This document shows, in pieces, positions 1 through 64,000 of a stretch of DNA of 64,000 nt (position 1 is its first letter; the number at the start of each line of letters is the position of its first letter). The translations under genes and the position numbers were made by a program. The stretch comes from Bradyrhizobium embrapense. Its GTDB lineage: Bacteria; Pseudomonadota; Alphaproteobacteria; Rhizobiales; Xanthobacteraceae. The DNA lies in the NCBI RefSeq assembly GCF_001189235.2, contig NZ_LFIP02000001.1:62001-126000 (forward strand), read 5' to 3'. Below the pieces are notes generated by a model. That model saw only the letters and a list, made by a program, of their open reading frames with translations. It searched no databases and was not told the DNA's origin.

Positions 1-171
1 CGTGAGATTGATCGTCTGCACCACGGTCCCGACGTTGTCGCCGGGCCGCGGGCGTTCTCGCGTATTCCCGCCTTCCATGTCGGTCGCGATCGGGTCCAGG
101 AACCGCTTCTGGATTTGGAATCCACTTTTTTGCGGCCGGCTGTTGACCCCGGGCCAAGACGGAAGGGCCAT
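1..171 (-). CDS. Minor tail protein candidate, N-terminal 57 residues (partial)
   Basis: An open frame begins at the ATG at 171 and runs off the left edge. The start is MALPSWPGVN. It follows the tape measure stop by 3 bp on the same strand, a position normally held by a minor tail or tail-tip protein. No domain is recognisable in this fragment, so the role is inferred from gene order alone. Confidence 0.6.
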   Translation of the reverse strand, partial: MALPSWPGVNSRPQKSGFQIQKRFLDPIATDMEGGNTRERPRPGDNVGTVVQTINLT

Positions 172-174
172 CGC

Positions 175-3100
175 TTAGCTCCCGAAACCGCGTTGACGTG
201 ACGTCATGGCCTGAGAGATCGGGCCATTGCGGGAAGCGTCGTCGACCATGAGACCGGTGACGGCGTTTTTGAACATGATATCGACCTGCGTGCCGTTATT
301 TGTCCGGCTGACGCTGGTCTGCGGATCGGATCCAGACGGCGCGTTGTAGATGTTCACCGTTACAGCACCGCCGCCGGCACTGTTGTCGTTTGCAGCACCC
401 AAGCCGCCGGCGGAGACGCCGAGGCGCCCGTCGCGGCCGCGGCGCAGCGGCATGACGGCCTCCTCGCCGGCCTCGCCCATGAGACCGGTGCCACCATTCG
501 CCATAGGGAACAGAGTCGGCCGTGTCACGACGCCACCGAGCCGGAACGGGATGATGTTGCCGCCGGCGAAGACGTTGCCGCGGGCGCTCGGCGCTACGGG
601 GCCAAACAGGTTGCTGCCGGCGGTGCCAGGCGAGCCGAAGGTGACGCCGGCGGACCCGAGGAGCGACCCGAAATCAGCGCCGCCACCCAGACCACCGAAC
701 GAGCTCTGCAGGCTCCGCATCAACGGCCCGACGACGAGCAGCTTGATGATCATTTCCTCGATCGCTCGGATCACCAGCTTCGAGGTGTCGGAGAACGCCT
801 GGCCGAAGCTCTTGGACCCGTCGATCGCATCGGTGATTCCGGTCACGAGGTCGCTCGAGATCGTCGAAGAACTCTGGCTGATTGCCGCGTTTGTGCGGAG
901 CGCTTGGGCCTCGACCGAGGCTAGCGCGGTCGCGACGTCCGGATAAACGGACTTCAACTGCTGCGCGATTTGAACGTCGTCGGGCGACAGCAGCGCGGTC
1001 TGGCGACCGAACCTAATGTCGTTCTGGATCTGCTTGAGCGCATTGGCCTGTGCCGCTGCACCGAGCGCCTTGGCCTGCGCTTCGATCGCGGCCTTGTCTT
1101 GGTCGGTCAGTTCTTTGTGGTTGCGGACGGCGTCGGTGAGAGCCGTCATCCGGGCCACGTACTCGGCCGCAGCACCCGCGGACATGCCGATCGTCGCGGT
1201 CTGGATCTTGGTCGCATCGGCCTGGGCCTTGATCTGCAGCGAGCCGTCGGCCTGCGCGCGGGCAAGGTCCAACTGATCCTTGATCTGCTTTGCCGTCAGG
1301 CCGGCGCCGGCTTCCTGTGCCCGCTGGAGCTCGAGCGTCTTCTGCCTGACGCTGTCAAGCACGCCGGCCGACTGACCGAGCGCGGACATGCGCGCCGATT
1401 GGACGCTGGAGGCAATATCCAACTGCAGGGCCGCCGTCGCCCGGCCGGTGTCCGTCGGTGATGCACCAATCTGGGCCGACTTGGCGCGGATCTGCTCAAG
1501 TCCGGCAGCCAGCCGTTCCGCCGGGCTTGCCGCGGCGCCGAGGAACTCGACGAGGGCGTTCTTCGGCAGGGCCGCCAGCGCAGCACTGGTCGCCGTGATC
1601 GAGCGCTGCAGTTGGTCCATCGACTGACCAACCTTGGCCAGCTTCTGGTCGACGTCCGGCGCCGCGGCGAGGTCTTGAAGCAGCTTCAGTTGGTTCTGGA
1701 GATCCTGCGTCTGGCCGATGATCGGCAGCGCGGTCCGAATGGCCTGCTGCTGGGCCAGCGACTGCTGCGCATTGCGCGCTTCCTCGACAGCGGTCTTCTG
1801 GCGCTGGAGCGCGGCGGTAACCTTGTCGATCTGCGCTTGGGCGGCAGCGACGGCAGCGGGGTCAGCGATGGCCCCCAGCATCCCGGTCTCCGGATTGACC
1901 GTCCGCCCGCCTGTCTTCTGCAGAAATTCGAGATTGCGCTGGGCCGCCTGCAACTGGGCGTCGAGCGTCTGCGCCGGATTCAAGACGTTGTAGATGCTCT
2001 TGCCAATCGAGTCCCAAGCGTTCGAAACGGTGTTGCCAAGCGCCGTCCATGCAGTCCGCGTCGTCGAGACGGTATTAGCGACGTCCAGCAGGCTTGATTT
2101 CACGCCCGCCGCGAGCACCACCTGCGCGGCGTAGGTCTTGTTCTGAGCGACAAGGTTCGTGATGTTTTGCTTCGTCGCGGCATCCAGGAAGCCGAGGCGC
2201 TGATTGAGATCTTCCGCGCCCTTCACCGGGTCGGCGAAGGCCTGCGCCAGCATCTTTGCCGCTTCCGTAGCGTCGACGCCGAAGATAGTCGAGATGTCCT
2301 TGCCCATCTGTACGATCGGCAGGATGTTGTCGTTGGCGATTTTGCCGGTCTCGGCCAGCGTCGCCGCAAATGATCGCGCCTCGGCGACCGAAAGCCCCGA
2401 CCGGGATGAACCGGCGTCCGCGATCGAGTTGATGCTGCCAGGAGTGGCGCCGCTCGCGCGGCCGGATCCAAGGACCGACCGGTTCACCTCCTGCTGCTTG
2501 TTCTGAAATGAGATCAGGGCTGCCACGCCAAGCCCGATTGCGCCGGCGATGCCGCCCCACACCAGACGGCCAACGCTGAGCAGGCTCAGAAACTTCGACC
2601 CAATCACGCTCGCGAAATCCAAAATGCTGGCCTTCGACGACTGGAAGATCTGGAAGACCTGCCCGCCCTGCTGCGCCAGGATCATGAAAGGCGACTGACC
2701 GAGCGCGAGGCCGGTGACGACGTCGTTCAGCTGATAGGACAGGTTGACGAGTTCGCCGGACGCGACACGGCCTGTGGTGCTGGCGTTCTTCAGCTGCTGT
2801 TGCACGTCGGTCAGCCGCTTCGCCAGCATGACCTGGGCCTGCTCATACTCGCCGGTCGAGATGTAACCGTCGGCGAGCAGCTTCTTGTATGTGACCATCT
2901 CGGCGCCGAGCCGCTGGAATTCCGTCTCGAGCGGCGCGATCTTCGAGCGCAGTTGCTCAGCCGCCGCGGTCATCTTCTGCTCGGCCGCGATTGCCTCGTC
3001 GAATTCCGCAGCCATGGCGGCGCCGGCGGCGTCGATCTCCATGAAAGCAGCGGCTGACGCCCTCGCCGATTTGGTGACCTGGTCGTAGCCGAACGCCTGC

Positions 3101-4002
3101 GCGATCGATTGCTGGGTGCTGGCAGCGAGATGCGCGGCTCGTGCCTGCTCGATCTGGTCGAGGCGCGCGACCTCTGCGGCAAGGGCTTCATAGGTCGCGC
3201 CCTGCGAGGTCGCCGAAGCGCCGCCACCACCCAGAGCCTCAGTTAGGCTGCGCTGGAAATTCGCACCGGCCTGCTCGGCACGCATCCGGGCGATGTCGTC
3301 CAACTGTCGCAGATTGGCATCGAAGACGCTGGCGGAGTCCTTCGCAGACTTCGCTGCACCGGCGATCATCAGCCGGTCGAGATCCGCGCCGAATGCCGCA
3401 CCGGTTTCCTGCGCCTTGGCCCGAGCGACCCCCTCGAGCCCGCCGTACTGCGCCAGGAAGGCGTCCGCACTATCCTTGGCCGACTTCGAATCGCCGCCGA
3501 TGCCGAACGTGGCATTGATATCGGCTTGTGACTTCTGCGCCGTCGCCAATTGCTCGATCGCTGTCGCGGCACGGGTCGCGACCTCGGCATGGATCGAATA
3601 TTCGTCGTTCAGCTGCCTGACGGCCGAGGTGATGGAGACCAAACCCTTCTCGGCTAGCGACGTGGCATCGGCGGTGAGCCCAAACTTCCGATAGGCCGCA
3701 TCCAGGAGCAGGTTGGCCCGGTCGAGACCCATGCCACGGTCAACGGCGTTGCCAATCCGGCGGATAATCGCCTCGAACTGCGCACCGGCGCCGTAGCCAT
3801 CCAGCAAGGCCTTGCTGACAGAGGCCATGCCGCCCGGGATCCGAGCCAGCGCCGCATCCTGCTGCGCCAAGGCCGCGTTCAGGGCCTTGTCGCTCGCGAT
3901 CATGCGATTGTCGGCGTCGACCTTCTGCTGGGCGCCACGGACATAGCCCGTGGCGTCGTAGTCAGAGGTGACTCGGAGAGACGACAGAGCTACTCCCGCC
4001 AT
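175..4002 (-). CDS. Tail tape measure protein
   Basis: This 1275-residue protein sets tail length and is the largest gene in the window. The N-terminal third is Ala/Gln-rich predicted helix. A membrane-type hydrophobic stretch lies around residues 470-500. The C-terminal part is Gly-rich and carries GEAGEEAVMPL, a signature of lambda-family tape measure C-termini. At about 0.15 nm per residue, a known rule for tape measures, the tail would be near 190 nm. The start overlaps the end of the frameshifted tail chaperone by 41 bp, the usual chaperone/tape-measure arrangement. Confidence 0.95.
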   Translation of the reverse strand: MAGVALSSLRVTSDYDATGYVRGAQQKVDADNRMIASDKALNAALAQQDAALARIPGGMASVSKALLDGYGAGAQFEAIIRRIGNAVDRGMGLDRANLLLDAAYRKFGLTADATSLAEKGLVSITSAVRQLNDEYSIHAEVATRAATAIEQLATAQKSQADINATFGIGGDSKSAKDSADAFLAQYGGLEGVARAKAQETGAAFGADLDRLMIAGAAKSAKDSASVFDANLRQLDDIARMRAEQAGANFQRSLTEALGGGGASATSQGATYEALAAEVARLDQIEQARAAHLAASTQQSIAQAFGYDQVTKSARASAAAFMEIDAAGAAMAAEFDEAIAAEQKMTAAAEQLRSKIAPLETEFQRLGAEMVTYKKLLADGYISTGEYEQAQVMLAKRLTDVQQQLKNASTTGRVASGELVNLSYQLNDVVTGLALGQSPFMILAQQGGQVFQIFQSSKASILDFASVIGSKFLSLLSVGRLVWGGIAGAIGLGVAALISFQNKQQEVNRSVLGSGRASGATPGSINSIADAGSSRSGLSVAEARSFAATLAETGKIANDNILPIVQMGKDISTIFGVDATEAAKMLAQAFADPVKGAEDLNQRLGFLDAATKQNITNLVAQNKTYAAQVVLAAGVKSSLLDVANTVSTTRTAWTALGNTVSNAWDSIGKSIYNVLNPAQTLDAQLQAAQRNLEFLQKTGGRTVNPETGMLGAIADPAAVAAAQAQIDKVTAALQRQKTAVEEARNAQQSLAQQQAIRTALPIIGQTQDLQNQLKLLQDLAAAPDVDQKLAKVGQSMDQLQRSITATSAALAALPKNALVEFLGAAASPAERLAAGLEQIRAKSAQIGASPTDTGRATAALQLDIASSVQSARMSALGQSAGVLDSVRQKTLELQRAQEAGAGLTAKQIKDQLDLARAQADGSLQIKAQADATKIQTATIGMSAGAAAEYVARMTALTDAVRNHKELTDQDKAAIEAQAKALGAAAQANALKQIQNDIRFGRQTALLSPDDVQIAQQLKSVYPDVATALASVEAQALRTNAAISQSSSTISSDLVTGITDAIDGSKSFGQAFSDTSKLVIRAIEEMIIKLLVVGPLMRSLQSSFGGLGGGADFGSLLGSAGVTFGSPGTAGSNLFGPVAPSARGNVFAGGNIIPFRLGGVVTRPTLFPMANGGTGLMGEAGEEAVMPLRRGRDGRLGVSAGGLGAANDNSAGGGAVTVNIYNAPSGSDPQTSVSRTNNGTQVDIMFKNAVTGLMVDDASRNGPISQAMTSRQRGFGS

Positions 4003-4396
4003 GATATCCCCCCTCCGTCATCCGCTTGCGGTTGTCTTCCGCCTCCCTCTCCTTCCGTGCTTCACGCGCGACGTGCTCGAGGTATTCCTCGTCCAAGCCG
4101 CCGACGAGCGCCAAGAACGTCTCGAACTCGACGCCACAGATACCGTAGCGCCGCGCATAAGCATCGATTGAGAGGAAGGTGATGGGCGACTCTCCGCCCA
4201 TGGCGCCGTATTGGCGATCGAACCGAAGCGCGTGCCAGGCTCGCCAGTACGTTTCGGCCCAGAATGGAAGCGAAGCTTCATCCGGGCGCTCGGCCTGCGC
4301 CGCAAACTCTGCGGCGTCAGGGTCTTCTTCGGCGAGCTCGGCGAGCCAATCGTCCGTGCCCTTCTGCTCGAGCTCGTAGCGAAGGGCCGCCCTCAG
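3962..4396 (-). CDS. Tail assembly chaperone, -1 frameshift extension (lambda GT-like)
   Basis: The frame is open without a stop from the slippery site at 4396 down to TAG at 3962, giving 144 residues in the -1 frame of the upstream chaperone. An ATG at 4201 allows a 79-residue product, but codons continue upstream of it (LRAALRYELEQKGTDD and on). The likely product is therefore a 292-residue fusion with the 4393-4839 protein. By analogy with lambda gpG/gpGT, the fusion would bind the tape measure during tail assembly. The 3' end overlaps the tape measure start. That the fusion is made is inferred from the slippery site and gene order. Confidence 0.85.
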   Translation of the reverse strand: MRAALRYELEQKGTDDWLAELAEEDPDAAEFAAQAERPDEASLPFWAETYWRAWHALRFDRQYGAMGGESPITFLSIDAYARRYGICGVEFETFLALVGGLDEEYLEHVAREARKEREAEDNRKRMTEGGYHGGSSSVVSPSHL

Positions 4397-4839
4397 TTTT
4401 TTACTTTGGCCGCGACGAACTCGGCCTCATCACGACCGACCCGCATTGCGGCGGCATAGATCGAGCCTCGGATATAGCGGTACTCCGGATCGGTCAGGAT
4501 CTCGGTCGCCTTCTCCTTCGAGAACAAGATGTCCTGCTCGTCATCATCGACCAAGCCGTCCCAGCCGAGAAGCAAGTGCTCCACGGCAAGTTCGCCATAG
4601 GCGTCGGCGAGGATCTCATCCGGAACGCTGTCACCGTGCTTGCGGGCCAGCTTGGCGGCGATCGCATCGCGAGCGATCCTGAACGGTGCGTAGTTCGTCG
4701 ACCGGACGAACCACTTGATTGCACCGCCGGCGTCAATATCAAGAGCCGGTATCCAGTCGCCTTCGCGCTCCTTCTGGCTGTCGGCCCTCATTGAGGACAG
4801 TTTCAACTTACGCACGGTCTTTTCGGGGGTTTCAGTCAT
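4393..4839 (-). CDS. Tail assembly chaperone (lambda gpG-like)
   Basis: A 148-residue acidic cytosolic protein starting MTETPEKTVRKLKL. Its position upstream of the tape measure and the frameshift heptamer at its 3' end identify it as the abundant first tail chaperone. The gene ends with TGA at 4393-4395, immediately after the slippery AAA AAC codons. Sequence similarity alone would be weak; the call rests on architecture. Confidence 0.88.
   Translation of the reverse strand: MTETPEKTVRKLKLSSMRADSQKEREGDWIPALDIDAGGAIKWFVRSTNYAPFRIARDAIAAKLARKHGDSVPDEILADAYGELAVEHLLLGWDGLVDDDEQDILFSKEKATEILTDPEYRYIRGSIYAAAMRVGRDEAEFVAAKVKN
4396..4402 (-). other. Programmed -1 ribosomal frameshift site A AAA AAC
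   Basis: On the minus strand the last codons of the first chaperone read GTA AAA AAC TGA. They contain the canonical heptamer A AAA AAC in the correct phase directly before the stop. Slipping back one base continues as CTG AGG GCG GCC into a 144-codon open frame. Tail chaperone pairs of long-tailed phages commonly use exactly this mechanism. Confidence 0.88.
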
Positions 4840-5009
4840 GGTTTGGTGTCACCTTGGAGAAACAAGGGAACCTGGCTGGCGCCAGGGGTGAGACCGCACT
4901 TCACGAGGACACCAATCCTCTACCGGCATCAACCGGTCCTGAAGGCGGAGAAAGATGGAGATAGGGTGAGCGAAATGTCCGGCGCGATCGGCGCAGCCGC
5001 AACACTTCG

Positions 5010-6242
5010 TTATTGAAGCTGCGGAGGCGTCGGAGGCGCCGACGGAGTGTTCCGATACGAGTTATACTGCGACAGCGTCACCGAGAAGGCGATGCCGCCC
5101 GGATTGTTCGGACCCGTGATCAGCAGCCGCGCATCAGTCACTGACGACGTGATGGCGAAATTGAACTGGGCTCGCCCGGCGGTGGCCGGCAACGGCTGGA
5201 TCGTACTGATGGGCGAGGTGCCCGATATGACAGTCCAAACGCAAGGATTTCCAGCGGTGCAGCCTGTCTCTGCCGATATATCGGCGGAAGCCCAATAGGT
5301 GTCGCCACTGTTCAACGTTCCGATCGGGACGCCGCCGCCTAGCGGATAGGCGGAAGCCGAGATCGTTATCGACCCGGCGCTATTCCATACCGCACTGCCA
5401 CCGAACGCCGGATCGCCGACGAAGCCGGATGCATTGGTCGGGAAGGTCGTCTCGAGCACGGTGTTGAGCGTCGGAAACGGATAGCTGGTTGTCGCCTCTA
5501 CAGTGCAGCGATTGATCTGCAGGAGATTGTCGAGGAATTCAGAAAATACCCAAGACCCGGCATATGTCGCCAGCTGCGGATCGTGCACGGTCTGACTGCC
5601 GAGCACGGCGCCGGTCGCCGCGTTGCGCATTACCATGGAGGCGTTTGTGCCCCCATCGTAATTCAGCTCACTCTGGTATTGAACGCCTGACACCAGTGTG
5701 TAGTTGGCGGAAACCCACCACGCGGGCAGAGTGAAGTTTGCGCCATTCACGCCGAGACGCAGGAGGAAGAACGTTGCGTCACTCTCGCCGTGCAGATAGG
5801 GCAGCGTTCCGGTGGTGTCGTTGGTGAACGCATAGGTTGGCGGCGTGTTCACCGTGCCGGATGGATAATTCCACAGGCACGACATCCGACGCGGCACTTG
5901 CCCGAACTTCTGAAATGCGTACAGGACTTGGCTCCCGACCGGCAGCGTCATCCGGCCGCCGCCCGCGATGCCGTTCGCCGCGCCAGTGCCGCTGGCCTGA
6001 TACGCCGGCCCCTTCGGCGGGATGCGACCATTCAGCGATGTCGTCTTGCCTGTGTAGTCGTCATAGCCGAGATATTTCGAGAACGGAGCCGGCTTGCCGA
6101 GCAGCGATGTCTGCCGGCTTTGATCGAAGGCGTGAGCTTCGGTCACATGTTGCAGGAAATTGATGAAGACTGCGATGAAGGCGATCAGCGCGAGGATCGG
6201 AACAGTCCAACTCAACCACCGGGGGATGGGACGGTTATGCAT
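5010..6242 (-). CDS. Membrane-anchored protein of the tail cluster, unknown function
   Basis: A 410-residue protein with one hydrophobic segment at about residues 13-32 preceded by Arg and His, so N-in with a large extracytoplasmic part. The remainder is Gly/Ser/Thr/Asn-rich and beta-like, with paired Cys (for example ETGCTAGNPC). The start overlaps the previous stop by one base (TGATG), so it is coupled to the signal-peptide protein upstream. It could be a virion fibre-like or a cell-envelope protein made late. No family is recognised. Confidence 0.75.
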   Translation of the reverse strand: MHNRPIPRWLSWTVPILALIAFIAVFINFLQHVTEAHAFDQSRQTSLLGKPAPFSKYLGYDDYTGKTTSLNGRIPPKGPAYQASGTGAANGIAGGGRMTLPVGSQVLYAFQKFGQVPRRMSCLWNYPSGTVNTPPTYAFTNDTTGTLPYLHGESDATFFLLRLGVNGANFTLPAWWVSANYTLVSGVQYQSELNYDGGTNASMVMRNAATGAVLGSQTVHDPQLATYAGSWVFSEFLDNLLQINRCTVEATTSYPFPTLNTVLETTFPTNASGFVGDPAFGGSAVWNSAGSITISASAYPLGGGVPIGTLNSGDTYWASADISAETGCTAGNPCVWTVISGTSPISTIQPLPATAGRAQFNFAITSSVTDARLLITGPNNPGGIAFSVTLSQYNSYRNTPSAPPTPPQLQ

Positions 6243-7294
6243 CAGTTGAGCCCCACCGTCGCGATACCGACGCGCAGCACCTCCCCGCTTACCGGCACAT
6301 ACGGGTTGGTCACCTCAACCATGCCGATGATGTTCTGCGTGCCCGACGTACATTGCGCCTGATACGGTGCCCCGGACAGGCTCACGCCGCTGTTGGAGCC
6401 GGACGATTGATTGCTGCCGAGCGTGAACGGGGTGCCGTTGAAACTACCTGTCAGGTTGGCGAAGTCGGCTGACGTGATGTTGAAGGCCGCATTGTCGTTC
6501 ACATTCGTGCCAGGCGTCGCCGAGAACAACCACAACACGCCACTCAGCTTCAGCGTCGGGTTGGCGCTCGACCAGATGTCGGTACGCGTGATCAGAACCT
6601 GGCCACCGTTCACGCGGCAGACACCGCTGAGCGTGAAGAAGTTCGTCGCGCCCGAGGTCGCATTATTCCAGCCGGTGTTGACCGTGTATGTGGTCGTGTT
6701 GGCTGGCCGGGTAATCGAGGCCGTCGCGTATGCCGCGAACCCGGCGCCGATAGCGTTGCCCGACGCATCAACGTTCTGGGTCTTCTGGGTACCGTTTGTC
6801 TGGTTCGCCGCGGTGGCTGCTCCAGATGGTAGGTTGACGGTCAGCGTTCCGGCCAGGAGCGCGCGGACCGCCTCGAGCTTGACTCCCTGATAGCGGTTGA
6901 TCGCCATCAGGCTGGCTGCGCTGGAGCCGTCCCAGGTCGAATTGGCCTGCGCGCCGATGGAGGTATCGATGTTGCCGACAGACGTGTTGCCGGTTGCCTG
7001 GTTTGCTGCGGTTGCGGCTCCGTTCAACGTGCCAAGATTGAAAGTCGGCGTCGATGCAAAGCCGGGCAGCAGGACGCCCGTTCCGAACTGAAACGAGAGC
7101 GGATTGGCCGCCGTACCAACCGCGGTGCCGGCACTATCCGTCAAGTAATGCGGGACGATGCACACCACGCTCGTGCAGTCGCCGCTGCTCTTGAATGTGA
7201 GCGTCGCGCCATCCTTATTTTTGCTGGTGAAGTCAGCACAAGCGGGACCGACCAGTGCAGCAATCAGGGCAAGAGCGAGCGATATCCTGCGCAT
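6242..7294 (-). CDS. Exported Gly/Ala/Thr-rich protein of the tail cluster
   Basis: A 350-residue protein with a clear N-terminal signal peptide (MRRISLALALIAALVGPACA, cleavage near residue 20). Short imperfect repeats of the type GAATAANQTxGN occur around residues 90-115 and 155-180, typical of beta-helical or fibre-like surface proteins. It contains paired Cys near the N-terminus. A Sec signal in a phage structural operon is unusual; it may alter the host surface or be a late envelope protein. Function unknown. Confidence 0.78.
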   Translation of the reverse strand: MRRISLALALIAALVGPACADFTSKNKDGATLTFKSSGDCTSVVCIVPHYLTDSAGTAVGTAANPLSFQFGTGVLLPGFASTPTFNLGTLNGAATAANQATGNTSVGNIDTSIGAQANSTWDGSSAASLMAINRYQGVKLEAVRALLAGTLTVNLPSGAATAANQTNGTQKTQNVDASGNAIGAGFAAYATASITRPANTTTYTVNTGWNNATSGATNFFTLSGVCRVNGGQVLITRTDIWSSANPTLKLSGVLWLFSATPGTNVNDNAAFNITSADFANLTGSFNGTPFTLGSNQSSGSNSGVSLSGAPYQAQCTSGTQNIIGMVEVTNPYVPVSGEVLRVGIATVGLN

Positions 7295-7303
7295 AGCGGC
7301 TCC

Positions 7304-7534
7304 TTAGAAAAGGGCTGAAAAAATCGAGGTCTGGCAGCTGTCAGAGAAGTCGATCTGGCCCTGACCGGTGCAGCCGACCGGCTGGACACCTCCGGACTGC
7401 TTCTTCATAACGGCGCGGCCCATCTTCCCGACGCTGACGCCATACTTGCCGACACCGAGAGCCTGCACGTCGGTGCCCAAAAAGGCGGAGGCGAGCAGAG
7501 CGGCCACCGCAAACGCGGCGATAGCGCGCTTCAT
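7304..7534 (-). CDS. Small exported protein, 76 residues
   Basis: The start chosen is the ATG at 7534, which overlaps the previous stop in ATGA. A longer in-frame extension exists but is antisense-like. The product begins MKRAIAAFAVAALLASAFLG, a signal peptide with likely cleavage after VQA or earlier, and leaves about 50 residues with two Cys. It is coupled to the exported protein upstream. Function unknown. Confidence 0.7.
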   Translation of the reverse strand: MKRAIAAFAVAALLASAFLGTDVQALGVGKYGVSVGKMGRAVMKKQSGGVQPVGCTGQGQIDFSDSCQTSIFSALF

Positions 7535-7902
7535 GGATTGGCCACGATCGAGATGATCTGGCCGGCCTTCACTCCGAAATATTCCGGGGCATCCGGTCCC
7601 AGCGGAGTGTTCGCAGTCGTTGCAGCGGTCGATCCCGCGGGACCAATGGACACCGCGCACCTGGTGTCGCAATTGACGCGGATATAGGTCGTCCCGACTG
7701 AGAACGCCGCCGACTCGGCATGACCGCCCGAGAAGTCAATCAGAGGCTGCTCCACCGCAGGAGGCATCGCCGCAATCTGCAATCGAACGTTCATTGCGGC
7801 TGCGCCGGCCTCGGTAAACTCGGCGATATGTGCCTTCGCCGCGAATGCCGGGCTTCCGCCCAGCAAAACGGTAGCCGCGATCAGCGCCATGACCCTGTTC
7901 AT
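7531..7902 (-). CDS. Small exported protein, 123 residues
   Basis: Begins MNRVMALIAATVLLGGSPAFA, a textbook Sec signal peptide cleaved after AFA. The mature part is about 100 residues with one Cys pair (NCDTRC) and is probably beta-rich. It is first in a run of four secreted or membrane proteins (5010-7902) between the tail tube and the tail chaperones. Function unknown. Confidence 0.75.
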   Translation of the reverse strand: MNRVMALIAATVLLGGSPAFAAKAHIAEFTEAGAAAMNVRLQIAAMPPAVEQPLIDFSGGHAESAAFSVGTTYIRVNCDTRCAVSIGPAGSTAATTANTPLGPDAPEYFGVKAGQIISIVANP

Positions 7903-7950
7903 GTCGTTTAGCCTCGTTTTCGCGATGTGGGAGAGCGGCGGATCAGGCGC

Positions 7951-9432
7951 TTATTCGACATACTCGAGCCGATCGAGGAGTACGTGCGCATTGGTCACGA
8001 CGTCCTGCGAGGCCTGGTAATCGAAGTCCGCCATGACGTCCGTATTCTTGGCAGTGGCCTGCGGGTTGCCGCCGCCGCGGTACACGGCGCGCGGCACCTG
8101 GAAGATCAGGGCTTGGCCGTTCTTCGAGATGCGCGAATTGATCGGCCGCGGCGTGCCGTTGTAGAAGGCCTGCACCTCGGTCGCGCTGCCGAAGTACGTC
8201 GTGACCTTGCCGGTCACGGTGCACTCACCGTCGTTGATCGCCACCGGAGCGTCGGAGTCGACAGCGTCCAGCGTCCGGAGGTTGTTGTTGATCTGGATCG
8301 AGAAGCCCTTCGCCCAGTTCGGCGCGCCCAACTGCAGCTGGTTGACGCCCAGGCGCCCCACGTTGGCGTTTGCGGCCATGACGACGCCCGTGGTGACGGG
8401 ATCCGGGCTGGCGTCCAAAGGCACCGTCCCGATGCTGCCGCCGAGACCCGTGAACGTTGCCTGCCACTTCAACTTGTCGCCGCTCTGCATGTCGACATTG
8501 AAGGTGTTGGCCTGCATGCCGATGTTCACGATGTAGGACGGCACCGGCTGGCCGAGGAAGCCGCGCTCGATCGTCACGGAGTTCGGCAGGACGCCGTTCT
8601 TGATCTGGTCGCCAAAGAAGGCCCAGATCGTCTTGCCCGTGCCGGCATCGGCTGCCCAGCCCGACGGCAGATTGTCCAGCGTCAGCTTCTGAGCCGCGAT
8701 CGCGGTGACGCGCGCATATGCGGCCGCTCGCGCCTTCGCCCCGGCAGTGACCAGGAACGCAAACTGGGTGATATCGGCACCGCCGCCGACCTTGATCCAC
8801 TGACCGACGACAAGCCCGAGGGTGGTGAAGTCGAGCGCGGTCGAACCGAGACCGTCAACCAAGGCCGTGATGTCGCCCGCAACGCCGGCAAAGCCAACGA
8901 CCTTCAACTTGGCGGTGCCGGGAGGTGCTGCTTCCGCCACCAGGCCGGCCGCGCCGACGATTGTGGTTCCGGTTGAGGCAGACGCTCGGAAGACCTGGTT
9001 GTTGGCTGCCTGGCCGAAGCCGCTCGCGCGCACCAGCATGCCCACCTTCACCGCGGCGCCGCCCGACGCCACGGCATAGGTCGAGGCGGTCGTGCCAGCA
9101 TCGGTGATGATGCTGTCGGCGACGCCATCGTTGAAGAACTGCGGGGTGTTCACCCAGACGCTCTCGAAGGCCGACATCAGGATCTCGGACAGCGGCGAGC
9201 CGTCGTCCGGATACGAGATTTCACCGTTCAGCCCGCCCGACGATGCCTGGTTCGTCTTGATTGGGTCACCGAGCATGCGGTCGTCTCGGATTTCCTCCGA
9301 GTCCACATACGTCGGACCATACTGGAGCGACTCGCCGGTCATTCTGACCTTGCGCATGCGAGGCGTCGTCGGGGTTACTCCCGGCGTGGTCTCCCGAACG
9401 AGCGTTACTTGCGTGCGGTTGGCTGAGGTCAC
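7951..9432 (-). CDS. Major tail tube protein
   Basis: A 493-residue protein starting at a GTG (9432) with GGGAG six bases upstream. The N-terminus (TLVRETTPGVTPTTPRMRKV, GLNGEISYPDD) matches the layout of phage tail tube proteins of the lambda gpV/TTP type, which begin by describing an input 'E-x-T-x-G-x-T' segment. The large middle insertion (about residues 130-290, Gly/Ala-rich) may be a surface domain. Its place between connectors and tail chaperones fits. Confidence 0.85.
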   Translation of the reverse strand: MTSANRTQVTLVRETTPGVTPTTPRMRKVRMTGESLQYGPTYVDSEEIRDDRMLGDPIKTNQASSGGLNGEISYPDDGSPLSEILMSAFESVWVNTPQFFNDGVADSIITDAGTTASTYAVASGGAAVKVGMLVRASGFGQAANNQVFRASASTGTTIVGAAGLVAEAAPPGTAKLKVVGFAGVAGDITALVDGLGSTALDFTTLGLVVGQWIKVGGGADITQFAFLVTAGAKARAAAYARVTAIAAQKLTLDNLPSGWAADAGTGKTIWAFFGDQIKNGVLPNSVTIERGFLGQPVPSYIVNIGMQANTFNVDMQSGDKLKWQATFTGLGGSIGTVPLDASPDPVTTGVVMAANANVGRLGVNQLQLGAPNWAKGFSIQINNNLRTLDAVDSDAPVAINDGECTVTGKVTTYFGSATEVQAFYNGTPRPINSRISKNGQALIFQVPRAVYRGGGNPQATAKNTDVMADFDYQASQDVVTNAHVLLDRLEYVE

Positions 9433-9443
9433 GGCTTTCTCCC

Positions 9444-9469
9444 AAAGAAAAAGGCGCCAGAGGCGCCTT
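9444..9469 (-). terminator. Intrinsic terminator or attenuator before the tail tube gene
   Basis: An 8-bp perfect stem AAGGCGCC/GGCGCCTT with a 3-nt loop is followed on the minus strand by TTTTTCTTT. It sits between the 84-residue gene and the tail tube Shine-Dalgarno, so it would reduce read-through from head genes or mark a processed 5' end. Confidence 0.75.
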
Positions 9470-9497
9470 GCGTGAGGTCAGGAATTGTGGGTGATGA

Positions 9498-9752
9498 CTA
9501 TTTTTCGGACGTCGGCGGAGCTGCCTTCGGGAGCGGCTCGGGCTTGTCCGGCGCGACGAACACGGGCGCCGACGGCGGGCCTGGCAGCGGCGCAGGCTTG
9601 TCGCCCTGCTCCTTGATGAAGCCGCGCGACTTCAGCGTCTCGATGGTGTGCGGCTCGATATGATCGTCCGAGCGGACAACGTTGCTGCGGTCGTCATCGG
9701 GCTTGAAGCGGCGGTTCACGGTGTTGAACGGCTTCACGACGTCATAGTCCAT
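9498..9752 (-). CDS. Small hypothetical structural-operon protein
   Basis: An 84-residue protein starting MDYDVVKPFNTVNRRF, with a Pro/Ala-rich C-terminal half. The first 50 residues resemble the short proteins found next to tail genes in many siphophages, but no function is assigned. The terminator at 9444-9469 lies directly downstream. Confidence 0.65.
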   Translation of the reverse strand: MDYDVVKPFNTVNRRFKPDDDRSNVVRSDDHIEPHTIETLKSRGFIKEQGDKPAPLPGPPSAPVFVAPDKPEPLPKAAPPTSEK

Positions 9753-9761
9753 TGCTGTCTC

Positions 9762-10241
9762 CTATTCGGCCTCGGTCAGGCGCCATTCAATGCTGACGGA
9801 CATCAGGTAATAGTTCGCGTTCTCGGCTCCGGGATCACCGGCGCCCATGTCGGCGTCCAAGAACTCGAGGCGATCATTGAGCATCGTCTTGCCGCGGAAC
9901 ATGTTCGCGAGTCCCTTGGCGATCCGGCGAGCGTCGCGCGATCCAATGCCGCGAGGCGTGAAGACGTGGAACCAGAGCGTTCCTTCCTCATCCCAGCGAT
10001 TGCCGCCGGGATCGACACCGCCGCCGATCGATTGTTGCCCGTACAACTGGCTGTTCAGGATGACCAGAACCCAACTCTTGATCTCTCCACTCGGAGAACT
10101 GTCTCCCTCGTTCTCGTAAACGAGCGGCGCGACGCTGAAATCCCAGTCGCCCGCTACCAACTGGTTATTGGTGACATCGACGTAACCAAGATAGCCGCGG
10201 ATCGCGTCGAACACCTCGTCGTACGGTTGATCCACCATCAC
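9762..10241 (-). CDS. Tail terminator-like protein
   Basis: A 159-residue protein overlapping the next gene upstream by 4 bp (ATGA). Size and position between the gp10-like protein and the tail tube are those of the tail terminator (lambda gpU role), which caps the growing tail. It contains a beta-rich core ending SVSIEWRLTEAE, a pattern common in this group. The function call depends on gene order. Confidence 0.65.
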   Translation of the reverse strand: MMVDQPYDEVFDAIRGYLGYVDVTNNQLVAGDWDFSVAPLVYENEGDSSPSGEIKSWVLVILNSQLYGQQSIGGGVDPGGNRWDEEGTLWFHVFTPRGIGSRDARRIAKGLANMFRGKTMLNDRLEFLDADMGAGDPGAENANYYLMSVSIEWRLTEAE

Positions 10242-10891
10242 TCGACCTTCATCGTCATGACCAGCGCCGGGTATGTCATCTGCGCACCGGCCGCGGTGTC
10301 AGCCCTGAGCCTCGTTCTGGCGAACGGGCGATAGCCGCGCCGGAACTTCCCCTTCAGGATGTAGCCGCCAGGCAGCGTAATCATCGTCCGCTTGGCCGTG
10401 ACGAAGTTGCCGAACCGCGCCATGACCATCTTCCGAACGTCTTCGATAATGCCCGGCGGCACCGACATCCGCATGTGACCGACGTCGATCTTGCGGCTGT
10501 AAGGCCGATTGTTCGTCAATATGACGGTCGAGTTGATCGAGATGGTGTCGAAGTTCGCTACCACGCCGCCAGGCGTCATGATGAACCACGACTTCTTGTA
10601 GTCGCCGGACTTCTCCGGTGATCTATCGACCGCGGCTTGCAGCGCGAGCTCGATAATTTCCTGCCACCACCTGAAGACGTAGAGAATCGGCCCCGGCGGC
10701 TCGACCGTGTCTTCGTCGGCTTCGGGACGACCGTTGACGTACTTGTCGTAGCGCTCGGACCCGACGCCTTCCTGGATGGCCTTCGACAGTTCGGAGCGAG
10801 CGAAGGCCGCCAGTTCCCTTGCGATGTTCTCCGGCGCGATCCCGGCGGTTGCCAACTGGAGATCGCGCGCGAACGTCGAGATCCTGGCCAT
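10238..10891 (-). CDS. Tail completion / HK97 gp10-like protein
   Basis: A 217-residue basic protein. The motif P-x-x-S-G-x-x-x-x-S (DRSPEKSGDYKKSW) followed by a beta-rich half with NNRPYSRKIDVG is typical of HK97 gp10-like neck and tail completion proteins. It lies between the head-tail stopper and the tail terminator. Confidence 0.7.
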   Translation of the reverse strand: MARISTFARDLQLATAGIAPENIARELAAFARSELSKAIQEGVGSERYDKYVNGRPEADEDTVEPPGPILYVFRWWQEIIELALQAAVDRSPEKSGDYKKSWFIMTPGGVVANFDTISINSTVILTNNRPYSRKIDVGHMRMSVPPGIIEDVRKMVMARFGNFVTAKRTMITLPGGYILKGKFRRGYRPFARTRLRADTAAGAQMTYPALVMTMKVE

Positions 10892-10893
10892 CG

Positions 10894-11274
10894 CTAACCG
10901 TCTACCATCATCTTGACGCGGACAATCTCGCCATTTACGGCGATAGCGTCGCTCGCCTTCACCGTCTTCGGCTTGCCTTTGATGACTACGACATCGCCGA
11001 TCACCGGAATGCCGGGGTCAACATCGAACGGCGGGGCCGGCCGTGGTGGCGCATGCTGCGGCCAGCCCGCAGCCCTGATTTGCGTCATCGAGATGATGAC
11101 GACCGACGGCTCTTTATAGATACCCTTTGTGAGTTCCTCAGCGTTGAGGCGATAGCTTCGGACGTGCGCACGGACTGGGACCTCGTCCTTGTTCGCGCCG
11201 ATATTGCGGCGAAGGACGATGTCCTCGCCCTCGGCCTGCAACGATGCATCGAGGTCGTCGATGTGGTCGCTCAT
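10894..11274 (-). CDS. Head-tail stopper-like protein
   Basis: A 126-residue protein in the position of the head closure (stopper) protein, immediately downstream of the gp6-like adaptor. The segment PVIGDVVVIKGKPKTVKA fits the small SH3-like beta-barrel of stoppers. Assignment is by size and order, with limited sequence support. Confidence 0.6.
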   Translation of the reverse strand: MSDHIDDLDASLQAEGEDIVLRRNIGANKDEVPVRAHVRSYRLNAEELTKGIYKEPSVVIISMTQIRAAGWPQHAPPRPAPPFDVDPGIPVIGDVVVIKGKPKTVKASDAIAVNGEIVRVKMMVDG

Positions 11275-11277
11275 GGC

Positions 11278-11949
11278 CTACACCGACCGGGAGCGGTAAG
11301 GAGCCAGCTTGGCCTGGATGTCCGGCGGCAGGCCACCGCCCTGCGCGAGACCGCCTACCCAATATTCCCTGGCGTCGATGTCCTGGACATCCAGCGATTT
11401 TAGCAGCGGATCGCGAGTCCGTGCGGCCCGCATGCCCTTGACGATGTCGACGACGGCGGACTCGATGTCGTATGGCAACGTTCGGGCAGCGCCCTGGTCT
11501 GGCAGCAGCCATCCTGCGGTAAACCTGACCTCGATCTTGACCCGACAGCGCCAGAAGCACTCCTGATAGAAACCGAGGCCCCGCAATCTGGTCAGGACGC
11601 CGTTCCGCCCCTCGAGCTCATACTGCTCGGCGGTGAGATCGACATCATTCTCTTTGATGTAGGCGATCGCGGTCACCGGCCTGCGAGCCAGGACCAGCTT
11701 GGTCAGACCGCGATGCTGGTCCCGGAGTAGGAAGGTCTGGATCAGTTCCTCCGACGCCAGCGTGCGCGTGCCGTCATCGGCCATTGTCACCCTAAGATGG
11801 GAGCACACCATCGCGCTGGCGCGCGCGATGGCTTCGTCGATATAGGCATCTTCGGCCGTGCCGCTGATTTTCAGGTCGGATTTGATCGTATCCCGGAGGG
11901 TCAGCGCAGTCAGCGCTGCCGGGACCGCCCGAACGATGGTGCTCAGCAT
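11278..11949 (-). CDS. Head-tail connector (gp6-like adaptor)
   Basis: A 223-residue protein. The early acidic helix DEAIARASAMVCSHL and the late helices around YDIESAVVDIVKGMRAAR follow the mostly helical gp6/gp15 adaptor plan. It stands between capsid-associated genes and the stopper. The middle contains LARRPVTAI and a YELE strand region often seen in this family. Confidence 0.75.
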   Translation of the reverse strand: MLSTIVRAVPAALTALTLRDTIKSDLKISGTAEDAYIDEAIARASAMVCSHLRVTMADDGTRTLASEELIQTFLLRDQHRGLTKLVLARRPVTAIAYIKENDVDLTAEQYELEGRNGVLTRLRGLGFYQECFWRCRVKIEVRFTAGWLLPDQGAARTLPYDIESAVVDIVKGMRAARTRDPLLKSLDVQDIDAREYWVGGLAQGGGLPPDIQAKLAPYRSRSV

Positions 11950-11980
11950 CTACGCCTCACCAGCACAGCCGATCCAGATA

Positions 11981-12487
11981 TCAGCCGGCCTTGGAAGCGC
12001 CGGCGCCAGCGTCCGTGCCGGCAGCACTGCCACCGGCGCCGTCCTGCGCGCCGCCGGCGGCCGCCTGACCTCCGGTGCCCTCCGACTGCCCCTCCGAATG
12101 ACCATCGGTGGTATCGCCGGTCTGACCAGCAGCCGAAGTCTCGGGGTTCGCGCGGCGATCGACTTCCGCCTGGACGATCGTGCGAGCCTCATCGGTGCCT
12201 GCCACTGGTTTGCCGAAGATCTTCTCGGCCAGCGCCTTCAGCGCGAACCATTTCAGCTTCGACCAGTTCTCCGGGATCTCGACCTGGCCATCGACCACGA
12301 TGACTTTCCCCCCACCATCACCAGCGCCGGCGGCGTCAGCCCCTTCGCTGCCCTCCGGGACTGCCAGCCCATATTTCAGCGCGGTCTCGGCGAGATCACC
12401 ATCGATCACATCGCCTTCGACGAAATTGGTTGGATCGGTCTCGCCGTCCCTGACACCCGGAAAGGGCGTAATGACTACTGCGCTCAT
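11981..12487 (-). CDS. Hypothetical head-operon protein with Gly/Ala-rich tail
   Basis: A 168-residue acidic protein. Residues 1-100 include an ordered segment (NWSKLKWFALKALAEKIFG) with a helix of the kind seen in head-fibre-like or HI1506-type proteins. Residues 110-168 are low-complexity Gly/Ala/Gln/Ser. It lies between the putative decoration protein and the connector. Function not known. Confidence 0.65.
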   Translation of the reverse strand: MSAVVITPFPGVRDGETDPTNFVEGDVIDGDLAETALKYGLAVPEGSEGADAAGAGDGGGKVIVVDGQVEIPENWSKLKWFALKALAEKIFGKPVAGTDEARTIVQAEVDRRANPETSAAGQTGDTTDGHSEGQSEGTGGQAAAGGAQDGAGGSAAGTDAGAGASKAG

Positions 12488-12514
12488 GGCAGATCTCCCT
12501 TAGTTTGGAACACA

Positions 12515-12553
12515 CGACCCCAGGTCGCGGCGCCGTTTGGACGACGGCGCCGC
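12515..12553. other. Two adjacent stem-loops in a head-gene gap
   Basis: CGACC-CCA-GGTCG (12515-12527) is followed by a perfect 10-bp stem GCGGCGCCGT/ACGGCGCCGC with a 7-nt loop (12527-12553). There is no T-tract on either strand, so an mRNA processing or stability structure is more likely than a terminator. Confidence 0.55.
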
Positions 12554-12577
12554 ACCGGATCGCGAGAGCCTCTCAGG

Positions 12578-12973
12578 TTACGCAAGTGGCGAGACGCGGG
12601 CCCGCGAGCGGATGACTGCCATCGACTGCAGCATGCCCGTGGTCGCGCCAGCCGTGACGATCGAGCCACGGACATAGCGCTTGCTGCCGACATAACCGAC
12701 GCGCTGAACAGCGTTCTGGCCGGCAGCGCTCGTAACCGGGGCGAAACCGCCCTGGATGTCGGAGGCAGCAGCGGCGACGTAGTTTGTGCCATCGTCGCTG
12801 TGCTGGATCGACGGGGTATGCGAGCCATCGGTCCAGGCGCCGGCTTCGAATGCGAACATCACGCTCTCGTAGCCCTGGAGGTCGACGGTTGCGCCGTTCG
12901 CGGTGCCGTTCACACGGGCCGCCGGCGCAAGGGTCTGAGCAACGTCAACGTTGCTCCGGAGATCACGCTTCAT
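12578..12973 (-). CDS. Probable capsid decoration or head-associated protein
   Basis: A 131-residue beta-rich protein directly downstream of the capsid gene in transcription order. It contains VDLQGYESVMFAFEAG, HSDDGTNY and a C-terminal VGSKRYVRGSIVTAG pattern found in small phage head proteins that follow the major capsid gene. The exact role (decoration or stabilisation) is inferred from position. Confidence 0.65.
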   Translation of the reverse strand: MKRDLRSNVDVAQTLAPAARVNGTANGATVDLQGYESVMFAFEAGAWTDGSHTPSIQHSDDGTNYVAAAASDIQGGFAPVTSAAGQNAVQRVGYVGSKRYVRGSIVTAGATTGMLQSMAVIRSRARVSPLA

Positions 12974-13017
12974 AGCGCTGGTCCCTTCTGAAGGTTGAGG
13001 AAATGGTGGAGCAGTGC

Positions 13018-13043
13018 CGCGGCCCGGCGAGCGCCGAGCCGCG
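13018..13043. other. Strong stem-loop after the capsid gene
   Basis: CGCGGC-c-CGGC-GAGC-GCCG-a-GCCGCG forms a 10-bp stem with one mismatch, 25 bp past the capsid stop in the direction of transcription. With no U-tract it probably protects the abundant capsid mRNA end rather than terminating it. Confidence 0.5.
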
Positions 13044-13068
13044 CTAATGAACGATGCTCGAAGCGCGC

Positions 13069-14487
13069 TTACGCGAACTTCAGGAGCTTGATCGCCTCGA
13101 AGTTCTGGACACCACCGCCGACGCGCTTAGTCGTGTAGAACAGCACGTAGGGCTTGGCGGTGTACGGGTCGCGCAGGACGCGGATGCCGATCCGATCGAT
13201 GATCAGATAGCCGCGCTTGAAGTCGCCATAGGCGACCGAGAGCGAGTTGGCACCCATGTCCGGCATGTCCGGCATCTCGACCGCCGGCCGTCCGAGAATC
13301 TCCTCAATGAAGCCCTCCTGGCGGAGGACCATGTTGAGAAGATAGTTGCCCTGGCCATCCTTCAGCTTCCGGATCGCACCGAGCGTGCCGCGGTTCGCGA
13401 TGAACGTCGAATTGATGCGGTACGGGCTCTTCACCGAATGCAGGAGGTCGACCAGGCAGTCCGCCGGGTTGGTGGCCGCGAAGGCGCCGGCTGCACCGGT
13501 GGTCACAAAGCCGATCTTGCCCCAGGCATAGGCGGCATTCGCAACAGTCTGATAACCGCCAATGATACCGTTCGGCTTGTTCTGGCCGTCGCCGACCACG
13601 AAGGCGTTGCCCTCCTGACGAGCGAACTCCAGTTGCACCTCGCCGGCGATCCAGGCGCCGATGTCGACGAAGGCATCGTCGAGAAGGCTCTGGGAAGCTG
13701 CCGGCATGGCGTACATTTCCATGACCGGGAACTTCAGTTCGCTCAAATTCGAGCCCGCGGTCTGCGGACGGGAATCGACTTCGCCGACCCAGCCCGACGC
13801 CGTACCGTGCTGGTTGACCAGCTTGCGGTACTCCGAGGTGCCAATCGTGCGGACCGTGGCAAGATCGCGCATCGGCGAGATCTGCTGCACAACCTCGTCG
13901 ATCGTCTGCTCGATCTCCGGCAGAACGGTGTAGCCACCATCCGGATCGGAGCCGATCGACATCGCGGCCTTGACCTCGAGGTCGCGAAGCGCCGAAGCGC
14001 CACCCTGGAGGGCGTTCTCACCACGGCGGAAGTACGTGGCGAACGCCTTAGCGTACTCCGGCAGGTTCGGGTTCGAGACGCGCGGATCCTTGGAGGCCTT
14101 GGCGCCACCACCGCCGAGAGCGGTCAGGGAAGCCTGCTTCTCGTTGAGCTTCTCGATGTCCGCCAGCACCTTCTTGATGAGGGCGTCGGCATCCTTGTTC
14201 GCCTGGACAAGCTCATCGACCGAGGCGTTGATCTTGTTGACCTTCTCGTCGGTTACGGCGTCCGCCTTGTTCTTCAGGGCGGCATCGTTCTCCGTCTTGA
14301 AGGTGGCGAAGGTCGCCTGGAGCTGTTCGTAGCTGGTCTTCTGGGCAGCCTTGAACTGGTCCAGATTGGTGGTGAGCTGCTGCACGAGCTCAGCAACGTT
14401 CGCACCGTCAGCACGGATACCGCCGAGCATGAGGGCACGAGGCGCAGCCGACTGCAGCGCGCGCGGATTAACGTGGCGCATAGCCAA
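13069..14487 (-). CDS. Major capsid protein, HK97 family
   Basis: A 472-residue HK97-fold coat protein. Residues about 30-120 form a predicted coiled coil (the delta/scaffolding domain). It is followed by a Gly/Ala/Lys linker and the KAFATYFRRGE segment, near which HK97 capsids are cut by the prohead protease. The core includes GGYTVLPEIEQTIDE and the C-terminal FEAIKLLKFA typical of the family. It is preceded by protease and portal genes as expected. Confidence 0.95.
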   Translation of the reverse strand: MAMRHVNPRALQSAAPRALMLGGIRADGANVAELVQQLTTNLDQFKAAQKTSYEQLQATFATFKTENDAALKNKADAVTDEKVNKINASVDELVQANKDADALIKKVLADIEKLNEKQASLTALGGGGAKASKDPRVSNPNLPEYAKAFATYFRRGENALQGGASALRDLEVKAAMSIGSDPDGGYTVLPEIEQTIDEVVQQISPMRDLATVRTIGTSEYRKLVNQHGTASGWVGEVDSRPQTAGSNLSELKFPVMEMYAMPAASQSLLDDAFVDIGAWIAGEVQLEFARQEGNAFVVGDGQNKPNGIIGGYQTVANAAYAWGKIGFVTTGAAGAFAATNPADCLVDLLHSVKSPYRINSTFIANRGTLGAIRKLKDGQGNYLLNMVLRQEGFIEEILGRPAVEMPDMPDMGANSLSVAYGDFKRGYLIIDRIGIRVLRDPYTAKPYVLFYTTKRVGGGVQNFEAIKLLKFA

Positions 14488-14509
14488 TTCCTTCAGATTT
14501 TGAGGGGTT

Positions 14510-15904
14510 TCAGGACTTCAGGGACTGATTCAGGCCAGCGAGGGCCGCGATCAGGTCAGCGTCACCAGCGCCAGGCGTGGTGGTGGTGACGTCAGCGCCA
14601 GGCTTGACGTCGGTTTGACCAGCGGTCGCCGCAGGCGAGCCGCTCTTCAAATCTCGGATGAGCGAACGGAACGTGCCGCGGGACATGCCTTCATGTCCGG
14701 CATCGTTCTTCGTCAGGATCTTCTCGATTTCGCGCACCGCCGGCGTGCCTTCCTGGCTCGCCGCGCTCACGATCATGTTGCGGGCCTGCGCCGCCGGGAC
14801 ATGGCCACGGCGGACCAACGCAGCCTCGATGTGGAGAGCCGCAATCTTCGACTTCGAGCTCGCCGCCGCGGCCTTGTCTTCCTTGATCTTGTCCTGCGAC
14901 AGGATCGTATCGGCGAACCCCTCGTCGATCGCCTGCTTCGCGCCGATGAACGTCTCGTCGTCCATGTAGTTCTGGACGTGGGCGGTCTTCATGTCGGTGC
15001 GGGCGACGTAGATGTCGCACAGCGCCTGATCGAAAGGCTCGAGATAGTCAGCGACGTCGCGCATGTCGTTGCGGTTGCCGATCGCCATGACCCAGCAGTT
15101 GTGGATCATGATGAAGGCGCCCTGCCCGATCTGGATCTCGTCGCCGGCCATGGCGATCACCGATGCGGCGCTCGCGGCCAGCGCCATGACCTTCACGGTC
15201 ACTTTGCCCGGATACTGGTTGAACAGATTGTAGATCGAGATGCCTTCGAACATATCGCCGCCGGGCGAATTGATCTGCACCTCGACCGGTTGGCCGCCGA
15301 AGCTTTTCAGCTGGTCCGAGATCCACTTATCGGTGATGCCGCCACCGGTCCAAAAGTCGTAACCGATGACGTCGAAGATCTCGATGACGTTCTTCTCGTC
15401 AGCGGCCGCGGCGCGAATGCCGGGATTCCAGCGCGAGAAGCAGTCCGGGCTCGCCGGCGCCGAACTCGCGAGATCGGACCGCGGCTGCACCTCAATCCGA
15501 GGCGGGCGGTTCGCGACCGTGATCGCGCCGGCGCTCGGGCCCTTTCCGGCGTCGGCCTGGCTCGAGTCGCTGTCGCCGTTGATCTCATCGAGCAGCGCGC
15601 CGGCAGCGTCATAGATGGCCTTGTCCTTCTGCGCGCTCGAACGTGACCGGATCGACACCAGCGCGCTTTTGTAGATCTTGCCACCCTTCGCGAAGGGATA
15701 CTTCCAGTGGTCCTTGGTGTCGAAGCTCTCGGTCGTGTCGACGCCGAGATGGTTCTTGCCATAGGTCGCCCAATCCGTGCCGGCATCACCGAGCAACGCA
15801 TTGCCGTCGTCGGCAGTGAATGACCACGCCGAGTCCCGATCGATGTTGTCGCCGGCGATGAGTTCGCGCGCGTAGGCGCGGCCGGCGCGATTGAGATCAG
15901 CCAT
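14510..15904 (-). CDS. Prohead protease, ClpP/S14 type with N-terminal extension
   Basis: A 464-residue protein. Residues about 170-345 are a ClpP-like serine protease: INSPGGDMFEG oxyanion segment (about 211-221), probable nucleophile Ser248 in ALAASAASVIAMAG and His268 in MIHN. The first 115 residues (HWKYPFAKGGKIYKSAL region) form a separate domain seen fused to such proteases in some alphaproteobacterial phages. The C-terminal 60 residues are low complexity. It would cleave the capsid delta domain during head maturation. Confidence 0.9.
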   Translation of the reverse strand: MADLNRAGRAYARELIAGDNIDRDSAWSFTADDGNALLGDAGTDWATYGKNHLGVDTTESFDTKDHWKYPFAKGGKIYKSALVSIRSRSSAQKDKAIYDAAGALLDEINGDSDSSQADAGKGPSAGAITVANRPPRIEVQPRSDLASSAPASPDCFSRWNPGIRAAAADEKNVIEIFDVIGYDFWTGGGITDKWISDQLKSFGGQPVEVQINSPGGDMFEGISIYNLFNQYPGKVTVKVMALAASAASVIAMAGDEIQIGQGAFIMIHNCWVMAIGNRNDMRDVADYLEPFDQALCDIYVARTDMKTAHVQNYMDDETFIGAKQAIDEGFADTILSQDKIKEDKAAAASSKSKIAALHIEAALVRRGHVPAAQARNMIVSAASQEGTPAVREIEKILTKNDAGHEGMSRGTFRSLIRDLKSGSPAATAGQTDVKPGADVTTTTPGAGDADLIAALAGLNQSLKS

Positions 15905-15916
15905 GTGCCCTCTCGA

Positions 15917-17209
15917 TTACTTTGATGTCGGAGCGTTCGGATCGTGCGCGGCCAAGTCGTTGGTCGCTTTGTTCGCATCCTGCATGTTCACGGCCTGCAG
16001 GTAGGTATCGCCGCCTTCGATCGGATTCTCGTCTTCCATCTCGCGGACGTCGTTCGCCGACCACCAGCCCCATTGACGGCCGACGGCGTACGACAGCATC
16101 CGCGTCTTGATGTCAGCCCGCATCAGGCCCGCTGGATTGATCCGGACGTAGAGATTCGGATCGTCGGCCGGCTGCAGGTCGCGCTTGATCGCGTCTTGCC
16201 ACATCGTGAACCAGTCCTGGAGCGTGTAGGCGACGAACCCGATGCCCATCGACTCGATGCCGGAGCCCCACGACGTTTGCTTTGTCGTCAGACCGACCAT
16301 GAACGGCGGCACGCCGAAGAACATGCAGATCTCAGTCGCCGTGATCTCCCGGTTCTCGATGAACTGCATATCCTCGTTGCTGAGGTCGACCTTCTCCCAT
16401 TTCAACCCGCCCTCGAGGATGAGGGTTTTGTGCGCGTTCTCTGCTCCGCGGTACTCGTCGAGGTTGGCCTTCAGGCGATCCTTTTCCGGATCGTCCATCT
16501 CACCCTCGGTTGACAGCACCGTCCCAACCGAGGTGCCGTTCTTGTACATCTTAGCCAAGCGTTTCTCGGACTGGATCGAGATGCCGAGCGTCTCACGGGC
16601 GAAACCGAGTACCGACAAGCCGTTGATGCCGTCGAGCGACATGCCACGGAGATGCAGCATGTCTTCCTGGGCGATGGTGACCTGACCACCGTCGGGGCGC
16701 GTATAGGTGTATGTCAGCGTGAAGTCGGAATTCTGCCTCACTTGCATGGCGCCGGTCAGCGGGATCAGCCACTTGATCTTGCCGATGGCACCACGAACGA
16801 TCAGCGCGTAGCCGTTACCGCGCATCAACACCATCATCTGCATGAGGCGCTTGAACTCGCTCGGCGTCTGCCAAGGGTTCGGCTTCGTCTTCAGGACGTT
16901 CCAAATCACGGCGTCCTCGGCGTCGACCCGGTTCTTCCCGACACGCCGCTTGATGTCCATTGGCAGCGTCGCCATAGCGCCGCAGATGATGGCCGAACAC
17001 CGATATGCGGTGGCAACCTTCAGCGCGCTATGCGGCGTGACCGGCGCGCCGGCCTCGCTTTCATAGCCGCGGCCGCGCAGCCATTCCGACACCCGAGGGT
17101 CGTCGAGGTCGAGCATCTCCGACACCTCGACGGATGCATTGATCCGCGGCTCGCGCCGCTGCTCGACTGGAACGCCGCCGCCAGATCTGAAGAAATCGAG
17201 AAATCCCAT
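15917..17209 (-). CDS. Portal protein, HK97 family
   Basis: A 430-residue phage portal protein forming the DNA entry vertex. Typical features are the N-terminal ATAYRCSAIICGAMATLPM helix, LMVLMRGNGYALIVR in the wing, and the LSNEDMQFIENREITATEI segment with VPPFMVG. It lies between TerL and the protease, separated by 9 and 12 bp. Length is normal for the family. Confidence 0.95.
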   Translation of the reverse strand: MGFLDFFRSGGGVPVEQRREPRINASVEVSEMLDLDDPRVSEWLRGRGYESEAGAPVTPHSALKVATAYRCSAIICGAMATLPMDIKRRVGKNRVDAEDAVIWNVLKTKPNPWQTPSEFKRLMQMMVLMRGNGYALIVRGAIGKIKWLIPLTGAMQVRQNSDFTLTYTYTRPDGGQVTIAQEDMLHLRGMSLDGINGLSVLGFARETLGISIQSEKRLAKMYKNGTSVGTVLSTEGEMDDPEKDRLKANLDEYRGAENAHKTLILEGGLKWEKVDLSNEDMQFIENREITATEICMFFGVPPFMVGLTTKQTSWGSGIESMGIGFVAYTLQDWFTMWQDAIKRDLQPADDPNLYVRINPAGLMRADIKTRMLSYAVGRQWGWWSANDVREMEDENPIEGGDTYLQAVNMQDANKATNDLAAHDPNAPTSK

Positions 17210-17218
17210 TCAGACCCC

Positions 17219-18901
17219 TCAAAGGACCGTTGCCCTCGGCTTTGCGCGGCCATGAGCCTTCGGGTTGGTCGCCATCAGATAGGCGGAGTTGAACATTGCG
17301 ATCGCGGGATCGATCTTGGAGTCGCCGGCGGTCTGCTTCGTCGCGCGGATCGCCGTTGCCGTCGGCTCGATCTTCAGGTTGCTGACGCACCAATCCATCA
17401 TCGGGCTCGGAGCGTGCCGAAGCTTCCCGGAAACCAGCATGCGTTCGCAGGTCTTGATGCTGTTCATCATGCCGAAGCCCTGGGGGGCGCCGATGAGCAG
17501 CTTGTTGTCGACCGTGATATCGACGTCCTTGTCCGCCAAGGCATCGACGAATTCGCCGAGACCAGCCGGGTCGACCGCGACACCGCCGAGAAGGCGCCGG
17601 TCCTTCACCAACTTGATGATGCGGACGATCTTCGAGATGTCCTGCAACGAGTCATCGACGATGGTGAGATCGCCCTCCTTCTCAAACTGAAGCAGGCGCG
17701 GTGCGATCGACTGCCTGAGTTCGAGCACGCCGCGGTGGCACCAGGCATGAACCCAGAGCAACCAGTCGCGGGTTTCGCGGTGCCGCCCCAGGAGGCTGAG
17801 GCCGAACAAGTCGTCGAGACCGCCGCCATCGATACCAGGGACGATGACGTCGCAAACCTTGAACAGGTACCGCAGAGTGATCCGGTCGTCGTCACGCTTC
17901 TGCCAGTGCGCGGCACCTGCCCAGCGGTTCGCCCGGAGGTTCATGCCGATCTCGACGTTGAGATGCTTGGCCAGGAAGGTCCGGAGCGCGTCCTCGCTGC
18001 CGCGCTGGGCCTTGATTAGTTCGCCGAGCAGCCATTCCGTGCTGACTGACTTGTCGAGGTTCGGGTTGGTGATCCGCCAGTTCTTCGGATCGAGATAGCC
18101 TTTCGCGGCGAGGATGGCAGCCGGGAATTCGTACAGCACGCCGAGGCTGGTCGGATCCACGATCTTTCCGTCGCGGACGTCGCGGAAGTAATCCAGCTTC
18201 TCCTTGAACACGCCGGTCGGCGGAGCATCCGACTGGGTCGTCAGGAAGATGACGAACCCCTCGGGCCTCGAGACCAGGCCGCCGAGCGCTTCCTGGAACA
18301 TCGAAGCGGCGTGAGCGCGCTTGCCGAAGATCCAGAGCTCGTCGACGAGCACGAAGGCCGCCTTCTTGCCGCCGACAACGTCGGTGTCGGCGGCGACGAC
18401 CTTCAGGACCGCGTCTGTCGTCAGATGTGTGATCTGCCGATAGTTGTCCTGGACGTGCAGCAGATCCTTCAGCTTGGGGTGCAGCCTGACCATGGCCGCC
18501 GCCGGCACAAACGAGTTGTTGGCGATCTCGATCGTCGGCGCCAGGATGAGCAGTTCGGCGCCGTGCCGCCAGTTCCGCACCAGCGCGGTAACCATGATGC
18601 CGGCTGCGATCGTCGACTTGGTGTTCTTCTTGCTGATCAGCAGCAAGAACTCGCGGATCAACCGCTTCGCCTGCCCGTGATCATAGGCGCCGAAGATCGC
18701 CCGGACGAAATCGAACACCCATGGCTCGCAGGCCTCGCCGAAGGTCGGCTGCCGCGGCAGATCGTAGATCCGGAGCGACTTGAACACCTCGAGCGCGGCG
18801 TCCGCTTCGTCCGGGAACAGCGGCTCGAACGGCACCAGGCTCTCGCCTGCGACAATCCTCCGTTCCCAATCGATGCACGCTGTGGACCAAGCCAGCGTCA
18901 T
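17219..18901 (-). CDS. terL: Terminase large subunit
   Basis: A 560-residue packaging motor. The ATPase half has a Walker A-like SKKNTKST (residues 90-97) and Walker B VLVDE (184-188). The nuclease half has an acidic GIDGGGLDD cluster (356-364) and VDPAGLGEF further on. These mark the Terminase_1 group, usually found with HK97-type portals. The start overlaps the stop of the 65-codon gene upstream (ATGA). Confidence 0.95.
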   Translation of the reverse strand: MTLAWSTACIDWERRIVAGESLVPFEPLFPDEADAALEVFKSLRIYDLPRQPTFGEACEPWVFDFVRAIFGAYDHGQAKRLIREFLLLISKKNTKSTIAAGIMVTALVRNWRHGAELLILAPTIEIANNSFVPAAAMVRLHPKLKDLLHVQDNYRQITHLTTDAVLKVVAADTDVVGGKKAAFVLVDELWIFGKRAHAASMFQEALGGLVSRPEGFVIFLTTQSDAPPTGVFKEKLDYFRDVRDGKIVDPTSLGVLYEFPAAILAAKGYLDPKNWRITNPNLDKSVSTEWLLGELIKAQRGSEDALRTFLAKHLNVEIGMNLRANRWAGAAHWQKRDDDRITLRYLFKVCDVIVPGIDGGGLDDLFGLSLLGRHRETRDWLLWVHAWCHRGVLELRQSIAPRLLQFEKEGDLTIVDDSLQDISKIVRIIKLVKDRRLLGGVAVDPAGLGEFVDALADKDVDITVDNKLLIGAPQGFGMMNSIKTCERMLVSGKLRHAPSPMMDWCVSNLKIEPTATAIRATKQTAGDSKIDPAIAMFNSAYLMATNPKAHGRAKPRATVL

Positions 18902-19095
18902 TGCGATCGCGACGACCTGTGGCGCCGCCGAAGCTCTTTGTGCAGGCCGGTGACGAGAGGCTCAGCGCGCCGCTGGCCGCACCGGGACAGGATGGCGACC
19001 GCTCTATCGAGCGTGCAGAACGGCAGGCGACGCATGATCCGCATGGCGACGACGCGCCGACCGGGGCGCTCGTGATACGACTGCCGCCCGTACAC
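18898..19095 (-). CDS. Hypothetical 65-residue protein between the terminase subunits
   Basis: A GTG-started frame (19095) of 65 Arg-rich residues lies 6 bp after the terS stop and overlaps the terL start by 4 bp, so translational coupling to terL is plausible. No strong Shine-Dalgarno precedes the GTG. A later in-frame ATG (MRIMRR) is an alternative start. It may be a small HNH-less remnant or a real linker gene; no domain is recognised. Confidence 0.5.
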   Translation of the reverse strand: MYGRQSYHERPGRRVVAMRIMRRLPFCTLDRAVAILSRCGQRRAEPLVTGLHKELRRRHRSSRSQ

Positions 19096-19100
19096 GCCGG

Positions 19101-19556
19101 CTACTCATTGACCGCGGTGTTGTCGATCACCAGGCCGATCTTTGGCGGCTCAGGCGGCTGAAACGCTCCCGACGCCGCAACTCGTTCTGCCGCGGCCTTG
19201 CGCTCGGCCTTCTTGCCGACCTTCTCCGGCGCAGGTGGTGCAGCCGGCACTTCGCCGCCCGCCCTGCCCAGATCCGCGATCGCCTGCGCGGCCGCCGACA
19301 CCCGAGTCATCTCCTCGAGCTTCTTGATGCAGGTGGCGTTGCCCTTCTTCGCCTGCTTGAACAGGAGCCCGACCACCTCGGCCCGCTTCTTGGCCACGCC
19401 GGTCGCGATCTCGTCAGGGAAGGACTTTGCCAACGTCGGCGTCGAGATCCCGAGCACCCGAGCGCATTCGTCCTGGGACATTCCGCACGCGATCCACTCT
19501 TCGACCTTCGTGCGCTGCGCTTTCGTCGGTTTGAACGCCGGCCGACCTCGGGCCAT
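19101..19556 (-). CDS. terS: Terminase small subunit
   Basis: The start chosen is the ATG at 19556, preceded by GGAG with 7-base spacing; it gives MARGRPAFKPTKAQR and 151 residues. The GRPAFKPT opening and a helix-turn-helix (GMSQDECARVLGISTPTL) are typical of small terminases, which bind the packaging site. The C-terminal half is Ala/Pro/Lys-rich. A longer in-frame start at 19616 lacks a ribosome site. Confidence 0.85.
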   Translation of the reverse strand: MARGRPAFKPTKAQRTKVEEWIACGMSQDECARVLGISTPTLAKSFPDEIATGVAKKRAEVVGLLFKQAKKGNATCIKKLEEMTRVSAAAQAIADLGRAGGEVPAAPPAPEKVGKKAERKAAAERVAASGAFQPPEPPKIGLVIDNTAVNE

Positions 19557-20137
19557 GCCGAAACTCCAATTTCTTTGCCGTTCTTGGCGTTCCGGACAAA
19601 TTTTCCGGCCAGCCAAAAAAAATTGCGCGAATGAGCCCCCGTGCGGTCCGTGCCCCCGCCGGTTCCCAGACTTTCCGACCCCATACCCCTTGGCCGAGCA
19701 TGGCCGGCCGGCTTGCGGCGGGTTGGCGTGTCGTTAGCGCTGGCGTGCGATAGGCCGAGGCGCGTAGCCTGGCCGATTAGTGTCAACCCTGCAGGCTACA
19801 TGCTGGCGCCGCTGGCGCCGCGCCGCGCGCGCGGTAGCCTTCCGCGCTTCTGTCTCGAATAGCTGGCGCTAGTGGCGTTGCGCGGTTGACGTCGCGGCCT
19901 TGCATCGATCCGCCGAGGCCGAGGCCAGAAATGCAAAACCCGCCGAGGCTTCCCGCGGCGGGTTGGCTGCAGTGACACTGCGCCGAATGCCTGTTCTGAA
20001 TCATAACTGGAGTCGGACTGTCAAACCCGGTTCCGCTACTCGGCGGTGCATGACGGCGCCGCGCGGCCTCGGCCTCTCCCTCTTCTGTGATAGCTATTGC
20101 TTACGGACTGTTGAAACTCACGGAATAGGGAAACCCA
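19557..20137. other. Divergent intergenic region, possible packaging/promoter zone
   Basis: About 580 bp without a convincing gene separates the leftward packaging genes from the rightward accessory array. It contains a GC-rich tandem (two TGGCGCCG units near 19803-19820), many GCCGAGG words and the stem-loop at 19935-19964. Promoters for both directions and a pac or cos site next to terS are expected here. None can be assigned with certainty. Confidence 0.4.
19935..19964 (-). terminator. Candidate intrinsic terminator
   Basis: A 9-bp perfect stem AACCCGCCG/CGGCGGGTT has a 10-nt loop; on the minus strand it is followed by TTGCATTTC. The stem is terminator-like but the U-tract is short. It could stop antisense transcripts entering the terminase operon. 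Confidence 0.5.
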
Positions 20138-20449
20138 ATGACTGCAGCAAAGGCGGATAAGACGGCGCCGAGGCAAGCCGGCAAAGGCCGCGCCTATGCC
20201 TCGGCCGGCGCCGCAATGCGAATCAGCGCGGCCGAATTCATGGCTTGGCAGGAAGAGCTACGCCTATCCAATGGCGCCGCAGCTGCAGCGCTATTCATCT
20301 CGCCCAATACCGTTACAGCGGTGCGCGCGGAAGGCGGTAGCGCTGAACTGGCGCTGAAGTGTCGCGCCATCGCCGCCGGCCTTTCGCCAGCGCTACCCAT
20401 GCAAGAGGCCTTTCGCCTCGGCCGAATTGCCGCGATCCTGCAGGAATAG
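20138..20449 (+). CDS. Small helix-turn-helix protein
   Basis: A 103-residue protein, first gene of the plus-strand array. Residues about 30-75 (EFMAWQEELRLSNGAAAAAL, then FISPNTVTAVRAEG) look like an XRE-like helix-turn-helix, so it may regulate the array or the adjacent divergent region. The start ATG at 20138 follows AGGG. Identification is from the helix pattern only. Confidence 0.7.
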   Translation: MTAAKADKTAPRQAGKGRAYASAGAAMRISAAEFMAWQEELRLSNGAAAAALFISPNTVTAVRAEGGSAELALKCRAIAAGLSPALPMQEAFRLGRIAAILQE

Positions 20450-20564
20450 AGCCGCAATTCCCTCTAGTGTGAGTCCGGCCGGGCTAAAGGCTATCTTTTT
20501 TCACAGAACAGCGAATTAGGGGATTGACACGCGCCGCGCTTTATAGGCATGTGCGGTTTGTGAG

Positions 20565-20581
20565 GCGCGATTGTGCGCAAA
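20565..20581 (+). repeat. Repeat A, copy 1
   Basis: GCGC-GATTGT-GCGC-AAA; the 4-bp stem ends 18 bp before the start codon at 20597. Intervening AAAGG is the ribosome site. Confidence 0.85.
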
Positions 20582-20596
20582 TCTAAAGGCCGCGAA

Positions 20597-20770
20597 ATGA
20601 ACGCTTTCATTTCCTCTTGCATCGCAAATCCGGCTTTGGCCGGTTTCCTCTTTGCTGCGATCTATTCCCTTTGCTGGGCTGGCCTAGCTCCCTTCCTGTA
20701 TGCGCCGGCAAAGCCTCGGCGCCTCATGATCCGGCGCCGCGCGCGCCGTTCCAGTTCGCCGCGCCGCTAA
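20597..20770 (+). CDS. Small membrane protein, 57 residues
   Basis: The start is the ATG at 20597 after repeat A and AAAGG; a GTG inside the repeat is a worse choice. One hydrophobic segment (about residues 13-35, PALAGFLFAAIYSLCWAGLA) is followed by an Arg-rich tail, predicting a single-pass inner-membrane peptide with a cytoplasmic C-terminus. Function unknown. Confidence 0.7.
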   Translation: MNAFISSCIANPALAGFLFAAIYSLCWAGLAPFLYAPAKPRRLMIRRRARRSSSPRR

Positions 20771-20788
20771 CCCGGCAAGGCTCAACCC

Positions 20789-20805
20789 GCGCAATCGTGC
20801 GCAAA
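20789..20805 (+). repeat. Repeat A, copy 2
   Basis: GCGC-AATCGT-GCGC-AAA, a loop variant. The stem ends 19 bp before the GTG start at 20822. Confidence 0.85.
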
Positions 20806-20821
20806 TCGAAAAGGTAAGACA

Positions 20822-21007
20822 GTGACAAACTCAACCGTGAAAAGCCTCTTGCACCATGCGGCCGCGGCGATCCGGGTTGGAAACCTCACACTCGCATTGC
20901 GGCTTGTGTCCAATGCCGAATGCCTGGCCTCGGCGGACGAAACCATTTCCGCGGTGCGCCTCGGCCATATTCGCACCGCGCGGCTTGCGCTCGCAATCGC
21001 GAACTGA
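20822..21007 (+). CDS. Hypothetical 61-residue helical protein
   Basis: Starts at GTG 20822, 19 bp after repeat A copy 2, with AAAAGG as ribosome site. The protein is short and helical (LRLVSNAECLASADETISA). No family is recognised. It heads a mini-operon with 21021 and 21239. Confidence 0.65.
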   Translation: MTNSTVKSLLHHAAAAIRVGNLTLALRLVSNAECLASADETISAVRLGHIRTARLALAIAN

Positions 21008-21020
21008 GGAGCGCGCGACA

Positions 21021-21233
21021 ATGGCAACCGCCACAATCAAAAAGCGCGATCATGTCACCTATGTTTGCAGCGCTGGTGTCACCGTTACCGCCATCGTTCG
21101 CACCGCGCACCGCGACGGTACCGCTACGGTTGAGGCCCGGCATATGCTGGACTCGGCCGGCAATATCCGCGGTTGCTATCTCGGTTACCGCTACCGTTTC
21201 GACGCCAGCGATCTAACCCGGGTTGAGGCATAA
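21021..21233 (+). CDS. Hypothetical 70-residue beta-rich protein
   Basis: Start ATG 21021 after GAGGAGCGCGCGACA; a much longer in-frame extension overlaps the previous gene and is rejected. The protein (KRDHVTYVCSAGVTVTAIV and on) is predicted to be all-beta, perhaps a small barrel. No repeat A precedes it, consistent with co-translation with 20822. Confidence 0.65.
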   Translation: MATATIKKRDHVTYVCSAGVTVTAIVRTAHRDGTATVEARHMLDSAGNIRGCYLGYRYRFDASDLTRVEA

Positions 21234-21238
21234 CGCAC

Positions 21239-21478
21239 ATGGCAAAGCCTGATGATTTGACCGTGTACGCCTCGGCCGGATATGCCGCGCCGGATTCCAC
21301 AAATCCGCACCTCTGGAGTAGCGCAACACACATTGCCTATTGCCTCGGCCAATGGTTTCACGCAACCGGCCGGCCGGCGCCGCGCGCGGTCCGCATGTCC
21401 CGCGGCCTTTCGATCCGCGCAAACGATATGCTGATACGCTGGGATGCTAAAACCGGCGCATGCGAGCGTATCAACTAA
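21239..21478 (+). CDS. Hypothetical 79-residue protein
   Basis: Begins 5 bp after the previous stop. Contains LRIRW-like strands and aromatic residues (HLWSSATHIAYCLGQWFHA). Third gene of the mini-operon headed by repeat A copy 2. No function recognised. Confidence 0.65.
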   Translation: MAKPDDLTVYASAGYAAPDSTNPHLWSSATHIAYCLGQWFHATGRPAPRAVRMSRGLSIRANDMLIRWDAKTGACERIN

Positions 21479-21535
21479 CGCGATTTGCAGCCTATGCCGT
21501 GCACGTCACGGCATAACCGGCAAACCGCCGAAACC

Positions 21536-21552
21536 GCGCAATTGTGCGCAAA
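21536..21552 (+). repeat. Repeat A, copy 3
   Basis: GCGC-AATTGT-GCGC-AAA; the stem ends 20 bp before the ATG at 21570, followed by GAAAAGGA. Confidence 0.88.
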
Positions 21553-21569
21553 CTGAAAAGGAAACCGCT

Positions 21570-21674
21570 ATGAAGTATCGCAAGCATGACTCCGACCGCC
21601 GGCCGATGGACAAGCGGACTCGGCGCGCCGCGGTGCGCAACGGAAAGCGCTCGTTTCTGAATTCGTGCCTCTGA
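21570..21674 (+). CDS. Basic 34-residue peptide
   Basis: A very short gene (MKYRKHDSDRRPMDKRTRRA start) supported by repeat A copy 3 and the GAAAAGGA ribosome site directly ahead. The product is strongly basic and may bind nucleic acid. It stops 11 bp before the ATG of the next gene, so it may also be a leader coupling that gene. Confidence 0.6.
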   Translation: MKYRKHDSDRRPMDKRTRRAAVRNGKRSFLNSCL

Positions 21675-21685
21675 GGGATACGCCA

Positions 21686-22141
21686 ATGCGATGGACGTTT
21701 GACCAATGGTTGACGGCATGCGGCGCGGAAATGTCGCTCCAGTTTAATTGGACGCTGGAGCATTCCGGGTTGCGCGGTTTCGATTGGAGCGCGGCCTATG
21801 GCCGAGGCCTCACGGTCCGCGCGGCTTGTGACGCGGCTTACGATCATGTGCAGGAAACTGCACTAGACGGCGCCGTCTATTTCAATTGCTGCACTGGCAA
21901 CACGGCGCCGGATTGGTCCGCCTTCCGTTCGCTCGAAATTGGCGGATGCAAAATGGTGAGCAATTCCGCTGGCGAAAGCTACGTGCACGGGAATCAGGCG
22001 CCGGACGATTCCGCTTTTTGGACTGTCTACGCTCGCGAGCATGACGGTTGCGCGCTGGCGATTACCGATTGCGGAATCCTCACGGAAACCCACGCGATAG
22101 CGGAAACGCTTTCCCGGCTTTCCGGCCTTCCCCTGATTTGA
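21686..22141 (+). CDS. Hypothetical 151-residue protein
   Basis: The start is the ATG at 21686 with GAGGGA upstream; an in-frame GTG at 21665 lies inside the previous gene. The protein is rich in aromatic residues and Cys (YFNCCTGNTAPDWSAF, FWTVYAREHDGCALAITDCG). The C-terminal half resembles no family I recognise. Second gene of its unit. Confidence 0.65.
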   Translation: MRWTFDQWLTACGAEMSLQFNWTLEHSGLRGFDWSAAYGRGLTVRAACDAAYDHVQETALDGAVYFNCCTGNTAPDWSAFRSLEIGGCKMVSNSAGESYVHGNQAPDDSAFWTVYAREHDGCALAITDCGILTETHAIAETLSRLSGLPLI

Positions 22142-22196
22142 CGTTGCGACACTGCGCAGCATGTCTGCGCAGCACGGAACGCCAAAGCGGACCAAC

Positions 22197-22213
22197 GCGC
22201 GATTGTGCGCAAA
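22197..22213 (+). repeat. Repeat A, copy 4
   Basis: GCGC-GATTGT-GCGC-AAA; the stem ends 23 bp before the ATG at 22234. Confidence 0.88.
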
Positions 22214-22233
22214 CTTGAAAAGGACAACGGCCA

Positions 22234-22476
22234 ATGCCTTGGAAACTGGAACTGCAGGAAACCCGGCGCGGTTGCCAAATGCTGGAAACGACACCGCGCT
22301 ATGACGTTCTCTTGAACGGCGCGCGAACCGGCCAGCTGTATTTCAACACGCGCGGTTATGTCGGATATCTGCCGACGCCGGCCGGCGGAAAGATCGATAT
22401 CGGAGAGAAGGGAATCACGGCGTTTCGTCGCGAGGTTTCCGCGCTCAACCGGGAAGCTAGGAACCTGGCCGGCTAA
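22234..22476 (+). CDS. Hypothetical 80-residue protein
   Basis: ATG 22234 follows repeat A copy 4 and GAAAAGGA. The protein has a beta pattern in the middle (YDVLLNGARTGQLYFNTRGY) and a basic C-terminal helix. Single-gene unit. Function unknown. Confidence 0.65.
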   Translation: MPWKLELQETRRGCQMLETTPRYDVLLNGARTGQLYFNTRGYVGYLPTPAGGKIDIGEKGITAFRREVSALNREARNLAG

Positions 22477-22479
22477 CCC

Positions 22480-22496
22480 GCGCGATTGTGCGCAAA
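22480..22496 (+). repeat. Repeat A, copy 5
   Basis: GCGC-GATTGT-GCGC-AAA begins 3 bp after the previous stop codon, leaving no room for a separate promoter. The stem ends 21 bp before the ATG at 22515. Confidence 0.88.
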
Positions 22497-22514
22497 TTGA
22501 AAGGACAGACTACA

Positions 22515-22706
22515 ATGGCACGATATGGCGGCGATCCGCGATGGATCATTACCAAATATCCGACCAATGACCGCAACGGCCGTTTCATCCCGGTAGGAAC
22601 GCGCGCGTTCTACTATCCCGCTTCCAAACGCATGTTGACCGGCGCCGAGGCGGAACAGGCAAGCCGTGACTTTGAGGCCGCGCGCTTTGACGAAAGCATG
22701 GGGTAA
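22515..22706 (+). CDS. Hypothetical 63-residue protein
   Basis: The ATG at 22515 follows repeat A and GAAAGGA; a GTG inside the repeat is rejected as start. Contains TKYPTNDRNGRFIPVG and a C-terminal acidic helix. No family recognised. Followed 5 bp later by the next gene. Confidence 0.65.
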   Translation: MARYGGDPRWIITKYPTNDRNGRFIPVGTRAFYYPASKRMLTGAEAEQASRDFEAARFDESMG

Positions 22707-22711
22707 CGGAA

Positions 22712-23011
22712 ATGGATTTTGCAGCATTCCAAGCCGCCGCGGCCGAGCTGGATAACCGGATGACAACGGCCGGCGCGCGCCTCGGCGCCGTGACAGAAAG
22801 CCTTGCGGCCGAGATGGGGATTCCGGCGCGCGGTCCGATGGGATTGACGCCCGATCGAATTAAGTTCGATCCGCGATACCGGCTTGCGAAGGCCGCGGCC
22901 GATATCGCCTTTTCGGAACTGCGCGCATTCAATGCCCGGTATGCCCGGCGGTTCAAGAAAGAGATACGCGCCGCGATTGACGCGCGGCGCCGTGCCAAGG
23001 CAACGGCCTGA
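22712..23011 (+). CDS. Hypothetical 99-residue helical protein
   Basis: Starts 5 bp after the previous stop and lacks its own repeat A. The protein is mostly helical with a strongly basic C-terminus (RRFKKEIRAAIDARRRAK), so nucleic-acid contact is possible. No known family. Confidence 0.65.
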   Translation: MDFAAFQAAAAELDNRMTTAGARLGAVTESLAAEMGIPARGPMGLTPDRIKFDPRYRLAKAAADIAFSELRAFNARYARRFKKEIRAAIDARRRAKATA

Positions 23012-23039
23012 CCTGGCCTCGGCCTTCCCTCAATTCTCG

Positions 23040-23056
23040 GCGCGATTGTGCGCAAA
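23040..23056 (+). repeat. Repeat A, copy 6
   Basis: GCGC-GATTGT-GCGC-AAA; the stem ends 22 bp before the ATG at 23076, with GAAAGGA between. Confidence 0.88.
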
Positions 23057-23075
23057 TCAGAAAGGACAATGGACC

Positions 23076-24167
23076 ATGCAACAGGTTGATTTGATCGCGG
23101 CAAAGGCTGCAAAGGCAACGGAACGGCGCGCGCTCGCAATCGTCGCGTATGACAACGCAACAGCGAATCCCGATTGCGCGAACTGGCGCGCGGTTGCCGA
23201 TTTGCTTAGGCTCGCATTGCCGGCGCCGAAAGCCGGATCCGCCGCGGCCAAGATCCCGGACGGCGCGGCCGATCATTGGGCGGACTATGTGATTCCGGCA
23301 AGCGCGACCAAACGTCTAGGCAAATCGCCTATTATCGTTGTCACGTTCTCTTGCGGCGCCGTGGTACGCGCGCCGGCAGTTTCCCTTCCCGGCAAGCCGG
23401 TCAATATCGGCCGCGGCTTGCGTGTTGCCTTTGCCTTCTACCGGGCACGGATCGCACGGGAATTCGGCAAGGCCTCGGCCATTGGTTCCGATTGTGTCGC
23501 GGTTCCGGCCATCGTTTCCGTTGCCTGTGACGTTGCCGGCGCCGAGTATTCCGCCGAGGAATGCAACGCGCGAACGGCCGAATTCCGCCGCGGCCGTTTC
23601 GATCATATCGCGCTTTCGGCCGAGGCCTCGGCCTTGCCGGAAACCGCCGAGGCCGGCGAGTTGACGCGCGCCGACTTCTACCGCGGCCATTACCTCATTG
23701 CCTCGGCCGAGGCCGAGATTTTGGCCGGCGCCAATGAGGATCACGCGGCCGAGCTCGGCGCGCAGATTGCCGACTATCGGTCGCGTCTCGGCGGTATGGC
23801 CTGGCTGGAGATTGAAGCGCGGCGCCGCGCCATCATTCGCGCGGCCGAGGCCGAGGCGAAAGCCGCGGCAAAGGCCGAGGCCGAGGCCGGCCGGCGCGCC
23901 GAGCAAGAGGCCGAGGCCCGCGCAGCTGCAGCCGAGGCCGAGGCGTCGCGGTTGCGGCTTGTCGCGGACAATTCCGCCAGCGTCGAAACCGCGTCGGCTT
24001 CCCTCCCGGATACGGCCGATTCCCTCCCGGTTGCGCCCGCGCCCAAATCGATCGCGCCTATCCCGGTTGCGCCTTCCCGCGCCGCGCGCTTCCTGGCCTC
24101 GTCATCGCTCGGCGCGCCTCGGCCTTCCCTCCCGGTTGCGCCTTTCTGCGCGATCCGCGCCAGCTAG
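23076..24167 (+). CDS. Hypothetical 363-residue protein with Ala/Glu coiled coil
   Basis: The start is the ATG at 23076 after repeat A copy 6; an upstream in-frame extension overlaps the previous gene. Residues 1-110 form an ordered region with VTFSCGAVVRAPAVSLPGKP. Residues 240-310 are an uninterrupted Ala/Glu/Arg helix, likely coiled coil. The C-terminus is Pro/Ser-rich and contains an in-frame copy of repeat B (24007-24023). Dense GCCGAGGCC words encode the helix. Function unknown. Confidence 0.65.
   Translation: MQQVDLIAAKAAKATERRALAIVAYDNATANPDCANWRAVADLLRLALPAPKAGSAAAKIPDGAADHWADYVIPASATKRLGKSPIIVVTFSCGAVVRAPAVSLPGKPVNIGRGLRVAFAFYRARIAREFGKASAIGSDCVAVPAIVSVACDVAGAEYSAEECNARTAEFRRGRFDHIALSAEASALPETAEAGELTRADFYRGHYLIASAEAEILAGANEDHAAELGAQIADYRSRLGGMAWLEIEARRRAIIRAAEAEAKAAAKAEAEAGRRAEQEAEARAAAAEAEASRLRLVADNSASVETASASLPDTADSLPVAPAPKSIAPIPVAPSRAARFLASSSLGAPRPSLPVAPFCAIRAS
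24007..24023 (+). repeat. Repeat B, copy inside a coding region
   Basis: CGGATACGGCCGATTCC matches the repeat B consensus but lies in frame near the 3' end of the 23076 gene (encoding PDTADS). Confidence 0.6.
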
Positions 24168-24182
24168 TCGGAGTCGCCAGCA

Positions 24183-24380
24183 ATGCGAGCCTATGGATTC
24201 GATATCTTGCCCGATGGCGCAAAGTTTCGCCTGATTGATCGCTGCGAATTCAACAATTGGGGCGAGCTATCGCCGCGGTTTGATACTCCAGCCGAGGCCG
24301 AGGAATACGCGCGCCGCTGCGACGAATTCAAGCGCGGCAAGCGTTCAAGCGTCGAATTGCGCGCTTGGGAACTGCACTAG
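24183..24380 (+). CDS. Hypothetical 65-residue protein
   Basis: Starts at ATG 24183, 15 bp after the previous stop. Begins MRAYGFDILPDGAKFRLIDR and is compact and charged. It has no repeat of its own and probably depends on the upstream unit. No family recognised. Confidence 0.65.
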   Translation: MRAYGFDILPDGAKFRLIDRCEFNNWGELSPRFDTPAEAEEYARRCDEFKRGKRSSVELRAWELH

Positions 24381-24415
24381 GCCGCGGCGCGCCTCGGCCT
24401 CACGGAATGCAACAC

Positions 24416-24432
24416 GCGCGATTGTGCGCAAA
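24416..24432 (+). repeat. Repeat A, copy 7
   Basis: GCGC-GATTGT-GCGC-AAA; the stem ends 21 bp before the ATG at 24451. Confidence 0.88.
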
Positions 24433-24450
24433 CGGAAAGGAAAACAGACC

Positions 24451-24864
24451 ATGCGGAAGCCGAATCCCAACAAAGAGAAGGCCGCGCAGCTGGCGCGCCA
24501 GATTGCCAACATGACGGAAGAGCAGAAGGCGATTTGGCTGCAGCGCGCGCCGATCCTCACCGCGGACGCGCGGCCGATATCCGGGAAAAATCACATGCTG
24601 GCGGCGATGCAATGCGAAGGCGCAACCATGCTCGGCGGCTTCAATCAATGGCTTTCCGCCGGTCGCGTGGTGCGCAAAGGCGAGTCCGCAATCTACATTT
24701 TCGCGCCGTCCGGCCGGCGCGCGACGGCCGAGACCTCGGCGGCGCCGAGCGCGGAAGGCGCCGCGGCCGAGGCCGTGGCGGAGTCCGTGCGGTTTATCCT
24801 GGTCCCGGTTTTCGACGTCTCGCAAACCGAGGAAAAGCCGGCCGAGCAAGCCGCCGCGGCCTAG
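24451..24864 (+). CDS. ArdC N-terminal-like antirestriction protein
   Basis: A 137-residue protein starting at ATG 24451 after repeat A copy 7. The pattern GFNQWLSAGRVVRKGESAIY with a following IFAPSG and a late VPVFDVSQTEE is the core of the ArdC N-terminal domain. ArdC proteins are plasmid antirestriction proteins that bind single-stranded DNA. The zinc-peptidase half of full ArdC is absent; only the ssDNA-binding domain remains. It would protect incoming phage DNA from restriction (inferred). Confidence 0.8.
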   Translation: MRKPNPNKEKAAQLARQIANMTEEQKAIWLQRAPILTADARPISGKNHMLAAMQCEGATMLGGFNQWLSAGRVVRKGESAIYIFAPSGRRATAETSAAPSAEGAAAEAVAESVRFILVPVFDVSQTEEKPAEQAAAA

Positions 24865-24867
24865 TCC

Positions 24868-24911
24868 CGGGTACGGCCGATTTCCCCAATCCCTCGGCTA
24901 CGGCCGATTTT
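24868..24911 (+). repeat. Repeat B, tandem pair
   Basis: CGGGTACGGCCGATTT (24868-24883) and CGGCTACGGCCGATTTT (24895-24911) lie 11 bp apart, just before repeat A copy 8. Confidence 0.8.
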
Positions 24912-24915
24912 CTCG

Positions 24916-24932
24916 GCGCAATTGTGCGCAAA
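24916..24932 (+). repeat. Repeat A, copy 8
   Basis: GCGC-AATTGT-GCGC-AAA directly follows a repeat B pair; the stem ends 20 bp before the ATG at 24950. Here the two repeat families meet. Confidence 0.88.
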
Positions 24933-24949
24933 CCAAAGGAGCTAACGAC

Positions 24950-25219
24950 ATGCCGAAATTGATTCTCGATTGCCACCCCGCAACCGTCCAGGGCGATTGC
25001 ATCTTGACGTCCATCATGCAAGCCGGCCCCGTGGCGCGCCTCGTTGTCGATATCGCGCGCGCCGCGGACGCCGAAAGGGAATTCGCGGATTACTGCAAGA
25101 GCATTGAGGCAACCGGCAAGCCGGCGAGCGTTTCAATGCGGATCGCCCGCGCCGATCGCTCCCCGCCTGGCTTCAAGAAACTGAAGGGCGCGGCCGGCTT
25201 TCACAGTGTCAATTGCTGA
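24950..25219 (+). CDS. Hypothetical 89-residue protein
   Basis: ATG 24950 follows CAAAGGAGC. The protein (LILDCHPATVQGDCILTSIM and on) shows an alternating beta/helix pattern and three Cys. No family recognised. Overlaps or abuts 25230 downstream. Confidence 0.65.
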   Translation: MPKLILDCHPATVQGDCILTSIMQAGPVARLVVDIARAADAEREFADYCKSIEATGKPASVSMRIARADRSPPGFKKLKGAAGFHSVNC

Positions 25220-25229
25220 GGGCGCCGAA

Positions 25230-25424
25230 ATGACTTTCCGCGCCTATGACTTTCCTGCGGCCGTCATCCGGATTTATGCGGATGGCAGCTGCAGGGAGTT
25301 TCCGAAATGGTGCCTAATGATAAGCGTCGAACGCTCGCGCGCCTATGTCGCCAGTGCACTGCGCGAGTTGCGCAGCTATCGGCGGCGCCTCGCCGCTGAA
25401 CCGCTTCGCCCCGCCGCCGCCTGA
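25230..25424 (+). CDS. Hypothetical 64-residue protein
   Basis: The start is the ATG at 25230 with GAGGGC upstream, rather than a GTG at 25206 inside the previous gene. Begins MTFRAYDFPAAVIRIYADGS; the C-terminal half is an Arg-rich helix. Function unknown. Confidence 0.6.
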   Translation: MTFRAYDFPAAVIRIYADGSCREFPKWCLMISVERSRAYVASALRELRSYRRRLAAEPLRPAAA

Positions 25425-25452
25425 TTTCCCATCACAGAACAAAGGAACCGTT

Positions 25453-25860
25453 ATGCATCTCACCTTGCCCCGCTCGCCGCTCGCCGCGCTCGTTAACGAG
25501 GCCTCAAAGTATCGATGGCGCATCCGCTACGCGCTGCAGCGCTACGGCGTAGCCTGGCGCTACGCTCGCCAGCGCTCAACCCGCGATGACGGATTGACGC
25601 TGCTTTTCGACGCCGAGCATATCGCCGGGATTTACGGCCTCGCCTGCTTGTCCGAGGAATCCGTTTTGGATCGCGCGCGCGACCTATACGGCGACATTCC
25701 CGGTCTTGAGCGATGGGCGGCGGACGCTTGCGCGCGCGTCAACTCGAAACATGGCGGCGGCGATGGCGAAATGATCGGCGCGGCGGAAGATTGGGCGCTT
25801 GAACTGATGGCCGAATACGCCGCGCACGATGGCGTGACGCTGGCAGAACTCGCCGAGTAA
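25453..25860 (+). CDS. Hypothetical 135-residue protein
   Basis: ATG 25453 follows AAAGGAACC. The protein has a basic N-terminal helix and an acidic C-terminal half (ALELMAEYAAHDGVTLAELA). A longer in-frame upstream extension overlaps the previous gene and is rejected. No family recognised. Confidence 0.65.
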   Translation: MHLTLPRSPLAALVNEASKYRWRIRYALQRYGVAWRYARQRSTRDDGLTLLFDAEHIAGIYGLACLSEESVLDRARDLYGDIPGLERWAADACARVNSKHGGGDGEMIGAAEDWALELMAEYAAHDGVTLAELAE

Positions 25861-25901
25861 CCCCCGGCGCCGGCTGATTCCCCAGCCGGCGCGACACCTC
25901 C

Positions 25902-25918
25902 CGACTACGGCCGATTTT
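25902..25918 (+). repeat. Repeat B, single copy
   Basis: CGACTACGGCCGATTTT, about 46 bp before repeat A copy 9. Confidence 0.75.
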
Positions 25919-25964
25919 GCGCGGTGGATGACGCGCGGACCTGGCCGCAGCCGCTCAACCATCC

Positions 25965-25981
25965 GCGCAATAGTGCGCAAA
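25965..25981 (+). repeat. Repeat A, copy 9
   Basis: GCGC-AATAGT-GCGC-AAA, a loop variant; the stem ends 19 bp before the ATG at 25998, followed by GAAAGGA. Confidence 0.85.
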
Positions 25982-25997
25982 GCGAAAGGACGCTCCC

Positions 25998-26231
25998 ATG
26001 AGAACGATTAAGCCCGCGACACGCGACAATGCAATCCAACTCAACAACGCAATAGCGCTGATGAAGAAGGCCCGCGGCTGGTTGCGCGGCGCCGATAGCC
26101 CGAAAGCGTTGGAAGCGCTGCAAGCGGCGCTGAAGAGCGCCGAGGGCGCAAAGCGACACATGCAGCACAGACTCAACCGGGCCAATCCGCCTGGCCTTCG
26201 CGCGCCCGGCGTCGATCACATGCCGGGATAG
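25998..26231 (+). CDS. Hypothetical 77-residue helical protein
   Basis: Starts at ATG 25998. Helical and basic (KALEALQAALKSAEGAKRHM), possibly a small helical bundle. Headed by repeat A copy 9 and followed by a repeat B pair. No family recognised. Confidence 0.65.
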   Translation: MRTIKPATRDNAIQLNNAIALMKKARGWLRGADSPKALEALQAALKSAEGAKRHMQHRLNRANPPGLRAPGVDHMPG

Positions 26232-26236
26232 CCTCC

Positions 26237-26278
26237 GGGCTACGGCTGATTTTCCACCCCTCGCATACGGCTAATTTT
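26237..26278 (+). repeat. Repeat B, tandem pair
   Basis: GGGCTACGGCTGATTTT (26237-26253) and CGCATACGGCTAATTTT (26262-26278). The second ends 18 bp before the ATG at 26297. Confidence 0.75.
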
Positions 26279-26296
26279 CACAAGGAGATCACCATC

Positions 26297-27202
26297 ATGA
26301 GCACAATCACGATTTGGACTTGCACCACGGAAGGCGACAACTGCGGGACCGAAACCACGGTGCACGCAACCCAAGGCGAGGCCGTGGACTACGTGCGCGC
26401 AGCGCTCCGCGATATTCTCAAAAACCGCAGACCCGAGCGCCTGGCAGCGATCGCGGCGGCGACCGCCGAGAACATCAAAGAACTCTGGGAAGATGCGGTT
26501 GACGGACCTTGCATCATCGAAGAGCAGTCCGTGACGCTTCCGCCCTTTGCGGTCGCGATCTACGAAACCCGCTACGGCGACGAAACGCGCCTCTACGCCA
26601 ACACGGACGACGCGCAGACCTGGCGCCGCGAGATCGCCGCCGAGAACTGGGCGGCGCGGATGGACGAGGAACGGCCGGCCGATGCCGACGAGACCGCAGA
26701 CGCCTATTTCCATCACGTCGGCGAGGCGCGCGGCGACTTCTTCCGGGTCGAAGAGCTGGAGATGATCGGCGGCACAGTCCCGGTTGCGCCTGCCCAGGAC
26801 TGGCGCCAGATCGCCCGCGACTTGGCCGGCGCGCTCGATGCATGCACCCATCAGATTGGCCAGATGCGCGGCATGTTCGACGACGAGGACGGCACGATTG
26901 CGGAAGCAGTTTCCGACGCTGACGCCGCCTCCGAAGCCTACCGCCGAGCCGCCGCCGGCCTCCCGGCTGCGCCCGCGCTGCAGCCCATCGGTCAAGATGA
27001 CCGCGCCTGCTCGGAAGGCTGGGGCCTCTTCGAGAACAGCGACACAGGCCGGCTTGAGATTCAGGCCGACGCCGAGTCCTCAATCTTTGTGCGTGACGGC
27101 GTGAGCCACGACGACGAGGCCGAGGCATTCGTAAAAGCAAAGGCCGCCGAGGGCAGCGAGTACCACGCCGCGGCGCTCGCCCGTGTCGGTACGGCCCAAT
27201 AG
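26297..27202 (+). CDS. Hypothetical 301-residue acidic protein
   Basis: ATG 26297 follows CAAGGAGATC. The N-terminal part (TIWTCTTEGDNCGTETTVHA) is beta-like and the rest is acidic and helical. No catalytic motif is evident. It is one of the larger array genes and is headed by repeat B rather than repeat A. Confidence 0.65.
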   Translation: MSTITIWTCTTEGDNCGTETTVHATQGEAVDYVRAALRDILKNRRPERLAAIAAATAENIKELWEDAVDGPCIIEEQSVTLPPFAVAIYETRYGDETRLYANTDDAQTWRREIAAENWAARMDEERPADADETADAYFHHVGEARGDFFRVEELEMIGGTVPVAPAQDWRQIARDLAGALDACTHQIGQMRGMFDDEDGTIAEAVSDADAASEAYRRAAAGLPAAPALQPIGQDDRACSEGWGLFENSDTGRLEIQADAESSIFVRDGVSHDDEAEAFVKAKAAEGSEYHAAALARVGTAQ

Positions 27203-27205
27203 GCC

Positions 27206-27247
27206 CGGCTACGATCGATTTTCCACCCCCGAGCTACGGCCGATTTT
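27206..27247 (+). repeat. Repeat B, tandem pair
   Basis: CGGCTACGATCGATTTT (27206-27222) and GAGCTACGGCCGATTTT (27231-27247). The second ends 14 bp before the ATG at 27262. Confidence 0.8.
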
Positions 27248-27261
27248 GAGGAGCAGCACAC

Positions 27262-27453
27262 ATGCACTTGAGCGAGACGACAAACGGAAAGCTGGCGGAG
27301 GTCTCAACCCAGATTGAGGAGCTAATCCGCTGGGCTGAAGCGGACGCCGAGCACGCCCGCGAAAACGACGCGCGTCAAACCGCGCGAGATGATCGGAGCC
27401 GCGCCGCGAAGCTCCGCAAGGCGCTCGCCCTGGTGCGAGCGTGCGAGCGATAG
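27262..27453 (+). CDS. Hypothetical 63-residue helical protein
   Basis: Start ATG 27262, with GAGGAG between the repeat B copy and the start. The protein is a single charged helix region (LIRWAEADAEHARENDARQT). Function unknown. Confidence 0.6.
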   Translation: MHLSETTNGKLAEVSTQIEELIRWAEADAEHARENDARQTARDDRSRAAKLRKALALVRACER

Positions 27454-27495
27454 CCACTTGACACCGCCGGCAATCTGACTCATTGAACAACCCCC

Positions 27496-27512
27496 GCGCG
27501 ATTGTGCGCAAA
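27496..27512 (+). repeat. Repeat A, copy 10
   Basis: GCGC-GATTGT-GCGC-AAA; the stem ends 21 bp before the ATG at 27531. Confidence 0.88.
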
Positions 27513-27530
27513 TTGAAAGGATGAAGACAC

Positions 27531-29894
27531 ATGCAGCATTCCGCCACCTATTCGCCCGATGATAACAAGCTGCGCCTTTACCCGGCGCACCGGCTCGACG
27601 CCGAGGAGCACGCGCGCGTAAAGGCGCACGGCTTCAAATGGGCGCCGCGTCAAGAATTGTTCGTTGCGCCGATGTGGACGCCAGAACGCGAAGACCTGCT
27701 GATTGAGATGTGCGGCGAGATCGGCGACGAGGACAAGAGCCTGGTAGAGCGCGCCGAGGATCGCGCCGACCGTTTCGACGAATACAGCGACAAGCGGCTG
27801 TCGGAAGCTAACCGCGCGCGCGAGGCCGTGGACCAGATCGCGGAGCGGTTCGCGATGGGGCAGCCGATTTTGGTCGGCCATCATTCCGAGAAGAGCGCAC
27901 GCAAGGACAAGGAGCGGATGGACTCCGGCATGCGCAAGGCAATCAAGCTGTGGGACACTTCCAAATATTGGACGGCCCGCGCCGAGGGCGCCATCGCCCA
28001 CGCGAAATACAAGGAACTGCCGGCGGTGCGTCATCGCCGCATCAAGGGCATTGAGTCCGATAAGCGGAAGCTGGAGCGCCAGCAGGCCGAGACCGAAAGG
28101 CAGCTGAAAGCCTGGCAGATCGTCGCCGGCATCACGGACCCGGAGAAGCAGCGCGCGGCCGGTTTGGCCGTGGCCAACACCGGCGGTTATTGGTCGATGT
28201 CGTTTCCGCTGGCCGACTATCCGCGCGACCCGCCGGCCTCGCAGTATGAGGGACCGATGGGCCTTTGGTCGGCGATTGAAGGGAACGTCATCACCGCCGC
28301 CCAGGCCGCCGCTATCGCAATTCCTGGCCTGGAGCGCGGCGGGCCTCGGCGGGAGCGCTGGATTGCGCACTATGACAACCGGCTGGCCTATGAACGGGCG
28401 ATGTTGGCCGAGCAGATCGGCGCGGAGGCCACTGCCAACCCGCTTGCAGACCGTTTCGCCTTCGCCGTTGGTGGTCAGGTGCAAACCCGCCGCAGCGACG
28501 ATTGGCTTACGATTGTGAAGGTCAGCAAGGGCGCTAACGGCTCGGTTTCCAGCATTCAAACCGCAGCCCCGTCAGGATCGCGCGGGCGCGGCGTTTACTG
28601 GAAGGTCGAAAGCGTCCGCGACTATCGCGCGCCGACCGCCGAGAACGTCGCCGCGGCGAAGGCCGCCACGAAGCTCCCGCCGATTTGCAACTATCCCGGC
28701 GAGGGATTCCGCGAAATGACTGAAGCCGAATGGAAGGCGCGCCGGCAGTTCTCGGATTTCTCCTATATCGGCACGGTGAAGGCGACCGAGACCCAAGGCG
28801 CGCACCGCGTCCGCCAGATGCCGACGCCCGGCGAGTTCTGGAAGGCGCAAAAGGTTTTCATCACGGATGCAAAGCGCGTCGATCCGCCCAAGATCGCGCC
28901 GGCACCAGAGCCGACCGAACCGGCCGAATTTGTGGCTGAGTATGTCGCGCCGCCCGCGGTCGATCTTGACGCCATGCTGGCCACGGTCGGCGAAATCGTG
29001 GGCGCGCCGGTCGAGGCCGCGGCCCAGGACGAGCCCGAGGCCGCGCCGGCGCTGGCCCCGGATGCGCCCGCGGAAGAACCGCGACGCCTCGGCGACGCCA
29101 AGGCGGAGGCGCAGCGCATCGGCGCGGAGATCATCACCGGACTCGGCCAATTCCGTGTTGGCCTCGGCCAGCACGTTACCGACTGGTGCGACGACGAGGC
29201 GACCGCCTGGCGGCAGTTCTGCGGACTGGCTGGCGTGCCGTTTGAGGCCGAGGCCGTGCCGGCTGATCTGCGGCCGCGCGTTCTCGCCCCGGTCCCGGAT
29301 ACGGCCGATTTGCCGGCGCCGACCGCGGCGGACAGTTTCGAGGCCATGCGGGCGATGTTGAAGGGCGGCGGCGTGCAAGTCGTCGTCGCGCCTCAACTCT
29401 TCCCGACGTCGGACGAACTCGCCGCGGACGTTGCGGAGGCCGCGGACATCCGGCCCGGGCAACGCATCTTGGAGCCGAGCGCCGGAACCGGCGCCCTGAT
29501 CGAGGCTGCGCGCAACTGCGCCAATGATCTGCAGGTGGTGGCGGTCGAGATCAACACGAAGCTGTGCCATGCATTGGCGGACCGCTTCACCGGCATGCAA
29601 ATGACCGTCATCAATGCGGACTTTCTCGACATGGCCGGCGTCACGGACAAGTTTGATCGGATCATCATGAATCCGCCTTTCGAGCGCGGCGCCGATATCA
29701 AGCATATCGAGAACGCGCGGCGGTTTCTGAAGCCTAACGGCCGCCTGGTCGCCATCTGTGCCGACGGCCCGCGCCAGCGCGCGAAGCTCGAACCGATCGC
29801 GGTGGAGTATCGCGCCCTGCCCGCGGGATCCTTCAAGGCTGCTGGCACCATGGTCAACACGGCGTTGGTCGTGATCGACGGGCCGCCGGGATAG
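27531..29894 (+). CDS. DUF3560 protein fused to a DNA adenine methyltransferase-like domain
   Basis: A 787-residue protein. Residues 1 to about 200 match the DUF3560 family closely (ATYSPDDNKLRLYPAHRLDA, GFKWAPRQELFVAP, GQPILVGHHSE), which is common on alphaproteobacterial plasmids near ArdC genes. Residues about 635-787 are a class I SAM methyltransferase with ILEPSAGTGALIEAAR (SAM binding) and IIMNPPFERG (catalytic NPPF of N6-adenine enzymes). The middle is Ala/Pro-rich linker and contains an in-frame repeat B. It probably modifies DNA to evade restriction; the role of DUF3560 is unknown. Confidence 0.85.
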   Translation: MQHSATYSPDDNKLRLYPAHRLDAEEHARVKAHGFKWAPRQELFVAPMWTPEREDLLIEMCGEIGDEDKSLVERAEDRADRFDEYSDKRLSEANRAREAVDQIAERFAMGQPILVGHHSEKSARKDKERMDSGMRKAIKLWDTSKYWTARAEGAIAHAKYKELPAVRHRRIKGIESDKRKLERQQAETERQLKAWQIVAGITDPEKQRAAGLAVANTGGYWSMSFPLADYPRDPPASQYEGPMGLWSAIEGNVITAAQAAAIAIPGLERGGPRRERWIAHYDNRLAYERAMLAEQIGAEATANPLADRFAFAVGGQVQTRRSDDWLTIVKVSKGANGSVSSIQTAAPSGSRGRGVYWKVESVRDYRAPTAENVAAAKAATKLPPICNYPGEGFREMTEAEWKARRQFSDFSYIGTVKATETQGAHRVRQMPTPGEFWKAQKVFITDAKRVDPPKIAPAPEPTEPAEFVAEYVAPPAVDLDAMLATVGEIVGAPVEAAAQDEPEAAPALAPDAPAEEPRRLGDAKAEAQRIGAEIITGLGQFRVGLGQHVTDWCDDEATAWRQFCGLAGVPFEAEAVPADLRPRVLAPVPDTADLPAPTAADSFEAMRAMLKGGGVQVVVAPQLFPTSDELAADVAEAADIRPGQRILEPSAGTGALIEAARNCANDLQVVAVEINTKLCHALADRFTGMQMTVINADFLDMAGVTDKFDRIIMNPPFERGADIKHIENARRFLKPNGRLVAICADGPRQRAKLEPIAVEYRALPAGSFKAAGTMVNTALVVIDGPPG
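29296..29312 (+). repeat. Repeat B, copy inside the DUF3560 gene
   Basis: CGGATACGGCCGATTTG lies in frame, encoding PDTADL in the linker before the methyltransferase domain. Confidence 0.6.
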
Positions 29895-29911
29895 TCCCGG
29901 CTGCGCCCTCC

Positions 29912-29955
29912 CGCTTACGACCGATTTCCAAACCCTCCCGGCTACGATCGATTTT
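29912..29955 (+). repeat. Repeat B, tandem pair
   Basis: CGCTTACGACCGATTTC (29912-29928) and CGGCTACGATCGATTTT (29939-29955). The second ends 14 bp before the ATG at 29970, separated by GAAAGGA. Confidence 0.8.
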
Positions 29956-29969
29956 GAAAGGAACACAGC

Positions 29970-30464
29970 ATGCCTGACCGTTTCGAATACACTTCGGAAG
30001 AGCGGATGTTGCTCGCCCGCCTGGCCCAAGGCCGGCAAACCGACCGGGATTGCATCCCTGAGCGCGTGCTCGTCAATCGAGGCATGGCGCGCCGGGTCGA
30101 TCCCGGAGAGATCGAGATCACACCAGCCGGTCGCGACGAGCTCGCACGGATCGCCTCGAGCGCTGCTTTCTCCGGTCCAATCGACGGCGCACGCGCCGGC
30201 ATCATCGAGGCGCTCGGCGGCGCGTTCGCAACGCCTCCGGCTTCGCCACCGCCTGGCCGGCAACTGACCGACGATGAGAAGGCCTTCATCGCTCGCATGG
30301 CGCCGCACGTCATGGCCGGCAAGACCCTCGAGGAAGCCGGGGCGGCCGTCCTCCAGGATGATGAACGCTTGTGGCTGACCGCCATGGAGGATTCGGACGT
30401 CGGCCGCGCGATCCGCGGCGAGCTCGCCAAGGCGACATACGTCGCAGCGCGCGCGAAGCCATAG
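29970..30464 (+). CDS. Hypothetical 164-residue protein
   Basis: Starts at ATG 29970 after repeat B and GAAAGGA. Two helical halves are separated by a Pro-rich linker (PPASPPPG). The first half (SEERMLLARLAQGRQTDRDC) looks like a small winged-helix start. No firm family assignment. Confidence 0.65.
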   Translation: MPDRFEYTSEERMLLARLAQGRQTDRDCIPERVLVNRGMARRVDPGEIEITPAGRDELARIASSAAFSGPIDGARAGIIEALGGAFATPPASPPPGRQLTDDEKAFIARMAPHVMAGKTLEEAGAAVLQDDERLWLTAMEDSDVGRAIRGELAKATYVAARAKP

Positions 30465-30476
30465 GCGCGGCTGCCC

Positions 30477-30522
30477 CGACTACGACTGATTTCCCATCAC
30501 CCCCTCGGCTACGGCCGATTTG
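30477..30522 (+). repeat. Repeat B, tandem pair
   Basis: CGACTACGACTGATTTC (30477-30493) and CGGCTACGGCCGATTTG (30506-30522). The second ends 15 bp before the ATG at 30538. Confidence 0.8.
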
Positions 30523-30537
30523 AAAGGAGAATTACCC

Positions 30538-30909
30538 ATGCTCGTCACCGTCAAGGCCGGCGCCAAGGTGGAAGGCCACACCTTCAGCCAGGACTCGAAC
30601 CAAAACTTTGGGCGGGAGAAAGCCGAAGGCCTGATCAAAGATGGCCGCGCAAGGCCCGCGGCGTTCGACGCCGAGGGAATCTGCCGGATCAACACGCGGT
30701 TCGAAGCATGGCTCAACGAACATGGCGCGCTCGCGATCGGGTCTTGCGGCGATGCCTTTCTGCATCTCTCGCCGGAATTTCCGTTGGCTTACTTGCCCGA
30801 GGCACTGCAAGCCTATCAAGCGGGGCACCACCACGGCATGAGTTACGGCCGCAGCAAACTGCAGAACGAGCTTCTGAACTTGCTCGGGGCCGAGCCATGC
30901 AAGATATGA
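30538..30909 (+). CDS. Hypothetical 123-residue protein
   Basis: The start is the ATG at 30538 after GAAAGGAG; an in-frame codon at 30520 inside the repeat is rejected. Begins MLVTVKAGAKVEGHTFSQDS. It overlaps or abuts the next start. No domain recognised. Confidence 0.65.
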   Translation: MLVTVKAGAKVEGHTFSQDSNQNFGREKAEGLIKDGRARPAAFDAEGICRINTRFEAWLNEHGALAIGSCGDAFLHLSPEFPLAYLPEALQAYQAGHHHGMSYGRSKLQNELLNLLGAEPCKI

Positions 30910-31184
30910 CGGGGGAAGAGACAGTCACCGCGGCCGGCTACAGGGTTGCCACTCGCGCCGAGTTCGATGCCGCCACCGACGTGCCCGCGGGCGTGCGCCT
31001 GGTGGCCGATCGCCTCTTCAAACGCTGGGGCGGCGACTTCGTTGTTTACGATCCGGCCGGCGGTGATGACGGCTGGCTGCTGATCGACGACGACCGCGAG
31101 CAGATCATAGGCGAGACCGTGGAACACCTCGGACGGCTCAAACCTGAGCCGACTGCGCCGCCGGCACAAGGCTCGCTGTTTTGA
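30897..31184 (+). CDS. Hypothetical 95-residue protein
   Basis: Start ATG 30897 is taken; a second ATG at 30906 overlaps the previous stop as ATGA and is equally possible. The protein is acidic and beta-rich (WLLIDDDREQIIGETVEHLG). Translationally coupled to the gene before it. Function unknown. Confidence 0.6.
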   Translation: MQDMTGEETVTAAGYRVATRAEFDAATDVPAGVRLVADRLFKRWGGDFVVYDPAGGDDGWLLIDDDREQIIGETVEHLGRLKPEPTAPPAQGSLF

Positions 31185-31188
31185 CACC

Positions 31189-31205
31189 CGGATACGATCG
31201 ATTTT
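31189..31205 (+). repeat. Repeat B, single copy
   Basis: CGGATACGATCGATTTT, ending 15 bp before the ATG at 31221, with GAAAGGAG between. Confidence 0.78.
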
Positions 31206-31220
31206 GAAAGGAGACCGAGC

Positions 31221-31394
31221 ATGCCGCGGAACTGGATCGTGCGCGAGCGCCACCCATTCGATGATGGATACTGGGCGCGCTATGACGGCAAACGCCGCCC
31301 CAACAAGTCATTGACCGAGAAACGTGAGGGCTGGGAGGCTTGCGACCGCGAGATTGCCGAAGAAGCCCACGACGCTGAGGAGGCTGTGCTATGA
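31221..31394 (+). CDS. Hypothetical 57-residue protein
   Basis: A short gene with an excellent ribosome site (GAAAGGAGACC) behind repeat B and a 4-bp ATGA overlap with the next gene. Begins MPRNWIVRERHPFDDGYWAR and ends in an acidic helix. Resembles short accessory phage proteins; no function known. Confidence 0.65.
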   Translation: MPRNWIVRERHPFDDGYWARYDGKRRPNKSLTEKREGWEACDREIAEEAHDAEEAVL

Positions 31395-31759
31395 GGCAGG
31401 TCCGCCGCGTCCCCGCCGATTGGCAGCACCCTCGCAATTCCTGGGGTCGATATACGCCGCTCCTTGAGTCCGCCCCGGATGCACCCGCGCCCGATCTTTC
31501 CCGCTGCATGCCGGCATGGCCGGAGGCGGAGCGCACCCACTGGCAGTTGTACGAGACCACCAGCGCCGGCACGCCGGTTTCGCCGCCCTGCCCGTCGCCC
31601 GAGGCCTTGGCCAAATGGCTTGCCGACCACCATGTGGAGGCCGCACCAGGTTTCACCGGAACGGAGGCGCAATGGCTCGGCGCCATCAAGCGCGGCGGCG
31701 TCATTCCGCCGGTGATGACCGTCGGCAAGCAGCAGGTCTCGCCGCTGGATTACACCTGA
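31391..31759 (+). CDS. Hypothetical phage protein, 122 residues
   Basis: Overlaps the previous stop by 4 bp. The opening RQVRRVPADWQHPRNSWGRY followed by a Trp/Pro-rich body ('W-x-L-Y-E-T-T-S-x-G-T-P') is a pattern shared by a family of uncharacterised phage proteins. Likely cytosolic. No catalytic motif visible. Confidence 0.65.
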   Translation: MRQVRRVPADWQHPRNSWGRYTPLLESAPDAPAPDLSRCMPAWPEAERTHWQLYETTSAGTPVSPPCPSPEALAKWLADHHVEAAPGFTGTEAQWLGAIKRGGVIPPVMTVGKQQVSPLDYT

Positions 31760-31773
31760 TCGGCCGGGACTCC

Positions 31774-31819
31774 CGGCTACGATCGATTTTGTGCTACCCC
31801 CTCGGCTACGGCCGATTCC
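31774..31819 (+). repeat. Repeat B, tandem pair
   Basis: CGGCTACGATCGATTTT (31774-31790) and CGGCTACGGCCGATTCC (31803-31819); the second runs directly into repeat A copy 11. Confidence 0.8.
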
Positions 31820-31836
31820 GGGCGATTGTGCCCAAC
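31820..31836 (+). repeat. Repeat A, copy 11 (compensatory variant)
   Basis: GGGC-GATTGT-GCCC-AAC. Both arms differ from the other ten copies (C to G on the left, G to C on the right), yet pairing is kept. The stem ends 20 bp before the ATG at 31854. Confidence 0.8.
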
Positions 31837-31853
31837 CGGAAAGGAACTCTCAG

Positions 31854-32177
31854 ATGTCGCCCCCCAGATTTGTTCACCGCAAGATCTCGGCCGAGGACTT
31901 CAAGGCCGAGTTGGCGAAGCAGGGCATGTCGGTGCCGGCGTTCGCCCGTGTCTGGTGCCAGAACCTTTCGACCGTCACGAAATGGGCCAACGGCGGGAAC
32001 GATATCCCGACCTGGGTGCCGATCGCGCTGACCATGATGACGCTGCCAAACGCTCACGGGACCGCCCGTATGGCGGCGGCGGCGATGATCGAAGAAGATC
32101 GGCTGCATCCCGAGCTCGGAAAATTCCCGTACCAGAAGCTTCGGCAGATGCCGGCGGACGACGAGATCGAGGAATAG
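31854..32177 (+). CDS. Small helix-turn-helix DNA-binding protein
   Basis: A 107-residue protein, last gene of the plus array. Residues about 11-48 (SAEDFKAELAKQGMSVPAFA, then NLSTVTKWANGG) fit an XRE-type helix-turn-helix, so it is a likely regulator. The start is the ATG at 31854 behind repeat A copy 11; a longer in-frame extension covers the repeat and is rejected. Confidence 0.72.
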   Translation: MSPPRFVHRKISAEDFKAELAKQGMSVPAFARVWCQNLSTVTKWANGGNDIPTWVPIALTMMTLPNAHGTARMAAAAMIEEDRLHPELGKFPYQKLRQMPADDEIEE

Positions 32178-32180
32178 TCC

Positions 32181-32197
32181 CGGCTACGATCGATTTT
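32181..32197 (+). repeat. Repeat B, terminal copy
   Basis: CGGCTACGATCGATTTT. It lies between convergent genes and also encodes the last residues of the minus-strand 32184 gene, so no plus-strand gene follows it. Confidence 0.75.
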
Positions 32198-32399
32198 GCG
32201 TGCCCCGGCTGCGCCTTTTCTTCGCCGCGTGCCGTTTCTTGGGCGGCGCTCGCTTCGCCGCTGGCGCCGGCGGCGCGTCCTTCGCTGCGGCCGCGGCGTC
32301 GAGGGCATCGAGCTCCCGCTTCTGCGCCTGCATCCGTTCCCACCTGGCTTCGCGTTGAGCGCGCAGCGCGTCGGCGCGCGGTGACGGCTCCCTGCTCAT
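32184..32399 (-). CDS. Hypothetical basic 71-residue protein
   Basis: The start is the ATG at 32399, which overlaps the previous stop in ATGA; a longer upstream frame is antisense-like. The N-terminal helix (RADALRAQREARWERMQAQK) and a Lys/Arg-rich tail suggest nucleic-acid binding. It is the last gene of the leftward operon and converges with the plus array. Confidence 0.55.
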   Translation of the reverse strand: MSREPSPRADALRAQREARWERMQAQKRELDALDAAAAAKDAPPAPAAKRAPPKKRHAAKKRRSRGTQNRS

Positions 32400-32584
32400 G
32401 ACGGCGACCTTTGCCAGAACCAGCGGCGCCGGCGCAACAGCACGATTGCCTCTTGCGATCGGCCAGCAACGCTGATCGGTCGCCAACCGTCCGCAATTCG
32501 GCTGTTTAACTCTCGCCGCAACCATCCCTGCGACTGCGTGGAGTAAATGCTTTGGAGATCGTATTCGTAGCGATAGAGCAGCAT
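32396..32584 (-). CDS. DUF4177-like 62-residue protein
   Basis: The start ATG at 32584 gives MLLYRYEYDLQSIYSTQSQG. The pattern Y-x-Y-x-x ... LNSRIADGWRPISV ... AIVLLRR resembles the small DUF4177 fold (about 60 residues). Coupled by ATGA to the next gene. Function of the family is unknown. Confidence 0.6.
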   Translation of the reverse strand: MLLYRYEYDLQSIYSTQSQGWLRRELNSRIADGWRPISVAGRSQEAIVLLRRRRWFWQRSPS

Positions 32585-32595
32585 CGGTCCGACTC

Positions 32596-32862
32596 CTAAC
32601 CTGCGTCCGTGGGGACTTCGCCGACCTCGAGCATGACCGGCGGATGGCTCTGCGAGATGATCCGGAGGTGCACCGGCGCGCCGGCGTTCAACCGGGCCAA
32701 CTCTTCCGCCGTCGGCATCCACGCGGACGACAGCGAGGGCAGCGAATTATTCAGCACCTCAACGCGGATCGGCAGATCCATGCACTTGCCATCCCTCTCC
32801 TCGTCCCAGTTCCTCGGCGCCTCCAGCACCTTGTTGCAGCCGGAGATCCTTGCGATTTCCAT
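32596..32862 (-). CDS. Hypothetical 88-residue protein
   Basis: ATG 32862 with GGAGG six bases upstream, a strong ribosome site. Contains VEVLNNSLPSLSSAWMPTAE and ends VMLEVGEVPTDAG. No family recognised. Part of the leftward modification operon. Confidence 0.65.
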   Translation of the reverse strand: MEIARISGCNKVLEAPRNWDEERDGKCMDLPIRVEVLNNSLPSLSSAWMPTAEELARLNAGAPVHLRIISQSHPPVMLEVGEVPTDAG

Positions 32863-32872
32863 TAGTACCCTC

Positions 32873-33217
32873 CTACGATCGCATCCGGTCCGCTCGAGCC
32901 TGCAATCCCTTGCGGACGTTGTGCTCGGCGCATTTGCAGGCGCCGTTGTTCAGGTCTAGGGCGCGGGATCGATCGTCCCTGATCTCGACGACATGATCGG
33001 CGTACATCTGGTCGCCGTTGGCCCGGCTGCGCTCGCAGCGGACGCCATCCTCGACATGCTCGCAGCGCCAGCCGGCGCGCTTCTTGACCTGCAGCGCCCA
33101 CCGCTGGTGCTCGGCAGTCTGGTAGTGCGGGTCCGCGCGCTTCTCCGGAGGCTTCACCTTCCTGGTGTCGAGGGTCGGAACGCGCGGGCCCAGCGTGGGA
33201 ATTCGAGACCGCTTCAT
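32873..33217 (-). CDS. HNH endonuclease-like protein
   Basis: The start is the ATG at 33217, overlapping the previous stop (ATGA), giving 114 residues. Motifs GWRCEHVEDGVRCE (zinc Cys pair region), YADHVVEIRDD (first HNH His), LNNGACKC and AEHNVRK form the beta-beta-alpha metal core of HNH nucleases. Such genes are common in phages, either as homing enzymes or as packaging helpers. Confidence 0.8.
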   Translation of the reverse strand: MKRSRIPTLGPRVPTLDTRKVKPPEKRADPHYQTAEHQRWALQVKKRAGWRCEHVEDGVRCERSRANGDQMYADHVVEIRDDRSRALDLNNGACKCAEHNVRKGLQARADRMRS

Positions 33218-33402
33218 TTCTTTTCCCCGCGCCGCGGCCCGAACATCTTCCGGCCCATAGATCGCACCATTTCGCGCTGGTCCCATGTCATCACGTCGTT
33301 GTCGACATCGAGCAGGAGGAGACCATACTCACGCCAAACCCGCTGTTTCGTTTCCAGCGGCGTCTCGCGGCTATTGGGGGCAAACCGTCCGAGGGACATC
33401 AA
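33214..33402 (-). CDS. Hypothetical 62-residue protein
   Basis: MMSLGRFAPNSRETPLETKQ start, ending in a basic tail that overlaps the HNH gene start by 4 bp. Charged and helical. No family recognised; it may assist the HNH protein, but only position suggests this. Confidence 0.6.
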   Translation of the reverse strand: MMSLGRFAPNSRETPLETKQRVWREYGLLLLDVDNDVMTWDQREMVRSMGRKMFGPRRGEKK

Positions 33403-33409
33403 TCCAACC

Positions 33410-34309
33410 CTACTTCTGCAAGCCCATGCCGGCGGCGATCCTCAGCCGCCGAACCGCGTCCCATGTCCGGTCGACGATCTCGACGCCGTCGTAAAGCTTC
33501 ACCAGCGCGTTCAGCGCGACCCGGAAGTCCGAATTGTTGGTGCGGTGCTCCTCGCCGCCATGCATCCGGACGTCCTCGCTGCTGCACTCGAGCCCGATCC
33601 TGACCAGCAGGATGTCGAACTGCCGGCGGCCGAGCCGGCGTTCCACTTCCCTGAGCCGTCCGCTGGCCTCGAGGGCGATGGTGTGCGAGGGCGAGCCGCC
33701 GCCGCCACCATCGACCTTGTCCTGCAGCGCGAAGCCGCGCGACCCATGGAAGGTGGCCAGATCGAAGTCGCGCCGAAAGCGATCCGCGGCGCTCTGGCGC
33801 AGCTTGTCCTCGGGATCCGCGGCGCCGCGCTTCTTGGACTCCGTGAGATTGAGGTGCGATGCACGAACCGTGTCGACCAGCACGTTGAGCCTTGGATTTT
33901 GCGGGTCCGGGATGGTGTGCTTGCGCCGACCGCTGGCCAGGCGCTCGGCTTCATCGGCCGCCTTCTGCTCTTTCTTGGTGAGTGGCTTGCCCCAGAGATT
34001 CAGGGGATCGACGGAGTCAGTTGTCCCGCTCCGGAAGCCTTGCTGGAACAGCTTGTTCCGATGCAGCGCCTCTTTCACACGACGAGCGCCCTCGGTGTCG
34101 CGGTCCATCAGGTACTCGACCACGAGTTCCTGGACGATGCGCTGCCGGCGTCGCGTCTCCTCAAACAGGAGTTGCCCCTCATAGGTCAGCCCCTTGTACG
34201 ACTCCATCGGCCGCGCGCGCCGGATGTCGCGCATGAAAGCACGGGCTCGGCGATCGCGCTCCTTGTCGACGTGTACCGGTGCGACATCCGTGATCTGTGC
34301 TTGAGACAT
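33410..34309 (-). CDS. DUF6456-like hypothetical protein
   Basis: The start chosen is the ATG at 34309 with GGAGG upstream (a GTG at 34321 has no ribosome site), giving 299 residues. The C-terminal part (RLREVERRLGRRQFDILLV ... LNALVKLYDGV) is similar in layout to the alphaproteobacterial DUF6456 domain, often found with replication-region genes. The N-terminal half is basic and helical. Function unknown; DNA binding is plausible. Confidence 0.6.
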   Translation of the reverse strand: MSQAQITDVAPVHVDKERDRRARAFMRDIRRARPMESYKGLTYEGQLLFEETRRRQRIVQELVVEYLMDRDTEGARRVKEALHRNKLFQQGFRSGTTDSVDPLNLWGKPLTKKEQKAADEAERLASGRRKHTIPDPQNPRLNVLVDTVRASHLNLTESKKRGAADPEDKLRQSAADRFRRDFDLATFHGSRGFALQDKVDGGGGGSPSHTIALEASGRLREVERRLGRRQFDILLVRIGLECSSEDVRMHGGEEHRTNNSDFRVALNALVKLYDGVEIVDRTWDAVRRLRIAAGMGLQK

Positions 34310-34400
34310 TCCATCCTCCACGCAGAATCACGGATATGTTTTGCGGAGGTGATTTGTCTACGACTGCAAGCGGAAAGTTGGAGCGCCGTCCACCGTCGAT

Positions 34401-34829
34401 CTATCCGCGCGCGGGATAGGTCTCGACGTATTCGCGGATCGCCTGCGCGAAAGCCTTTCCGGCCTCGACGGTTGCCTGGTCGCTCAGGTCGAGATCCGTC
34501 ATCGTTCCGCGAGCGCGGTCGATGCTTATCGTGCCGTTGACGCGCCGCGGGCATTGGCCAGCCTCGAGCGCCTGGTAATCCTCCGGACCAATCGATCGAT
34601 CGTGACTGAAGGCGAACGCCCGCCACATTGGGCAGTCGCCCCAACCGCCGACACAGCCCGGGCATTGCGCGTCAGCGAAGGCTGCGACCCTTGCGTGGTC
34701 GGGACAAAATCCGACCTCGCTGTCGACTCCGCCGGTTCGATGCTCCCAACCAGGTGGGAGGACAATCTCAGTGCGATGGTTTTTGCCGCAAAAGCAGCAG
34801 TCGACTGAGATTTCAAGCTTCGTGGTCAA
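34401..34829 (-). CDS. Hypothetical Cys-rich 142-residue protein, TTG start
   Basis: The start is a TTG at 34829 overlapping the helicase stop (TTTTGA), with GAGGAG eight bases upstream; the longer frame to 34901 lies inside the helicase. Cys/His groups (CCFCGKNH, FCPDHARV, CPGCVGGWGDCP) suggest a zinc ribbon-like fold. Translationally coupled to the helicase. Function unknown. Confidence 0.6.
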   Translation of the reverse strand: MTTKLEISVDCCFCGKNHRTEIVLPPGWEHRTGGVDSEVGFCPDHARVAAFADAQCPGCVGGWGDCPMWRAFAFSHDRSIGPEDYQALEAGQCPRRVNGTISIDRARGTMTDLDLSDQATVEAGKAFAQAIREYVETYPARG

Positions 34830-36256
34830 AACGGGATCTCCTCTCTGTTTGCGTTGCCCCCGAACATCATCCGCGGGCCATTGAAGTCGACCTCTTTCCA
34901 CTTACAGCCGGTGCCGCTACGGTTCTTGAACACGGCGAACGCCGCCTTGTCCTTCCATATGTCGTATTCCCGAAGCCAGCGGTCGCGCTGCTCTCTTCCC
35001 TTCGGGTTGTCTTCTGATGCCGGCTCCGGCTCGTTGTCGCGGAGCCAGATCTTGGGAATGGTGACGCCAACGATGATGTCGCTGTTTTCAACGATGAGGC
35101 CGCCGCCGTAGATGTCGCCGCTGCCGAATTTCCAACTCGGCGCCCGCTGGCCTTCGCGGGTCAGTTGCGCAAGCTGCCAAACAACGCCGTCGAGTTCCTT
35201 CGCCAGATCCTTGGTGTAGGCGGACGCATACTCGACCGTCCGGACAACGTTCCAATGCTCCTGTTCCGGCTCGACCAGCTTCAGGTGATCAATGCAAAAC
35301 TGCCTGACGCCGTAGCGGCGCTTCGCCTTGCGGAACTCGTCGCCGATCTGCTTGATCGTCATCCGGCTGCGGTCCTGGACCCATACCTGGATCGACTCGA
35401 GCTGTTCCTTTGCCCGCCGGATGTCGAGGAATTCCTTTTGGTTGAAGTCGCCGCTGATCTGCTTCTTGACCGAGACGCCGGACAGCGACGCGATGTCGCG
35501 GTATGCGATCTGCTCCGCGGACATTTCGAGGCTCAGGGAGAAGCCCGGGAAGATGCTCGACTCGTCGAGCGACGGTCCTGCATTGTCGCGCAGGATCTGA
35601 GCCATCAGCGCCGATTTGCCGTGGCCGGATGGCGCGGCCAGCGTGACGGTCGTCCCGCCGACGATGGGCCCGAGGACTTCATCCAATTCCGGGATCTTGG
35701 TGAGCACGCCGACGGCGCGCTTGCCGCGGTGCTCATAGGCCTCGCCGGCCTTGGCCATAGCCGTTCCGGCGGCGTCAGCCAGGCTGACAGCATGCCGAAC
35801 CCGGTCATGGTCGTCGACGACGCGCAGCAGGTCGTCGATGTCTTGCCGGGTTTGGTCGAAGGTCTTGTTCGGTGCCGTGGCGACCTTGCCGAGCTCGATG
35901 CGGGCGCGCTCCCGCCACGCCAGCACGATGTCGTCGACGAAATCGAGCGCGCTGCCGACGTCCGCGGCCTTCTCGATCAGGATCTGGAGAACGGCCTCCG
36001 TGTCGCCGACACCCTCGAATTCCGTCGGGAGCTTGGCCTCGAGCAGCGACAGCGTCGGGCCGGCGCCGTTCAGGCAGCAGTCCTCGACCGCCGCGAAGAT
36101 CAGGCGATGGTGGGGAACCGTGAACTGGTCCGCCGACACATGGTCGGAGACGGCCCAGAAATTCTCGGCCGCCCCTAAAATTTTTCCAATGATCGCCTCT
36201 TCGGCACGGACGTTTTGCGTCGGCCTATCAGGCGCGGCGGCTGGCCGCTTGTTCAT
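34826..36256 (-). CDS. DnaB-like replicative helicase
   Basis: A 476-residue protein with start ATG 36256 overlapping the upstream stop (ATGA). The N-terminal helical domain (residues 12-120, RAEEAIIGKILG) matches DnaB N. The RecA-like core has Walker A APSGHGKSAL (208-217), a LEMSAEQIAYR helix and a Walker B-like CIDHLKLVEP. A 47-residue upstream frame is rejected. It unwinds the phage replication fork. Neighbours are primase, clamp and methyltransferases. Confidence 0.88.
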   Translation of the reverse strand: MNKRPAAAPDRPTQNVRAEEAIIGKILGAAENFWAVSDHVSADQFTVPHHRLIFAAVEDCCLNGAGPTLSLLEAKLPTEFEGVGDTEAVLQILIEKAADVGSALDFVDDIVLAWRERARIELGKVATAPNKTFDQTRQDIDDLLRVVDDHDRVRHAVSLADAAGTAMAKAGEAYEHRGKRAVGVLTKIPELDEVLGPIVGGTTVTLAAPSGHGKSALMAQILRDNAGPSLDESSIFPGFSLSLEMSAEQIAYRDIASLSGVSVKKQISGDFNQKEFLDIRRAKEQLESIQVWVQDRSRMTIKQIGDEFRKAKRRYGVRQFCIDHLKLVEPEQEHWNVVRTVEYASAYTKDLAKELDGVVWQLAQLTREGQRAPSWKFGSGDIYGGGLIVENSDIIVGVTIPKIWLRDNEPEPASEDNPKGREQRDRWLREYDIWKDKAAFAVFKNRSGTGCKWKEVDFNGPRMMFGGNANREEIPF

Positions 36257-36999
36257 GCCGGCACCTCGAACTTGAAATGATCTTGCGAAAGGCGACGCTG
36301 CATCGCGGCTACGATCTCGGGATCTGCCTCGATCAGAATGCTTGTGCGGCCGTGACGAGACGCAACGATGCCAGTGGTGCCGCTGCCGGCGCAGCAATCC
36401 AGGACGATTCCGCCAGGCGGGCTCGAATAGAGAAGCAACGGCTCGACAATACCCATCGGCTTCTGGGTCGGATGGAACGCCTGTCCGTGCTCGGAGCGGA
36501 CATATTGGACGCTCCTCATCAAGCGCGGTCCTCCCTCGAAGGTTTTGTAGTCCTGGTCACCGATCTCGCCGAGGTGCGCCGGGCGACCGCGCCGCCGGAT
36601 GCGGCGAGCAGACGCATCGTTTGTGAACTGCGGCATCTTGTAAACGTCAGCCCAGCGCGCGTCTGACCGGTAGAATTGAACAGCGGTTTCGTGAACACGG
36701 CGAAATCGATCATTCACAAACCCAGACCCGTTGTGCTTCTCCCAAACGACATCTTGCGCCATGCACCAACCGTCAAACTCGTCGTGTTGCTCGAGGAACA
36801 TCTTCAGCGTGCCAAATACCCACATGCTGCCAGTCTTTTTCAGGACTCTTCTGACACTCGCTGGCCACCCTCGAGGCCAACGGTCCCATCTCAATTTCGT
36901 CGCTCCATAGGGCGGATCGGTCAGGACCAGGTCCACCGACTCGTCCTCCAAATCCGACAGCACGTCACGGCAATCGCCGCAGATCACTTGGATGCTCAT
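36253..36999 (-). CDS. DNA N6-adenine/N4-cytosine methyltransferase
   Basis: A 248-residue beta-class methyltransferase. Catalytic DPPYGATK near residues 28-35 and SAM-binding LDCCAGSGTTG near residue 200 occur in beta order (catalytic first), with the FHPTQKP segment between. This is the phage group that methylates its own genome to avoid cleavage. Coupled by ATGA on both sides. Confidence 0.88.
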   Translation of the reverse strand: MSIQVICGDCRDVLSDLEDESVDLVLTDPPYGATKLRWDRWPRGWPASVRRVLKKTGSMWVFGTLKMFLEQHDEFDGWCMAQDVVWEKHNGSGFVNDRFRRVHETAVQFYRSDARWADVYKMPQFTNDASARRIRRRGRPAHLGEIGDQDYKTFEGGPRLMRSVQYVRSEHGQAFHPTQKPMGIVEPLLLYSSPPGGIVLDCCAGSGTTGIVASRHGRTSILIEADPEIVAAMQRRLSQDHFKFEVPA

Positions 37000-37523
37000 G
37001 CCAGTGCCTCATCGAATAGCGGCAGCCCAAGCGGTAGCCGCTGCTTCGCCGGCATCGGCGGCGGCATGTCGATAGGCAGGATCTGGAAGGTGAGCAGTCC
37101 TGCCTTCGTCTGTCCGACGTATCGGAAGCCAGCCTTCACCCAGACCCATCCCCATGTTGGGTGGCTTCGGATCATCGTCGGCTTGACTTGCCGGTGATCG
37201 ATGAACGTGACAAGGCCGAGCGCCGGCGGCTCACCGAGGGCTGCGCGCGTGGCCGACAATGCCTGCGTGACGAGTTCGACCGACCCGCCGGCATCCTCGC
37301 TGCGGAACGCCGAGCAAATCCACGCGCCTGGCCAATCATGTTTCACGAATTCCGGGAGCGGCCAGGACGTGACCCAAAATGCTCGTGCGGTATCCTCAAC
37401 CAGCACGCAACAGCGGCCCGGCGGCACGAACTGCTCGGCGCCGACGGTCTGGCGATTGTAGTGCCGATCGGCGATCGCGCGCGCGACTGGATCGGCCCTG
37501 TTGCTGGCGCACCACCGCATCAT
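36996..37523 (-). CDS. Uncharacterised phage protein, 175 residues
   Basis: The start is the ATG at 37523, overlapping the upstream methyltransferase stop, rather than a longer antisense-like frame. VARAIADRHYNRQTVGAEQF, PPGRCCVLV and TFIDHRQVKP belong to a family found in many phages next to methyltransferases; some members look like GNAT-type folds. Function not known. It is coupled to both neighbouring methyltransferases. Confidence 0.65.
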   Translation of the reverse strand: MMRWCASNRADPVARAIADRHYNRQTVGAEQFVPPGRCCVLVEDTARAFWVTSWPLPEFVKHDWPGAWICSAFRSEDAGGSVELVTQALSATRAALGEPPALGLVTFIDHRQVKPTMIRSHPTWGWVWVKAGFRYVGQTKAGLLTFQILPIDMPPPMPAKQRLPLGLPLFDEALA

Positions 37524-38839
37524 GCCGGCACCGCCTCGATCTCGACGGAGGTCAGCATCGGATGGCTCGCGCCGATCCGTTTGGCGGCCATCTCGGCATA
37601 GTCGGGATTGAGCTCTATCAGGATCGCATCGCGCTGCAGATGATCCGCGACCATGCCGGTGGTGCCAGCGCCGGCGAACGGGTCGAGAACAGTGCCGCCC
37701 TGGGGCACGCCGGCGAGGATGCACACTGCTGCCAGTTCCGGCGGCATTACGGCAAAATGGTTGAGCCAGTCCTCGTGCGAACCGCACTCGCAGAAGCGAT
37801 GCGTCAGCTTGCGGCCGTCGCGCTCAACTTTTTCGGTCCGGAGGCGGCCGAGCTCAGCGCTGGGATAGAACCTGCGGCACTTCGTGCAGAACTCATCGTT
37901 GAACCCGCCGGGCGCCACCCACCAAACCGAGCGCAGCGCGGCGCCGTTCGCGCGCTGTTCAGCAACCGACATGCCGTCCCAGCGATCGTTGAAGCCGGCG
38001 TGGCGGCGGCCGTGCCCCCGTTGGCGATCGCGCTTCCGAGCGCCTGCATGGGGCGGCTGTCCCTCTGGAGCGTATCCTCCCCCGCTGATGACCAGGTCGC
38101 CATCATTTCCCAGCTTGTCACGCATAGCGCGGGCCAAGCGCGTCACCGACTCTGGGGCCGCCGGCAGCCGGACGTCGTCGTAGCCGTGGTAATAGGTCTC
38201 CGACTTCGTGAGATGGAACACGTATTCGTGCGCCGTGGTCGACCGGTCGCGGGTGCTCTCAGGCATTCCGTTCGGCTTGGCCCAGATGTTGTCCTTGCGC
38301 AGCCACCAGCCGTCGGCGCGCAACGCGAAGGCCAGCATCCACGGAATCCCGATCAGGTCTTTCTGCTTCAGCCCGCCGGGCGGCGGCTCCCACGCTCGCC
38401 CGATCGCGCCCTCACCCTGGGCCTTCGCCTGGATGCCGGCCGGCACGCGGCTGCCACGCTCGGTCTGCGCCGCGGTCCTCGAACTCGCACCGATCTCCCA
38501 GTTCTGCCGCACCACCATGGACGCTTCCTGCGATTGCAGGGTGCCGAGCAGCGTCGACGAGGCAGCCGCCGGATTGCCGCCGCGACCGGAACCGGCATAG
38601 CAGTCCCCGATGTTGATCCAGAGCGAGCCATCATCGCGCAGCACCCGCCGCACCTCGCGGAAGAGCTCGACCATTTCCGCGATATAGGCCTCGGGCGAAC
38701 TCTCGAGTCCGATCTGGCCGGCCATCTTGTAATCGCGCAGCCGGAAATACGGCGGTGAGCAGACGCAGGCATTCACCGAGTTGGAAGGCAGCAGCCGCAC
38801 CACGGCACGCGCATCACCATTGAGAATTCGAACCGTCAA
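37520..38839 (-). CDS. DNA methyltransferase with SPPY motif and zinc-ribbon insertion
   Basis: A 439-residue beta-class DNA methyltransferase. VCSPPYFRLRDY at residues 27-38 is the catalytic motif of the N4-cytosine type; DPFAGAGTTGMVADH near 395 binds SAM. Between them a Cys-rich insert (FCTKCRRFYPSAE ... HRFCECGSHEDW) looks like a zinc ribbon and makes the protein longer than usual. It may set sequence specificity. The start overlaps the primase stop (ATGA). Confidence 0.87.
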   Translation of the reverse strand: MTVRILNGDARAVVRLLPSNSVNACVCSPPYFRLRDYKMAGQIGLESSPEAYIAEMVELFREVRRVLRDDGSLWINIGDCYAGSGRGGNPAAASSTLLGTLQSQEASMVVRQNWEIGASSRTAAQTERGSRVPAGIQAKAQGEGAIGRAWEPPPGGLKQKDLIGIPWMLAFALRADGWWLRKDNIWAKPNGMPESTRDRSTTAHEYVFHLTKSETYYHGYDDVRLPAAPESVTRLARAMRDKLGNDGDLVISGGGYAPEGQPPHAGARKRDRQRGHGRRHAGFNDRWDGMSVAEQRANGAALRSVWWVAPGGFNDEFCTKCRRFYPSAELGRLRTEKVERDGRKLTHRFCECGSHEDWLNHFAVMPPELAAVCILAGVPQGGTVLDPFAGAGTTGMVADHLQRDAILIELNPDYAEMAAKRIGASHPMLTSVEIEAVPA

Positions 38840-39927
38840 GATAGCGCCTCCGCGCGCAGTCGCGCATTCCAGATGTCGAGATAGTCGGTCCGCATGCGTG
38901 GCTCCGGCTGGCTGTCGTGCAGCTTTCCGAGCGCCACCATGCGTTCATGAAGTTTGCGCACCGCGGCGCGGCCGGCGGGTTCGGCCAGCACCAGATCCCC
39001 GTCCTGGCGCCGCCACGGCTTGTCGCCGTCCGGGAAAGACGTGATCCGTTCAACCTCTATCGGCGGCTCGAGCCCGGCGACGCCGCTGGTGCTGAGGCCG
39101 GCCCAGACCGGGCGGCGATACTTGATCAGCGCGCGCGCGGCGAGACAGGTTTCGAGGCCCTCGCCCAGGCCGATGTGCGCGGCGACGCCGCCGATCCGCA
39201 CGGCGCCGCCGGCAGCTGCCCCGGCACCGATCTTCGCCTTCTCGACTGGCGCCTTGGCGGCCTTCGCCGGGTCGAGATGGACTTTCCAAATGGCGGTCAA
39301 GTCGCCGAAGACGTCGTCAACGCGTGCGACCAGCGTCGGGAACGAAAGGCGGGTGTCGAGGTCATAGGCCACACTGCGGTGGAAGCGGAGACAGTCATCC
39401 CAACCGTCTGGTGGCACTGGGATGCCGCGGGCCAGCAGATACGCCTCGGCGTGTGTGCCGGCGATCGGAATCCCTTCCGCCCAGATCTCAGCGGCCGTGC
39501 GCTGGCGCGCCTGCACATGCTCGGCGGCCCGCCGCTCATCCGCCGCGCGCTTCTCGGCAGCGTCGGCCTCGCGATCTTCTCGCCGCTTCCGCTCTTCCGG
39601 TGTCTCTTCGCGGGCGCGATCGAGCCCGACGAACTCGCGGGCCCGGTCGAACACCTCGGCATTGGCCCGGTGATTGCCCGTCAATCCGTAGGCGAACAGG
39701 TTGATCTCGTCGCCGCCGATGCTGGCCGAACTCCTGACCCAGGCGCCGCGGTCGTACTTGCCGATCTTGCCCAGATAGACGACGAATGAACCGAGATCCT
39801 TCGGCGACGCCGGCGCGCAATAGGCCAGTTTGCCCTTGGTCACATGACCGGGCCAGAAATGCTTCAGCACCTGTTCGAGCATCTCGTTCAGGCGCTTCTT
39901 GATCTCGGCGGTGTCTTCTCGCGTCAC
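38836..39927 (-). CDS. Toprim-domain primase
   Basis: The start chosen is a GTG at 39927 overlapping the AP2 gene stop (GTGA); a longer frame extends antisense to other genes. Of 363 residues, about 1-100 are an N-terminal region without a complete zinc motif, then a charged helix. The Toprim core has GLGEGLETCLA (Glu255) and TSFPDGD (Asp298/Asp300). It is of the phage type with separate helicase (34826). It makes primers for phage replication. Confidence 0.82.
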   Translation of the reverse strand: MTREDTAEIKKRLNEMLEQVLKHFWPGHVTKGKLAYCAPASPKDLGSFVVYLGKIGKYDRGAWVRSSASIGGDEINLFAYGLTGNHRANAEVFDRAREFVGLDRAREETPEERKRREDREADAAEKRAADERRAAEHVQARQRTAAEIWAEGIPIAGTHAEAYLLARGIPVPPDGWDDCLRFHRSVAYDLDTRLSFPTLVARVDDVFGDLTAIWKVHLDPAKAAKAPVEKAKIGAGAAAGGAVRIGGVAAHIGLGEGLETCLAARALIKYRRPVWAGLSTSGVAGLEPPIEVERITSFPDGDKPWRRQDGDLVLAEPAGRAAVRKLHERMVALGKLHDSQPEPRMRTDYLDIWNARLRAEALS

Positions 39928-40133
39928 GGCCGCCTCGCATTGAAATTCAGGACGGCCTTGGAACCGTGCGCTTGGCGCGCCAGCGTGTCGTACTCGATCG
40001 CGGCGCCGATTGCGGTGGCGCAACGCTCGGAATAGATCACGGTCTCGCCGACGCGAAGCCGCGCGAAGTATGGCTTGGCACGCCAGGCGTCGTTGCTCTT
40101 CCTGACTCCGCGGAAACCGTTCTTGTTCTTCAC
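39924..40133 (-). CDS. AP2-type DNA-binding protein
   Basis: A GTG start at 40133 overlaps the previous stop (GTGA), giving 69 residues. GFRGVRKSNDAWRAKPYF ... ERCATAIGAAIEYDTLARQA ... GSKAVLNF matches the AP2/ERF DNA-binding fold (GFRGVR opening, Ala/Asp helix with YD, AVLNF close). In phages AP2 domains usually accompany homing nucleases; here the domain stands alone. A free-standing regulator is an alternative. Confidence 0.78.
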   Translation of the reverse strand: MKNKNGFRGVRKSNDAWRAKPYFARLRVGETVIYSERCATAIGAAIEYDTLARQAHGSKAVLNFNARRP

Positions 40134-40813
40134 GCGAACATATCCTGCTGTTCCGGCTGAACGGTCCAAACGCCGTTACACTGTACGGCGTCGAGACGCC
40201 TCGCCATGCGCTCGGGGTCAAGATTGAAATCCTTGAAATTGCGAGCGACGTTCACAGAGTCGACGGAGGCGAAGGGCCAGCGGTCGCCGGAGAGCGACAT
40301 GCCGCGCAGCATGTGGATCCACGGCAGGTGTTGGTGGCGCTTTGCCAACTCGTTGAAGGCTTGATCGGCCCGGCGACACCAGAGATCAGAACCAACCTGC
40401 CAATACTGGCTCGTTGAACCGAAGCAGATCCGCGGCCAAGCATCGGCGAGTTCCAACAACCAGTCGATTGGAAGCGCCATGTGCCAGACCGGCGCACTCA
40501 GGGCACCGGGGTACGGCCAGTCCGCCAGTCCTGCGCGCTGCTCGTCGACGCTGCCATCAATTACGTCCGGCGGAATTGCCCAGTGCGGCGGTGCCAATCG
40601 CGGCTCGAGGAAGCGAATGTAGCCTGCGCGATCGAACTGCTTCTTCTGGGTGAAGGCACTGAAGGCACCGTTGTCGAACATGACGGCCTGCCCGATCGTG
40701 AGGCAGGTGTCCGCGTCGCGCGCGTCGGAATACGGCACGCAGAAGCACTTGCCCGCCATCTTCAAGAGCTCAGCGCGCGGGGATAGCGGCGTGCCATGGT
40801 AGTGAATCGTCAC
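40130..40813 (-). CDS. TIM-barrel-like phage protein, possible base-exchange enzyme
   Basis: A GTG at 40813 (GTGA overlap) gives 227 residues. Conserved-looking blocks are IHYHGTPLSPRAELL, VMFDNGAFSAFTQKK, WAIPPDVIDGS, ICFGSTSQYWQVG and FASVDSVNVARN. The fold pattern resembles tRNA-guanine transglycosylase/DpdA-type barrels that can exchange guanine for deazaguanine in DNA, but the match is by pattern only. It sits among DNA-modifying genes. No preQ0 pathway genes are in this window. Confidence 0.5.
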   Translation of the reverse strand: MTIHYHGTPLSPRAELLKMAGKCFCVPYSDARDADTCLTIGQAVMFDNGAFSAFTQKKQFDRAGYIRFLEPRLAPPHWAIPPDVIDGSVDEQRAGLADWPYPGALSAPVWHMALPIDWLLELADAWPRICFGSTSQYWQVGSDLWCRRADQAFNELAKRHQHLPWIHMLRGMSLSGDRWPFASVDSVNVARNFKDFNLDPERMARRLDAVQCNGVWTVQPEQQDMFA

Positions 40814-41163
40814 GCCGGCTCCTTCCGTCGCCGGCGCGGCGCGTCCTCGGCGCCGAATGCCGCCTTGATCGTCACATCCGCTTGGATGCGCTCCCAAAGC
40901 GCATTGCAGGCAGCCGCTGCTCTATCCCACGCGTTTCCGAACTTTTGGAGCTTCGGCGACCGAGCGATCGCGTTCTGCCGCCTCTCCCATCGGCGCTCAA
41001 ACCACCGCGCGCGCTTGCGTAACTGCTTGTGGCGGTCGCGCATGGCTTGGTCGCCCATCCGCCAATGGCGGCCGCACATTATCTTCACGCCTTCGGCATC
41101 GCCGGCCTCGCGCTTGAAGGTCCGCCCGCAGCCCGGGATGCAGCACCTGATGCGTTCCGTCAT
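40810..41163 (-). CDS. Small zinc-binding-like protein, 117 residues
   Basis: N-terminal CCIPGCGRTF and CGRHW provide four Cys/His ligands, followed by a basic helical half with WERRQNAIARSP. Coupled by ATGA at the upstream end and by GTGA to the next gene. It may bind nucleic acid; family unknown. Confidence 0.62.
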   Translation of the reverse strand: MTERIRCCIPGCGRTFKREAGDAEGVKIMCGRHWRMGDQAMRDRHKQLRKRARWFERRWERRQNAIARSPKLQKFGNAWDRAAAACNALWERIQADVTIKAAFGAEDAPRRRRKEPA

Positions 41164-41969
41164 AGCAAGCTTTCCTGTTTCGGTTCGGGCGCGGCGACCG
41201 GCGACGGCGCCAGCGGGTCCGCCGGCTTCCAGTGATCGAAGTCCGCGGCGATCTCGTCATAGGCCCGCGGGTGCTGCGCCTTGAAATTCGGGAAGCCAGG
41301 CGCGCCCCGGTAGACACCGTTGTCCAGCCTCAGCCACCCGGCGGCGGACGGCAGCCAGCGGCGGTGATCGATGTTGACGTGCTTGAAATCGGCGCGGACG
41401 AGGAAGCCGCGCTTCTCCAGAATGATTGCGATCTTGATGGCTGCAATCTTCCAGCTTGTCAGTTGGACCGGCGACGGCGCGCCGGCGTCGACATCAGGAA
41501 CGTAATCCGGCAACGGGTGCCGCTTTGCCGGCGCCCACTCGTACCATTCCTTCTCGTTGATGCCGTGCCGATCACCCGGCAGGCTCGGCTCGAACACCTT
41601 GCTGGGACGGTTTGCATAGGCCGACGTCGGCTTCATTTCCGCTTCGGACCGGACATAGATGATGGTCAGACCGATGTAGCGGCAAATGCGGTCAAACCCG
41701 CCCTGAGAGTCGGCGGGCACCAGGACGGCCCGGCAGTCTGGTCCGGGATGATCGGCGTAGAAGGCCCCGTATTCCTCAAGCGCCTGGCTGATGACGTCGG
41801 TATTGAGCCGAAGCTTTGCCTCGACGCCGATCTGGAAGCCATCCGCATTGCGGACGAGCAGGATGTCCCACCCACACGTCTCCGGATAAGCGGTCCATCC
41901 CTCGGGCAATGAGGAGATGAACCGCTTGCACAACGCGACCTCGGTAGCGAATGGCTTCGTCTTTGCCAT
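41160..41969 (-). CDS. PD-(D/E)XK-like hypothetical protein
   Basis: The start chosen is the ATG at 41969, just beyond the methyltransferase stop, giving 269 residues. GWDILLVRNADGFQIGVEAK contains Asp followed by Glu-x-Lys spaced as in PD-(D/E)XK nucleases, followed by a ranked helix (DVISQALEEYGAFYADH). Could be a restriction-like or repair nuclease paired with the adjacent C5 methyltransferase. Fold assignment is tentative. Confidence 0.6.
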   Translation of the reverse strand: MAKTKPFATEVALCKRFISSLPEGWTAYPETCGWDILLVRNADGFQIGVEAKLRLNTDVISQALEEYGAFYADHPGPDCRAVLVPADSQGGFDRICRYIGLTIIYVRSEAEMKPTSAYANRPSKVFEPSLPGDRHGINEKEWYEWAPAKRHPLPDYVPDVDAGAPSPVQLTSWKIAAIKIAIILEKRGFLVRADFKHVNIDHRRWLPSAAGWLRLDNGVYRGAPGFPNFKAQHPRAYDEIAADFDHWKPADPLAPSPVAAPEPKQESLL

Positions 41970-41970
41970 G

Positions 41971-44154
41971 TCAGGCACTCGCAGCGCGCTTGACGATGGC
42001 CGGTTCCGGTTTTGCTTTGGCCGCGGCATCCGCCATGATCGCGGCGACCTCGGCCTTCATCAGCGACACCGAGACTGCGTTGCCGATCTGCTTGATCTTC
42101 TGCGTCTTGGTGCCGGCGAATTCGTACTCGGCCTCGTCTTCGTTGAAGCCCATGGCCGCGGCGAGCTCGTGCGGCTCAAGCATCCGGAAGAGGATGTCGT
42201 ACTGCGGCGTCGCCTCAACGAGGTTGACGTGGCCTGTGGCAGTGATCGCCGGGGTAGGTTCTGCGATATCGTGCACCCGCGGCGCCTGACCTTCCCGCTC
42301 GCCGAACTGCGCCGCGATGAATGCGAGCTCGCCGCGCGCGGCCGTCGTTACCGTCGGGATCGGTTCGCCGAGATCGCGGACGCGGTCGCTGTGGTCGTGA
42401 TGGGTGACCGGCATAACCATGGCGAACTCGCCGCCCTTCGCCGTGGTCAGCGTAGGGAGCGGATCGGCGACGTCGCGGGCCGCGTTGCCGCCCTGGGTGT
42501 GGGTGACCGGCACCACCATGCCGAACCGCCCCTTCGACGTGACGGTGTCCAACGGCTCCTCGGCGCTCTTGCAAGTCTCGCCAGATCCCGAGCCGTAATA
42601 CGGCGAGATCAGTACGTGGCTTTGCTTCGCGACCTGGGTTGGTGTGGGCTCTTCGACTGACCGCGGCGCCCCGCCGGCATGGCGAGACAGGACAAACGGC
42701 TCGACCAGGTATCCGCCGCCGTCGCAGTTCGCGGTCGGCGCCGGATCGCCTATCGAGTGCGCCCGGGTCTCGGCGAAGCCGTCGCCATGACGATTAAGGA
42801 TGAACGGCTCAACCGCGCTACCGTTGATCTCGGCCATCATCTGATCGAACGAGATAACGGGAGAAACCAGCATCGGCCGCGCGCAGCCCGGGTCATCAGA
42901 TCCGGCGCCGCCGGTGGTGATCGTCGGCAGCGGATCGTCCGCGGGCCGCGCCGCGCCGCTTCCGGTGCTGAGAACGAGCGGCTCAGCCAACCAGACTCCA
43001 CCCTTGGTGTCCAAAGTCGGCGCCGGTTCGGACGAAACGCCCTTCGCCTTGTTGTTCTTCCGCCCATTGATGATGACCGGTTCGACAAAGAACTGGCCGC
43101 CGCCGGTCGTGGTGGTGATCCCGCCGACGGGCTCGTCGACACTCTTGGCGGTGTTGTTTGTCCGGTTCCCGCAGACGATGGGCTCCGCGAGCCCAATGCG
43201 AGCCTGCGTCATCACCGTCGGTGCCGGGTCGTCTACGGTCTGCGCGTCCCGCCTGAAGTTCTGCTTCAGCAGGATCGGCTCGGCCAGCGCCATGTGGAGA
43301 CCGTTTGCAGCAACGGTCGGCAGCGGCCGGTCGAGGCTCTGCCCGTCCATGTGGTTGCGGAGAACGACGAGGAACGGCTCCGGCCAGTTGAACTTGACCG
43401 CGCCGGCATAGATCCGGGCCAACGTCTTCGGCGCCAAGGGCTTCGAGCGGTTGAAGATCGACCGGCCCTTGAGCGACCAGTCGATGATCTCGCGTGCCGG
43501 CTTCCACGGCTTCATGCCCGGGAACAGCAACGTGTCGTCGGCTCGCTTGGCGTGGGTCAGCGGGGCCCAAGCAACGATCTTGCGGTCGTTGCGCGCCTTC
43601 AAGATGAAGCGCTGCCGAGTCGTGGCGTCGCCGTAGTTCGCGGCGTTGAGCTTCCGCCATTCCGGTTCGAAGCCGAGCCGGCGGATCGTGTCGATCCAGA
43701 GGGCGAAATACTCGCCCTTGCGGCTCTTGATCGGCTTGCCGGTCCGCGGATCGACCGGGCCCCATCCCACGAATTCCCAGACGTTCTCGATGATCAACCG
43801 CTTGACGCGCAGTTCGGTCAGCCAGGTGATGATGTGCCAAGGGTCGGAGCGCTGCTGGTCCGAGGTCGGCTTGCCCCCGCGTGCGACGGAGTGATGGGTG
43901 CACGTCGGCGACGCCATCAACAGGTCGAGGTAGCCTTCCGGAACGATGATGTGCGGCCGGACGGCGGCGATGTCTTCGCAGTAATGGCGGGCGAGCGGAT
44001 GGTTCTTCTTGTGCGTCTCGATCGCGATGCCCCAATGATTGACGCAGACCAATTCCATCTCGAGCCCGAGCTCGGCGAGAGCCCGCGCGCAGCCGGTGGA
44101 CGAGCCACCGGCGCCGCAGAGAAGGTCAGCAACGAGGATCTTGCGACGGCTCAA
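41971..44154 (-). CDS. C5-cytosine DNA methyltransferase with about 11 internal repeats
   Basis: A 727-residue enzyme. Motif I LLCGAGGSSTG (11-21), catalytic motif IV ASPTCTHHS (81-89, Pro-Thr-Cys instead of the usual Pro-Cys), ENV motif VI (123-125), QRF motif VIII (181-183) and QIGNAV motif X (689-694) are all present. Between VIII and X, residues about 261-640 hold about 11 degenerate repeats of about 32 residues, each with [E/V]P-x-x ... D/E-P-x-P-T. This is the target-recognition position, so several specificities are possible. Overlaps the next gene by 4 bp. Confidence 0.88.
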   Translation of the reverse strand: MSRRKILVADLLCGAGGSSTGCARALAELGLEMELVCVNHWGIAIETHKKNHPLARHYCEDIAAVRPHIIVPEGYLDLLMASPTCTHHSVARGGKPTSDQQRSDPWHIITWLTELRVKRLIIENVWEFVGWGPVDPRTGKPIKSRKGEYFALWIDTIRRLGFEPEWRKLNAANYGDATTRQRFILKARNDRKIVAWAPLTHAKRADDTLLFPGMKPWKPAREIIDWSLKGRSIFNRSKPLAPKTLARIYAGAVKFNWPEPFLVVLRNHMDGQSLDRPLPTVAANGLHMALAEPILLKQNFRRDAQTVDDPAPTVMTQARIGLAEPIVCGNRTNNTAKSVDEPVGGITTTTGGGQFFVEPVIINGRKNNKAKGVSSEPAPTLDTKGGVWLAEPLVLSTGSGAARPADDPLPTITTGGAGSDDPGCARPMLVSPVISFDQMMAEINGSAVEPFILNRHGDGFAETRAHSIGDPAPTANCDGGGYLVEPFVLSRHAGGAPRSVEEPTPTQVAKQSHVLISPYYGSGSGETCKSAEEPLDTVTSKGRFGMVVPVTHTQGGNAARDVADPLPTLTTAKGGEFAMVMPVTHHDHSDRVRDLGEPIPTVTTAARGELAFIAAQFGEREGQAPRVHDIAEPTPAITATGHVNLVEATPQYDILFRMLEPHELAAAMGFNEDEAEYEFAGTKTQKIKQIGNAVSVSLMKAEVAAIMADAAAKAKPEPAIVKRAASA

Positions 44155-44378
44155 CTCAGCGCCTCCAAGATATCCCGGACCAGCGTCGGCACCGCGACCG
44201 CCACCGAATTGGGCGGCGCGCCGGGCACGTAAGGACCGCCCTTGTCTCCGACCTGTCGGACGGAGATCAGTCCGATATGCTGAACACCCTCGATATTGAG
44301 CGCCGGCACGCCGTGGCTTTTAAAGATGCGCAAGAGCTCGGCTTCCAGCTTGCGCTCATCGTGCTTGATGACGGTCAT
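44151..44378 (-). CDS. Hypothetical 75-residue protein
   Basis: A small protein with start MTVIKHDERKLEAELLRIFK. The stop overlaps the start of the C5 methyltransferase (ATGA), and it lies directly downstream of dnaN. No family recognised; cytosolic, helical then beta. Confidence 0.65.
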   Translation of the reverse strand: MTVIKHDERKLEAELLRIFKSHGVPALNIEGVQHIGLISVRQVGDKGGPYVPGAPPNSVAVAVPTLVRDILEALS

Positions 44379-44381
44379 CGG

Positions 44382-45494
44382 CTACACTCTCATCGGCATG
44401 AGGACGTAGAGGATCGACTCATCGCTACCGCGCAGCAGCGCTGGCGAGCCCGGGTCGCCGAGATCCAGCCTGACTGTTTCGCCCTGGATCTGCATGAAGA
44501 TGTCGTGCAGGTACCGGCTGTTGAAACCGATATCCATCGCATCGCCGGCGTACTCGGCTTCCAGTTCGTCCGTCGCGGAGCCGGCGTCCGGGTTCGAGCA
44601 GCTCAGCGTGATCTTACCGGCGCCGAGCGTCATCTTCACGGCGCGGCCCTTCTCGCTGGAAATCGTCGCGACGCGATCAGTGGCGGCGAGCATGTCCTTG
44701 CAGACAACCGCGATCTTCTTCTCGTTGTTCTGCGGGATGACGCGGCCGTAGTCCGGAAACGTGCCGTCGATCAGCTTCGAGGTCAGCACCATGTCGCCGG
44801 CCGAGAAGCGGATCTTGCTGCCGGAGGCCTCGACAAGGATTTCGTTATCGCCGGCGTCGAAGAGACGCGTGATCTCGGCGACCGTTTTCCGGGGCACAAT
44901 GATCCCCTTCAAGTCGGCGGCGCCCTCCGGCAGCGGGTATTCGACCTGGGCCAGGCGATGCCCGTCCGTGGCGACGGCGCGCAGCGTGGCGACGTTCCCC
45001 TGCTTCACGGCATGCAAATAAATGCCGTTGAGGTAATAGCGGGTCTCCTCGGTCGAGATGGCGAAGGCAGCCCGATCGACCAGCCGCCGCAGATCCTTTC
45101 CGGTCACGGTGAAGCTGACATTGAGGTCGTCGACCGAGAGGTTCGGGTAGTCGCTGACGGGCAACGTCTGAAGCGTGAACCGCGAACGCCCCGACTTGAC
45201 GACGGCGGTGGAGTCGCCGGTCTGCTCCAGCGTCACCTGCGAACCGGCGGGCATCTTCCGGACGATCTCGTGGAAGAGCCGGGCCGGCACGGTTGTCGAC
45301 CCCTTCTCGGCCACCTCGGCCCTGATCGAGTCGACCACCTCGAGGTCGAGGTCGGTGGCCCTGATCGTCAGCTTGTCCTGGCTGATGTCGACCAGGACGT
45401 TGCTCAGGATCGGGATCGTGTTGCGCTGCTCCACCGCACGCGAGATGCGGCCGAGCAGTTTCGCCAGCGCGGCCTGTTCCATTACGGCTTTCAA
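44382..45494 (-). CDS. dnaN: DNA polymerase sliding clamp (beta subunit)
   Basis: A 370-residue full-length beta clamp. RNTIPILSNVLVDI, ATDLDLEV and the C-terminal SILYVLMPMRV are family hallmarks. The start is a TTG at 45494 overlapping the RuvC-like stop (TTTTGA), with GGAGACCCCG upstream; it gives MKAVMEQ, the natural clamp N-terminus, and a later ATG would shorten it. A phage-coded complete clamp is uncommon. It presumably recruits the host or a phage polymerase. Confidence 0.95.
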   Translation of the reverse strand: MKAVMEQAALAKLLGRISRAVEQRNTIPILSNVLVDISQDKLTIRATDLDLEVVDSIRAEVAEKGSTTVPARLFHEIVRKMPAGSQVTLEQTGDSTAVVKSGRSRFTLQTLPVSDYPNLSVDDLNVSFTVTGKDLRRLVDRAAFAISTEETRYYLNGIYLHAVKQGNVATLRAVATDGHRLAQVEYPLPEGAADLKGIIVPRKTVAEITRLFDAGDNEILVEASGSKIRFSAGDMVLTSKLIDGTFPDYGRVIPQNNEKKIAVVCKDMLAATDRVATISSEKGRAVKMTLGAGKITLSCSNPDAGSATDELEAEYAGDAMDIGFNSRYLHDIFMQIQGETVRLDLGDPGSPALLRGSDESILYVLMPMRV

Positions 45495-46063
45495 AACGGG
45501 GTCTCCTTTCGGGTTGGGGTAAGCGTCGGTTCAAAGAGATCGCCGCGCGGCGCTGCGAAGCGCGGATCCAGATGGCCACGGAGCCACCAGGCCACGCCGA
45601 GGCTCTCGGCGGCGTCGAGGGAAGTGATGTTTCGGTCGATCAGTTGGGCGTAACCGAGCGACGTTTCCTTGGTGGCGCGCCCGTTGCCGGTGAACGCCTT
45701 TCGCCACGTCCCCTGATTGACGTAGATGAACGGGACGTCATGGGCGGCAAAGACTTCTTCGGCGATCGCGCACAGCCCGTAGATCCGCTGAAACGTCTTC
45801 ATCGGCGGGCGCGTCGTCGCAGGCTCCGGGTTTTCCTCGGTTGGCTTCCCCTTGAGCTCAATGTCGGTACGAAGCGGCTCTTCGGCGGCGCCGTGCCTGA
45901 CCTGGTTGTCCTTGACAATCTGGAACAGCGTCTTCCGGAAATGCCGAAAGACTTGTCCCGAGTTCTTGCCCTCCCAATGGAAGGCCCGGGCCCAGACATA
46001 GCGATCGCCGTCGAGCAGCGTGATGCCCGTTGTCGTCGCGATATCTAAGCCCAGGATCTTCAT
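45491..46063 (-). CDS. RuvC-like Holliday junction resolvase
   Basis: A 190-residue RNase H-fold nuclease. GLDIATTTG with Asp7, Glu61/Glu62 (AAEEPLRTDIE), and Asp150/Glu153 (SLDAAESLG) match the RuvC catalytic acids. Such phage enzymes resolve recombination intermediates during replication or packaging. It is coupled to dnaN downstream. Confidence 0.85.
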   Translation of the reverse strand: MKILGLDIATTTGITLLDGDRYVWARAFHWEGKNSGQVFRHFRKTLFQIVKDNQVRHGAAEEPLRTDIELKGKPTEENPEPATTRPPMKTFQRIYGLCAIAEEVFAAHDVPFIYVNQGTWRKAFTGNGRATKETSLGYAQLIDRNITSLDAAESLGVAWWLRGHLDPRFAAPRGDLFEPTLTPTRKETPF

Positions 46064-46068
46064 CGCGA

Positions 46069-46257
46069 TCAGGCGACCTGGATCGCGGTTTCGTCGAACC
46101 AGCTTTCGGTCTGCCTGCCGTCGCCGGCGCGATAGCGGACCAGATAGCTATTGACGTGATCCTGATACTCAGCGCGGCCGATCACCGTGCCTTTCTCGTT
46201 GCTCTCGATCATGCTGACGATCGTTTTCAGTTCGTACAGGAACGGCTTGCTCTTCAC
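46069..46257 (-). CDS. Hypothetical 62-residue protein
   Basis: The start chosen is a GTG at 46257 with GGAGAG upstream; the ATG at 46299 has no ribosome site. Begins VKSKPFLYELKTIVSMIESN and continues as a small beta-rich protein (YLVRYRAGDGRQTESWFDET), similar in shape to the phage proteins that follow RMF-like genes. Function unknown. Confidence 0.6.
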   Translation of the reverse strand: MKSKPFLYELKTIVSMIESNEKGTVIGRAEYQDHVNSYLVRYRAGDGRQTESWFDETAIQVA

Positions 46258-46308
46258 GGCTTCTCTCCATGGTTTCCGGCGGCGGTTGCTGCCGGTCATC
46301 TCGAACGG

Positions 46309-46881
46309 TCAGGCCTCGTCGCCGTCGTCGCCTTTCGGCTGCTCGCCGCCTTCGGGCGTCGGCTGCGGCATGGCCATGATGGCGTCGCGCTCCGAACGGG
46401 CCTGACGGAATGCCGACAGCCATGCCTGCCCCTTGATCGAGCCGACTTCGTACGGGTTGTCGGATTCCTTGGAGCCGGGCTCGGTATCGAGACGGAAGCC
46501 GGCGGCGCGACCCTCGCGCTTGGCGCGCTCGTCTTCCGGTGTCGGCCCCTGTCCGCGCATGCCGAAGAGCTCGTACTGGCGCGGGCTCAACGTCTTGCCG
46601 AGCAAGCCGAGATAAATGCCGGCTTTCTCAATCTCGGCGCAGTAGGCGTCGATTACTTCGTCGCCGCCCTCCAGCAGCCTGATCGCGAGCTTGGCGGCGT
46701 CATTGTTCATGCCCTGCTGCGAGGTGATCGCGAAAACGCCCCGGAGCCGGTTTTTGACGGAATTGTTGGACTCGTTGGCGACCTTCGCTTCGGCTTGAGC
46801 GGCCCGGATACGTGAGAGGTTGTAGGCATCGAGCGCGCTCTGTGTCGGCTCATTTGGTCTGTCGGCGGCAGGCGTTGTCAT
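46309..46881 (-). CDS. Helical nucleoid/RMF-like protein
   Basis: The start is the ATG at 46881 with GGAG upstream (190 residues). Residues 20-110 form a helical region (RIRAAQAEAKVANESNNSV) that resembles the GapR/DUF2312 type of coiled-coil DNA-binding protein. The C-terminal NPYEVGSIKGQAWLSAFRQA resembles the ribosome modulation factor pattern (PY ... G ... W-L-x-x-F/W). The two readings may be independent; neither is certain. Confidence 0.5.
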   Translation of the reverse strand: MTTPAADRPNEPTQSALDAYNLSRIRAAQAEAKVANESNNSVKNRLRGVFAITSQQGMNNDAAKLAIRLLEGGDEVIDAYCAEIEKAGIYLGLLGKTLSPRQYELFGMRGQGPTPEDERAKREGRAAGFRLDTEPGSKESDNPYEVGSIKGQAWLSAFRQARSERDAIMAMPQPTPEGGEQPKGDDGDEA

Positions 46882-46898
46882 ATGTTTCTCCAGGTTGA

Positions 46899-47780
46899 TC
46901 AGTGGGTGATGAACGCGATCGGACGTTTCGATTGCCAGCAGAGGCCGCACGTCGCGCATGCCTCGGTGCGCCCGAGTTGTTGGGGGCAGACAATCGCTTC
47001 AGCCGGCGCCTGCAGCGGGGTCTCGATCGAGACGGTCGAGCACTCGTCAATCGGGGCGTCGGAGAATCGGATGGCGAAGCGGTCCCAGTTCGCCAGCACC
47101 AGGCGCACCAGCGCCGCGGCGATCGGATCTCGCTTCGCGTCCCAGCGAGCCGTGAATCCGTAGACATGCAGCTGCGGCACCTCGGCCAGCAGCCGCTGCC
47201 AGAGAGCGACGTAGGGGACCGAATAAAAATCGCCCAGCACGTGCAGGCGCACCACGAAGCCGCGGCGATGCTTGCGGCCGAGCGAGCGGACTTCCTGCTC
47301 CAGCCGGGCCTCCAGCGCCGCCCCTCGGTCGAGCCGGTGCGCGTGCTGCATCGAGTTGCCGTAGCAGGAGCGCCAATGCCGGCACCAGGTCGGGCATGTC
47401 GCGCGCTCCTCGAGCGTCAGGGTGTAGATCGGGAAGCCTTTCCAGCGTCCCTTGGTGACGGCCTTCCCAATCTTCGAACTGTTGAACCCGCTCTTGAGAA
47501 CGTCGTGGCCGTAGGAACTCGGATCGACCACGGTCGAGCGGTAGACCGTCCGGCCTTCCACGATCGCAGGGTTATCAAACGCGGGGATCTTGGCCGGCCG
47601 GCCGGCCAGCGGGAGCGCCGACTGCCGCGAATGGCTATTCGGCTTGACGCCGACCTTTCCTTTGATGATGAGACGGAGATACGCGGGCGATCCGCCGACG
47701 CGCGCCTTGATCTGGGGGACGGTCAGGTTCGCGGCATGAAGCGCCCTCACCTGGTCGTGGTCGATGGTGCGTTCTCTCAT
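46899..47780 (-). CDS. Gp88-like phage protein with Cys motifs
   Basis: A 293-residue protein. After an N-terminal helix-turn-helix-like stretch (HDQVRALHAANLTVPQIKAR), the segment GFPIYTLTLEERATCPTWCR with CRHWRSCYG and RLHVLGDFYSVPYV marks the 'gene product 88' domain of several phages. Cys129, Cys133 and Cys139 plus CATCGLCW at the C-terminus could bind a metal or Fe-S cluster. Function unknown. Confidence 0.72.
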   Translation of the reverse strand: MRERTIDHDQVRALHAANLTVPQIKARVGGSPAYLRLIIKGKVGVKPNSHSRQSALPLAGRPAKIPAFDNPAIVEGRTVYRSTVVDPSSYGHDVLKSGFNSSKIGKAVTKGRWKGFPIYTLTLEERATCPTWCRHWRSCYGNSMQHAHRLDRGAALEARLEQEVRSLGRKHRRGFVVRLHVLGDFYSVPYVALWQRLLAEVPQLHVYGFTARWDAKRDPIAAALVRLVLANWDRFAIRFSDAPIDECSTVSIETPLQAPAEAIVCPQQLGRTEACATCGLCWQSKRPIAFITH

Positions 47781-47965
47781 GCCCCACCTTCAATGATGAG
47801 GACACGAACCGGCGACGTCTCGCGGCGCCATTCCGAGCGGCCGTCGATGGCGATCCAGCGGCGCTCAAGCCGAACGCCGAAAAGTCGCGGCGCCAGCCGA
47901 TATTCGGCCGTCGGCGCCCATCCGCGATTATCCCAATCCGGCGGTGGCGGCAGATACACCTTCAT
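47777..47965 (-). CDS. Hypothetical 62-residue protein
   Basis: A small Trp/Arg-rich protein starting MKVYLPPPPDWDNRGWAPTA. The start overlaps the methyltransferase stop and the stop overlaps the Gp88 gene start, both by 4 bp. No family recognised. Confidence 0.62.
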   Translation of the reverse strand: MKVYLPPPPDWDNRGWAPTAEYRLAPRLFGVRLERRWIAIDGRSEWRRETSPVRVLIIEGGA

Positions 47966-48585
47966 GCCGGCACCTCGATCGCGTCGAAAAGCGGGGTCGC
48001 CGAGGCCTGCTTCTCCGTCTTGCGGCGTGGCGGCACCCTGGCGCCGACTTCGATGGTGCCAACCTCGTCCCCCCAGTGCGTGAAGCCCTCATGGTTCTCG
48101 CGGGAGAACAGACACAGCCTCTCCAGGCCGGGCGTCTTTTCCCGGAGATGCTCGTACCATTCGACCGGCTTCTGACTGTGTCCCCGAGCTTTGCCCTTGA
48201 TCTCGCCGTAGAGCGCGTCGTGGATCTGGTGCTCATCACCGAACACGCCGAGCAAGACCGACTCGTGCATGCCGCGCGACCGATACCCGGTGCCCATGCG
48301 CCCCTTCGGCCATACCAGTTCCGTCTTGAAGCGCGCGCCCCACTGCTCCAGGAGCCACATCGACTTATTCAGCGTCGGCGGGCCTGCCCAAAGCGTGATG
48401 ATGCCGTTGCCGCGGACGAGGTGACCGACAGGCAGATTGGCGAGATCCTCCCAGGACATGATCTTGTATTGGGCGGACGCGGATTTCTTGTTGCCGCTCT
48501 CCGACCGCAGCTTGAACTCGGTCGGCGGATCGATGTCGACGACATCGAAACCAAACATCGGCAGCGGCTCGAAGAACCAGCTCAC
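47962..48585 (-). CDS. MT-A70-like adenine methyltransferase
   Basis: A GTG at 48585 overlapping the upstream stop gives 207 residues. VVDIDPPTEFKL carries a DPPT in place of the usual DPPW of MT-A70 enzymes. ITLWAGPPTLN and the late HSQKPVEWYEHL fit the N6-adenine fold. A longer upstream frame is inside the neighbour. Likely modifies phage DNA. The altered catalytic triad may affect activity or target. Confidence 0.78.
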   Translation of the reverse strand: MSWFFEPLPMFGFDVVDIDPPTEFKLRSESGNKKSASAQYKIMSWEDLANLPVGHLVRGNGIITLWAGPPTLNKSMWLLEQWGARFKTELVWPKGRMGTGYRSRGMHESVLLGVFGDEHQIHDALYGEIKGKARGHSQKPVEWYEHLREKTPGLERLCLFSRENHEGFTHWGDEVGTIEVGARVPPRRKTEKQASATPLFDAIEVPA

Positions 48586-49409
48586 AGCCCGCACATCCCT
48601 TCGCAATCGTTGTTGAAGAGATCCGGCTGGCCACGCTCTTCGCTCGTCGAGAAGTCGACCTGGTCGAGCGGCTTCATTGAACGGTGCAGGTACGGCTTCA
48701 GCCGTAAGTGCCGTGAATAGCCGGACTCCGGCGAGCGGATTGCGTGGTCGACCTCGACTGCCTGTTGCCATCCGGCTGGATCGCGGTTGCGCAAATCACG
48801 CCATTGATGGTCGCTGCGATACGGACAGAACGTACATGCGCTTTTCGGTGGTTCCGGATAACCGTTCCGGCGCAGCCACTGCAGGCAATCCCATCGGGAC
48901 ATGCGCTTTTCGATCAGCGGCCAGCGGTTCACCTGCCACGCATTGCGCGCAGGCTTCATCCGGACCGCCTCATCGGTTGAGATGCCGATCCAGACTTCCA
49001 TGCTTGCCGCTGGAATGCGCTTGCGCGGGGCGAAGCCAAGCAACTCGCGCTGCTTCTTCAAAAGCGGCTCAATCTTGTATTCCTTGGTGCACTGTCGGCG
49101 GCCGAGCCCGTCCTCACCATTTCCTCGATCGAGGAAGGCCGGGATGGCCGCATACCGACGCTTTCCGCCGCCGTTGGTGCCCGCGAACAACGCCGTGTGC
49201 AGGGCCTCTGGCTTGCGCGTGGTGTGGACCGGAAAGGGCAGGACGTTAGGCGACATCAGCCAGCGGAGATGTTCATAAACGGGTGCTGGCTCGCTTCCGG
49301 TGTCCGCGAATATCGCGGCATCCGGCATCGGTCCGATTTCGCCATGCGCCGCCATCAGCGCCATAGTGGTGCTCTGGACGCCGGCACCGAGGGAGATGAC
49401 GCGCATCAT
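48582..49409 (-). CDS. PAPS reductase / ATP-pyrophosphatase-like protein
   Basis: The start is the ATG at 49409 (ATGA), giving 275 residues. SLGAGVQSTTMAL (residues 6-18) is the PP-loop of adenine-nucleotide alpha-hydrolase enzymes, followed by DAAIFADTGSEP. Cys107 in RQCTKEYKI and Cys192/Cys195 in CTFCPY may hold an Fe-S cluster. Relatives include PAPS reductases and the DndC sulphur-transfer enzyme. In this operon a DNA-modifying role is plausible, but sulphur metabolism is equally possible. Confidence 0.75.
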   Translation of the reverse strand: MMRVISLGAGVQSTTMALMAAHGEIGPMPDAAIFADTGSEPAPVYEHLRWLMSPNVLPFPVHTTRKPEALHTALFAGTNGGGKRRYAAIPAFLDRGNGEDGLGRRQCTKEYKIEPLLKKQRELLGFAPRKRIPAASMEVWIGISTDEAVRMKPARNAWQVNRWPLIEKRMSRWDCLQWLRRNGYPEPPKSACTFCPYRSDHQWRDLRNRDPAGWQQAVEVDHAIRSPESGYSRHLRLKPYLHRSMKPLDQVDFSTSEERGQPDLFNNDCEGMCGL

Positions 49410-49759
49410 GGGGCGCCTCCCACGAAGTACGCGCGCAGGGCCTCCTCGGCCGCGGTCCGCTCCGAGATCCGATGTTCGTGGGCATAGGCGCGGATGGCGC
49501 GGCGGACCTCCGGCAGCGGGCGCACAACGATCCCATCCCCGACACCCGGCTCCGGGATACTCAGCGTCCGAGCCTTGCCCGGAACGCGCAGCAGCGCGCC
49601 GCGATAGACGAGACTGTCGATCAGGTGCGAGATCGTGCCACGCCCCCGGATCCCGAGATGGTCGGCGATCTCCCGATACGATGGCGATGCACCGTGCTGC
49701 TCGACGTGATGCCTGACGAATTGAACGCACTGCGCCTGGACGTTGGTGAGGCCCATCAT
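49406..49759 (-). CDS. LexA-type winged helix protein
   Basis: A 117-residue protein. Residues 1-60 match the DNA-binding domain of LexA (QFVRHHVEQHGASPSYREIA, GIRGRGTISHLIDSL). The C-terminal half has no protease domain. The start overlaps the upstream stop (ATGA). Probably a small transcription regulator. An antisense-like long frame at this locus is rejected. Confidence 0.75.
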   Translation of the reverse strand: MMGLTNVQAQCVQFVRHHVEQHGASPSYREIADHLGIRGRGTISHLIDSLVYRGALLRVPGKARTLSIPEPGVGDGIVVRPLPEVRRAIRAYAHEHRISERTAAEEALRAYFVGGAP

Positions 49760-49995
49760 GCTGGACCTCCCGCCGGCAACGTCGGCTTGATCACTTCGTC
49801 AGCAAATCGCGAGAAGACATCGTATGTCTTCTCCCGTCCGATCGATCCGACCAGGTAGGACGCGATGGCCTGGAGGTGTGCGTCGATCACAAGCGCCGCA
49901 ACGTCCTTGCCGCCGGCGTGCTCGACCGTCATCAGGGAGGCGATGCACTCCTTGCGGGCGTAGTCTTTCATGATGGTCGAGGCGCCGGGGTTCAT
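49756..49995 (-). CDS. Hypothetical 79-residue protein
   Basis: The start ATG at 49995 overlaps the GcrA stop (ATGA), preferred over an ATG two codons upstream. Begins MNPGASTIMKDYARKECIAS and is helical (LVIDAHLQAIASYLVGSIGR). No family recognised. Coupled to GcrA and the LexA-like protein. Confidence 0.65.
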   Translation of the reverse strand: MNPGASTIMKDYARKECIASLMTVEHAGGKDVAALVIDAHLQAIASYLVGSIGREKTYDVFSRFADEVIKPTLPAGGPA

Positions 49996-50561
49996 GACCA
50001 TGACGTGGCCGCCCTCTGTGCCCGGTGATGATCCTGAATTCGGAGCGACCGCTGCTCCTGCGTCTCCCTGCCCCGACGGTTCTGCGTCGGCTGATACGCC
50101 AGCCGAGTGTGATGCGCGCAGTACGGCAGACCGGCGAGCGCGCGACCGCTGCAGAAATAGAAATCCGGCGTCGTGGGATCTCCGATCGGCCAGCGGCAGT
50201 CGCCGTCACGAAGGTCGAGAATTCCCTTCCGCTGATCTTGAGGGACGCCGGGATCGAAGTCGGTCGCGGACTGGTGCGGCTCAGCACTCTCCTCGAGGAT
50301 AGGCTCCTGTGCCTGGGCAAACACCTGGCGGATTGCGGACTGCCGGCGAGACGGCGCGGCTGTACGCTTCCGTTTCGGCGCCTCGATTTCCCGGACCTGC
50401 TTGGGTCGGCTGTTGGCCATGCCCAGACGGTGAAGCTTCCCGATGACCGCGTTGCGTGTCACCTGGCCGAGTTCGGCGGCGATCTGCGAGCATGACAAAC
50501 CTGCCGCGAACAGTTCCTTCAAACGCGTGATGCGATCGTCGCTCCAGGTTGACGGCTTCAT
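49992..50561 (-). CDS. gcrA: GcrA-family cell-cycle regulator
   Basis: A 189-residue homologue of the Caulobacter cell-cycle regulator. Residues 5-50 (WSDDRITRLKELFAAGLSCS, QIAAELGQVTRNAVIGKLHR, LGM) are the GcrA helix-turn-helix. The C-terminal CRWPIGDPTTPDFYFC ... CAHHTRLAY is the RNA polymerase sigma-contact domain. GcrA in the host acts at promoters carrying GANTC sites methylated by CcrM. A phage copy could redirect host transcription or the methylation-dependent cell cycle. Coupled by ATGA to the gene upstream. Confidence 0.92.
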   Translation of the reverse strand: MKPSTWSDDRITRLKELFAAGLSCSQIAAELGQVTRNAVIGKLHRLGMANSRPKQVREIEAPKRKRTAAPSRRQSAIRQVFAQAQEPILEESAEPHQSATDFDPGVPQDQRKGILDLRDGDCRWPIGDPTTPDFYFCSGRALAGLPYCAHHTRLAYQPTQNRRGRETQEQRSLRIQDHHRAQRAATSWS

Positions 50562-50734
50562 CGGCGCGCCGCCTTTCGTCGGGCGGCACGGATCTCAGCG
50601 AACGGCTTCTCGCAGCGGCTATCCAGCCACTTCGAGACGTCGAACCACCAGCTTCCCAACTTGATCCAGCTTTCGCCGCACGATGTGCAGCAGGTGCTGA
50701 TAGCGACGGCCTGATCGGCCAGGAATGCAAACAC
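50558..50734 (-). CDS. Small Cys-containing protein upstream of gcrA
   Basis: A 58-residue frame ending in the ATGA overlap with gcrA. Likely start GTG at 50734. Contains CCTSCGESW and WFDVSKWLDSRCEKPFAEI, which look constrained, and a basic tail. No ATG is present and the ribosome site is weak, so the start is uncertain. Function unknown. Confidence 0.5.
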   Translation of the reverse strand: MFAFLADQAVAISTCCTSCGESWIKLGSWWFDVSKWLDSRCEKPFAEIRAARRKAARR

Positions 50735-50798
50735 GCAGAAGCTCGCTTTAACAATGCGCCGCGAATTCGCGCGGCTCGTACTCAGACCGACCGCCCGT

Positions 50799-51230
50799 TC
50801 AGCGCCGGGTCAACTCCATGTGGATCTGCCGCTCATCGGCCTCGCGCCGCACGCGCTTCACCTCGGCCTCTGCCTCGGCGAGCCGGCGCTCGAGTATCCG
50901 GCGAGTCAGCCAACGCTCGCGTGTCTCTTCGGGGATGTGCGCCCAGAGCGCGTCGATGCACTCGAGGCCTTCCGGCCCCGCGCAGACGTTGAGGAAATGT
51001 TCGAGGTCGATGACGCGATTGCTGGCGGTCCAATTATCGACGGTGCTCAGAGAGCACTGCGCACGCGCAGCCATCGTTTTGCGGAAGCTACCGCCGGTCA
51101 TCGCGTTGCGACAAACCCGAATGATTTCAGCGGTTATCTTCGCGGCTCTTACGTTCGTAGAAATCGGTTTGCACGAACGTAGGACGGGTTCGTTTGCATT
51201 GATCGAAGCGGCAAGCGATGCTGTTCCCAT
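50799..51230 (-). CDS. Probable DNA-binding regulator, 143 residues
   Basis: Start ATG 51230 with AAGGGAG eight bases upstream, a strong site. AMTGGSFRKTMAARAQCSLS followed by TVDNWTASNRVIDL reads like a helix-turn-helix. The C-terminal 50 residues are a charged helix. It is first in the leftward operon, so it may regulate that operon; the inverted repeat at 51150-51181 is inside its first codons. Confidence 0.65.
   Translation of the reverse strand: MGTASLAASINANEPVLRSCKPISTNVRAAKITAEIIRVCRNAMTGGSFRKTMAARAQCSLSTVDNWTASNRVIDLEHFLNVCAGPEGLECIDALWAHIPEETRERWLTRRILERRLAEAEAEVKRVRREADERQIHMELTRR
51150..51181. promoter_or_regulatory. Inverted repeat, possible operator
   Basis: TACGTTCGT (51150-51158) and ACGAACGTA (51173-51181) form a perfect 9-bp inverted repeat spaced by 14 bp, with a further TTCGT half-site at 51189. 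It lies at the start of the leftward operon. Confidence 0.5.
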
Positions 51231-51570
51231 GATGAATGCTCCCTTTTTTCACAAACACAATTCGAGCGTCGCCGTGGTGTCGACGCCTGACAAAGATGAC
51301 GACTGGGCGCGCGCCGCCCTGGCCGGAACACGAATGCTGATTGCGGAAGAGTGCTTCGATGCGATGTTGCAGATGCTGATCGATGCCGGCTTGGTGCCGA
51401 GGAGTTGTGCCGCGGTCATGCTCGACCGCCTTTCGGAGAAGCTGCTTCTGCACGCCTCGGGACGAACGGAAACGCACTGGGCGATCCGAGTGCCGGAATT
51501 GATCGACCAGGCGACGAGGTTGTCGACGAAAGCCGCGACGCTGAAAACTGTGATCGGCGGCGTGTCATGA
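51229..51570 (+). CDS. Hypothetical 113-residue protein
   Basis: A plus-strand frame starting at ATG 51229 or 51232 that overlaps the ATG of the minus gene at 51230. It has no clear ribosome site there, so a start further in (an ATG at about residue 34) is possible. The body (DDDWARAALAGTRMLIAEEC and on) is regular and helical. Function unknown; sits between regulator genes. Confidence 0.5.
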   Translation: MMNAPFFHKHNSSVAVVSTPDKDDDWARAALAGTRMLIAEECFDAMLQMLIDAGLVPRSCAAVMLDRLSEKLLLHASGRTETHWAIRVPELIDQATRLSTKAATLKTVIGGVS

Positions 51571-51575
51571 CGCCC

Positions 51576-51836
51576 TCACCGGCCAGCGGTGTCAGCGGGC
51601 GCCCGCGCAGCGACGTTGGCGGCGTAGAGTTCCTCGGCTGTGACGTCGCACAGCCCGCGGATCACGCCCCAATGTCGGTCGGGAATGCCGATCTTGGACC
51701 ATTTGTAGACGGCCTCGATCGTGACCACCCCGTCAGAGGCCTTCGCGATCTCCGCAGCGCCGCCGGCGTACTTGATGATTTCGGGAACCGTCTTTGGACG
51801 ATCGGCGGGCGGAGTGTCTGCGGAGGCATCTGTCAT
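51576..51836 (-). CDS. Cro-like repressor
   Basis: An 86-residue protein. Residues 18-55 (EIIKYAGGAAEIAKASDGVV, then TIEAVYKWSKIGIPDRHW) form a Cro/YdaS-type helix-turn-helix. It is divergent from the S24 repressor with the three operators between them, as in lambda. It would antagonise the repressor in the lytic cycle (inferred). AGAGG precedes the start. Confidence 0.82.
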   Translation of the reverse strand: MTDASADTPPADRPKTVPEIIKYAGGAAEIAKASDGVVTIEAVYKWSKIGIPDRHWGVIRGLCDVTAEELYAANVAARAPADTAGR

Positions 51837-51851
51837 GGCCTCTGGAATTTA

Positions 51852-51868
51852 CTGGAATTTAATTCCGG
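51852..51868. promoter_or_regulatory. Operator O1
   Basis: CTGGAA-TTTAA-TTCCGG, 17 bp with near-perfect symmetry; nearest to the cro start. An extra half-site CTGGAA begins at 51842. Confidence 0.75.
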
Positions 51869-51878
51869 AAACAAGTCA

Positions 51879-51895
51879 TCCGAATTCTATTCCGA
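51879..51895. promoter_or_regulatory. Operator O2
   Basis: TCCGAA-TTCTA-TTCCGA, the most diverged copy; shares its right half with O3. Confidence 0.65.
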
Positions 51896-51907
51896 AAATA
51901 ATTCCAG
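51891..51907. promoter_or_regulatory. Operator O3
   Basis: TCCGAA-AATAA-TTCCAG, overlapping O2 by 5 bp and nearest to the repressor start. Confidence 0.7.
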
Positions 51908-51956
51908 TTCCTATGCTGGACCCGTGGAGAATCTGGAACCCGACAAAGGACTTACC

Positions 51957-52706
51957 TTGGAGACACCGCCCCTACTGTGGAACCACCGACTGCGCGCTGC
52001 TCGCAGGTCGAAGGGTGTTTCGGTACCCGATCTCGCGCGCGTCATCGTTGGCAGCAACGATGCCGATGCGATCGCCGCGATGGTCCAGAAAATTTATAGC
52101 TACGAGAAGATCTCGGCGAAGCAAAAGCCCGTCGAGCAACCGCGTGGCAAAACGATGGAGCAACTGGCAACTGCGCTCGGCGTGAGCGTCGAATGGTTGC
52201 GCGACGGTAAAGCAACCTCGGGTAACCATATCTCGGATGAGACGATTGTTGCCCTTGACGAAAATATGGTTACCCCAAACCTTACGGGCGAACAAAGAGA
52301 AACAAAATACTCGCGGAAAACTGTGCCTATCTACGGTCGAGCCGCGGGTGGTCGTGAGGGAAGGTTCATCTTGAACGGGGAAAAAGTTGGGGAGATCCTG
52401 CGCCCACCGAGCCTCGAAGCAGTCGCCGAAGGTTACGTCGTGGAGCAGAGCGGAGACTCGATGTCTCCAGCAATCAAGGATGGGTACAAGGTCTACGTCA
52501 ATCCGAAGCGCCCATACCATCGCGGCTCGCTGGTGGTCGTGCAGATCAAGACCGGCGTCGAAAACGAATTCGACGGCTACGCGAAGGAGTTTGTCTCCTT
52601 CTCGCGGAAGGAACTGATACTCGAGCAGTACAATCCGCCGAAGCAACTCCGGTTTGCCGCGAACCTGGTCGAAAGCATCCACGCAATTGTGGGCGTGGAG
52701 TTTTGA
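51957..52706 (+). CDS. S24/LexA-type phage repressor
   Basis: The start chosen is a TTG at 51957 behind AAAGGA (6-bp spacing); a GTG at 51924 is an alternative. The 249 residues begin with a helix-turn-helix (RLRAARRSKGVSVPDLARVI) and end with an S24 peptidase domain. GRAAGGREG holds a probable Ala-Gly self-cleavage site (residues 130-131), GDSMSPAIKDG the catalytic Ser168 and YAKEF the probable Lys210. It would maintain lysogeny and be inactivated by RecA after DNA damage. Confidence 0.88.
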   Translation: METPPLLWNHRLRAARRSKGVSVPDLARVIVGSNDADAIAAMVQKIYSYEKISAKQKPVEQPRGKTMEQLATALGVSVEWLRDGKATSGNHISDETIVALDENMVTPNLTGEQRETKYSRKTVPIYGRAAGGREGRFILNGEKVGEILRPPSLEAVAEGYVVEQSGDSMSPAIKDGYKVYVNPKRPYHRGSLVVVQIKTGVENEFDGYAKEFVSFSRKELILEQYNPPKQLRFAANLVESIHAIVGVEF

Positions 52707-52751
52707 CAGCCACCACATCTGGTGGCGTCGACTCTGGCGCGGAAAGATTCA

Positions 52752-53012
52752 ATGATGCCGGCATACATCGTCACGAGCGAGAACGATGCGGCGTCAAAAC
52801 ACTGCAAAAACCGTTATTTCCGCGGTCACTCCGTCGTCTGGACAAGCAATGATCTCCAGCACTTTCGGATCCATCCGGAGACTACGATCGATGAGCTCGG
52901 TCAGCACATCCACTGCTCCCGTTGCCGCGGCCAGGGTGGCTGGGGCTGGAACGTCGAGATCTACCCTCGCCGCGTTTATCCTGATCAGTCTTGGCGCCGG
53001 CGCGCGGGTTGA
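52752..53012 (+). CDS. Small Cys-motif protein, 86 residues
   Basis: ATG 52752 follows GGAAAG. Contains YFRGHSVVWTSNDLQHFRIH and HCSRCRGQGGWGWNVEIYP with a CxxC metal pair. Downstream its end overlaps the start of the exported 52936 gene in another frame by 77 bp. Probably expressed with the repressor or from its own promoter; function unknown. Confidence 0.62.
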   Translation: MMPAYIVTSENDAASKHCKNRYFRGHSVVWTSNDLQHFRIHPETTIDELGQHIHCSRCRGQGGWGWNVEIYPRRVYPDQSWRRRAG

Positions 53013-53355
53013 AGCCGCTCAGCCGTCTGAGGAGTCGATCCGCGCCGCTCGCGCCGAGATCACCCGCATGAGCGAGCCGGAGCTGCGATCGCTGCTAAAT
53101 TACTTTGCGGAATGCACCGACCGAACGACGATGAACCAGGCGGTGAGGCAGGCTTGCAAAGCGGCGTTCGTCAAGTACCAGACCGAGTTCGGCGGGAAGC
53201 GAACCGTCGACAAGCTGATCGCGGAACAGGAAGAGCTCGGCGATATCCAGCGCACCTTCCGCGCCACTGGCCAGGCGACGGACTCGAGCTATGTCGAGAC
53301 CGTTGATCGGCAGCTTCGCCAAGCTGTCGGCGACGCGCTAAAGGCCCATCGCTAG
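52936..53355 (+). CDS. Exported protein, 139 residues
   Basis: A GTG at 52936 gives an N-terminus with a signal-peptide pattern (STLAAFILISLGAGARVEAA, cleavage near VEA-AQP). The mature part is a charged helical protein (PELRSLLNYFAECTDRTTMN) with two Cys. A longer frame reading upstream is low complexity and rejected. It could act in the periplasm, for example in superinfection exclusion, though this is speculation. Convergent with 53352. Confidence 0.55.
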   Translation: MAGAGTSRSTLAAFILISLGAGARVEAAQPSEESIRAARAEITRMSEPELRSLLNYFAECTDRTTMNQAVRQACKAAFVKYQTEFGGKRTVDKLIAEQEELGDIQRTFRATGQATDSSYVETVDRQLRQAVGDALKAHR

Positions 53356-53861
53356 CGCGACAACCTCGCGGCGAGCGCGTTTCGGATCGTCGGTAGCCGC
53401 TCGACGAATTCGGCGATGCCGGCGAGCTCTTCGCGAGCCGCCCTTACCTCCACCATCATCTCGGCGATCGTCGGCAGGAACTTGGACTTCTGCCGCCAGC
53501 GCCGGCACGCCATTTCGACCGCGCCGAACGACGGATCCAGCGACATGACGTCGTCGCGGAGGAACTGGCCGAAGACCCCGGCATCTTGGCTGCCGGCGTT
53601 CGGGTACGCCTTCACCAGCAAGCCCAAATAGGCGACGGCGCCAGCGACAGGGATCGGCGCCAGCGCCTGTTCCAGCGCCGCTCGGTTCTCACGGTGAACC
53701 GCGATGGCCTTGTCCACCTGCCCCAGGAGTTCGACACTCGGTTCGTCGGCCAGCGCAGCTGCCTCGCGGGCTGCGGCAATTGCGCGTAGCGGCGGCTCGA
53801 GTCCTGAGAACGATGGCGGTGCCGGCGGCTTCCCGCGTTGCGGTTCAACGAGATCGCGCAT
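53352..53861 (-). CDS. Replication protein P-like, helicase-loader candidate
   Basis: A 169-residue protein that overlaps the initiator (53845) by 17 bp. The C-terminal AVEMACRRWRQKSKFLPTIA resembles helicase-loader or P-type proteins, which have a conserved 'W-R ... K-F-P-T-I-x-E' segment. Function inferred from the O-P-like gene order. Its stop is convergent with 52936 (shared TAG/CTA). Confidence 0.6.
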   Translation of the reverse strand: MRDLVEPQRGKPPAPPSFSGLEPPLRAIAAAREAAALADEPSVELLGQVDKAIAVHRENRAALEQALAPIPVAGAVAYLGLLVKAYPNAGSQDAGVFGQFLRDDVMSLDPSFGAVEMACRRWRQKSKFLPTIAEMMVEVRAAREELAGIAEFVERLPTIRNALAARLSR

Positions 53862-54792
53862 GGAAATCCCCCTCTGTTAGTCCGGCCATCATGCCGTCAA
53901 TCGCGGTGTCGGCGCGGCTCGGCGCCGGCGCGCCGCCACCTCGAGTTGATCGGCGGTCGTAGTCATTGCCAACCCAGGTCCGCCATGCGGCGTCCCAGTC
54001 GGCCATCAGGTTGCCCCTGCTGGTGTGGAAGTTCTTGAACTTCTCCGCCTGAAACCGGATGTGGTCGTCGTTCCAGCCGCGCTCGCGGGCGTACTTCCAT
54101 CCCGCTTCAGGAAGCTGCCAGTCGTCAGGAATCTTCGTCCTGCGCCCGGTCGTCTGCCGCTTCTTGCGCTTTGGCTGCTGCTCATCGGCCGGAGCATCAT
54201 CGCCAAAAAGGCCTTGGGCCGGGACCAGTTTGCGCCCGGCAACGGGCGCCATATGATCTTCCCCTTCTTCCTTTCTTAGATTTTTTATTTCTTCTGTATT
54301 GTGCTGGCCCTGTGCTGGCGCTGTGCTGGGACCTTGCTGACGCTGTGCTGGGACGTTGTCGTCCACTGTGTCATCAGCTTGATCGTCACCCTGATAATGA
54401 TCGTAGTTGCAAACGGTTATGACGGTCACCCCCTTGTCGGACCGTGTGTTGATCATGCCCTCTCTCTCGAGACGACCCAGATAGCCCCTCACCGCTCCTA
54501 CGCTCCATAGCCAGTTTTCCGCGAGAAACCGCAGCGAGCCGGCGAGCTCGCCGCGATCGAGATCGACGAAGAACTGACCGAACCGACGCTGCCGCGGCTT
54601 CCACGCCGCTTCCTTGATCATCCAGATGAAGGCCTCGCGCTCGGTCATCGCCGATGGCCTGAAAAACTCGTGCCCGTACAGCGAGCGAAAGAGCTTGATG
54701 TAGCCTCGGGAACTCACCCCATAGATCTCCGACCTGGCATTTCGACTGGATGGCGGCGGGCCCGTCGTGGCGGACCTCGGTCCAGTCGTCAT
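53845..54792 (-). CDS. Phage replication initiator (O-like)
   Basis: A 315-residue protein. Residues 30-135 are a winged-helix replisome-organiser domain (GYIKLFRSLYGHEFFRPSAM, LRFLAENWLWSVGAVRGYLG, NYDHYQ). The middle is a charged linker and the end has a conserved helical part (PDDWQLPEAGWKYARERGWN, DWDAAWRTWVGNDYDR), as in phage initiators. It likely binds the origin, possibly inside its own gene as in lambda, and recruits the helicase with the 53352 protein. Expressed leftward from the operator region at 54801-54858. Confidence 0.82.
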   Translation of the reverse strand: MTTGPRSATTGPPPSSRNARSEIYGVSSRGYIKLFRSLYGHEFFRPSAMTEREAFIWMIKEAAWKPRQRRFGQFFVDLDRGELAGSLRFLAENWLWSVGAVRGYLGRLEREGMINTRSDKGVTVITVCNYDHYQGDDQADDTVDDNVPAQRQQGPSTAPAQGQHNTEEIKNLRKEEGEDHMAPVAGRKLVPAQGLFGDDAPADEQQPKRKKRQTTGRRTKIPDDWQLPEAGWKYARERGWNDDHIRFQAEKFKNFHTSRGNLMADWDAAWRTWVGNDYDRRSTRGGGAPAPSRADTAIDGMMAGLTEGDFHARSR

Positions 54793-54800
54793 AATCCGGT

Positions 54801-54817
54801 CTGGAATTTATTTCCAG
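54801..54817. promoter_or_regulatory. Operator O4
   Basis: CTGGAA-TTTAT-TTCCAG, a perfect 17-bp copy of the immunity-region operator, just upstream of the initiator start at 54792. Confidence 0.8.
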
Positions 54818-54824
54818 TTTTTTA

Positions 54825-54854
54825 TTGACATGTCCCCGCGTCTGGAATTATCTT
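54825..54854 (+). promoter_or_regulatory. Early rightward promoter
   Basis: TTGACA (54825-54830), an 18-bp spacer and TATCTT (54849-54854) form a good sigma70-type promoter. The -10 lies inside operator O5, so repressor binding would block it. Confidence 0.72.
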
Positions 54855-54858
54855 CCAG
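54842..54858. promoter_or_regulatory. Operator O5
   Basis: CTGGAA-TTATC-TTCCAG, a perfect copy overlapping the -10 of the early promoter. Confidence 0.82.
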
Positions 54859-54878
54859 ATGCCACGGGAGACTTGCTT

Positions 54879-55070
54879 TTGACCATCACGACATCAATCG
54901 CCGATCCGGCCGCCCTCGAAGAAGGGCAACGCTGCCCGATCAAGGGCTGCGACGGCACTGTCGTGTTGGTCCGCGCAGGCGATTGCTCCTGCCACATCGC
55001 TCCGCCCTGCCCGGCCTGCACCGATGCTCACTTGGCCTGCGATGTCTGCGGTGAGGAGCGCCGCCCATGA
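54879..55070 (+). CDS. Small zinc-ribbon-like protein, first early gene
   Basis: A TTG at 54879 lies eight bases after GGGAG and 25 bp past the promoter -10; no ATG is available. The 63-residue product has four Cys groups (RCPIKGC, CSCH, CPAC, CDVCG), suggesting one or two zinc-binding ribbons. It may bind a host regulator. Coupled by ATGA to the next gene. Confidence 0.65.
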   Translation: MTITTSIADPAALEEGQRCPIKGCDGTVVLVRAGDCSCHIAPPCPACTDAHLACDVCGEERRP

Positions 55071-55288
55071 CGGTGATCGCTTACATCGCCACGGCAATCT
55101 TCTTCACCGGGGTCGGCTTTCTGGTCGCGGCCGTTTGGAGCCAGCGGGCAATCGACCGGCTCACCGAGCAGCGAAACCGCCTGATCGGCGGCTTGCAACA
55201 TGCCGGAGCGCAGTTCCGCGCGATCGGACTCGACGCCGCCGCCGACAAGGCCTTCGCCGCAGCCGACGTGACGAAGGAGCCGGTCTAA
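55067..55288 (+). CDS. Small membrane protein, 73 residues
   Basis: Overlaps the previous stop by 4 bp. One N-terminal hydrophobic segment (TVIAYIATAIFFTGVGFLVA, residues 2-21) is followed by a charged cytoplasmic helix. Resembles lambda Ea-type early membrane peptides in size. Function unknown. Confidence 0.65.
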   Translation: MTVIAYIATAIFFTGVGFLVAAVWSQRAIDRLTEQRNRLIGGLQHAGAQFRAIGLDAAADKAFAAADVTKEPV

Positions 55289-55617
55289 TGCTGATCCGTG
55301 TCTCCGGCAAAAGCGACTGGCGGAAGTTCTTTTTCGATGCACCTGCCATCACGGTCGACGGACGGACCGTGATCGACGTGATCGAGGCCGACGACGAGGC
55401 CGGATACGTCATCCGCTACATGCGCGGCGAGGACGGCCAGTTGATCGAGGACGGCTACCGCTACGCAACCATCCGCGAGGATGGCGTCGTCACGATCACC
55501 GGACGCCGCCGCTGGAGCCCGGACGATGCTCGGGCCGCGGCGCAGACCAAGCGCGATCGCCGCGCCGTCCGCAACCTCGATGTTCAACGTCGAGCCGGAA
55601 AGGACGTCACGGCATGA
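55288..55617 (+). CDS. Hypothetical 109-residue early protein
   Basis: Start ATG 55288 is joined to the preceding stop as TAATG. The protein is beta-rich at the N-terminus (LIRVSGKSDWRKFFFDAPAI) and basic at the C-terminus. No family recognised. A longer in-frame frame from 55024 overlaps two genes and is rejected. Confidence 0.65.
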   Translation: MLIRVSGKSDWRKFFFDAPAITVDGRTVIDVIEADDEAGYVIRYMRGEDGQLIEDGYRYATIREDGVVTITGRRRWSPDDARAAAQTKRDRRAVRNLDVQRRAGKDVTA

Positions 55618-55931
55618 CCGACCTTTCCTTCGATCCGACCGCCATCATCGACGACCTTTCGTTCCGCGCCGGGTATCTCGAGGCGGCGCAGATCCAGACC
55701 ATTGAGCGACTGCGGGCGCTTGCCGCGCGCGGCGGCGCAACGGCGGACGAACTGCGCCTTGCGATCGCCGGGCTCGCCATCGACACGCACAAGGGTTTTG
55801 CCGCGCTCCAGGTCGGTGCGGCTGCGCGGATGGCTGCCCGCAATGCCGCCACTACTCCTGAGGTGTGCGCGAAGATCCTGCAATTTCCGCCGCGCGACGG
55901 CGAGACAAGGCCGGAGGCCTTCTCGTCATGA
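55614..55931 (+). CDS. Hypothetical 105-residue early protein
   Basis: Overlaps the previous stop by 4 bp (ATGA). Helical, Ala-rich (IERLRALAARGGATADELRL) with no evident motif. It ends 19 bp before the tRNA gene. Function unknown. Confidence 0.65.
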   Translation: MTDLSFDPTAIIDDLSFRAGYLEAAQIQTIERLRALAARGGATADELRLAIAGLAIDTHKGFAALQVGAAARMAARNAATTPEVCAKILQFPPRDGETRPEAFSS

Positions 55932-55950
55932 CGCATGCGGCGAACACGAA

Positions 55951-56027
<77 letters not shown>

Positions 56028-56586
56028 TTCCCGTATCCGAGCGAGCGGAGGATGCATTGTCCGTACGCGCGAACTCGGTGCTGCATCTGGGCCAGTGCGC
56101 GCCGGCCGGCCAGGCAGATGCAAGTGTCGGGTGCGCCCAACTCCCTGTTCTCAATTCTCGCGGCGACACAAGGGGCCAGGTCAGCGACCCAGCGGACGCG
56201 GCTGGTGTGAGAGTCGGCACCGAACTTTTCATCGGGCATGACAAGCAACCGAAACCGGACTCGAAGTCAGGGCCTCGCAAGGCGTCCGGCTGCCCTGTGT
56301 TCTCCGGCCCCGCAATGTCGATTACAGCCGGGCAAGCGCCCGGCCCGCGAGATGCATTTTCAATTCCGACCACTGCACTGGGGTCATCGGGGCGGCCACT
56401 CGCCTTGATGACGGATCTATCGCCGGCTCACCTGACGTGGACGCGAAGCCGGCGATACCAAACCCTAGAAGGTCGAGGCCCTGCCGAGGACAGGACAGGC
56501 GGGTGCCTAGCAGCGAGGGCGGTCAAATACCCGGCACGGCGGGGAGCCTCGCCCCGTGTGCTCATTTCATCTGTGGAGGCGCCCCC
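56028..56586. other. Gene-free stretch after the tRNA
   Basis: About 560 bp with no supportable gene on either strand. It includes a perfect hairpin GCCGGGC-AAGC-GCCCGGC (56327-56344) and other GC-rich self-complementary segments near 56500-56560. A structured RNA or a degraded gene is possible. Confidence 0.45.
56327..56344. other. Perfect 7-bp stem-loop
   Basis: GCCGGGC-AAGC-GCCCGGC. A TTTT run begins about ten bases later on the plus strand; a weak terminator is possible. Confidence 0.5.
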
Positions 56587-56811
56587 GTGATCACGGCATC
56601 CCTCCCACCGACTTGGACCCGCCTCATCTTCGCGCCGGCCGCGGAACGCGCAGCGGCGACTCCAGAAGAGCGCGCCGCCTACGACAATTATGTCGAGCGG
56701 CTGATGGCTCGGCCGGAGGACTTCGGATTTCGGCACGAAACACCCGAGGACGTCGCGGCGGATGACCGCTTCGACACCGCCCTCGCCGCAGAAAATCAGG
56801 ATTGGGGATAG
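56587..56811 (+). CDS. Hypothetical 74-residue protein
   Basis: A GTG at 56587 with GGAGG seven bases upstream is the best start; the in-frame start at 56437 lies in the gene-free stretch. Starts with Met (from GTG) then ITASLPPTWTRLIFAPAAER; acidic with a C-terminal DDRFDTALAAENQDWG. Coupled closely to 56816. Function unknown. Confidence 0.62.
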   Translation: MITASLPPTWTRLIFAPAAERAAATPEERAAYDNYVERLMARPEDFGFRHETPEDVAADDRFDTALAAENQDWG

Positions 56812-56815
56812 CCCA

Positions 56816-57067
56816 ATGGCACATCCAGGAATGACCCGGTGCACGCCGGACACCTTCGACCTCGACCTCACCGGCGCCTATGCCGTGATCCTTCGCGCCT
56901 ACGGCATGACCTATGAGGGCACCGTCGACGAGATCGAAGCGCGCGCGTTCAAGATCCTGTGGAATCCGGGCGAAGCGCGCCCGTATTCCCAGGTCAAGCC
57001 GCGGCTGACGGCGGCGATCGCCTTGGCGCGCCGCGACGGCGCCATCGACCTGTCGGTGGCGGCATGA
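56816..57067 (+). CDS. Hypothetical 83-residue protein
   Basis: ATG 56816, 4 bp after the previous stop. The protein (DLDLTGAYAVILRAYGMTYE and on) is compact and contains a conserved-looking PGEARPYSQVKPR strand. The stop overlaps the next start. No family recognised. Confidence 0.65.
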   Translation: MAHPGMTRCTPDTFDLDLTGAYAVILRAYGMTYEGTVDEIEARAFKILWNPGEARPYSQVKPRLTAAIALARRDGAIDLSVAA

Positions 57068-57240
57068 CGCTCGAACGCGCCGTCATCGTGATCCTGCTGG
57101 CCTTCATCATTGCCCTGCTCGCCGGCGGCAACACGGTTGAGGGCTTCGGCATCGGGCTGCTGGTCGGCCTCGTGCTGGGTGCGCCTGTCGGCGCGGCCTT
57201 TGTCACCGATCGTCAACGTAAGGAGCCGACCCCGAGATGA
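57064..57240 (+). CDS. Two-pass small membrane protein
   Basis: A 58-residue protein with two hydrophobic helices (about residues 5-22 and 28-48) and a charged tail, coupled by ATGA on both sides. It lies beside another small membrane peptide (57237). Holin-like size, but it lies in the early operon, so a role in host take-over is more likely than lysis. Confidence 0.65.
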   Translation: MTLERAVIVILLAFIIALLAGGNTVEGFGIGLLVGLVLGAPVGAAFVTDRQRKEPTPR

Positions 57241-57350
57241 ATGCTGTCCGGACATTGACGCGTGAAGTTGCGGCGTTCCTCGCGATCGCGGCGATGATTT
57301 TTGGCTGCATCGTCACGGCGGCGTCAGCGATGGGAGTTGGCCATGGCTGA
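57237..57350 (+). CDS. Single-pass membrane peptide, 37 residues
   Basis: Begins MNAVRTLTREVAAFLAIAAM with one hydrophobic segment, overlaps the previous stop by 4 bp and the next gene start by 8 bp. Such tightly nested positions support translation. Function unknown. Confidence 0.55.
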   Translation: MNAVRTLTREVAAFLAIAAMIFGCIVTAASAMGVGHG

Positions 57351-57906
57351 ACAGCGGCGCATCGAACTCGATCCGACCGTGTTGCTACGGCTCGGCGCCA
57401 ACATGGAAACCATCGGTCAGGCCTGGCAGGCCGACGTCGATGAATTGAACACGGCACGCGACCAGATCGCGATGCTGAGACGCGAGCTCGACCAGGCGGA
57501 CGACCGCGCGGCCAACTATCAGGCGGACCTCACGGCGACACGGGCAGAAGTCCGGCAGTTGCTCGAGCGGAACGCCTTCCTCGAGGCGCACACCAAGCGC
57601 CTTTTCGACACGGCTCACGATGTCGGCGACAGCATGAAGTCGCTCGCCGAGTCTGCCGTTGACGTCGCGCGCCGAGCGCCGGCAGTGGCGCCGGCCGTCG
57701 CTCCGGTGCGTGCCGACGGCACCACGGCGCCGCGGCCCTCGGTGGTCGCGGCGCCGCCCGGACCCGCGCCGGTTCAGCGGCCGCGCACCTTGGACGATGT
57801 CCGCCGGGAGCAGCTGGCCGCGGCCGACGACGAGGAAGACGGCACCGGCCTGCCGCCGGGCAAACCGCAGTTCCTCAGAACCCCACTTCCAACCGTTGCA
57901 CCGTAG
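57343..57906 (+). CDS. Hypothetical 187-residue coiled-coil protein
   Basis: ATG 57343 (MAEQRRIELDPTVLLRLGAN). Residues about 30-100 form a heptad-rich coiled coil (MLRRELDQADDRAANYQADL); the rest is Ala/Pro-rich. It precedes the SbcC/RecF-like ATPase by 6 bp and may be its partner. A longer frame from 57301 is rejected. Confidence 0.65.
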   Translation: MAEQRRIELDPTVLLRLGANMETIGQAWQADVDELNTARDQIAMLRRELDQADDRAANYQADLTATRAEVRQLLERNAFLEAHTKRLFDTAHDVGDSMKSLAESAVDVARRAPAVAPAVAPVRADGTTAPRPSVVAAPPGPAPVQRPRTLDDVRREQLAAADDEEDGTGLPPGKPQFLRTPLPTVAP

Positions 57907-57912
57907 GTTCGC

Positions 57913-59265
57913 ATGTCCGAGCAAAGGCAAAATTATCGAATTCTCTCATTCCAGATCGAAGGCATCCTCCGTGTAGTTGCGGTTACGATCCGGCCCGATG
58001 GCCGCACGCTGGAGCTCACCGGGCCCAACCGCCAAGGTAAGAGTTCGATCATCGACGCCCTCTGGATGGCGCTGGGCGGCGAGAAGTTCATCCCACAGGA
58101 CCCTATCCATGACGGAATGGACGAAGGCCGCGTGTTGGTCGACCTCGGGGACGACTCCGGCACGAAGCTGAAAGTTACAAGACGCATCAAGCGCAAGGAT
58201 GATGGCTCGTTCAAGCCGAGCTTGACCGTCGAAGATGCGGACGGATCGAAGTTCTCCAATCCGCAGAAGATGCTGAACGACCTGATCGGATCACTCAGCT
58301 ACGACCCGCTCGACTTCATCAACAAGAAGCCGAAGGAGCAGTTTGACCTCCTCAAGTCGTTCGTCTCCGGCATTGATTTTGATGCCATCGCGAAGGCCAA
58401 TGACGCGGACTTCGACGCCCGGACCGTGGTCAACCGCGATGCCAAGGCACTGCGGACCCGAGCCGACGCCATTGTCATCGACCAAACCGCGCCGACCGAA
58501 GCGGTGGACGAGGCCGCGCTCGTGCAGGAGCTCGCCCAAGCCGCCGACAAGAACGGCGCCGTTCAGCGCTTCCGGTCCGATCAGGCGGCGCGCCGGCAGC
58601 GGGCGCAGGAGCGCGACCAGGCCGCCGAACTTGCGCGCCAGCGGATCGACCAACTGCAAGCCGAGATCGAGAAGCTGACCGCGGAGGCTGATGCCGCCGA
58701 GACCGCGGCCGGCGAGATCCGGCTCGAGATCAGCGACGCCGGCGACGAGCCGCCATCGGTCGACACGCAGGAACTGCAAGCCAAGATCACTGCGGCACGC
58801 GAGACGAATGCCAAGGTAGCCGCCGCTGCACGCGCACGCGTCGAGAAGGAGCGGCTCACCAGCGAAGCGGCGGAGCTCGAGGCCAAGTCCGAAGCCCTCA
58901 GCAAGGCGATCGTCGCCCGCGAGACCGAGAAGCAGGAAGCCATTGCCCGCGCCGACATGCCGATACCCGGCTTGTCCTTCGGGGACGGCGTCATCTTGCT
59001 CGACGGTCACCCCCTCGCCCAGGCCAGCCAGGCGCAGAAGCTCGGCCTTGCCGTCGCCATCGCGATGAAGCTGCAGCCGCGGCTCCGCTTCCTGACGACC
59101 AAGCACGCCGCACTGCTGGACGACGAGTCCTGGGCGTCCCTTGTCCGCTTGGCTGACGAGCAGGATCTGCTCGTCATCGCGGAGACCGTCAATTCAAACC
59201 GGCCAACCGCAGTGGTGATCGAAGACGGCCACGTCCGCGGCGCCAAGCAGCAAGCCGCGGAGTGA
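57913..59265 (+). CDS. SbcC/RecF-like AAA ATPase
   Basis: A 450-residue P-loop ATPase of the SMC/RecF class. Walker A GPNRQGKSS is at residues 37-45, followed by a signature region and a long coiled coil (about 200-330). A D-loop/Walker B-like ALLDDESW lies near residue 398. It is short for SbcC. With the exonuclease, annealase and RuvC-like protein it would form a phage recombination system. Confidence 0.8.
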   Translation: MSEQRQNYRILSFQIEGILRVVAVTIRPDGRTLELTGPNRQGKSSIIDALWMALGGEKFIPQDPIHDGMDEGRVLVDLGDDSGTKLKVTRRIKRKDDGSFKPSLTVEDADGSKFSNPQKMLNDLIGSLSYDPLDFINKKPKEQFDLLKSFVSGIDFDAIAKANDADFDARTVVNRDAKALRTRADAIVIDQTAPTEAVDEAALVQELAQAADKNGAVQRFRSDQAARRQRAQERDQAAELARQRIDQLQAEIEKLTAEADAAETAAGEIRLEISDAGDEPPSVDTQELQAKITAARETNAKVAAAARARVEKERLTSEAAELEAKSEALSKAIVARETEKQEAIARADMPIPGLSFGDGVILLDGHPLAQASQAQKLGLAVAIAMKLQPRLRFLTTKHAALLDDESWASLVRLADEQDLLVIAETVNSNRPTAVVIEDGHVRGAKQQAAE

Positions 59266-59270
59266 TCGCC

Positions 59271-59738
59271 ATGTTCGACACCATTCTCCGTTTCTTCCGC
59301 CCTCATCGCTCTTCGCCCTGGGACTCTGCTCCGCCTTGGGCGCTGGAACTGAAGCACATGCAGGAGCGAATTCTGAGAAAAGAGGACCAACAGATGTCTG
59401 CCCAAGACGATCTCAACAACGCGGTTGTCGCGCTGGCTGCCGGCTACGGCAGCCTGCACACCGCCATCCTGCCGGTTCTGCAGGTCATCGCCGACAATGC
59501 AAATGGCAACTCGGTCATCACGCAGGCGGTCGCCAACATCCAGGCGGTGACCGGCAAGATGGCCGACGATGCGGCCGCCCTCACCGCCGCCGTCCCGGCC
59601 GCGACGACCGTCTCGCCGCCGCCGGCGTCGCAGCCGGTCGTGCAGGACCCGCCGTCCATCACGCCGCCGTCGATCGATCCGCCGACTGTCACCGATCCCG
59701 CTGCGACTCCGCCGACCGGCGACGCTTCCGGCTCCTGA
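59271..59738 (+). CDS. Hypothetical 155-residue protein
   Basis: ATG 59271 just after the ATPase stop. The N-terminus is basic and hydrophobic (MFDTILRFFRPHRSS), the middle helical (AILPVLQVIADNANGNSVIT) and the C-terminus Pro/Thr-rich. No family recognised. Confidence 0.62.
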   Translation: MFDTILRFFRPHRSSPWDSAPPWALELKHMQERILRKEDQQMSAQDDLNNAVVALAAGYGSLHTAILPVLQVIADNANGNSVITQAVANIQAVTGKMADDAAALTAAVPAATTVSPPPASQPVVQDPPSITPPSIDPPTVTDPAATPPTGDASGS

Positions 59739-59824
59739 CCGGAAGACGGCTCCTCCCCAACTTGCCGCGCGGGTCTCATCTCGCGCGGCACCTTTCCCGG
59801 GCAATCCGATTGCGAGATCCCAAC

Positions 59825-60148
59825 GTGTCCCTCACCAAGGTCGAACTTCACGTCGAGACGAGGCCGTCAAATCGCGTCCTCAACCTGCTCTGCCAGATCC
59901 TCTTCTGGGTGCTTCTGATTGGAGCGATCGCGGTCTCGCGCCTTTATCTCGGCGGCTCGTTCATAGTTGAGGTGCTGGCCACGATCTTCGCGCTCGTCGT
60001 CCTGGTGCATATCGCCAAGAGGCATTCCGGTGCCGAGATCACGATGTCGGTTTCGGAGGTCGACGCATGGATCCGCGACGGCGCGCCGACCGACGTCAAG
60101 GAATGGCTCGCCGCCAGGTCGGCCAAGGTTGTGGGTGGTCGGCCATGA
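59825..60148 (+). CDS. Two-pass membrane protein, 107 residues
   Basis: A GTG at 59825 gives MSLTKVELHVETRPSN and two hydrophobic helices (about residues 25-43 and 48-66) with a cytosolic charged C-terminus. The stop overlaps the exonuclease ATG. A longer frame from 59336 covers the previous gene and is rejected. Function unknown. Confidence 0.6.
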   Translation: MSLTKVELHVETRPSNRVLNLLCQILFWVLLIGAIAVSRLYLGGSFIVEVLATIFALVVLVHIAKRHSGAEITMSVSEVDAWIRDGAPTDVKEWLAARSAKVVGGRP

Positions 60149-61260
60149 ATGCCGTTGTCAGCCCCGACGTTGCCGCGAGCGAACCGGTGAAATTCGAGCC
60201 CGGCATCTACTTCGGCGTGCCCGAGGACAAATACCACCAGGACACCTCGCTCGGATCCACGAAGCTGAAGGAACTGGTGATCGACCCGATCGAGTACCAG
60301 CACGGCCGCCTGCACGGCGCCGAGCAGAAGGAAACGTTCCAGTTGAAGTGGGGCCGCGCGATCCACTGTCGCGCGCTCGAGGGAAAGCAGTTCTTGGCCG
60401 AGCGCTTCCCGATCGCGCCGGCGCTGGCCGACTATCCGAACGCGCTCGTGACGATGGATCACCTCCGCGAGCACGCCAAGAAGCTGGGCCTGACCAAGGT
60501 CGGTAACACCAAGGCATTGGTGGCCACCGCGATCCGCGAGTTCGACCAGAGCATCCCGATCTGGGACGAGATCATGGCTCGGTTCGAGACCGAGCACGCT
60601 GGCAAGACCATCATTCCGCGTGAGGCGATCGAGCACATCGAGCGCGCCGTGGAATGGATGCAGCGGGAGCCGAAGCTTGCACCCGTCATGGAAGACGGCA
60701 CTTTCACCGCCGGTGCATCGGAGGTCTCGATCTTCTATGTCGAGAACGGCGTCCGGCTGAAAGCCCGCATCGACCACCTGCTGTCACATGCCGTGGTCGA
60801 CCTGAAATCCTTCCGGCCGTTCCTGCAGGAGCGACTGAGGGAAGGTGCCAAGAAGGCGATCTCGCGCATGCGGTACGACCTGCAGGCCGCGGCATACATC
60901 CGCGCGCTGAAGGTCGCCGCCAAGCTGTACGCCGACGGCAAGGTCTTCGATTGCCCCTACTCGCCCGCCTTCCTCGAGTCCGTGTTTGCCGCCTTGTCCA
61001 TCGCGGAGCGCGATCCGCACTCGGCCGAGGCTCTGAAATGGGTCTGGGTGCTGATCAAGGCCTCGGGCGCGCCGCAGCCAGTCGTCGCCGAATTCGATCT
61101 CGGCAGCATGATCTTCCGCCAGGCCGCCGTCGATATCGACGACGCCATCAAGAACTACCGCCTCTACGTCGAGAAGTTTGGCCTTGACCAGGACTGGGTG
61201 CCGGAGCTCCCGGCCGAGGTCTGGGGCGACACCGACTTCCCGTCTTGGGCTTTCACCTAA
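60145..61260 (+). CDS. PD-(D/E)XK exonuclease (RecE/exonuclease VIII-like)
   Basis: The start is the ATG at 60145 overlapping the previous stop. The 371-residue protein has YHQDTSLGSTKLKELV, WGRAIHCRALEG (His74), and the nuclease core RLKARIDHLLSHAVVDLKSF with Asp210, Asp219 and Lys221, followed by MRYDLQAAAYIRAL. This is the layout of the RecE-type 5'-3' exonuclease that resects double-strand ends for a single-strand annealase. Confidence 0.88.
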   Translation: MNAVVSPDVAASEPVKFEPGIYFGVPEDKYHQDTSLGSTKLKELVIDPIEYQHGRLHGAEQKETFQLKWGRAIHCRALEGKQFLAERFPIAPALADYPNALVTMDHLREHAKKLGLTKVGNTKALVATAIREFDQSIPIWDEIMARFETEHAGKTIIPREAIEHIERAVEWMQREPKLAPVMEDGTFTAGASEVSIFYVENGVRLKARIDHLLSHAVVDLKSFRPFLQERLREGAKKAISRMRYDLQAAAYIRALKVAAKLYADGKVFDCPYSPAFLESVFAALSIAERDPHSAEALKWVWVLIKASGAPQPVVAEFDLGSMIFRQAAVDIDDAIKNYRLYVEKFGLDQDWVPELPAEVWGDTDFPSWAFT

Positions 61261-61277
61261 ACCACTGAGGACTGACG

Positions 61278-62747
61278 ATGAATATGATTGTCGACGAGCG
61301 CGACCAAGAACGTCAAACGTTGCCCGCCGTCGTTGTGGAAAGTGCGATGCCGGCGATGCTGCGCGCCGAGATCGACGGTCAGATCGCTACCGCCAAGATG
61401 TATCCGCGGAACGTCTCGCGCGCGATCGGCAACATCAAGAGCCTGGCGACACTCGACGAAGAGACGGCCGCGGAGTCGCTGTACGCGCTCGTCCGCAAGA
61501 AGAAGCAGCAGAACCGCGGCGGTGGTGACTCGACCGATACCGCCAACGCGGCGATCGAAGGACCGAGCATTCGCCTGGCCGAGATCGCGGCCCAATGCTG
61601 GGGCAACTGCCGGATCGAGGCTCACGTCGTCACGGTCAACAAGAAGGACAAGTACGTCGAGGCCGTCGGCACGTTCCACGATCTTGAGACGAACATGGCT
61701 TCGACCGCGACGGTGCGGCGCCGGATCTCGACCTCCAGCGGCAACCTCTTCTCCGAAGACATGATCACAGTCACCGGGAACGCTGCCTGCTCGATCGCGA
61801 AGCGTAACGCGATCCTCGCCGGCATTCCGCGCGGCGTCTATCGGCCCGCCTATCATGCGGCTCGCGAAGTCGTCGCCGGCACCACCGCGACGCTTTCTCA
61901 GAACCGCGACAAGGCCATCAAGGCATTCGCGACCTATGGCGTCACGCCCGATCAGATCTTCGAGGCTCTCGACGTCAATGGAGAGGCCGAAATCCGACTC
62001 GAGCACATCGCAACCCTGCGCGGCATGTTCATGTCGATCAAGAACGGCGAAGCCACGGTCGAGGAGATGTTCGCCAAGGAGAAGCCGTCCCAGGCCGATC
62101 CCGACTACAACCCGTTGGTGAAGAAGGACACCGGCGGTGCCGAACAGCAGGCCGGTGGCGCAGCCGATACGGCCGGCAACGAAGAACGCACCTCAGCTGC
62201 GCAGGAAGGCAGCCAGACCGGTGAGAAGCCGGCCACGGAATCCGCCGCGGCGGAGGCAGCGCATCCATCTGACCATGCGGCGGGACATCAACCCGCGGTC
62301 GGATCGGACAGCGCTGCCACCTCGGCGCAGACGTCGGCGAAGCCAGCCCCCGCCGATGAAGGGACGAGCCAGGAGCGCACCGCCAGCGGCTCGTCCCAAC
62401 CTGATTTGCTGTCCGGCCCAACCTCCGCCCAGGACAGCAAACCGCAGTCGAGCGTTCCCCAAAGCTCGACTGCTGACGGAGCGGATGCGTCCCGTGGCCG
62501 TGGCGCGTCCGCTCCCGATCAGCTTCGCTCCTATCACAGGACCCTCTCCACCATCGAGAACGGCGGCCCGGCCAAGCTCGGGAAGATGTCGCTCGCTTGG
62601 TACAAGGCCAACGGAGAGGCGAACGCCTTCGACGACCTGAATCACCCGAAGGCTGAGAAGATCTTCGCCGCCCATACGGAGCGTCTGACCGGTTCGATCG
62701 ATCTCGCGGCGTGCACCAAGAAGGTCGAGGAGATCATCGCGCGATGA
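61278..62747 (+). CDS. Probable single-strand annealing protein
   Basis: A 489-residue protein in the exonuclease/annealase position. Residues 90-260 (EGPSIRLAEIAAQCWGNCRI, VTGNAACSIAKRNAILAGIP) look like a compact annealase-type core. Residues 290-430 are low-complexity Ala/Ser/Gln, and the last 60 form a small domain. The RecT-like role is an inference from position; the core does not show a definite known annealase family. Confidence 0.6.
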   Translation: MNMIVDERDQERQTLPAVVVESAMPAMLRAEIDGQIATAKMYPRNVSRAIGNIKSLATLDEETAAESLYALVRKKKQQNRGGGDSTDTANAAIEGPSIRLAEIAAQCWGNCRIEAHVVTVNKKDKYVEAVGTFHDLETNMASTATVRRRISTSSGNLFSEDMITVTGNAACSIAKRNAILAGIPRGVYRPAYHAAREVVAGTTATLSQNRDKAIKAFATYGVTPDQIFEALDVNGEAEIRLEHIATLRGMFMSIKNGEATVEEMFAKEKPSQADPDYNPLVKKDTGGAEQQAGGAADTAGNEERTSAAQEGSQTGEKPATESAAAEAAHPSDHAAGHQPAVGSDSAATSAQTSAKPAPADEGTSQERTASGSSQPDLLSGPTSAQDSKPQSSVPQSSTADGADASRGRGASAPDQLRSYHRTLSTIENGGPAKLGKMSLAWYKANGEANAFDDLNHPKAEKIFAAHTERLTGSIDLAACTKKVEEIIAR

Positions 62748-63151
62748 CCATCCTCGATCGCCCGCCGTCGGACTGGAAGCGGCCGGCTATGCCCGTCCGC
62801 ACCAAGCTGGACGTCGTCATCCGACAGGAAGGCAAGTGCAAGCAGACCGGCGAGAAGCTCGGCACGCTCGAAAACACCCGGTTTGATCACCGCCCGGCCC
62901 TCTGGGAGCGACAGTTCGACACCGTGGCGGACGACACGATCCCGCCGGCGAACGACGCCGCATTCATTGATGCGTGCACGGTCGCCGGCCACGACGTCCG
63001 AACCCATGGGAACGGCGCCACGACCGTCGGCTCCGACTCCCATCGTCGCGCGAAGATCAAGCGGATGACCGATCCCAAGCCGGCAAAGCCGAAGCGGAAG
63101 ATCCGCGGGCGGTCGACCTTCCCAAAACGAAAGGTCCGGAGGTTTGGATGA
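62744..63151 (+). CDS. HNH-like hypothetical protein
   Basis: ATG 62744 (ATGA overlap), 135 residues. KCKQTGEKLGTLENTRFDHR, PALWERQFD, and the end HRRAKIKRM resemble the metal-binding pattern of a degenerate phage HNH. Basic C-terminus. A longer frame from 62711 overlaps the previous gene. Function tentative. Confidence 0.6.
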   Translation: MTILDRPPSDWKRPAMPVRTKLDVVIRQEGKCKQTGEKLGTLENTRFDHRPALWERQFDTVADDTIPPANDAAFIDACTVAGHDVRTHGNGATTVGSDSHRRAKIKRMTDPKPAKPKRKIRGRSTFPKRKVRRFG

Positions 63152-63741
63152 ATTCGGCAGCATCAGCATCCCTTGAATTCAGCACGTTGGCTGAGTTGTC
63201 GGCCCACTATCGTCAGGTCCGAGCTCGGTTGCCGGTTGTGGTCCCGCAGTGGCAGCGCGACACGCTGGCGCTGCCCCCGGGTCTTCTCCGCCTGCCGGCG
63301 CCGGCCGCCTTCGCGACCGTCGAGGATATCGTTCCGTCGCAGTTGAGACGGGCGCCGGAGGAAGTTCGGAAGTTGAGCGGCGAAGCCGAGCGCGTGGCGA
63401 TCCGCAGGTCGATCGCCGCATACCGCGCCCTGCTTTGCCAAATGCCGGCGAACCAGCGCCGGGTCAATTTGATCAAGGCTGCGGTCGGTCGCGCTTTCAA
63501 GGTCAGCCAGGACGGCTTCACGCACCATTCACGCCGACACGGCGTGACGCGCATCCGGCAGATCGCGATGTGCCTCTCGAAGCTGCTGACCACGACCAGC
63601 CACAACGAGATCGGCCGCAGTTTCGGCGGTCGCGACCACACCACGGTGCTGCACGCCTACCGCAAGTTTCTGCCGATCGTCGCCGAGGTCATGGCCGAGA
63701 TGAACGACGGTCAACCCTGCCAGATCGGGGGCCAACTATGA
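63148..63741 (+). CDS. DnaA domain IV-like DNA-binding protein
   Basis: ATG 63148 (ATGA overlap), 197 residues. Residues about 128-172 (RRHGVTRIRQIAMCLSKLLT, TTSHNEIGRSFGGRDHTTVL, HAYRKF) match the DnaA C-terminal origin-binding domain. There is no ATPase domain. It could compete with or imitate host DnaA at DnaA boxes, or direct replication from a phage site. Confidence 0.85.
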   Translation: MNSAASASLEFSTLAELSAHYRQVRARLPVVVPQWQRDTLALPPGLLRLPAPAAFATVEDIVPSQLRRAPEEVRKLSGEAERVAIRRSIAAYRALLCQMPANQRRVNLIKAAVGRAFKVSQDGFTHHSRRHGVTRIRQIAMCLSKLLTTTSHNEIGRSFGGRDHTTVLHAYRKFLPIVAEVMAEMNDGQPCQIGGQL

Positions 63742-64000
63742 CGATGACCGACGGATATTTCGCCGATCAGCCGATCGTGCCTGGCGCCGACGTCATCTAT
63801 CGGCCGAAGGGCAACGCCGGTGAGTACGCGCCGCTGGCGACGAACCCCTATCGAGGCTGCGGACACGGCTGCGCCTATTGCTACGTTCCGCCGGCGACGC
63901 ATATCCCGCGGCTGACTTTCGACCAGGGCGCAGTACCGCGACCTGGGTTCATGCAGCGGCTCGACCGCGATATCCGACGCTATCAGGCCGCCGGCGTCTC
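63738..64000 (+). CDS. Radical SAM / SplB-like protein, N-terminal part
   Basis: A frame starting at ATG 63738 runs off the right edge. ATNPYRGCGHGCAYCYVP is the radical SAM CxxxCxxC with the sequence typical of the spore photoproduct lyase-like (Rv2578c-type) group. It is coupled to the DnaA-like gene by ATGA. Could repair or alter DNA, or use tRNA as substrate. Confidence 0.8.
   Translation, partial: MTMTDGYFADQPIVPGADVIYRPKGNAGEYAPLATNPYRGCGHGCAYCYVPPATHIPRLTFDQGAVPRPGFMQRLDRDIRRYQAAGV

Follow-up and report, generated by a model that had tools for sequence, protein, structure and literature searches.

Eleven gene starts in a block of 26 small plus-strand genes (positions 20138 to 32177) are each preceded by the same small hairpin in the window analyzed here, a 64-kb stretch of Bradyrhizobium DNA that carries a tailed-phage prophage. 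The same hairpin (A type) stands before about ten gene starts in each element of a family of dormant viruses, and a second group carries a different hairpin (C type). This suggests a shared translation switch. Searching for the motif, for hairpins that precede ribosome sites and for repeats in Bradyrhizobium prophages, we found no matching description among the papers listed from a literature set that was mostly without subscription journals and without bioRxiv preprints. On balance, we think it probable from the sequence comparisons that each copy forms a hairpin in an mRNA leader, and that its loop is read by a putative trans-acting factor controlling translation of genes not coupled to a neighbor.

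The motif GCGC-RATNGT-GCGC (GCGCRATNGTGCGC) occurs in ten exact copies in the 64 kb, all on the plus strand between 20565 and 27509; shuffled sequence gives a mean of 0.08 copies and at most 2, which rules out a chance origin. With two mismatches allowed, we found 30 matches where 21.6 are expected, a number that 6 of 100 shuffles reach. Since this looser motif is not clearly enriched, the signal resides in exact or paired copies. Hairpins 1 to 5 lie at 20565–20578 (before gene 20597), 20789–20802 (gene 20822), 21536–21549 (gene 21570, encoding a 34-aa peptide), 22197–22210 (gene 22234) and 22480–22493 (gene 22515). Hairpins 6 to 10 lie at 23040–23053 (gene 23076), 24416–24429 (gene 24451), 24916–24929 (gene 24950), 25965–25978 (gene 25998) and 27496–27509 (gene 27531). 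A paired-stem scan added hairpin 11 at 31820–31833, also on the plus strand, before gene 31854; it reads GGGCGATTGTGCCC, with both arms altered (GGGC/GCCC) and pairing intact, and the same arms occur in relatives. Behind each of the 11 hairpins come an A-rich linker and a GAAAGGA-type ribosome site, with the start codon 18–23 nt past the stem; start codons were taken from gene calls except that of gene 20597, which was added by hand. The original prediction had proposed both the eleven hairpins and this spacing, and both hold, the eleventh copy having changed but pairing arms.

Intrinsic terminators were ruled out, as what follows the A hairpins is no T run but AA together with a purine-rich ribosome site. 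An Rfam 15 scan of the window and of four other loci (L069, L070, L072 and L074) at gathering score returned no family match except one tRNA.

Within the block, the motif precedes 11 of the 26 genes (25 called plus the one added by hand), and none of the 11 copies falls in the terminase-to-tail module. Neither the motif nor a second repeat, repeat B, stands before nine genes that overlap the previous gene or begin no more than 28 nt behind it; five genes with upstream gaps of 36–75 nt carry repeat B in place of the motif; and gene 20138, the first of the block, carries neither. The original proposal that the hairpin marks the first gene of each mini-operon thus holds for most of them, though not for all. 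Searches of ten block proteins against Pfam and ten against PHROGs gave matches for three in all: 24451 (ArdC N-terminal domain, PF08401), 27531 (DUF3560 plus methyltransferase, 787 aa) and, weakly, 31854 (PHROGs, E 0.015 and 0.085). By eye, HTH-like genes lie at both ends of the block.

Nine relatives of the window's element each contain 7–12 A copies; L050, the same element as G081 (0.999), and IMGVR 2636415425, the window's own element, were left out. Searching the ten elements for loop, linker and ribosome site only, without requiring a stem, we obtained 104 matches, 99 of them fully paired: 89 with GCGC/GCGC arms, nine with GGGC/GCCC and one with GCGC/GCGT. Loop position 5 is A in 21 and G in 44 of 65 non-redundant copies and faces an invariant T, which would give A-U or G-U in RNA. 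In the loci of the ten elements, a ribosome site directly follows 97 of 98 paired-stem copies, and the remaining copy has a near-match; the original prediction was to fall if relatives held the motif at similar density away from starts, and this count does not refute it. The mark also stays with particular genes: of 59 orthologs of marked genes it precedes 51 and is lacking at eight, and it precedes none of 53 orthologs of unmarked genes. Two marked genes are common to all ten A elements, the 34-aa peptide gene (21570–21674, plus strand) and the 787-aa gene 27531; relatives of two unmarked genes, 20138 and 31391, also occur in each of the nine other elements.

C-type elements have, at the same place, a hairpin with the loop UUCGCAG and a freely varying stem, before 17–33 starts per element. 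We counted pairing at TTCGCAG sites followed by AAGGAGAC, excluding 52 other TTCGCAG sites in those loci and omitting IMGVR 2513237141 (0.998 of sampled 31-mers in G083) and 2908764845 (0.993–0.998 in G070). Of 364 inner pairs in the 91 distinct copies, 349 form; 2000 shuffles gave a mean of 168.5 (s.d. 10.5, maximum 204), and sliding by 1–3 gave no more than 173. Stems are perfect in 81 of the 91 copies, against at most 17 in shuffles, and 26 distinct 4-bp stems occur. Strong covariation thus comes from the C type, because the A type offers only three arm combinations. Across the compared sequences, stem pairing is conserved. The C-type ribosome box was required to contain AAGGAG, and the A, C and C that follow are retained in 92, 93 and 92 of 93 copies. 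Loop and box also occur apart: 9 of 28 distinct TTCGCAG sites without a ribosome box have four inner pairs (IMGVR 2513237141 omitted), and 30 of 117 AAGGAGACC sites have no upstream TTCGCAG, some of them having a related loop.

The two hairpins never mix in the loci that we read, with 89 A and 0 C copies in A loci and 0 A and 98 C copies in C loci. Genes shared between the types carry the local hairpin: in C-type elements the C loop stands before relatives of genes 22234, 24950 (in two elements) and 27531 (in G083), although before the 22234 relative the stem is imperfect, with only two inner pairs unless one base is bulged. The C type presumably functions in the same way as the A type.

We propose that each copy would be the 5′ part of a standard leader, in which a 4–5 bp hairpin whose loop is conserved is followed by a short A-rich linker, then by a strong Shine-Dalgarno sequence and the start codon. 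The element would act as RNA, and a trans-acting factor would read the loop and jointly raise or lower the translation of every marked gene within long polycistronic messages; genes coupled to their neighbor would need no leader of their own. More speculatively, the factor in the window's lineage may be the 34-aa peptide from gene 21570, which itself stands behind a copy and hence might be self-regulated. Four features established by comparing the elements support the leader reading: pairing is kept, copies sit at translation starts, the same genes are marked in relatives, and each element uses one loop type.

Outside the ten elements, a narrow A pattern run over 84,980 species gave seven single matches and no cluster; the pattern requires AAA after the stem and so misses elements with AAC, and one of the seven matches (L039) was inspected. 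One single A match within the genus (L161) falls within an apparent ABC transporter gene, and two IMG/VR metagenome contigs (L030 and L031) have one A copy each. Genomes that lack an A cluster also have A-like leaders before genes, which sits awkwardly with a factor that only the phage makes. In two genomes an A-like leader has a promoter-side palindrome on one side and an antitoxin start on the other, and for the G037 antitoxin the palindrome is present upstream of the A-like leader; being downstream of the palindrome, these copies fall within the presumed transcribed leader. Distant relatives of the 787-aa protein (L053–L058) have no shared loop. Of 221 records in a phage collection, the 12 listed share this protein in its C-terminal part only, and none of them covers 80%; the 666 terminase relatives there are all less than 60% identical.

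Could the element instead be a DNA site, such as a repressor operator, a stoperator-like roadblock or a minimal promoter? The single orientation, intergenic position and partial dyad symmetry of the copies would suit such a site, as would the HTH-like genes at the block ends, one of them (31854) with the weak PHROGs matches. Yet the C arms vary and retain only their pairing, and the A arms, nearly constant in sequence, are altered together. Because C stems vary freely yet stay complementary, the stem appears to be kept as base-paired RNA, which disfavors a DNA operator or promoter. There is also no promoter element shared upstream: a strict promoter scan found none, sigma-70 −35/−10 elements were not found at a fixed distance at all A copies, and a promoter at every copy was rejected. 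We consider a DNA site very improbable. Among the three hypotheses originally offered, that of a translation-initiation element acting as RNA draws support from pairing, position and gene-by-gene conservation, while the operator and the minimal promoter lose ground; the original argument that 22480 leaves no room for a promoter falls short of proof, since a promoter could overlap the previous gene.

Two positions do have a conserved TTGAC. A promoter-like TTGACA at 20524–20529 (plus strand) lies 41 nt before hairpin 1, and TTGAC recurs at −41 to −43 before the first A copy in all ten elements; a second TTGACA at 27458–27463 (plus strand) lies 38 nt before hairpin 10, and TTGAC/T recurs at −36 to −40 before the copy of the 787-aa gene in nine of ten. 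Together they account for 19 of the 23 places with TTGAC/T ahead of 99 A sites. At this spacing of 36–43 nt, a transcript would start a few nucleotides before the hairpin, which favors a model in which transcription start or cleavage places a 5′ end directly ahead of every hairpin, the hairpin shields this new end from decay, and every mini-operon yields a separate stable mRNA. In both types the last 4 nt ahead of the hairpin are rich in A and C and poor in G, as could be expected of a single-stranded cut site; they are the only ones of 60 positions upstream of A hairpins to pass the conservation cut-off. However, 5′-end protection alone explains neither the conserved loops nor the separation of A and C; TTGAC/T lies upstream of only 4 of 97 C sites (all TTGAT), and the C-type gap between stem and ribosome site runs from 3 to 35 nt. 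We view this model as unlikely, although it is the leading alternative.

Without any factor, a hairpin could act as a passive insulator that stops upstream sequence from pairing with the ribosome site. Among genes with a ribosome site, predicted openness of that site is 0.52 behind A hairpins, compared with 0.38 for other block genes (n = 13) and 0.36 elsewhere in the window (n = 54), and the A-like leaders in genomes without an A cluster also suit this idea. Mean predicted access over the 99 A sites is the same, however, with the stem allowed (0.518) or forbidden (0.521), dropping at 25 sites and rising at 36 when it is forbidden. As forbidding the stem barely alters access, a passive effect is not predicted, and a passive hairpin needs no conserved loop; we hold this explanation to be decidedly unlikely. 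Predicted hairpin formation is itself modest, exceeding 0.5 at 61 of 99 A sites and being about zero at window sites 20565 and 22480.

Less probable again, and in our judgment improbable, is an antitermination site like the lambda-like boxB with an N-type peptide, at which the hairpin would equip RNA polymerase with a factor for reading through the long block. The likeness lies in a short GC stem whose small loop is conserved and in a nearby gene for a small, arginine-rich peptide that is predicted to form a helix; the peptide's TRR motif may resemble N peptides, and the stem P22 boxB. Nut sites, however, occur once or twice per operon together with boxA, whereas here many copies each stand before a start codon, locked to its ribosome site, and no conserved boxA-like stretch was found in the 60 positions upstream of the A hairpin.

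Returning to the leader reading and its putative factor, the 34-aa peptide is a weak candidate for the protein that binds the A loop in the window's lineage. It is arginine-rich, with a single predicted helix at residues 15–31, and has no match in Pfam, PHROGs or PDB. Within the genus it is present in 4 of 265 genomes, the four with five or more A copies, a co-occurrence for which common descent may be the whole explanation. Across 397 genomes of the order, a profile search matched its own genome and 11 others (E 2.8e-4 to 0.009), with no convincing ortholog in the five loci inspected. A bolder idea, which we find doubtful, is an exchangeable loop code: each lineage would mark some 10–30 starts, a lineage-specific RNA-binding micropeptide (34 aa here, perhaps 22 aa in the other lineage) would read the mark, and shared genes would be recoded to the local loop, as if it were a password for expression.

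The closest positional parallel is the start-associated sequences (SAS) of mycobacteriophages, reported in 2011. Each genome has about 11–19 of these short repeats, which nearly all point the same way and stand just before the starts of some non-structural genes; the two reports still call their function unknown (PMC3203893, PMC11373665). Cluster K SAS are described there as the 13-bp sequence GGGATAGGAGCCC, allowing up to two differences; it includes the ribosome site and typically lies 3–7 bp from the start (PMC3203893). The many copies, single orientation and placement at a subset of genes outside the structural module are alike, but the window motif differs in sequence, its stem ends 18–23 nt before the start, and the hairpin lies upstream of the ribosome site. 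The original comparison with SAS is therefore apt in position. For the upstream inverted repeats (ESAS) the authors found little to support an mRNA hairpin (PMC3203893), and later work finds promoter-like hexamers in them (PMC11373665). The C-type stems here, by contrast with ESAS as so described, covary. With covariation-supported pairing, a constant loop, two exchangeable versions and at least one candidate reader, these hairpins offer a cleaner test case than the mycobacteriophage repeats; if a factor reads the loop, they would define a translation-level regulon across many phage genes and, possibly, an orthogonal expression module. The translational operators of T4 and RB69 gp43 are hairpins of different length with the same top ten bases, loop included (PMC3014915), and they resemble the present elements as small hairpins upstream of a ribosome site with stem pairing kept (in the A type, over three arm combinations). 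There, one self-regulated gene has DNA polymerase as its repressor; here no polymerase is implicated, and 7–12 (A) or 17–33 (C) starts share the leader.

Repeat A is real: it is a conserved, base-paired leader that stands before uncoupled genes in a prophage family, and the C type is its sister version in other elements. The window, part of an 8.27 Mb genome, carries a tailed-phage prophage whose gene content is siphovirus-like. Between 19556 and 175 the minus strand encodes terminase, portal, protease, major head, minor tail and tape measure proteins; a block of small genes follows on the plus strand from 20138 to 32177, and beyond it the minus strand has genes for DnaB, DNA methyltransferases and a polymerase processivity factor. 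No record in the phage collection searched reaches 80% coverage of the 787-aa protein encoded by gene 27531, and all terminase relatives found there are less than 60% identical. ARAGORN calls a tRNA-Pro at 40849-40931 (minus strand) within gene-dense sequence; this may be a false call, since Rfam at gathering score gives a sole tRNA at 55951 and none at that position.

All eleven copies of repeat A fall in the plus-strand block. The exact pattern occurs ten times, always on the plus strand, compared with 0.08 expected. Scanning for RATNGT flanked by any Watson-Crick 4-bp stem recovered these ten, a site at 31820 (GGGC-GATTGT-GCCC), and two on the minus strand that lack a ribosome site. The original prediction of eleven motif copies thus stands for ten exact ones; the eleventh, at 31820, has GGGC/GCCC arms instead and is still paired. 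Every hairpin is followed by AA, a short linker and GAAAGGA or similar, and the start codon lies 18-23 nt past the stem at all eleven sites, exactly the spacing that had been proposed. A motif-blind tally of loops on the window's plus strand ranked ATTG and GATTGT top, at 9 and 7 starts (best on the minus strand, 5), and the same tally in G083, a C-type genome, ranked TTCGCAG top. Gene spacing tells which window genes are marked: marked genes follow the preceding gene by 38-147 nt, and nine unmarked genes by at most 28 nt or with overlap. Five spaced genes without A (gaps of 36-75 nt) have repeat B upstream instead, and the first gene of the block, 20138, has neither. Ahead of A copies 3 and 4 lie further hairpins (21493-21515 and 22152-22172), whose stems, by eye, are altered in several relatives but remain paired.

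A pattern scan of IMG/VR for repeat A returned 17 stretches, with A clusters in six records other than the window's own and a single copy on two more contigs. Following the 787-aa protein brought in three additional elements of the A type (G081, G121 and G073) and one different element, G083. The ten A-type elements hold 7-12 copies apiece, on one strand only in each, and a ribosome site lies directly downstream of 97 of 98 paired-stem copies, with a near-match at the remaining one. When loop, linker and ribosome site were required and the stem was not, 99 of 104 matches had four stem pairs, with arms GCGC/GCGC (89), GGGC/GCCC (9) or GCGC/GCGT (1); two other forms escape this pattern, one with a shortened loop (G081) and one an altered copy (G073). 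In 65 non-redundant copies an invariant T faces A or G at loop position 5, so an A-U or G-U pair can close the loop. Across the nine other elements, the mark is present on 51 of 59 orthologs of the 11 marked window genes and on 0 of 53 orthologs of 15 unmarked ones. Because tblastn was used to estimate where orthologs start, misplaced starts may explain some of the eight misses; three of the eight belong to gene 25998, which also gave three matches at only 38-42% identity.

In G083, the hairpin that precedes genes has the loop TTCGCAG on a stem of any sequence and is followed by CAAGGAGACCA. The same C type is present in G053 (IMG/VR 2695421015), G070 (2908764845) and 2922401287. Of the 364 inner pairs possible in 91 distinct copies, 349 form (four of four in 81 copies), compared with a mean of 168.5 (sd 10.5, maximum 204) when the arms were dealt anew in 2000 shuffles and at most 173 when they were slid by 1-3. 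Perfect hairpins use 26 distinct 4-bp stems, and a count on 66 distinct arms agrees (249 of 264 inner pairs versus 119.8). The C type shows strong covariation, its stem preserved for pairing and its loop for sequence. Against this, 30 of 117 AAGGAGACC sites have no TTCGCAG (a related loop stands at some), and in C-type loci 52 TTCGCAG sites lack a ribosome box. Some of the latter may be other hairpins, since nine of 28 distinct box-less sites in the 66-arm analysis had four inner pairs. Searched with the large terminase family phrog_9 alone, the four IMG/VR C-type records behind loci L113, L132, L147 and L140, which belong to a virus collection, gave no match.

The loci we read carry one type each: A loci hold 89 A and no C hairpins, and C loci 98 C and no A. 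For three A-marked window genes, C-type elements hold a relative preceded by a C loop: 27531 (in G083), 22234 (in 2695421015, where the stem is imperfect, with a bulge after two inner pairs) and 24950 (in both 2695421015 and 2908764845). The place of the leader is thus preserved and the hairpin exchanged, and we regard this as our chief hint that a lineage-specific reader may exist.

Recognition of the leader by a putative trans-acting factor is the likeliest mechanism, as yet unproven. In a rival model the hairpin marks the message 5′ end, and this stays alive because of conserved sequence at two copies: TTGAC lies 41-43 nt upstream of the first A copy in all ten elements, and TTGAC/T 36-40 nt upstream of the 787-aa gene's copy in nine of ten. 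At both, the hairpin would sit near the mRNA 5′ end; the remaining A copies look internal to long messages. The upstream sequences compared share no −10 or −35 common to all A or all C copies, and a strict scan of 19600-32600 gave no sigma-70 promoter. When A sites were folded together with 45 nt of preceding and 60 nt of following sequence, the predicted stem probability exceeded 0.5 at 61 of 99 (near 0 at window sites 20565 and 22480). Mean predicted ribosome-site access is 0.518, and 0.521 with the stem forbidden, so the stem is not predicted to open or close the ribosome site passively; as far as such models go, this favors a bound factor.

A-type leaders outside A clusters bear on the same question. 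G037, a genome with no A cluster, has one upstream of an antitoxin gene with homologs in 137 of 265 genomes. All 30 loci looked at from these 137 genomes have a GTTATAC-type palindrome ahead of the gene; it lies at −106 in G037 and G144 and at −29 to −68 in the other 28. The extra stretch in G037 and G144 contains the A-type leader (with a changed loop in G144), which therefore follows the palindrome and precedes the start, within what is presumably transcribed as the gene's leader. A-type leaders stand before antitoxin-like genes at L162/L189 (G037), L188 (G144), L163 (G211, where the gene reads as an HTH antitoxin) and L039. Phages may be where these leaders came from; the copies fit an RNA role for A and complicate the idea of a factor made only by the phage. 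By eye, the gene after the G037 antitoxin reads as Doc-like.

Two genes carry the A mark in every one of the ten A-type elements: the 787-aa gene, which also has a relative in C-type G083, and 21570, encoding a 34-aa peptide that is a weak candidate for the reader. The peptide occurs in four of 265 genomes of the genus, the same four with at least five A copies, and is absent from C-type G083, G053 and G070 among them. Relatives of two unmarked genes, 20138 and 31391, likewise occur in all nine other A-type elements, so conservation alone does not single it out. Invariant DKRTRR and GKR stand out among nine aligned sequences, a single-sequence model predicts one helix (residues 15-31, mean pLDDT 78), and family searches gave no known match; we presume a resemblance to N-type arginine-rich peptides. 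A 22-aa basic peptide with a C hairpin before its gene is among several marked genes shared by the C-type elements G053, G070 and G083 (L072 8083, L166 16508 and L167 17374, positions on the strand read). It ends in RNGK or RHGK, and the window's 34-aa peptide has a similar RNGKR.

Rfam gave no family match for the hairpins in five sources scanned, and we found no description of either motif in the literature searched. Among known systems, the A leader is closest in position to the cluster K start-associated sequences (PMC3203893, PMC12699233, PMC11373665) and in build to the T4/RB69 gp43 operator (PMC3014915), and is identical to neither.

Repeat B, TACGRYYGATTT, has 14 exact copies on the plus strand at 24872-32196. 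It keeps to one strand in all ten A-type elements (14, 8, 7, 8, 10, 8, 11, 7, 8 and 9 copies), and none occurs in 192 kb of C-type loci. Its variants, by eye, do not preserve a hairpin, so repeat B may be a DNA site. Copies often come in pairs spaced 25-29 bp apart.
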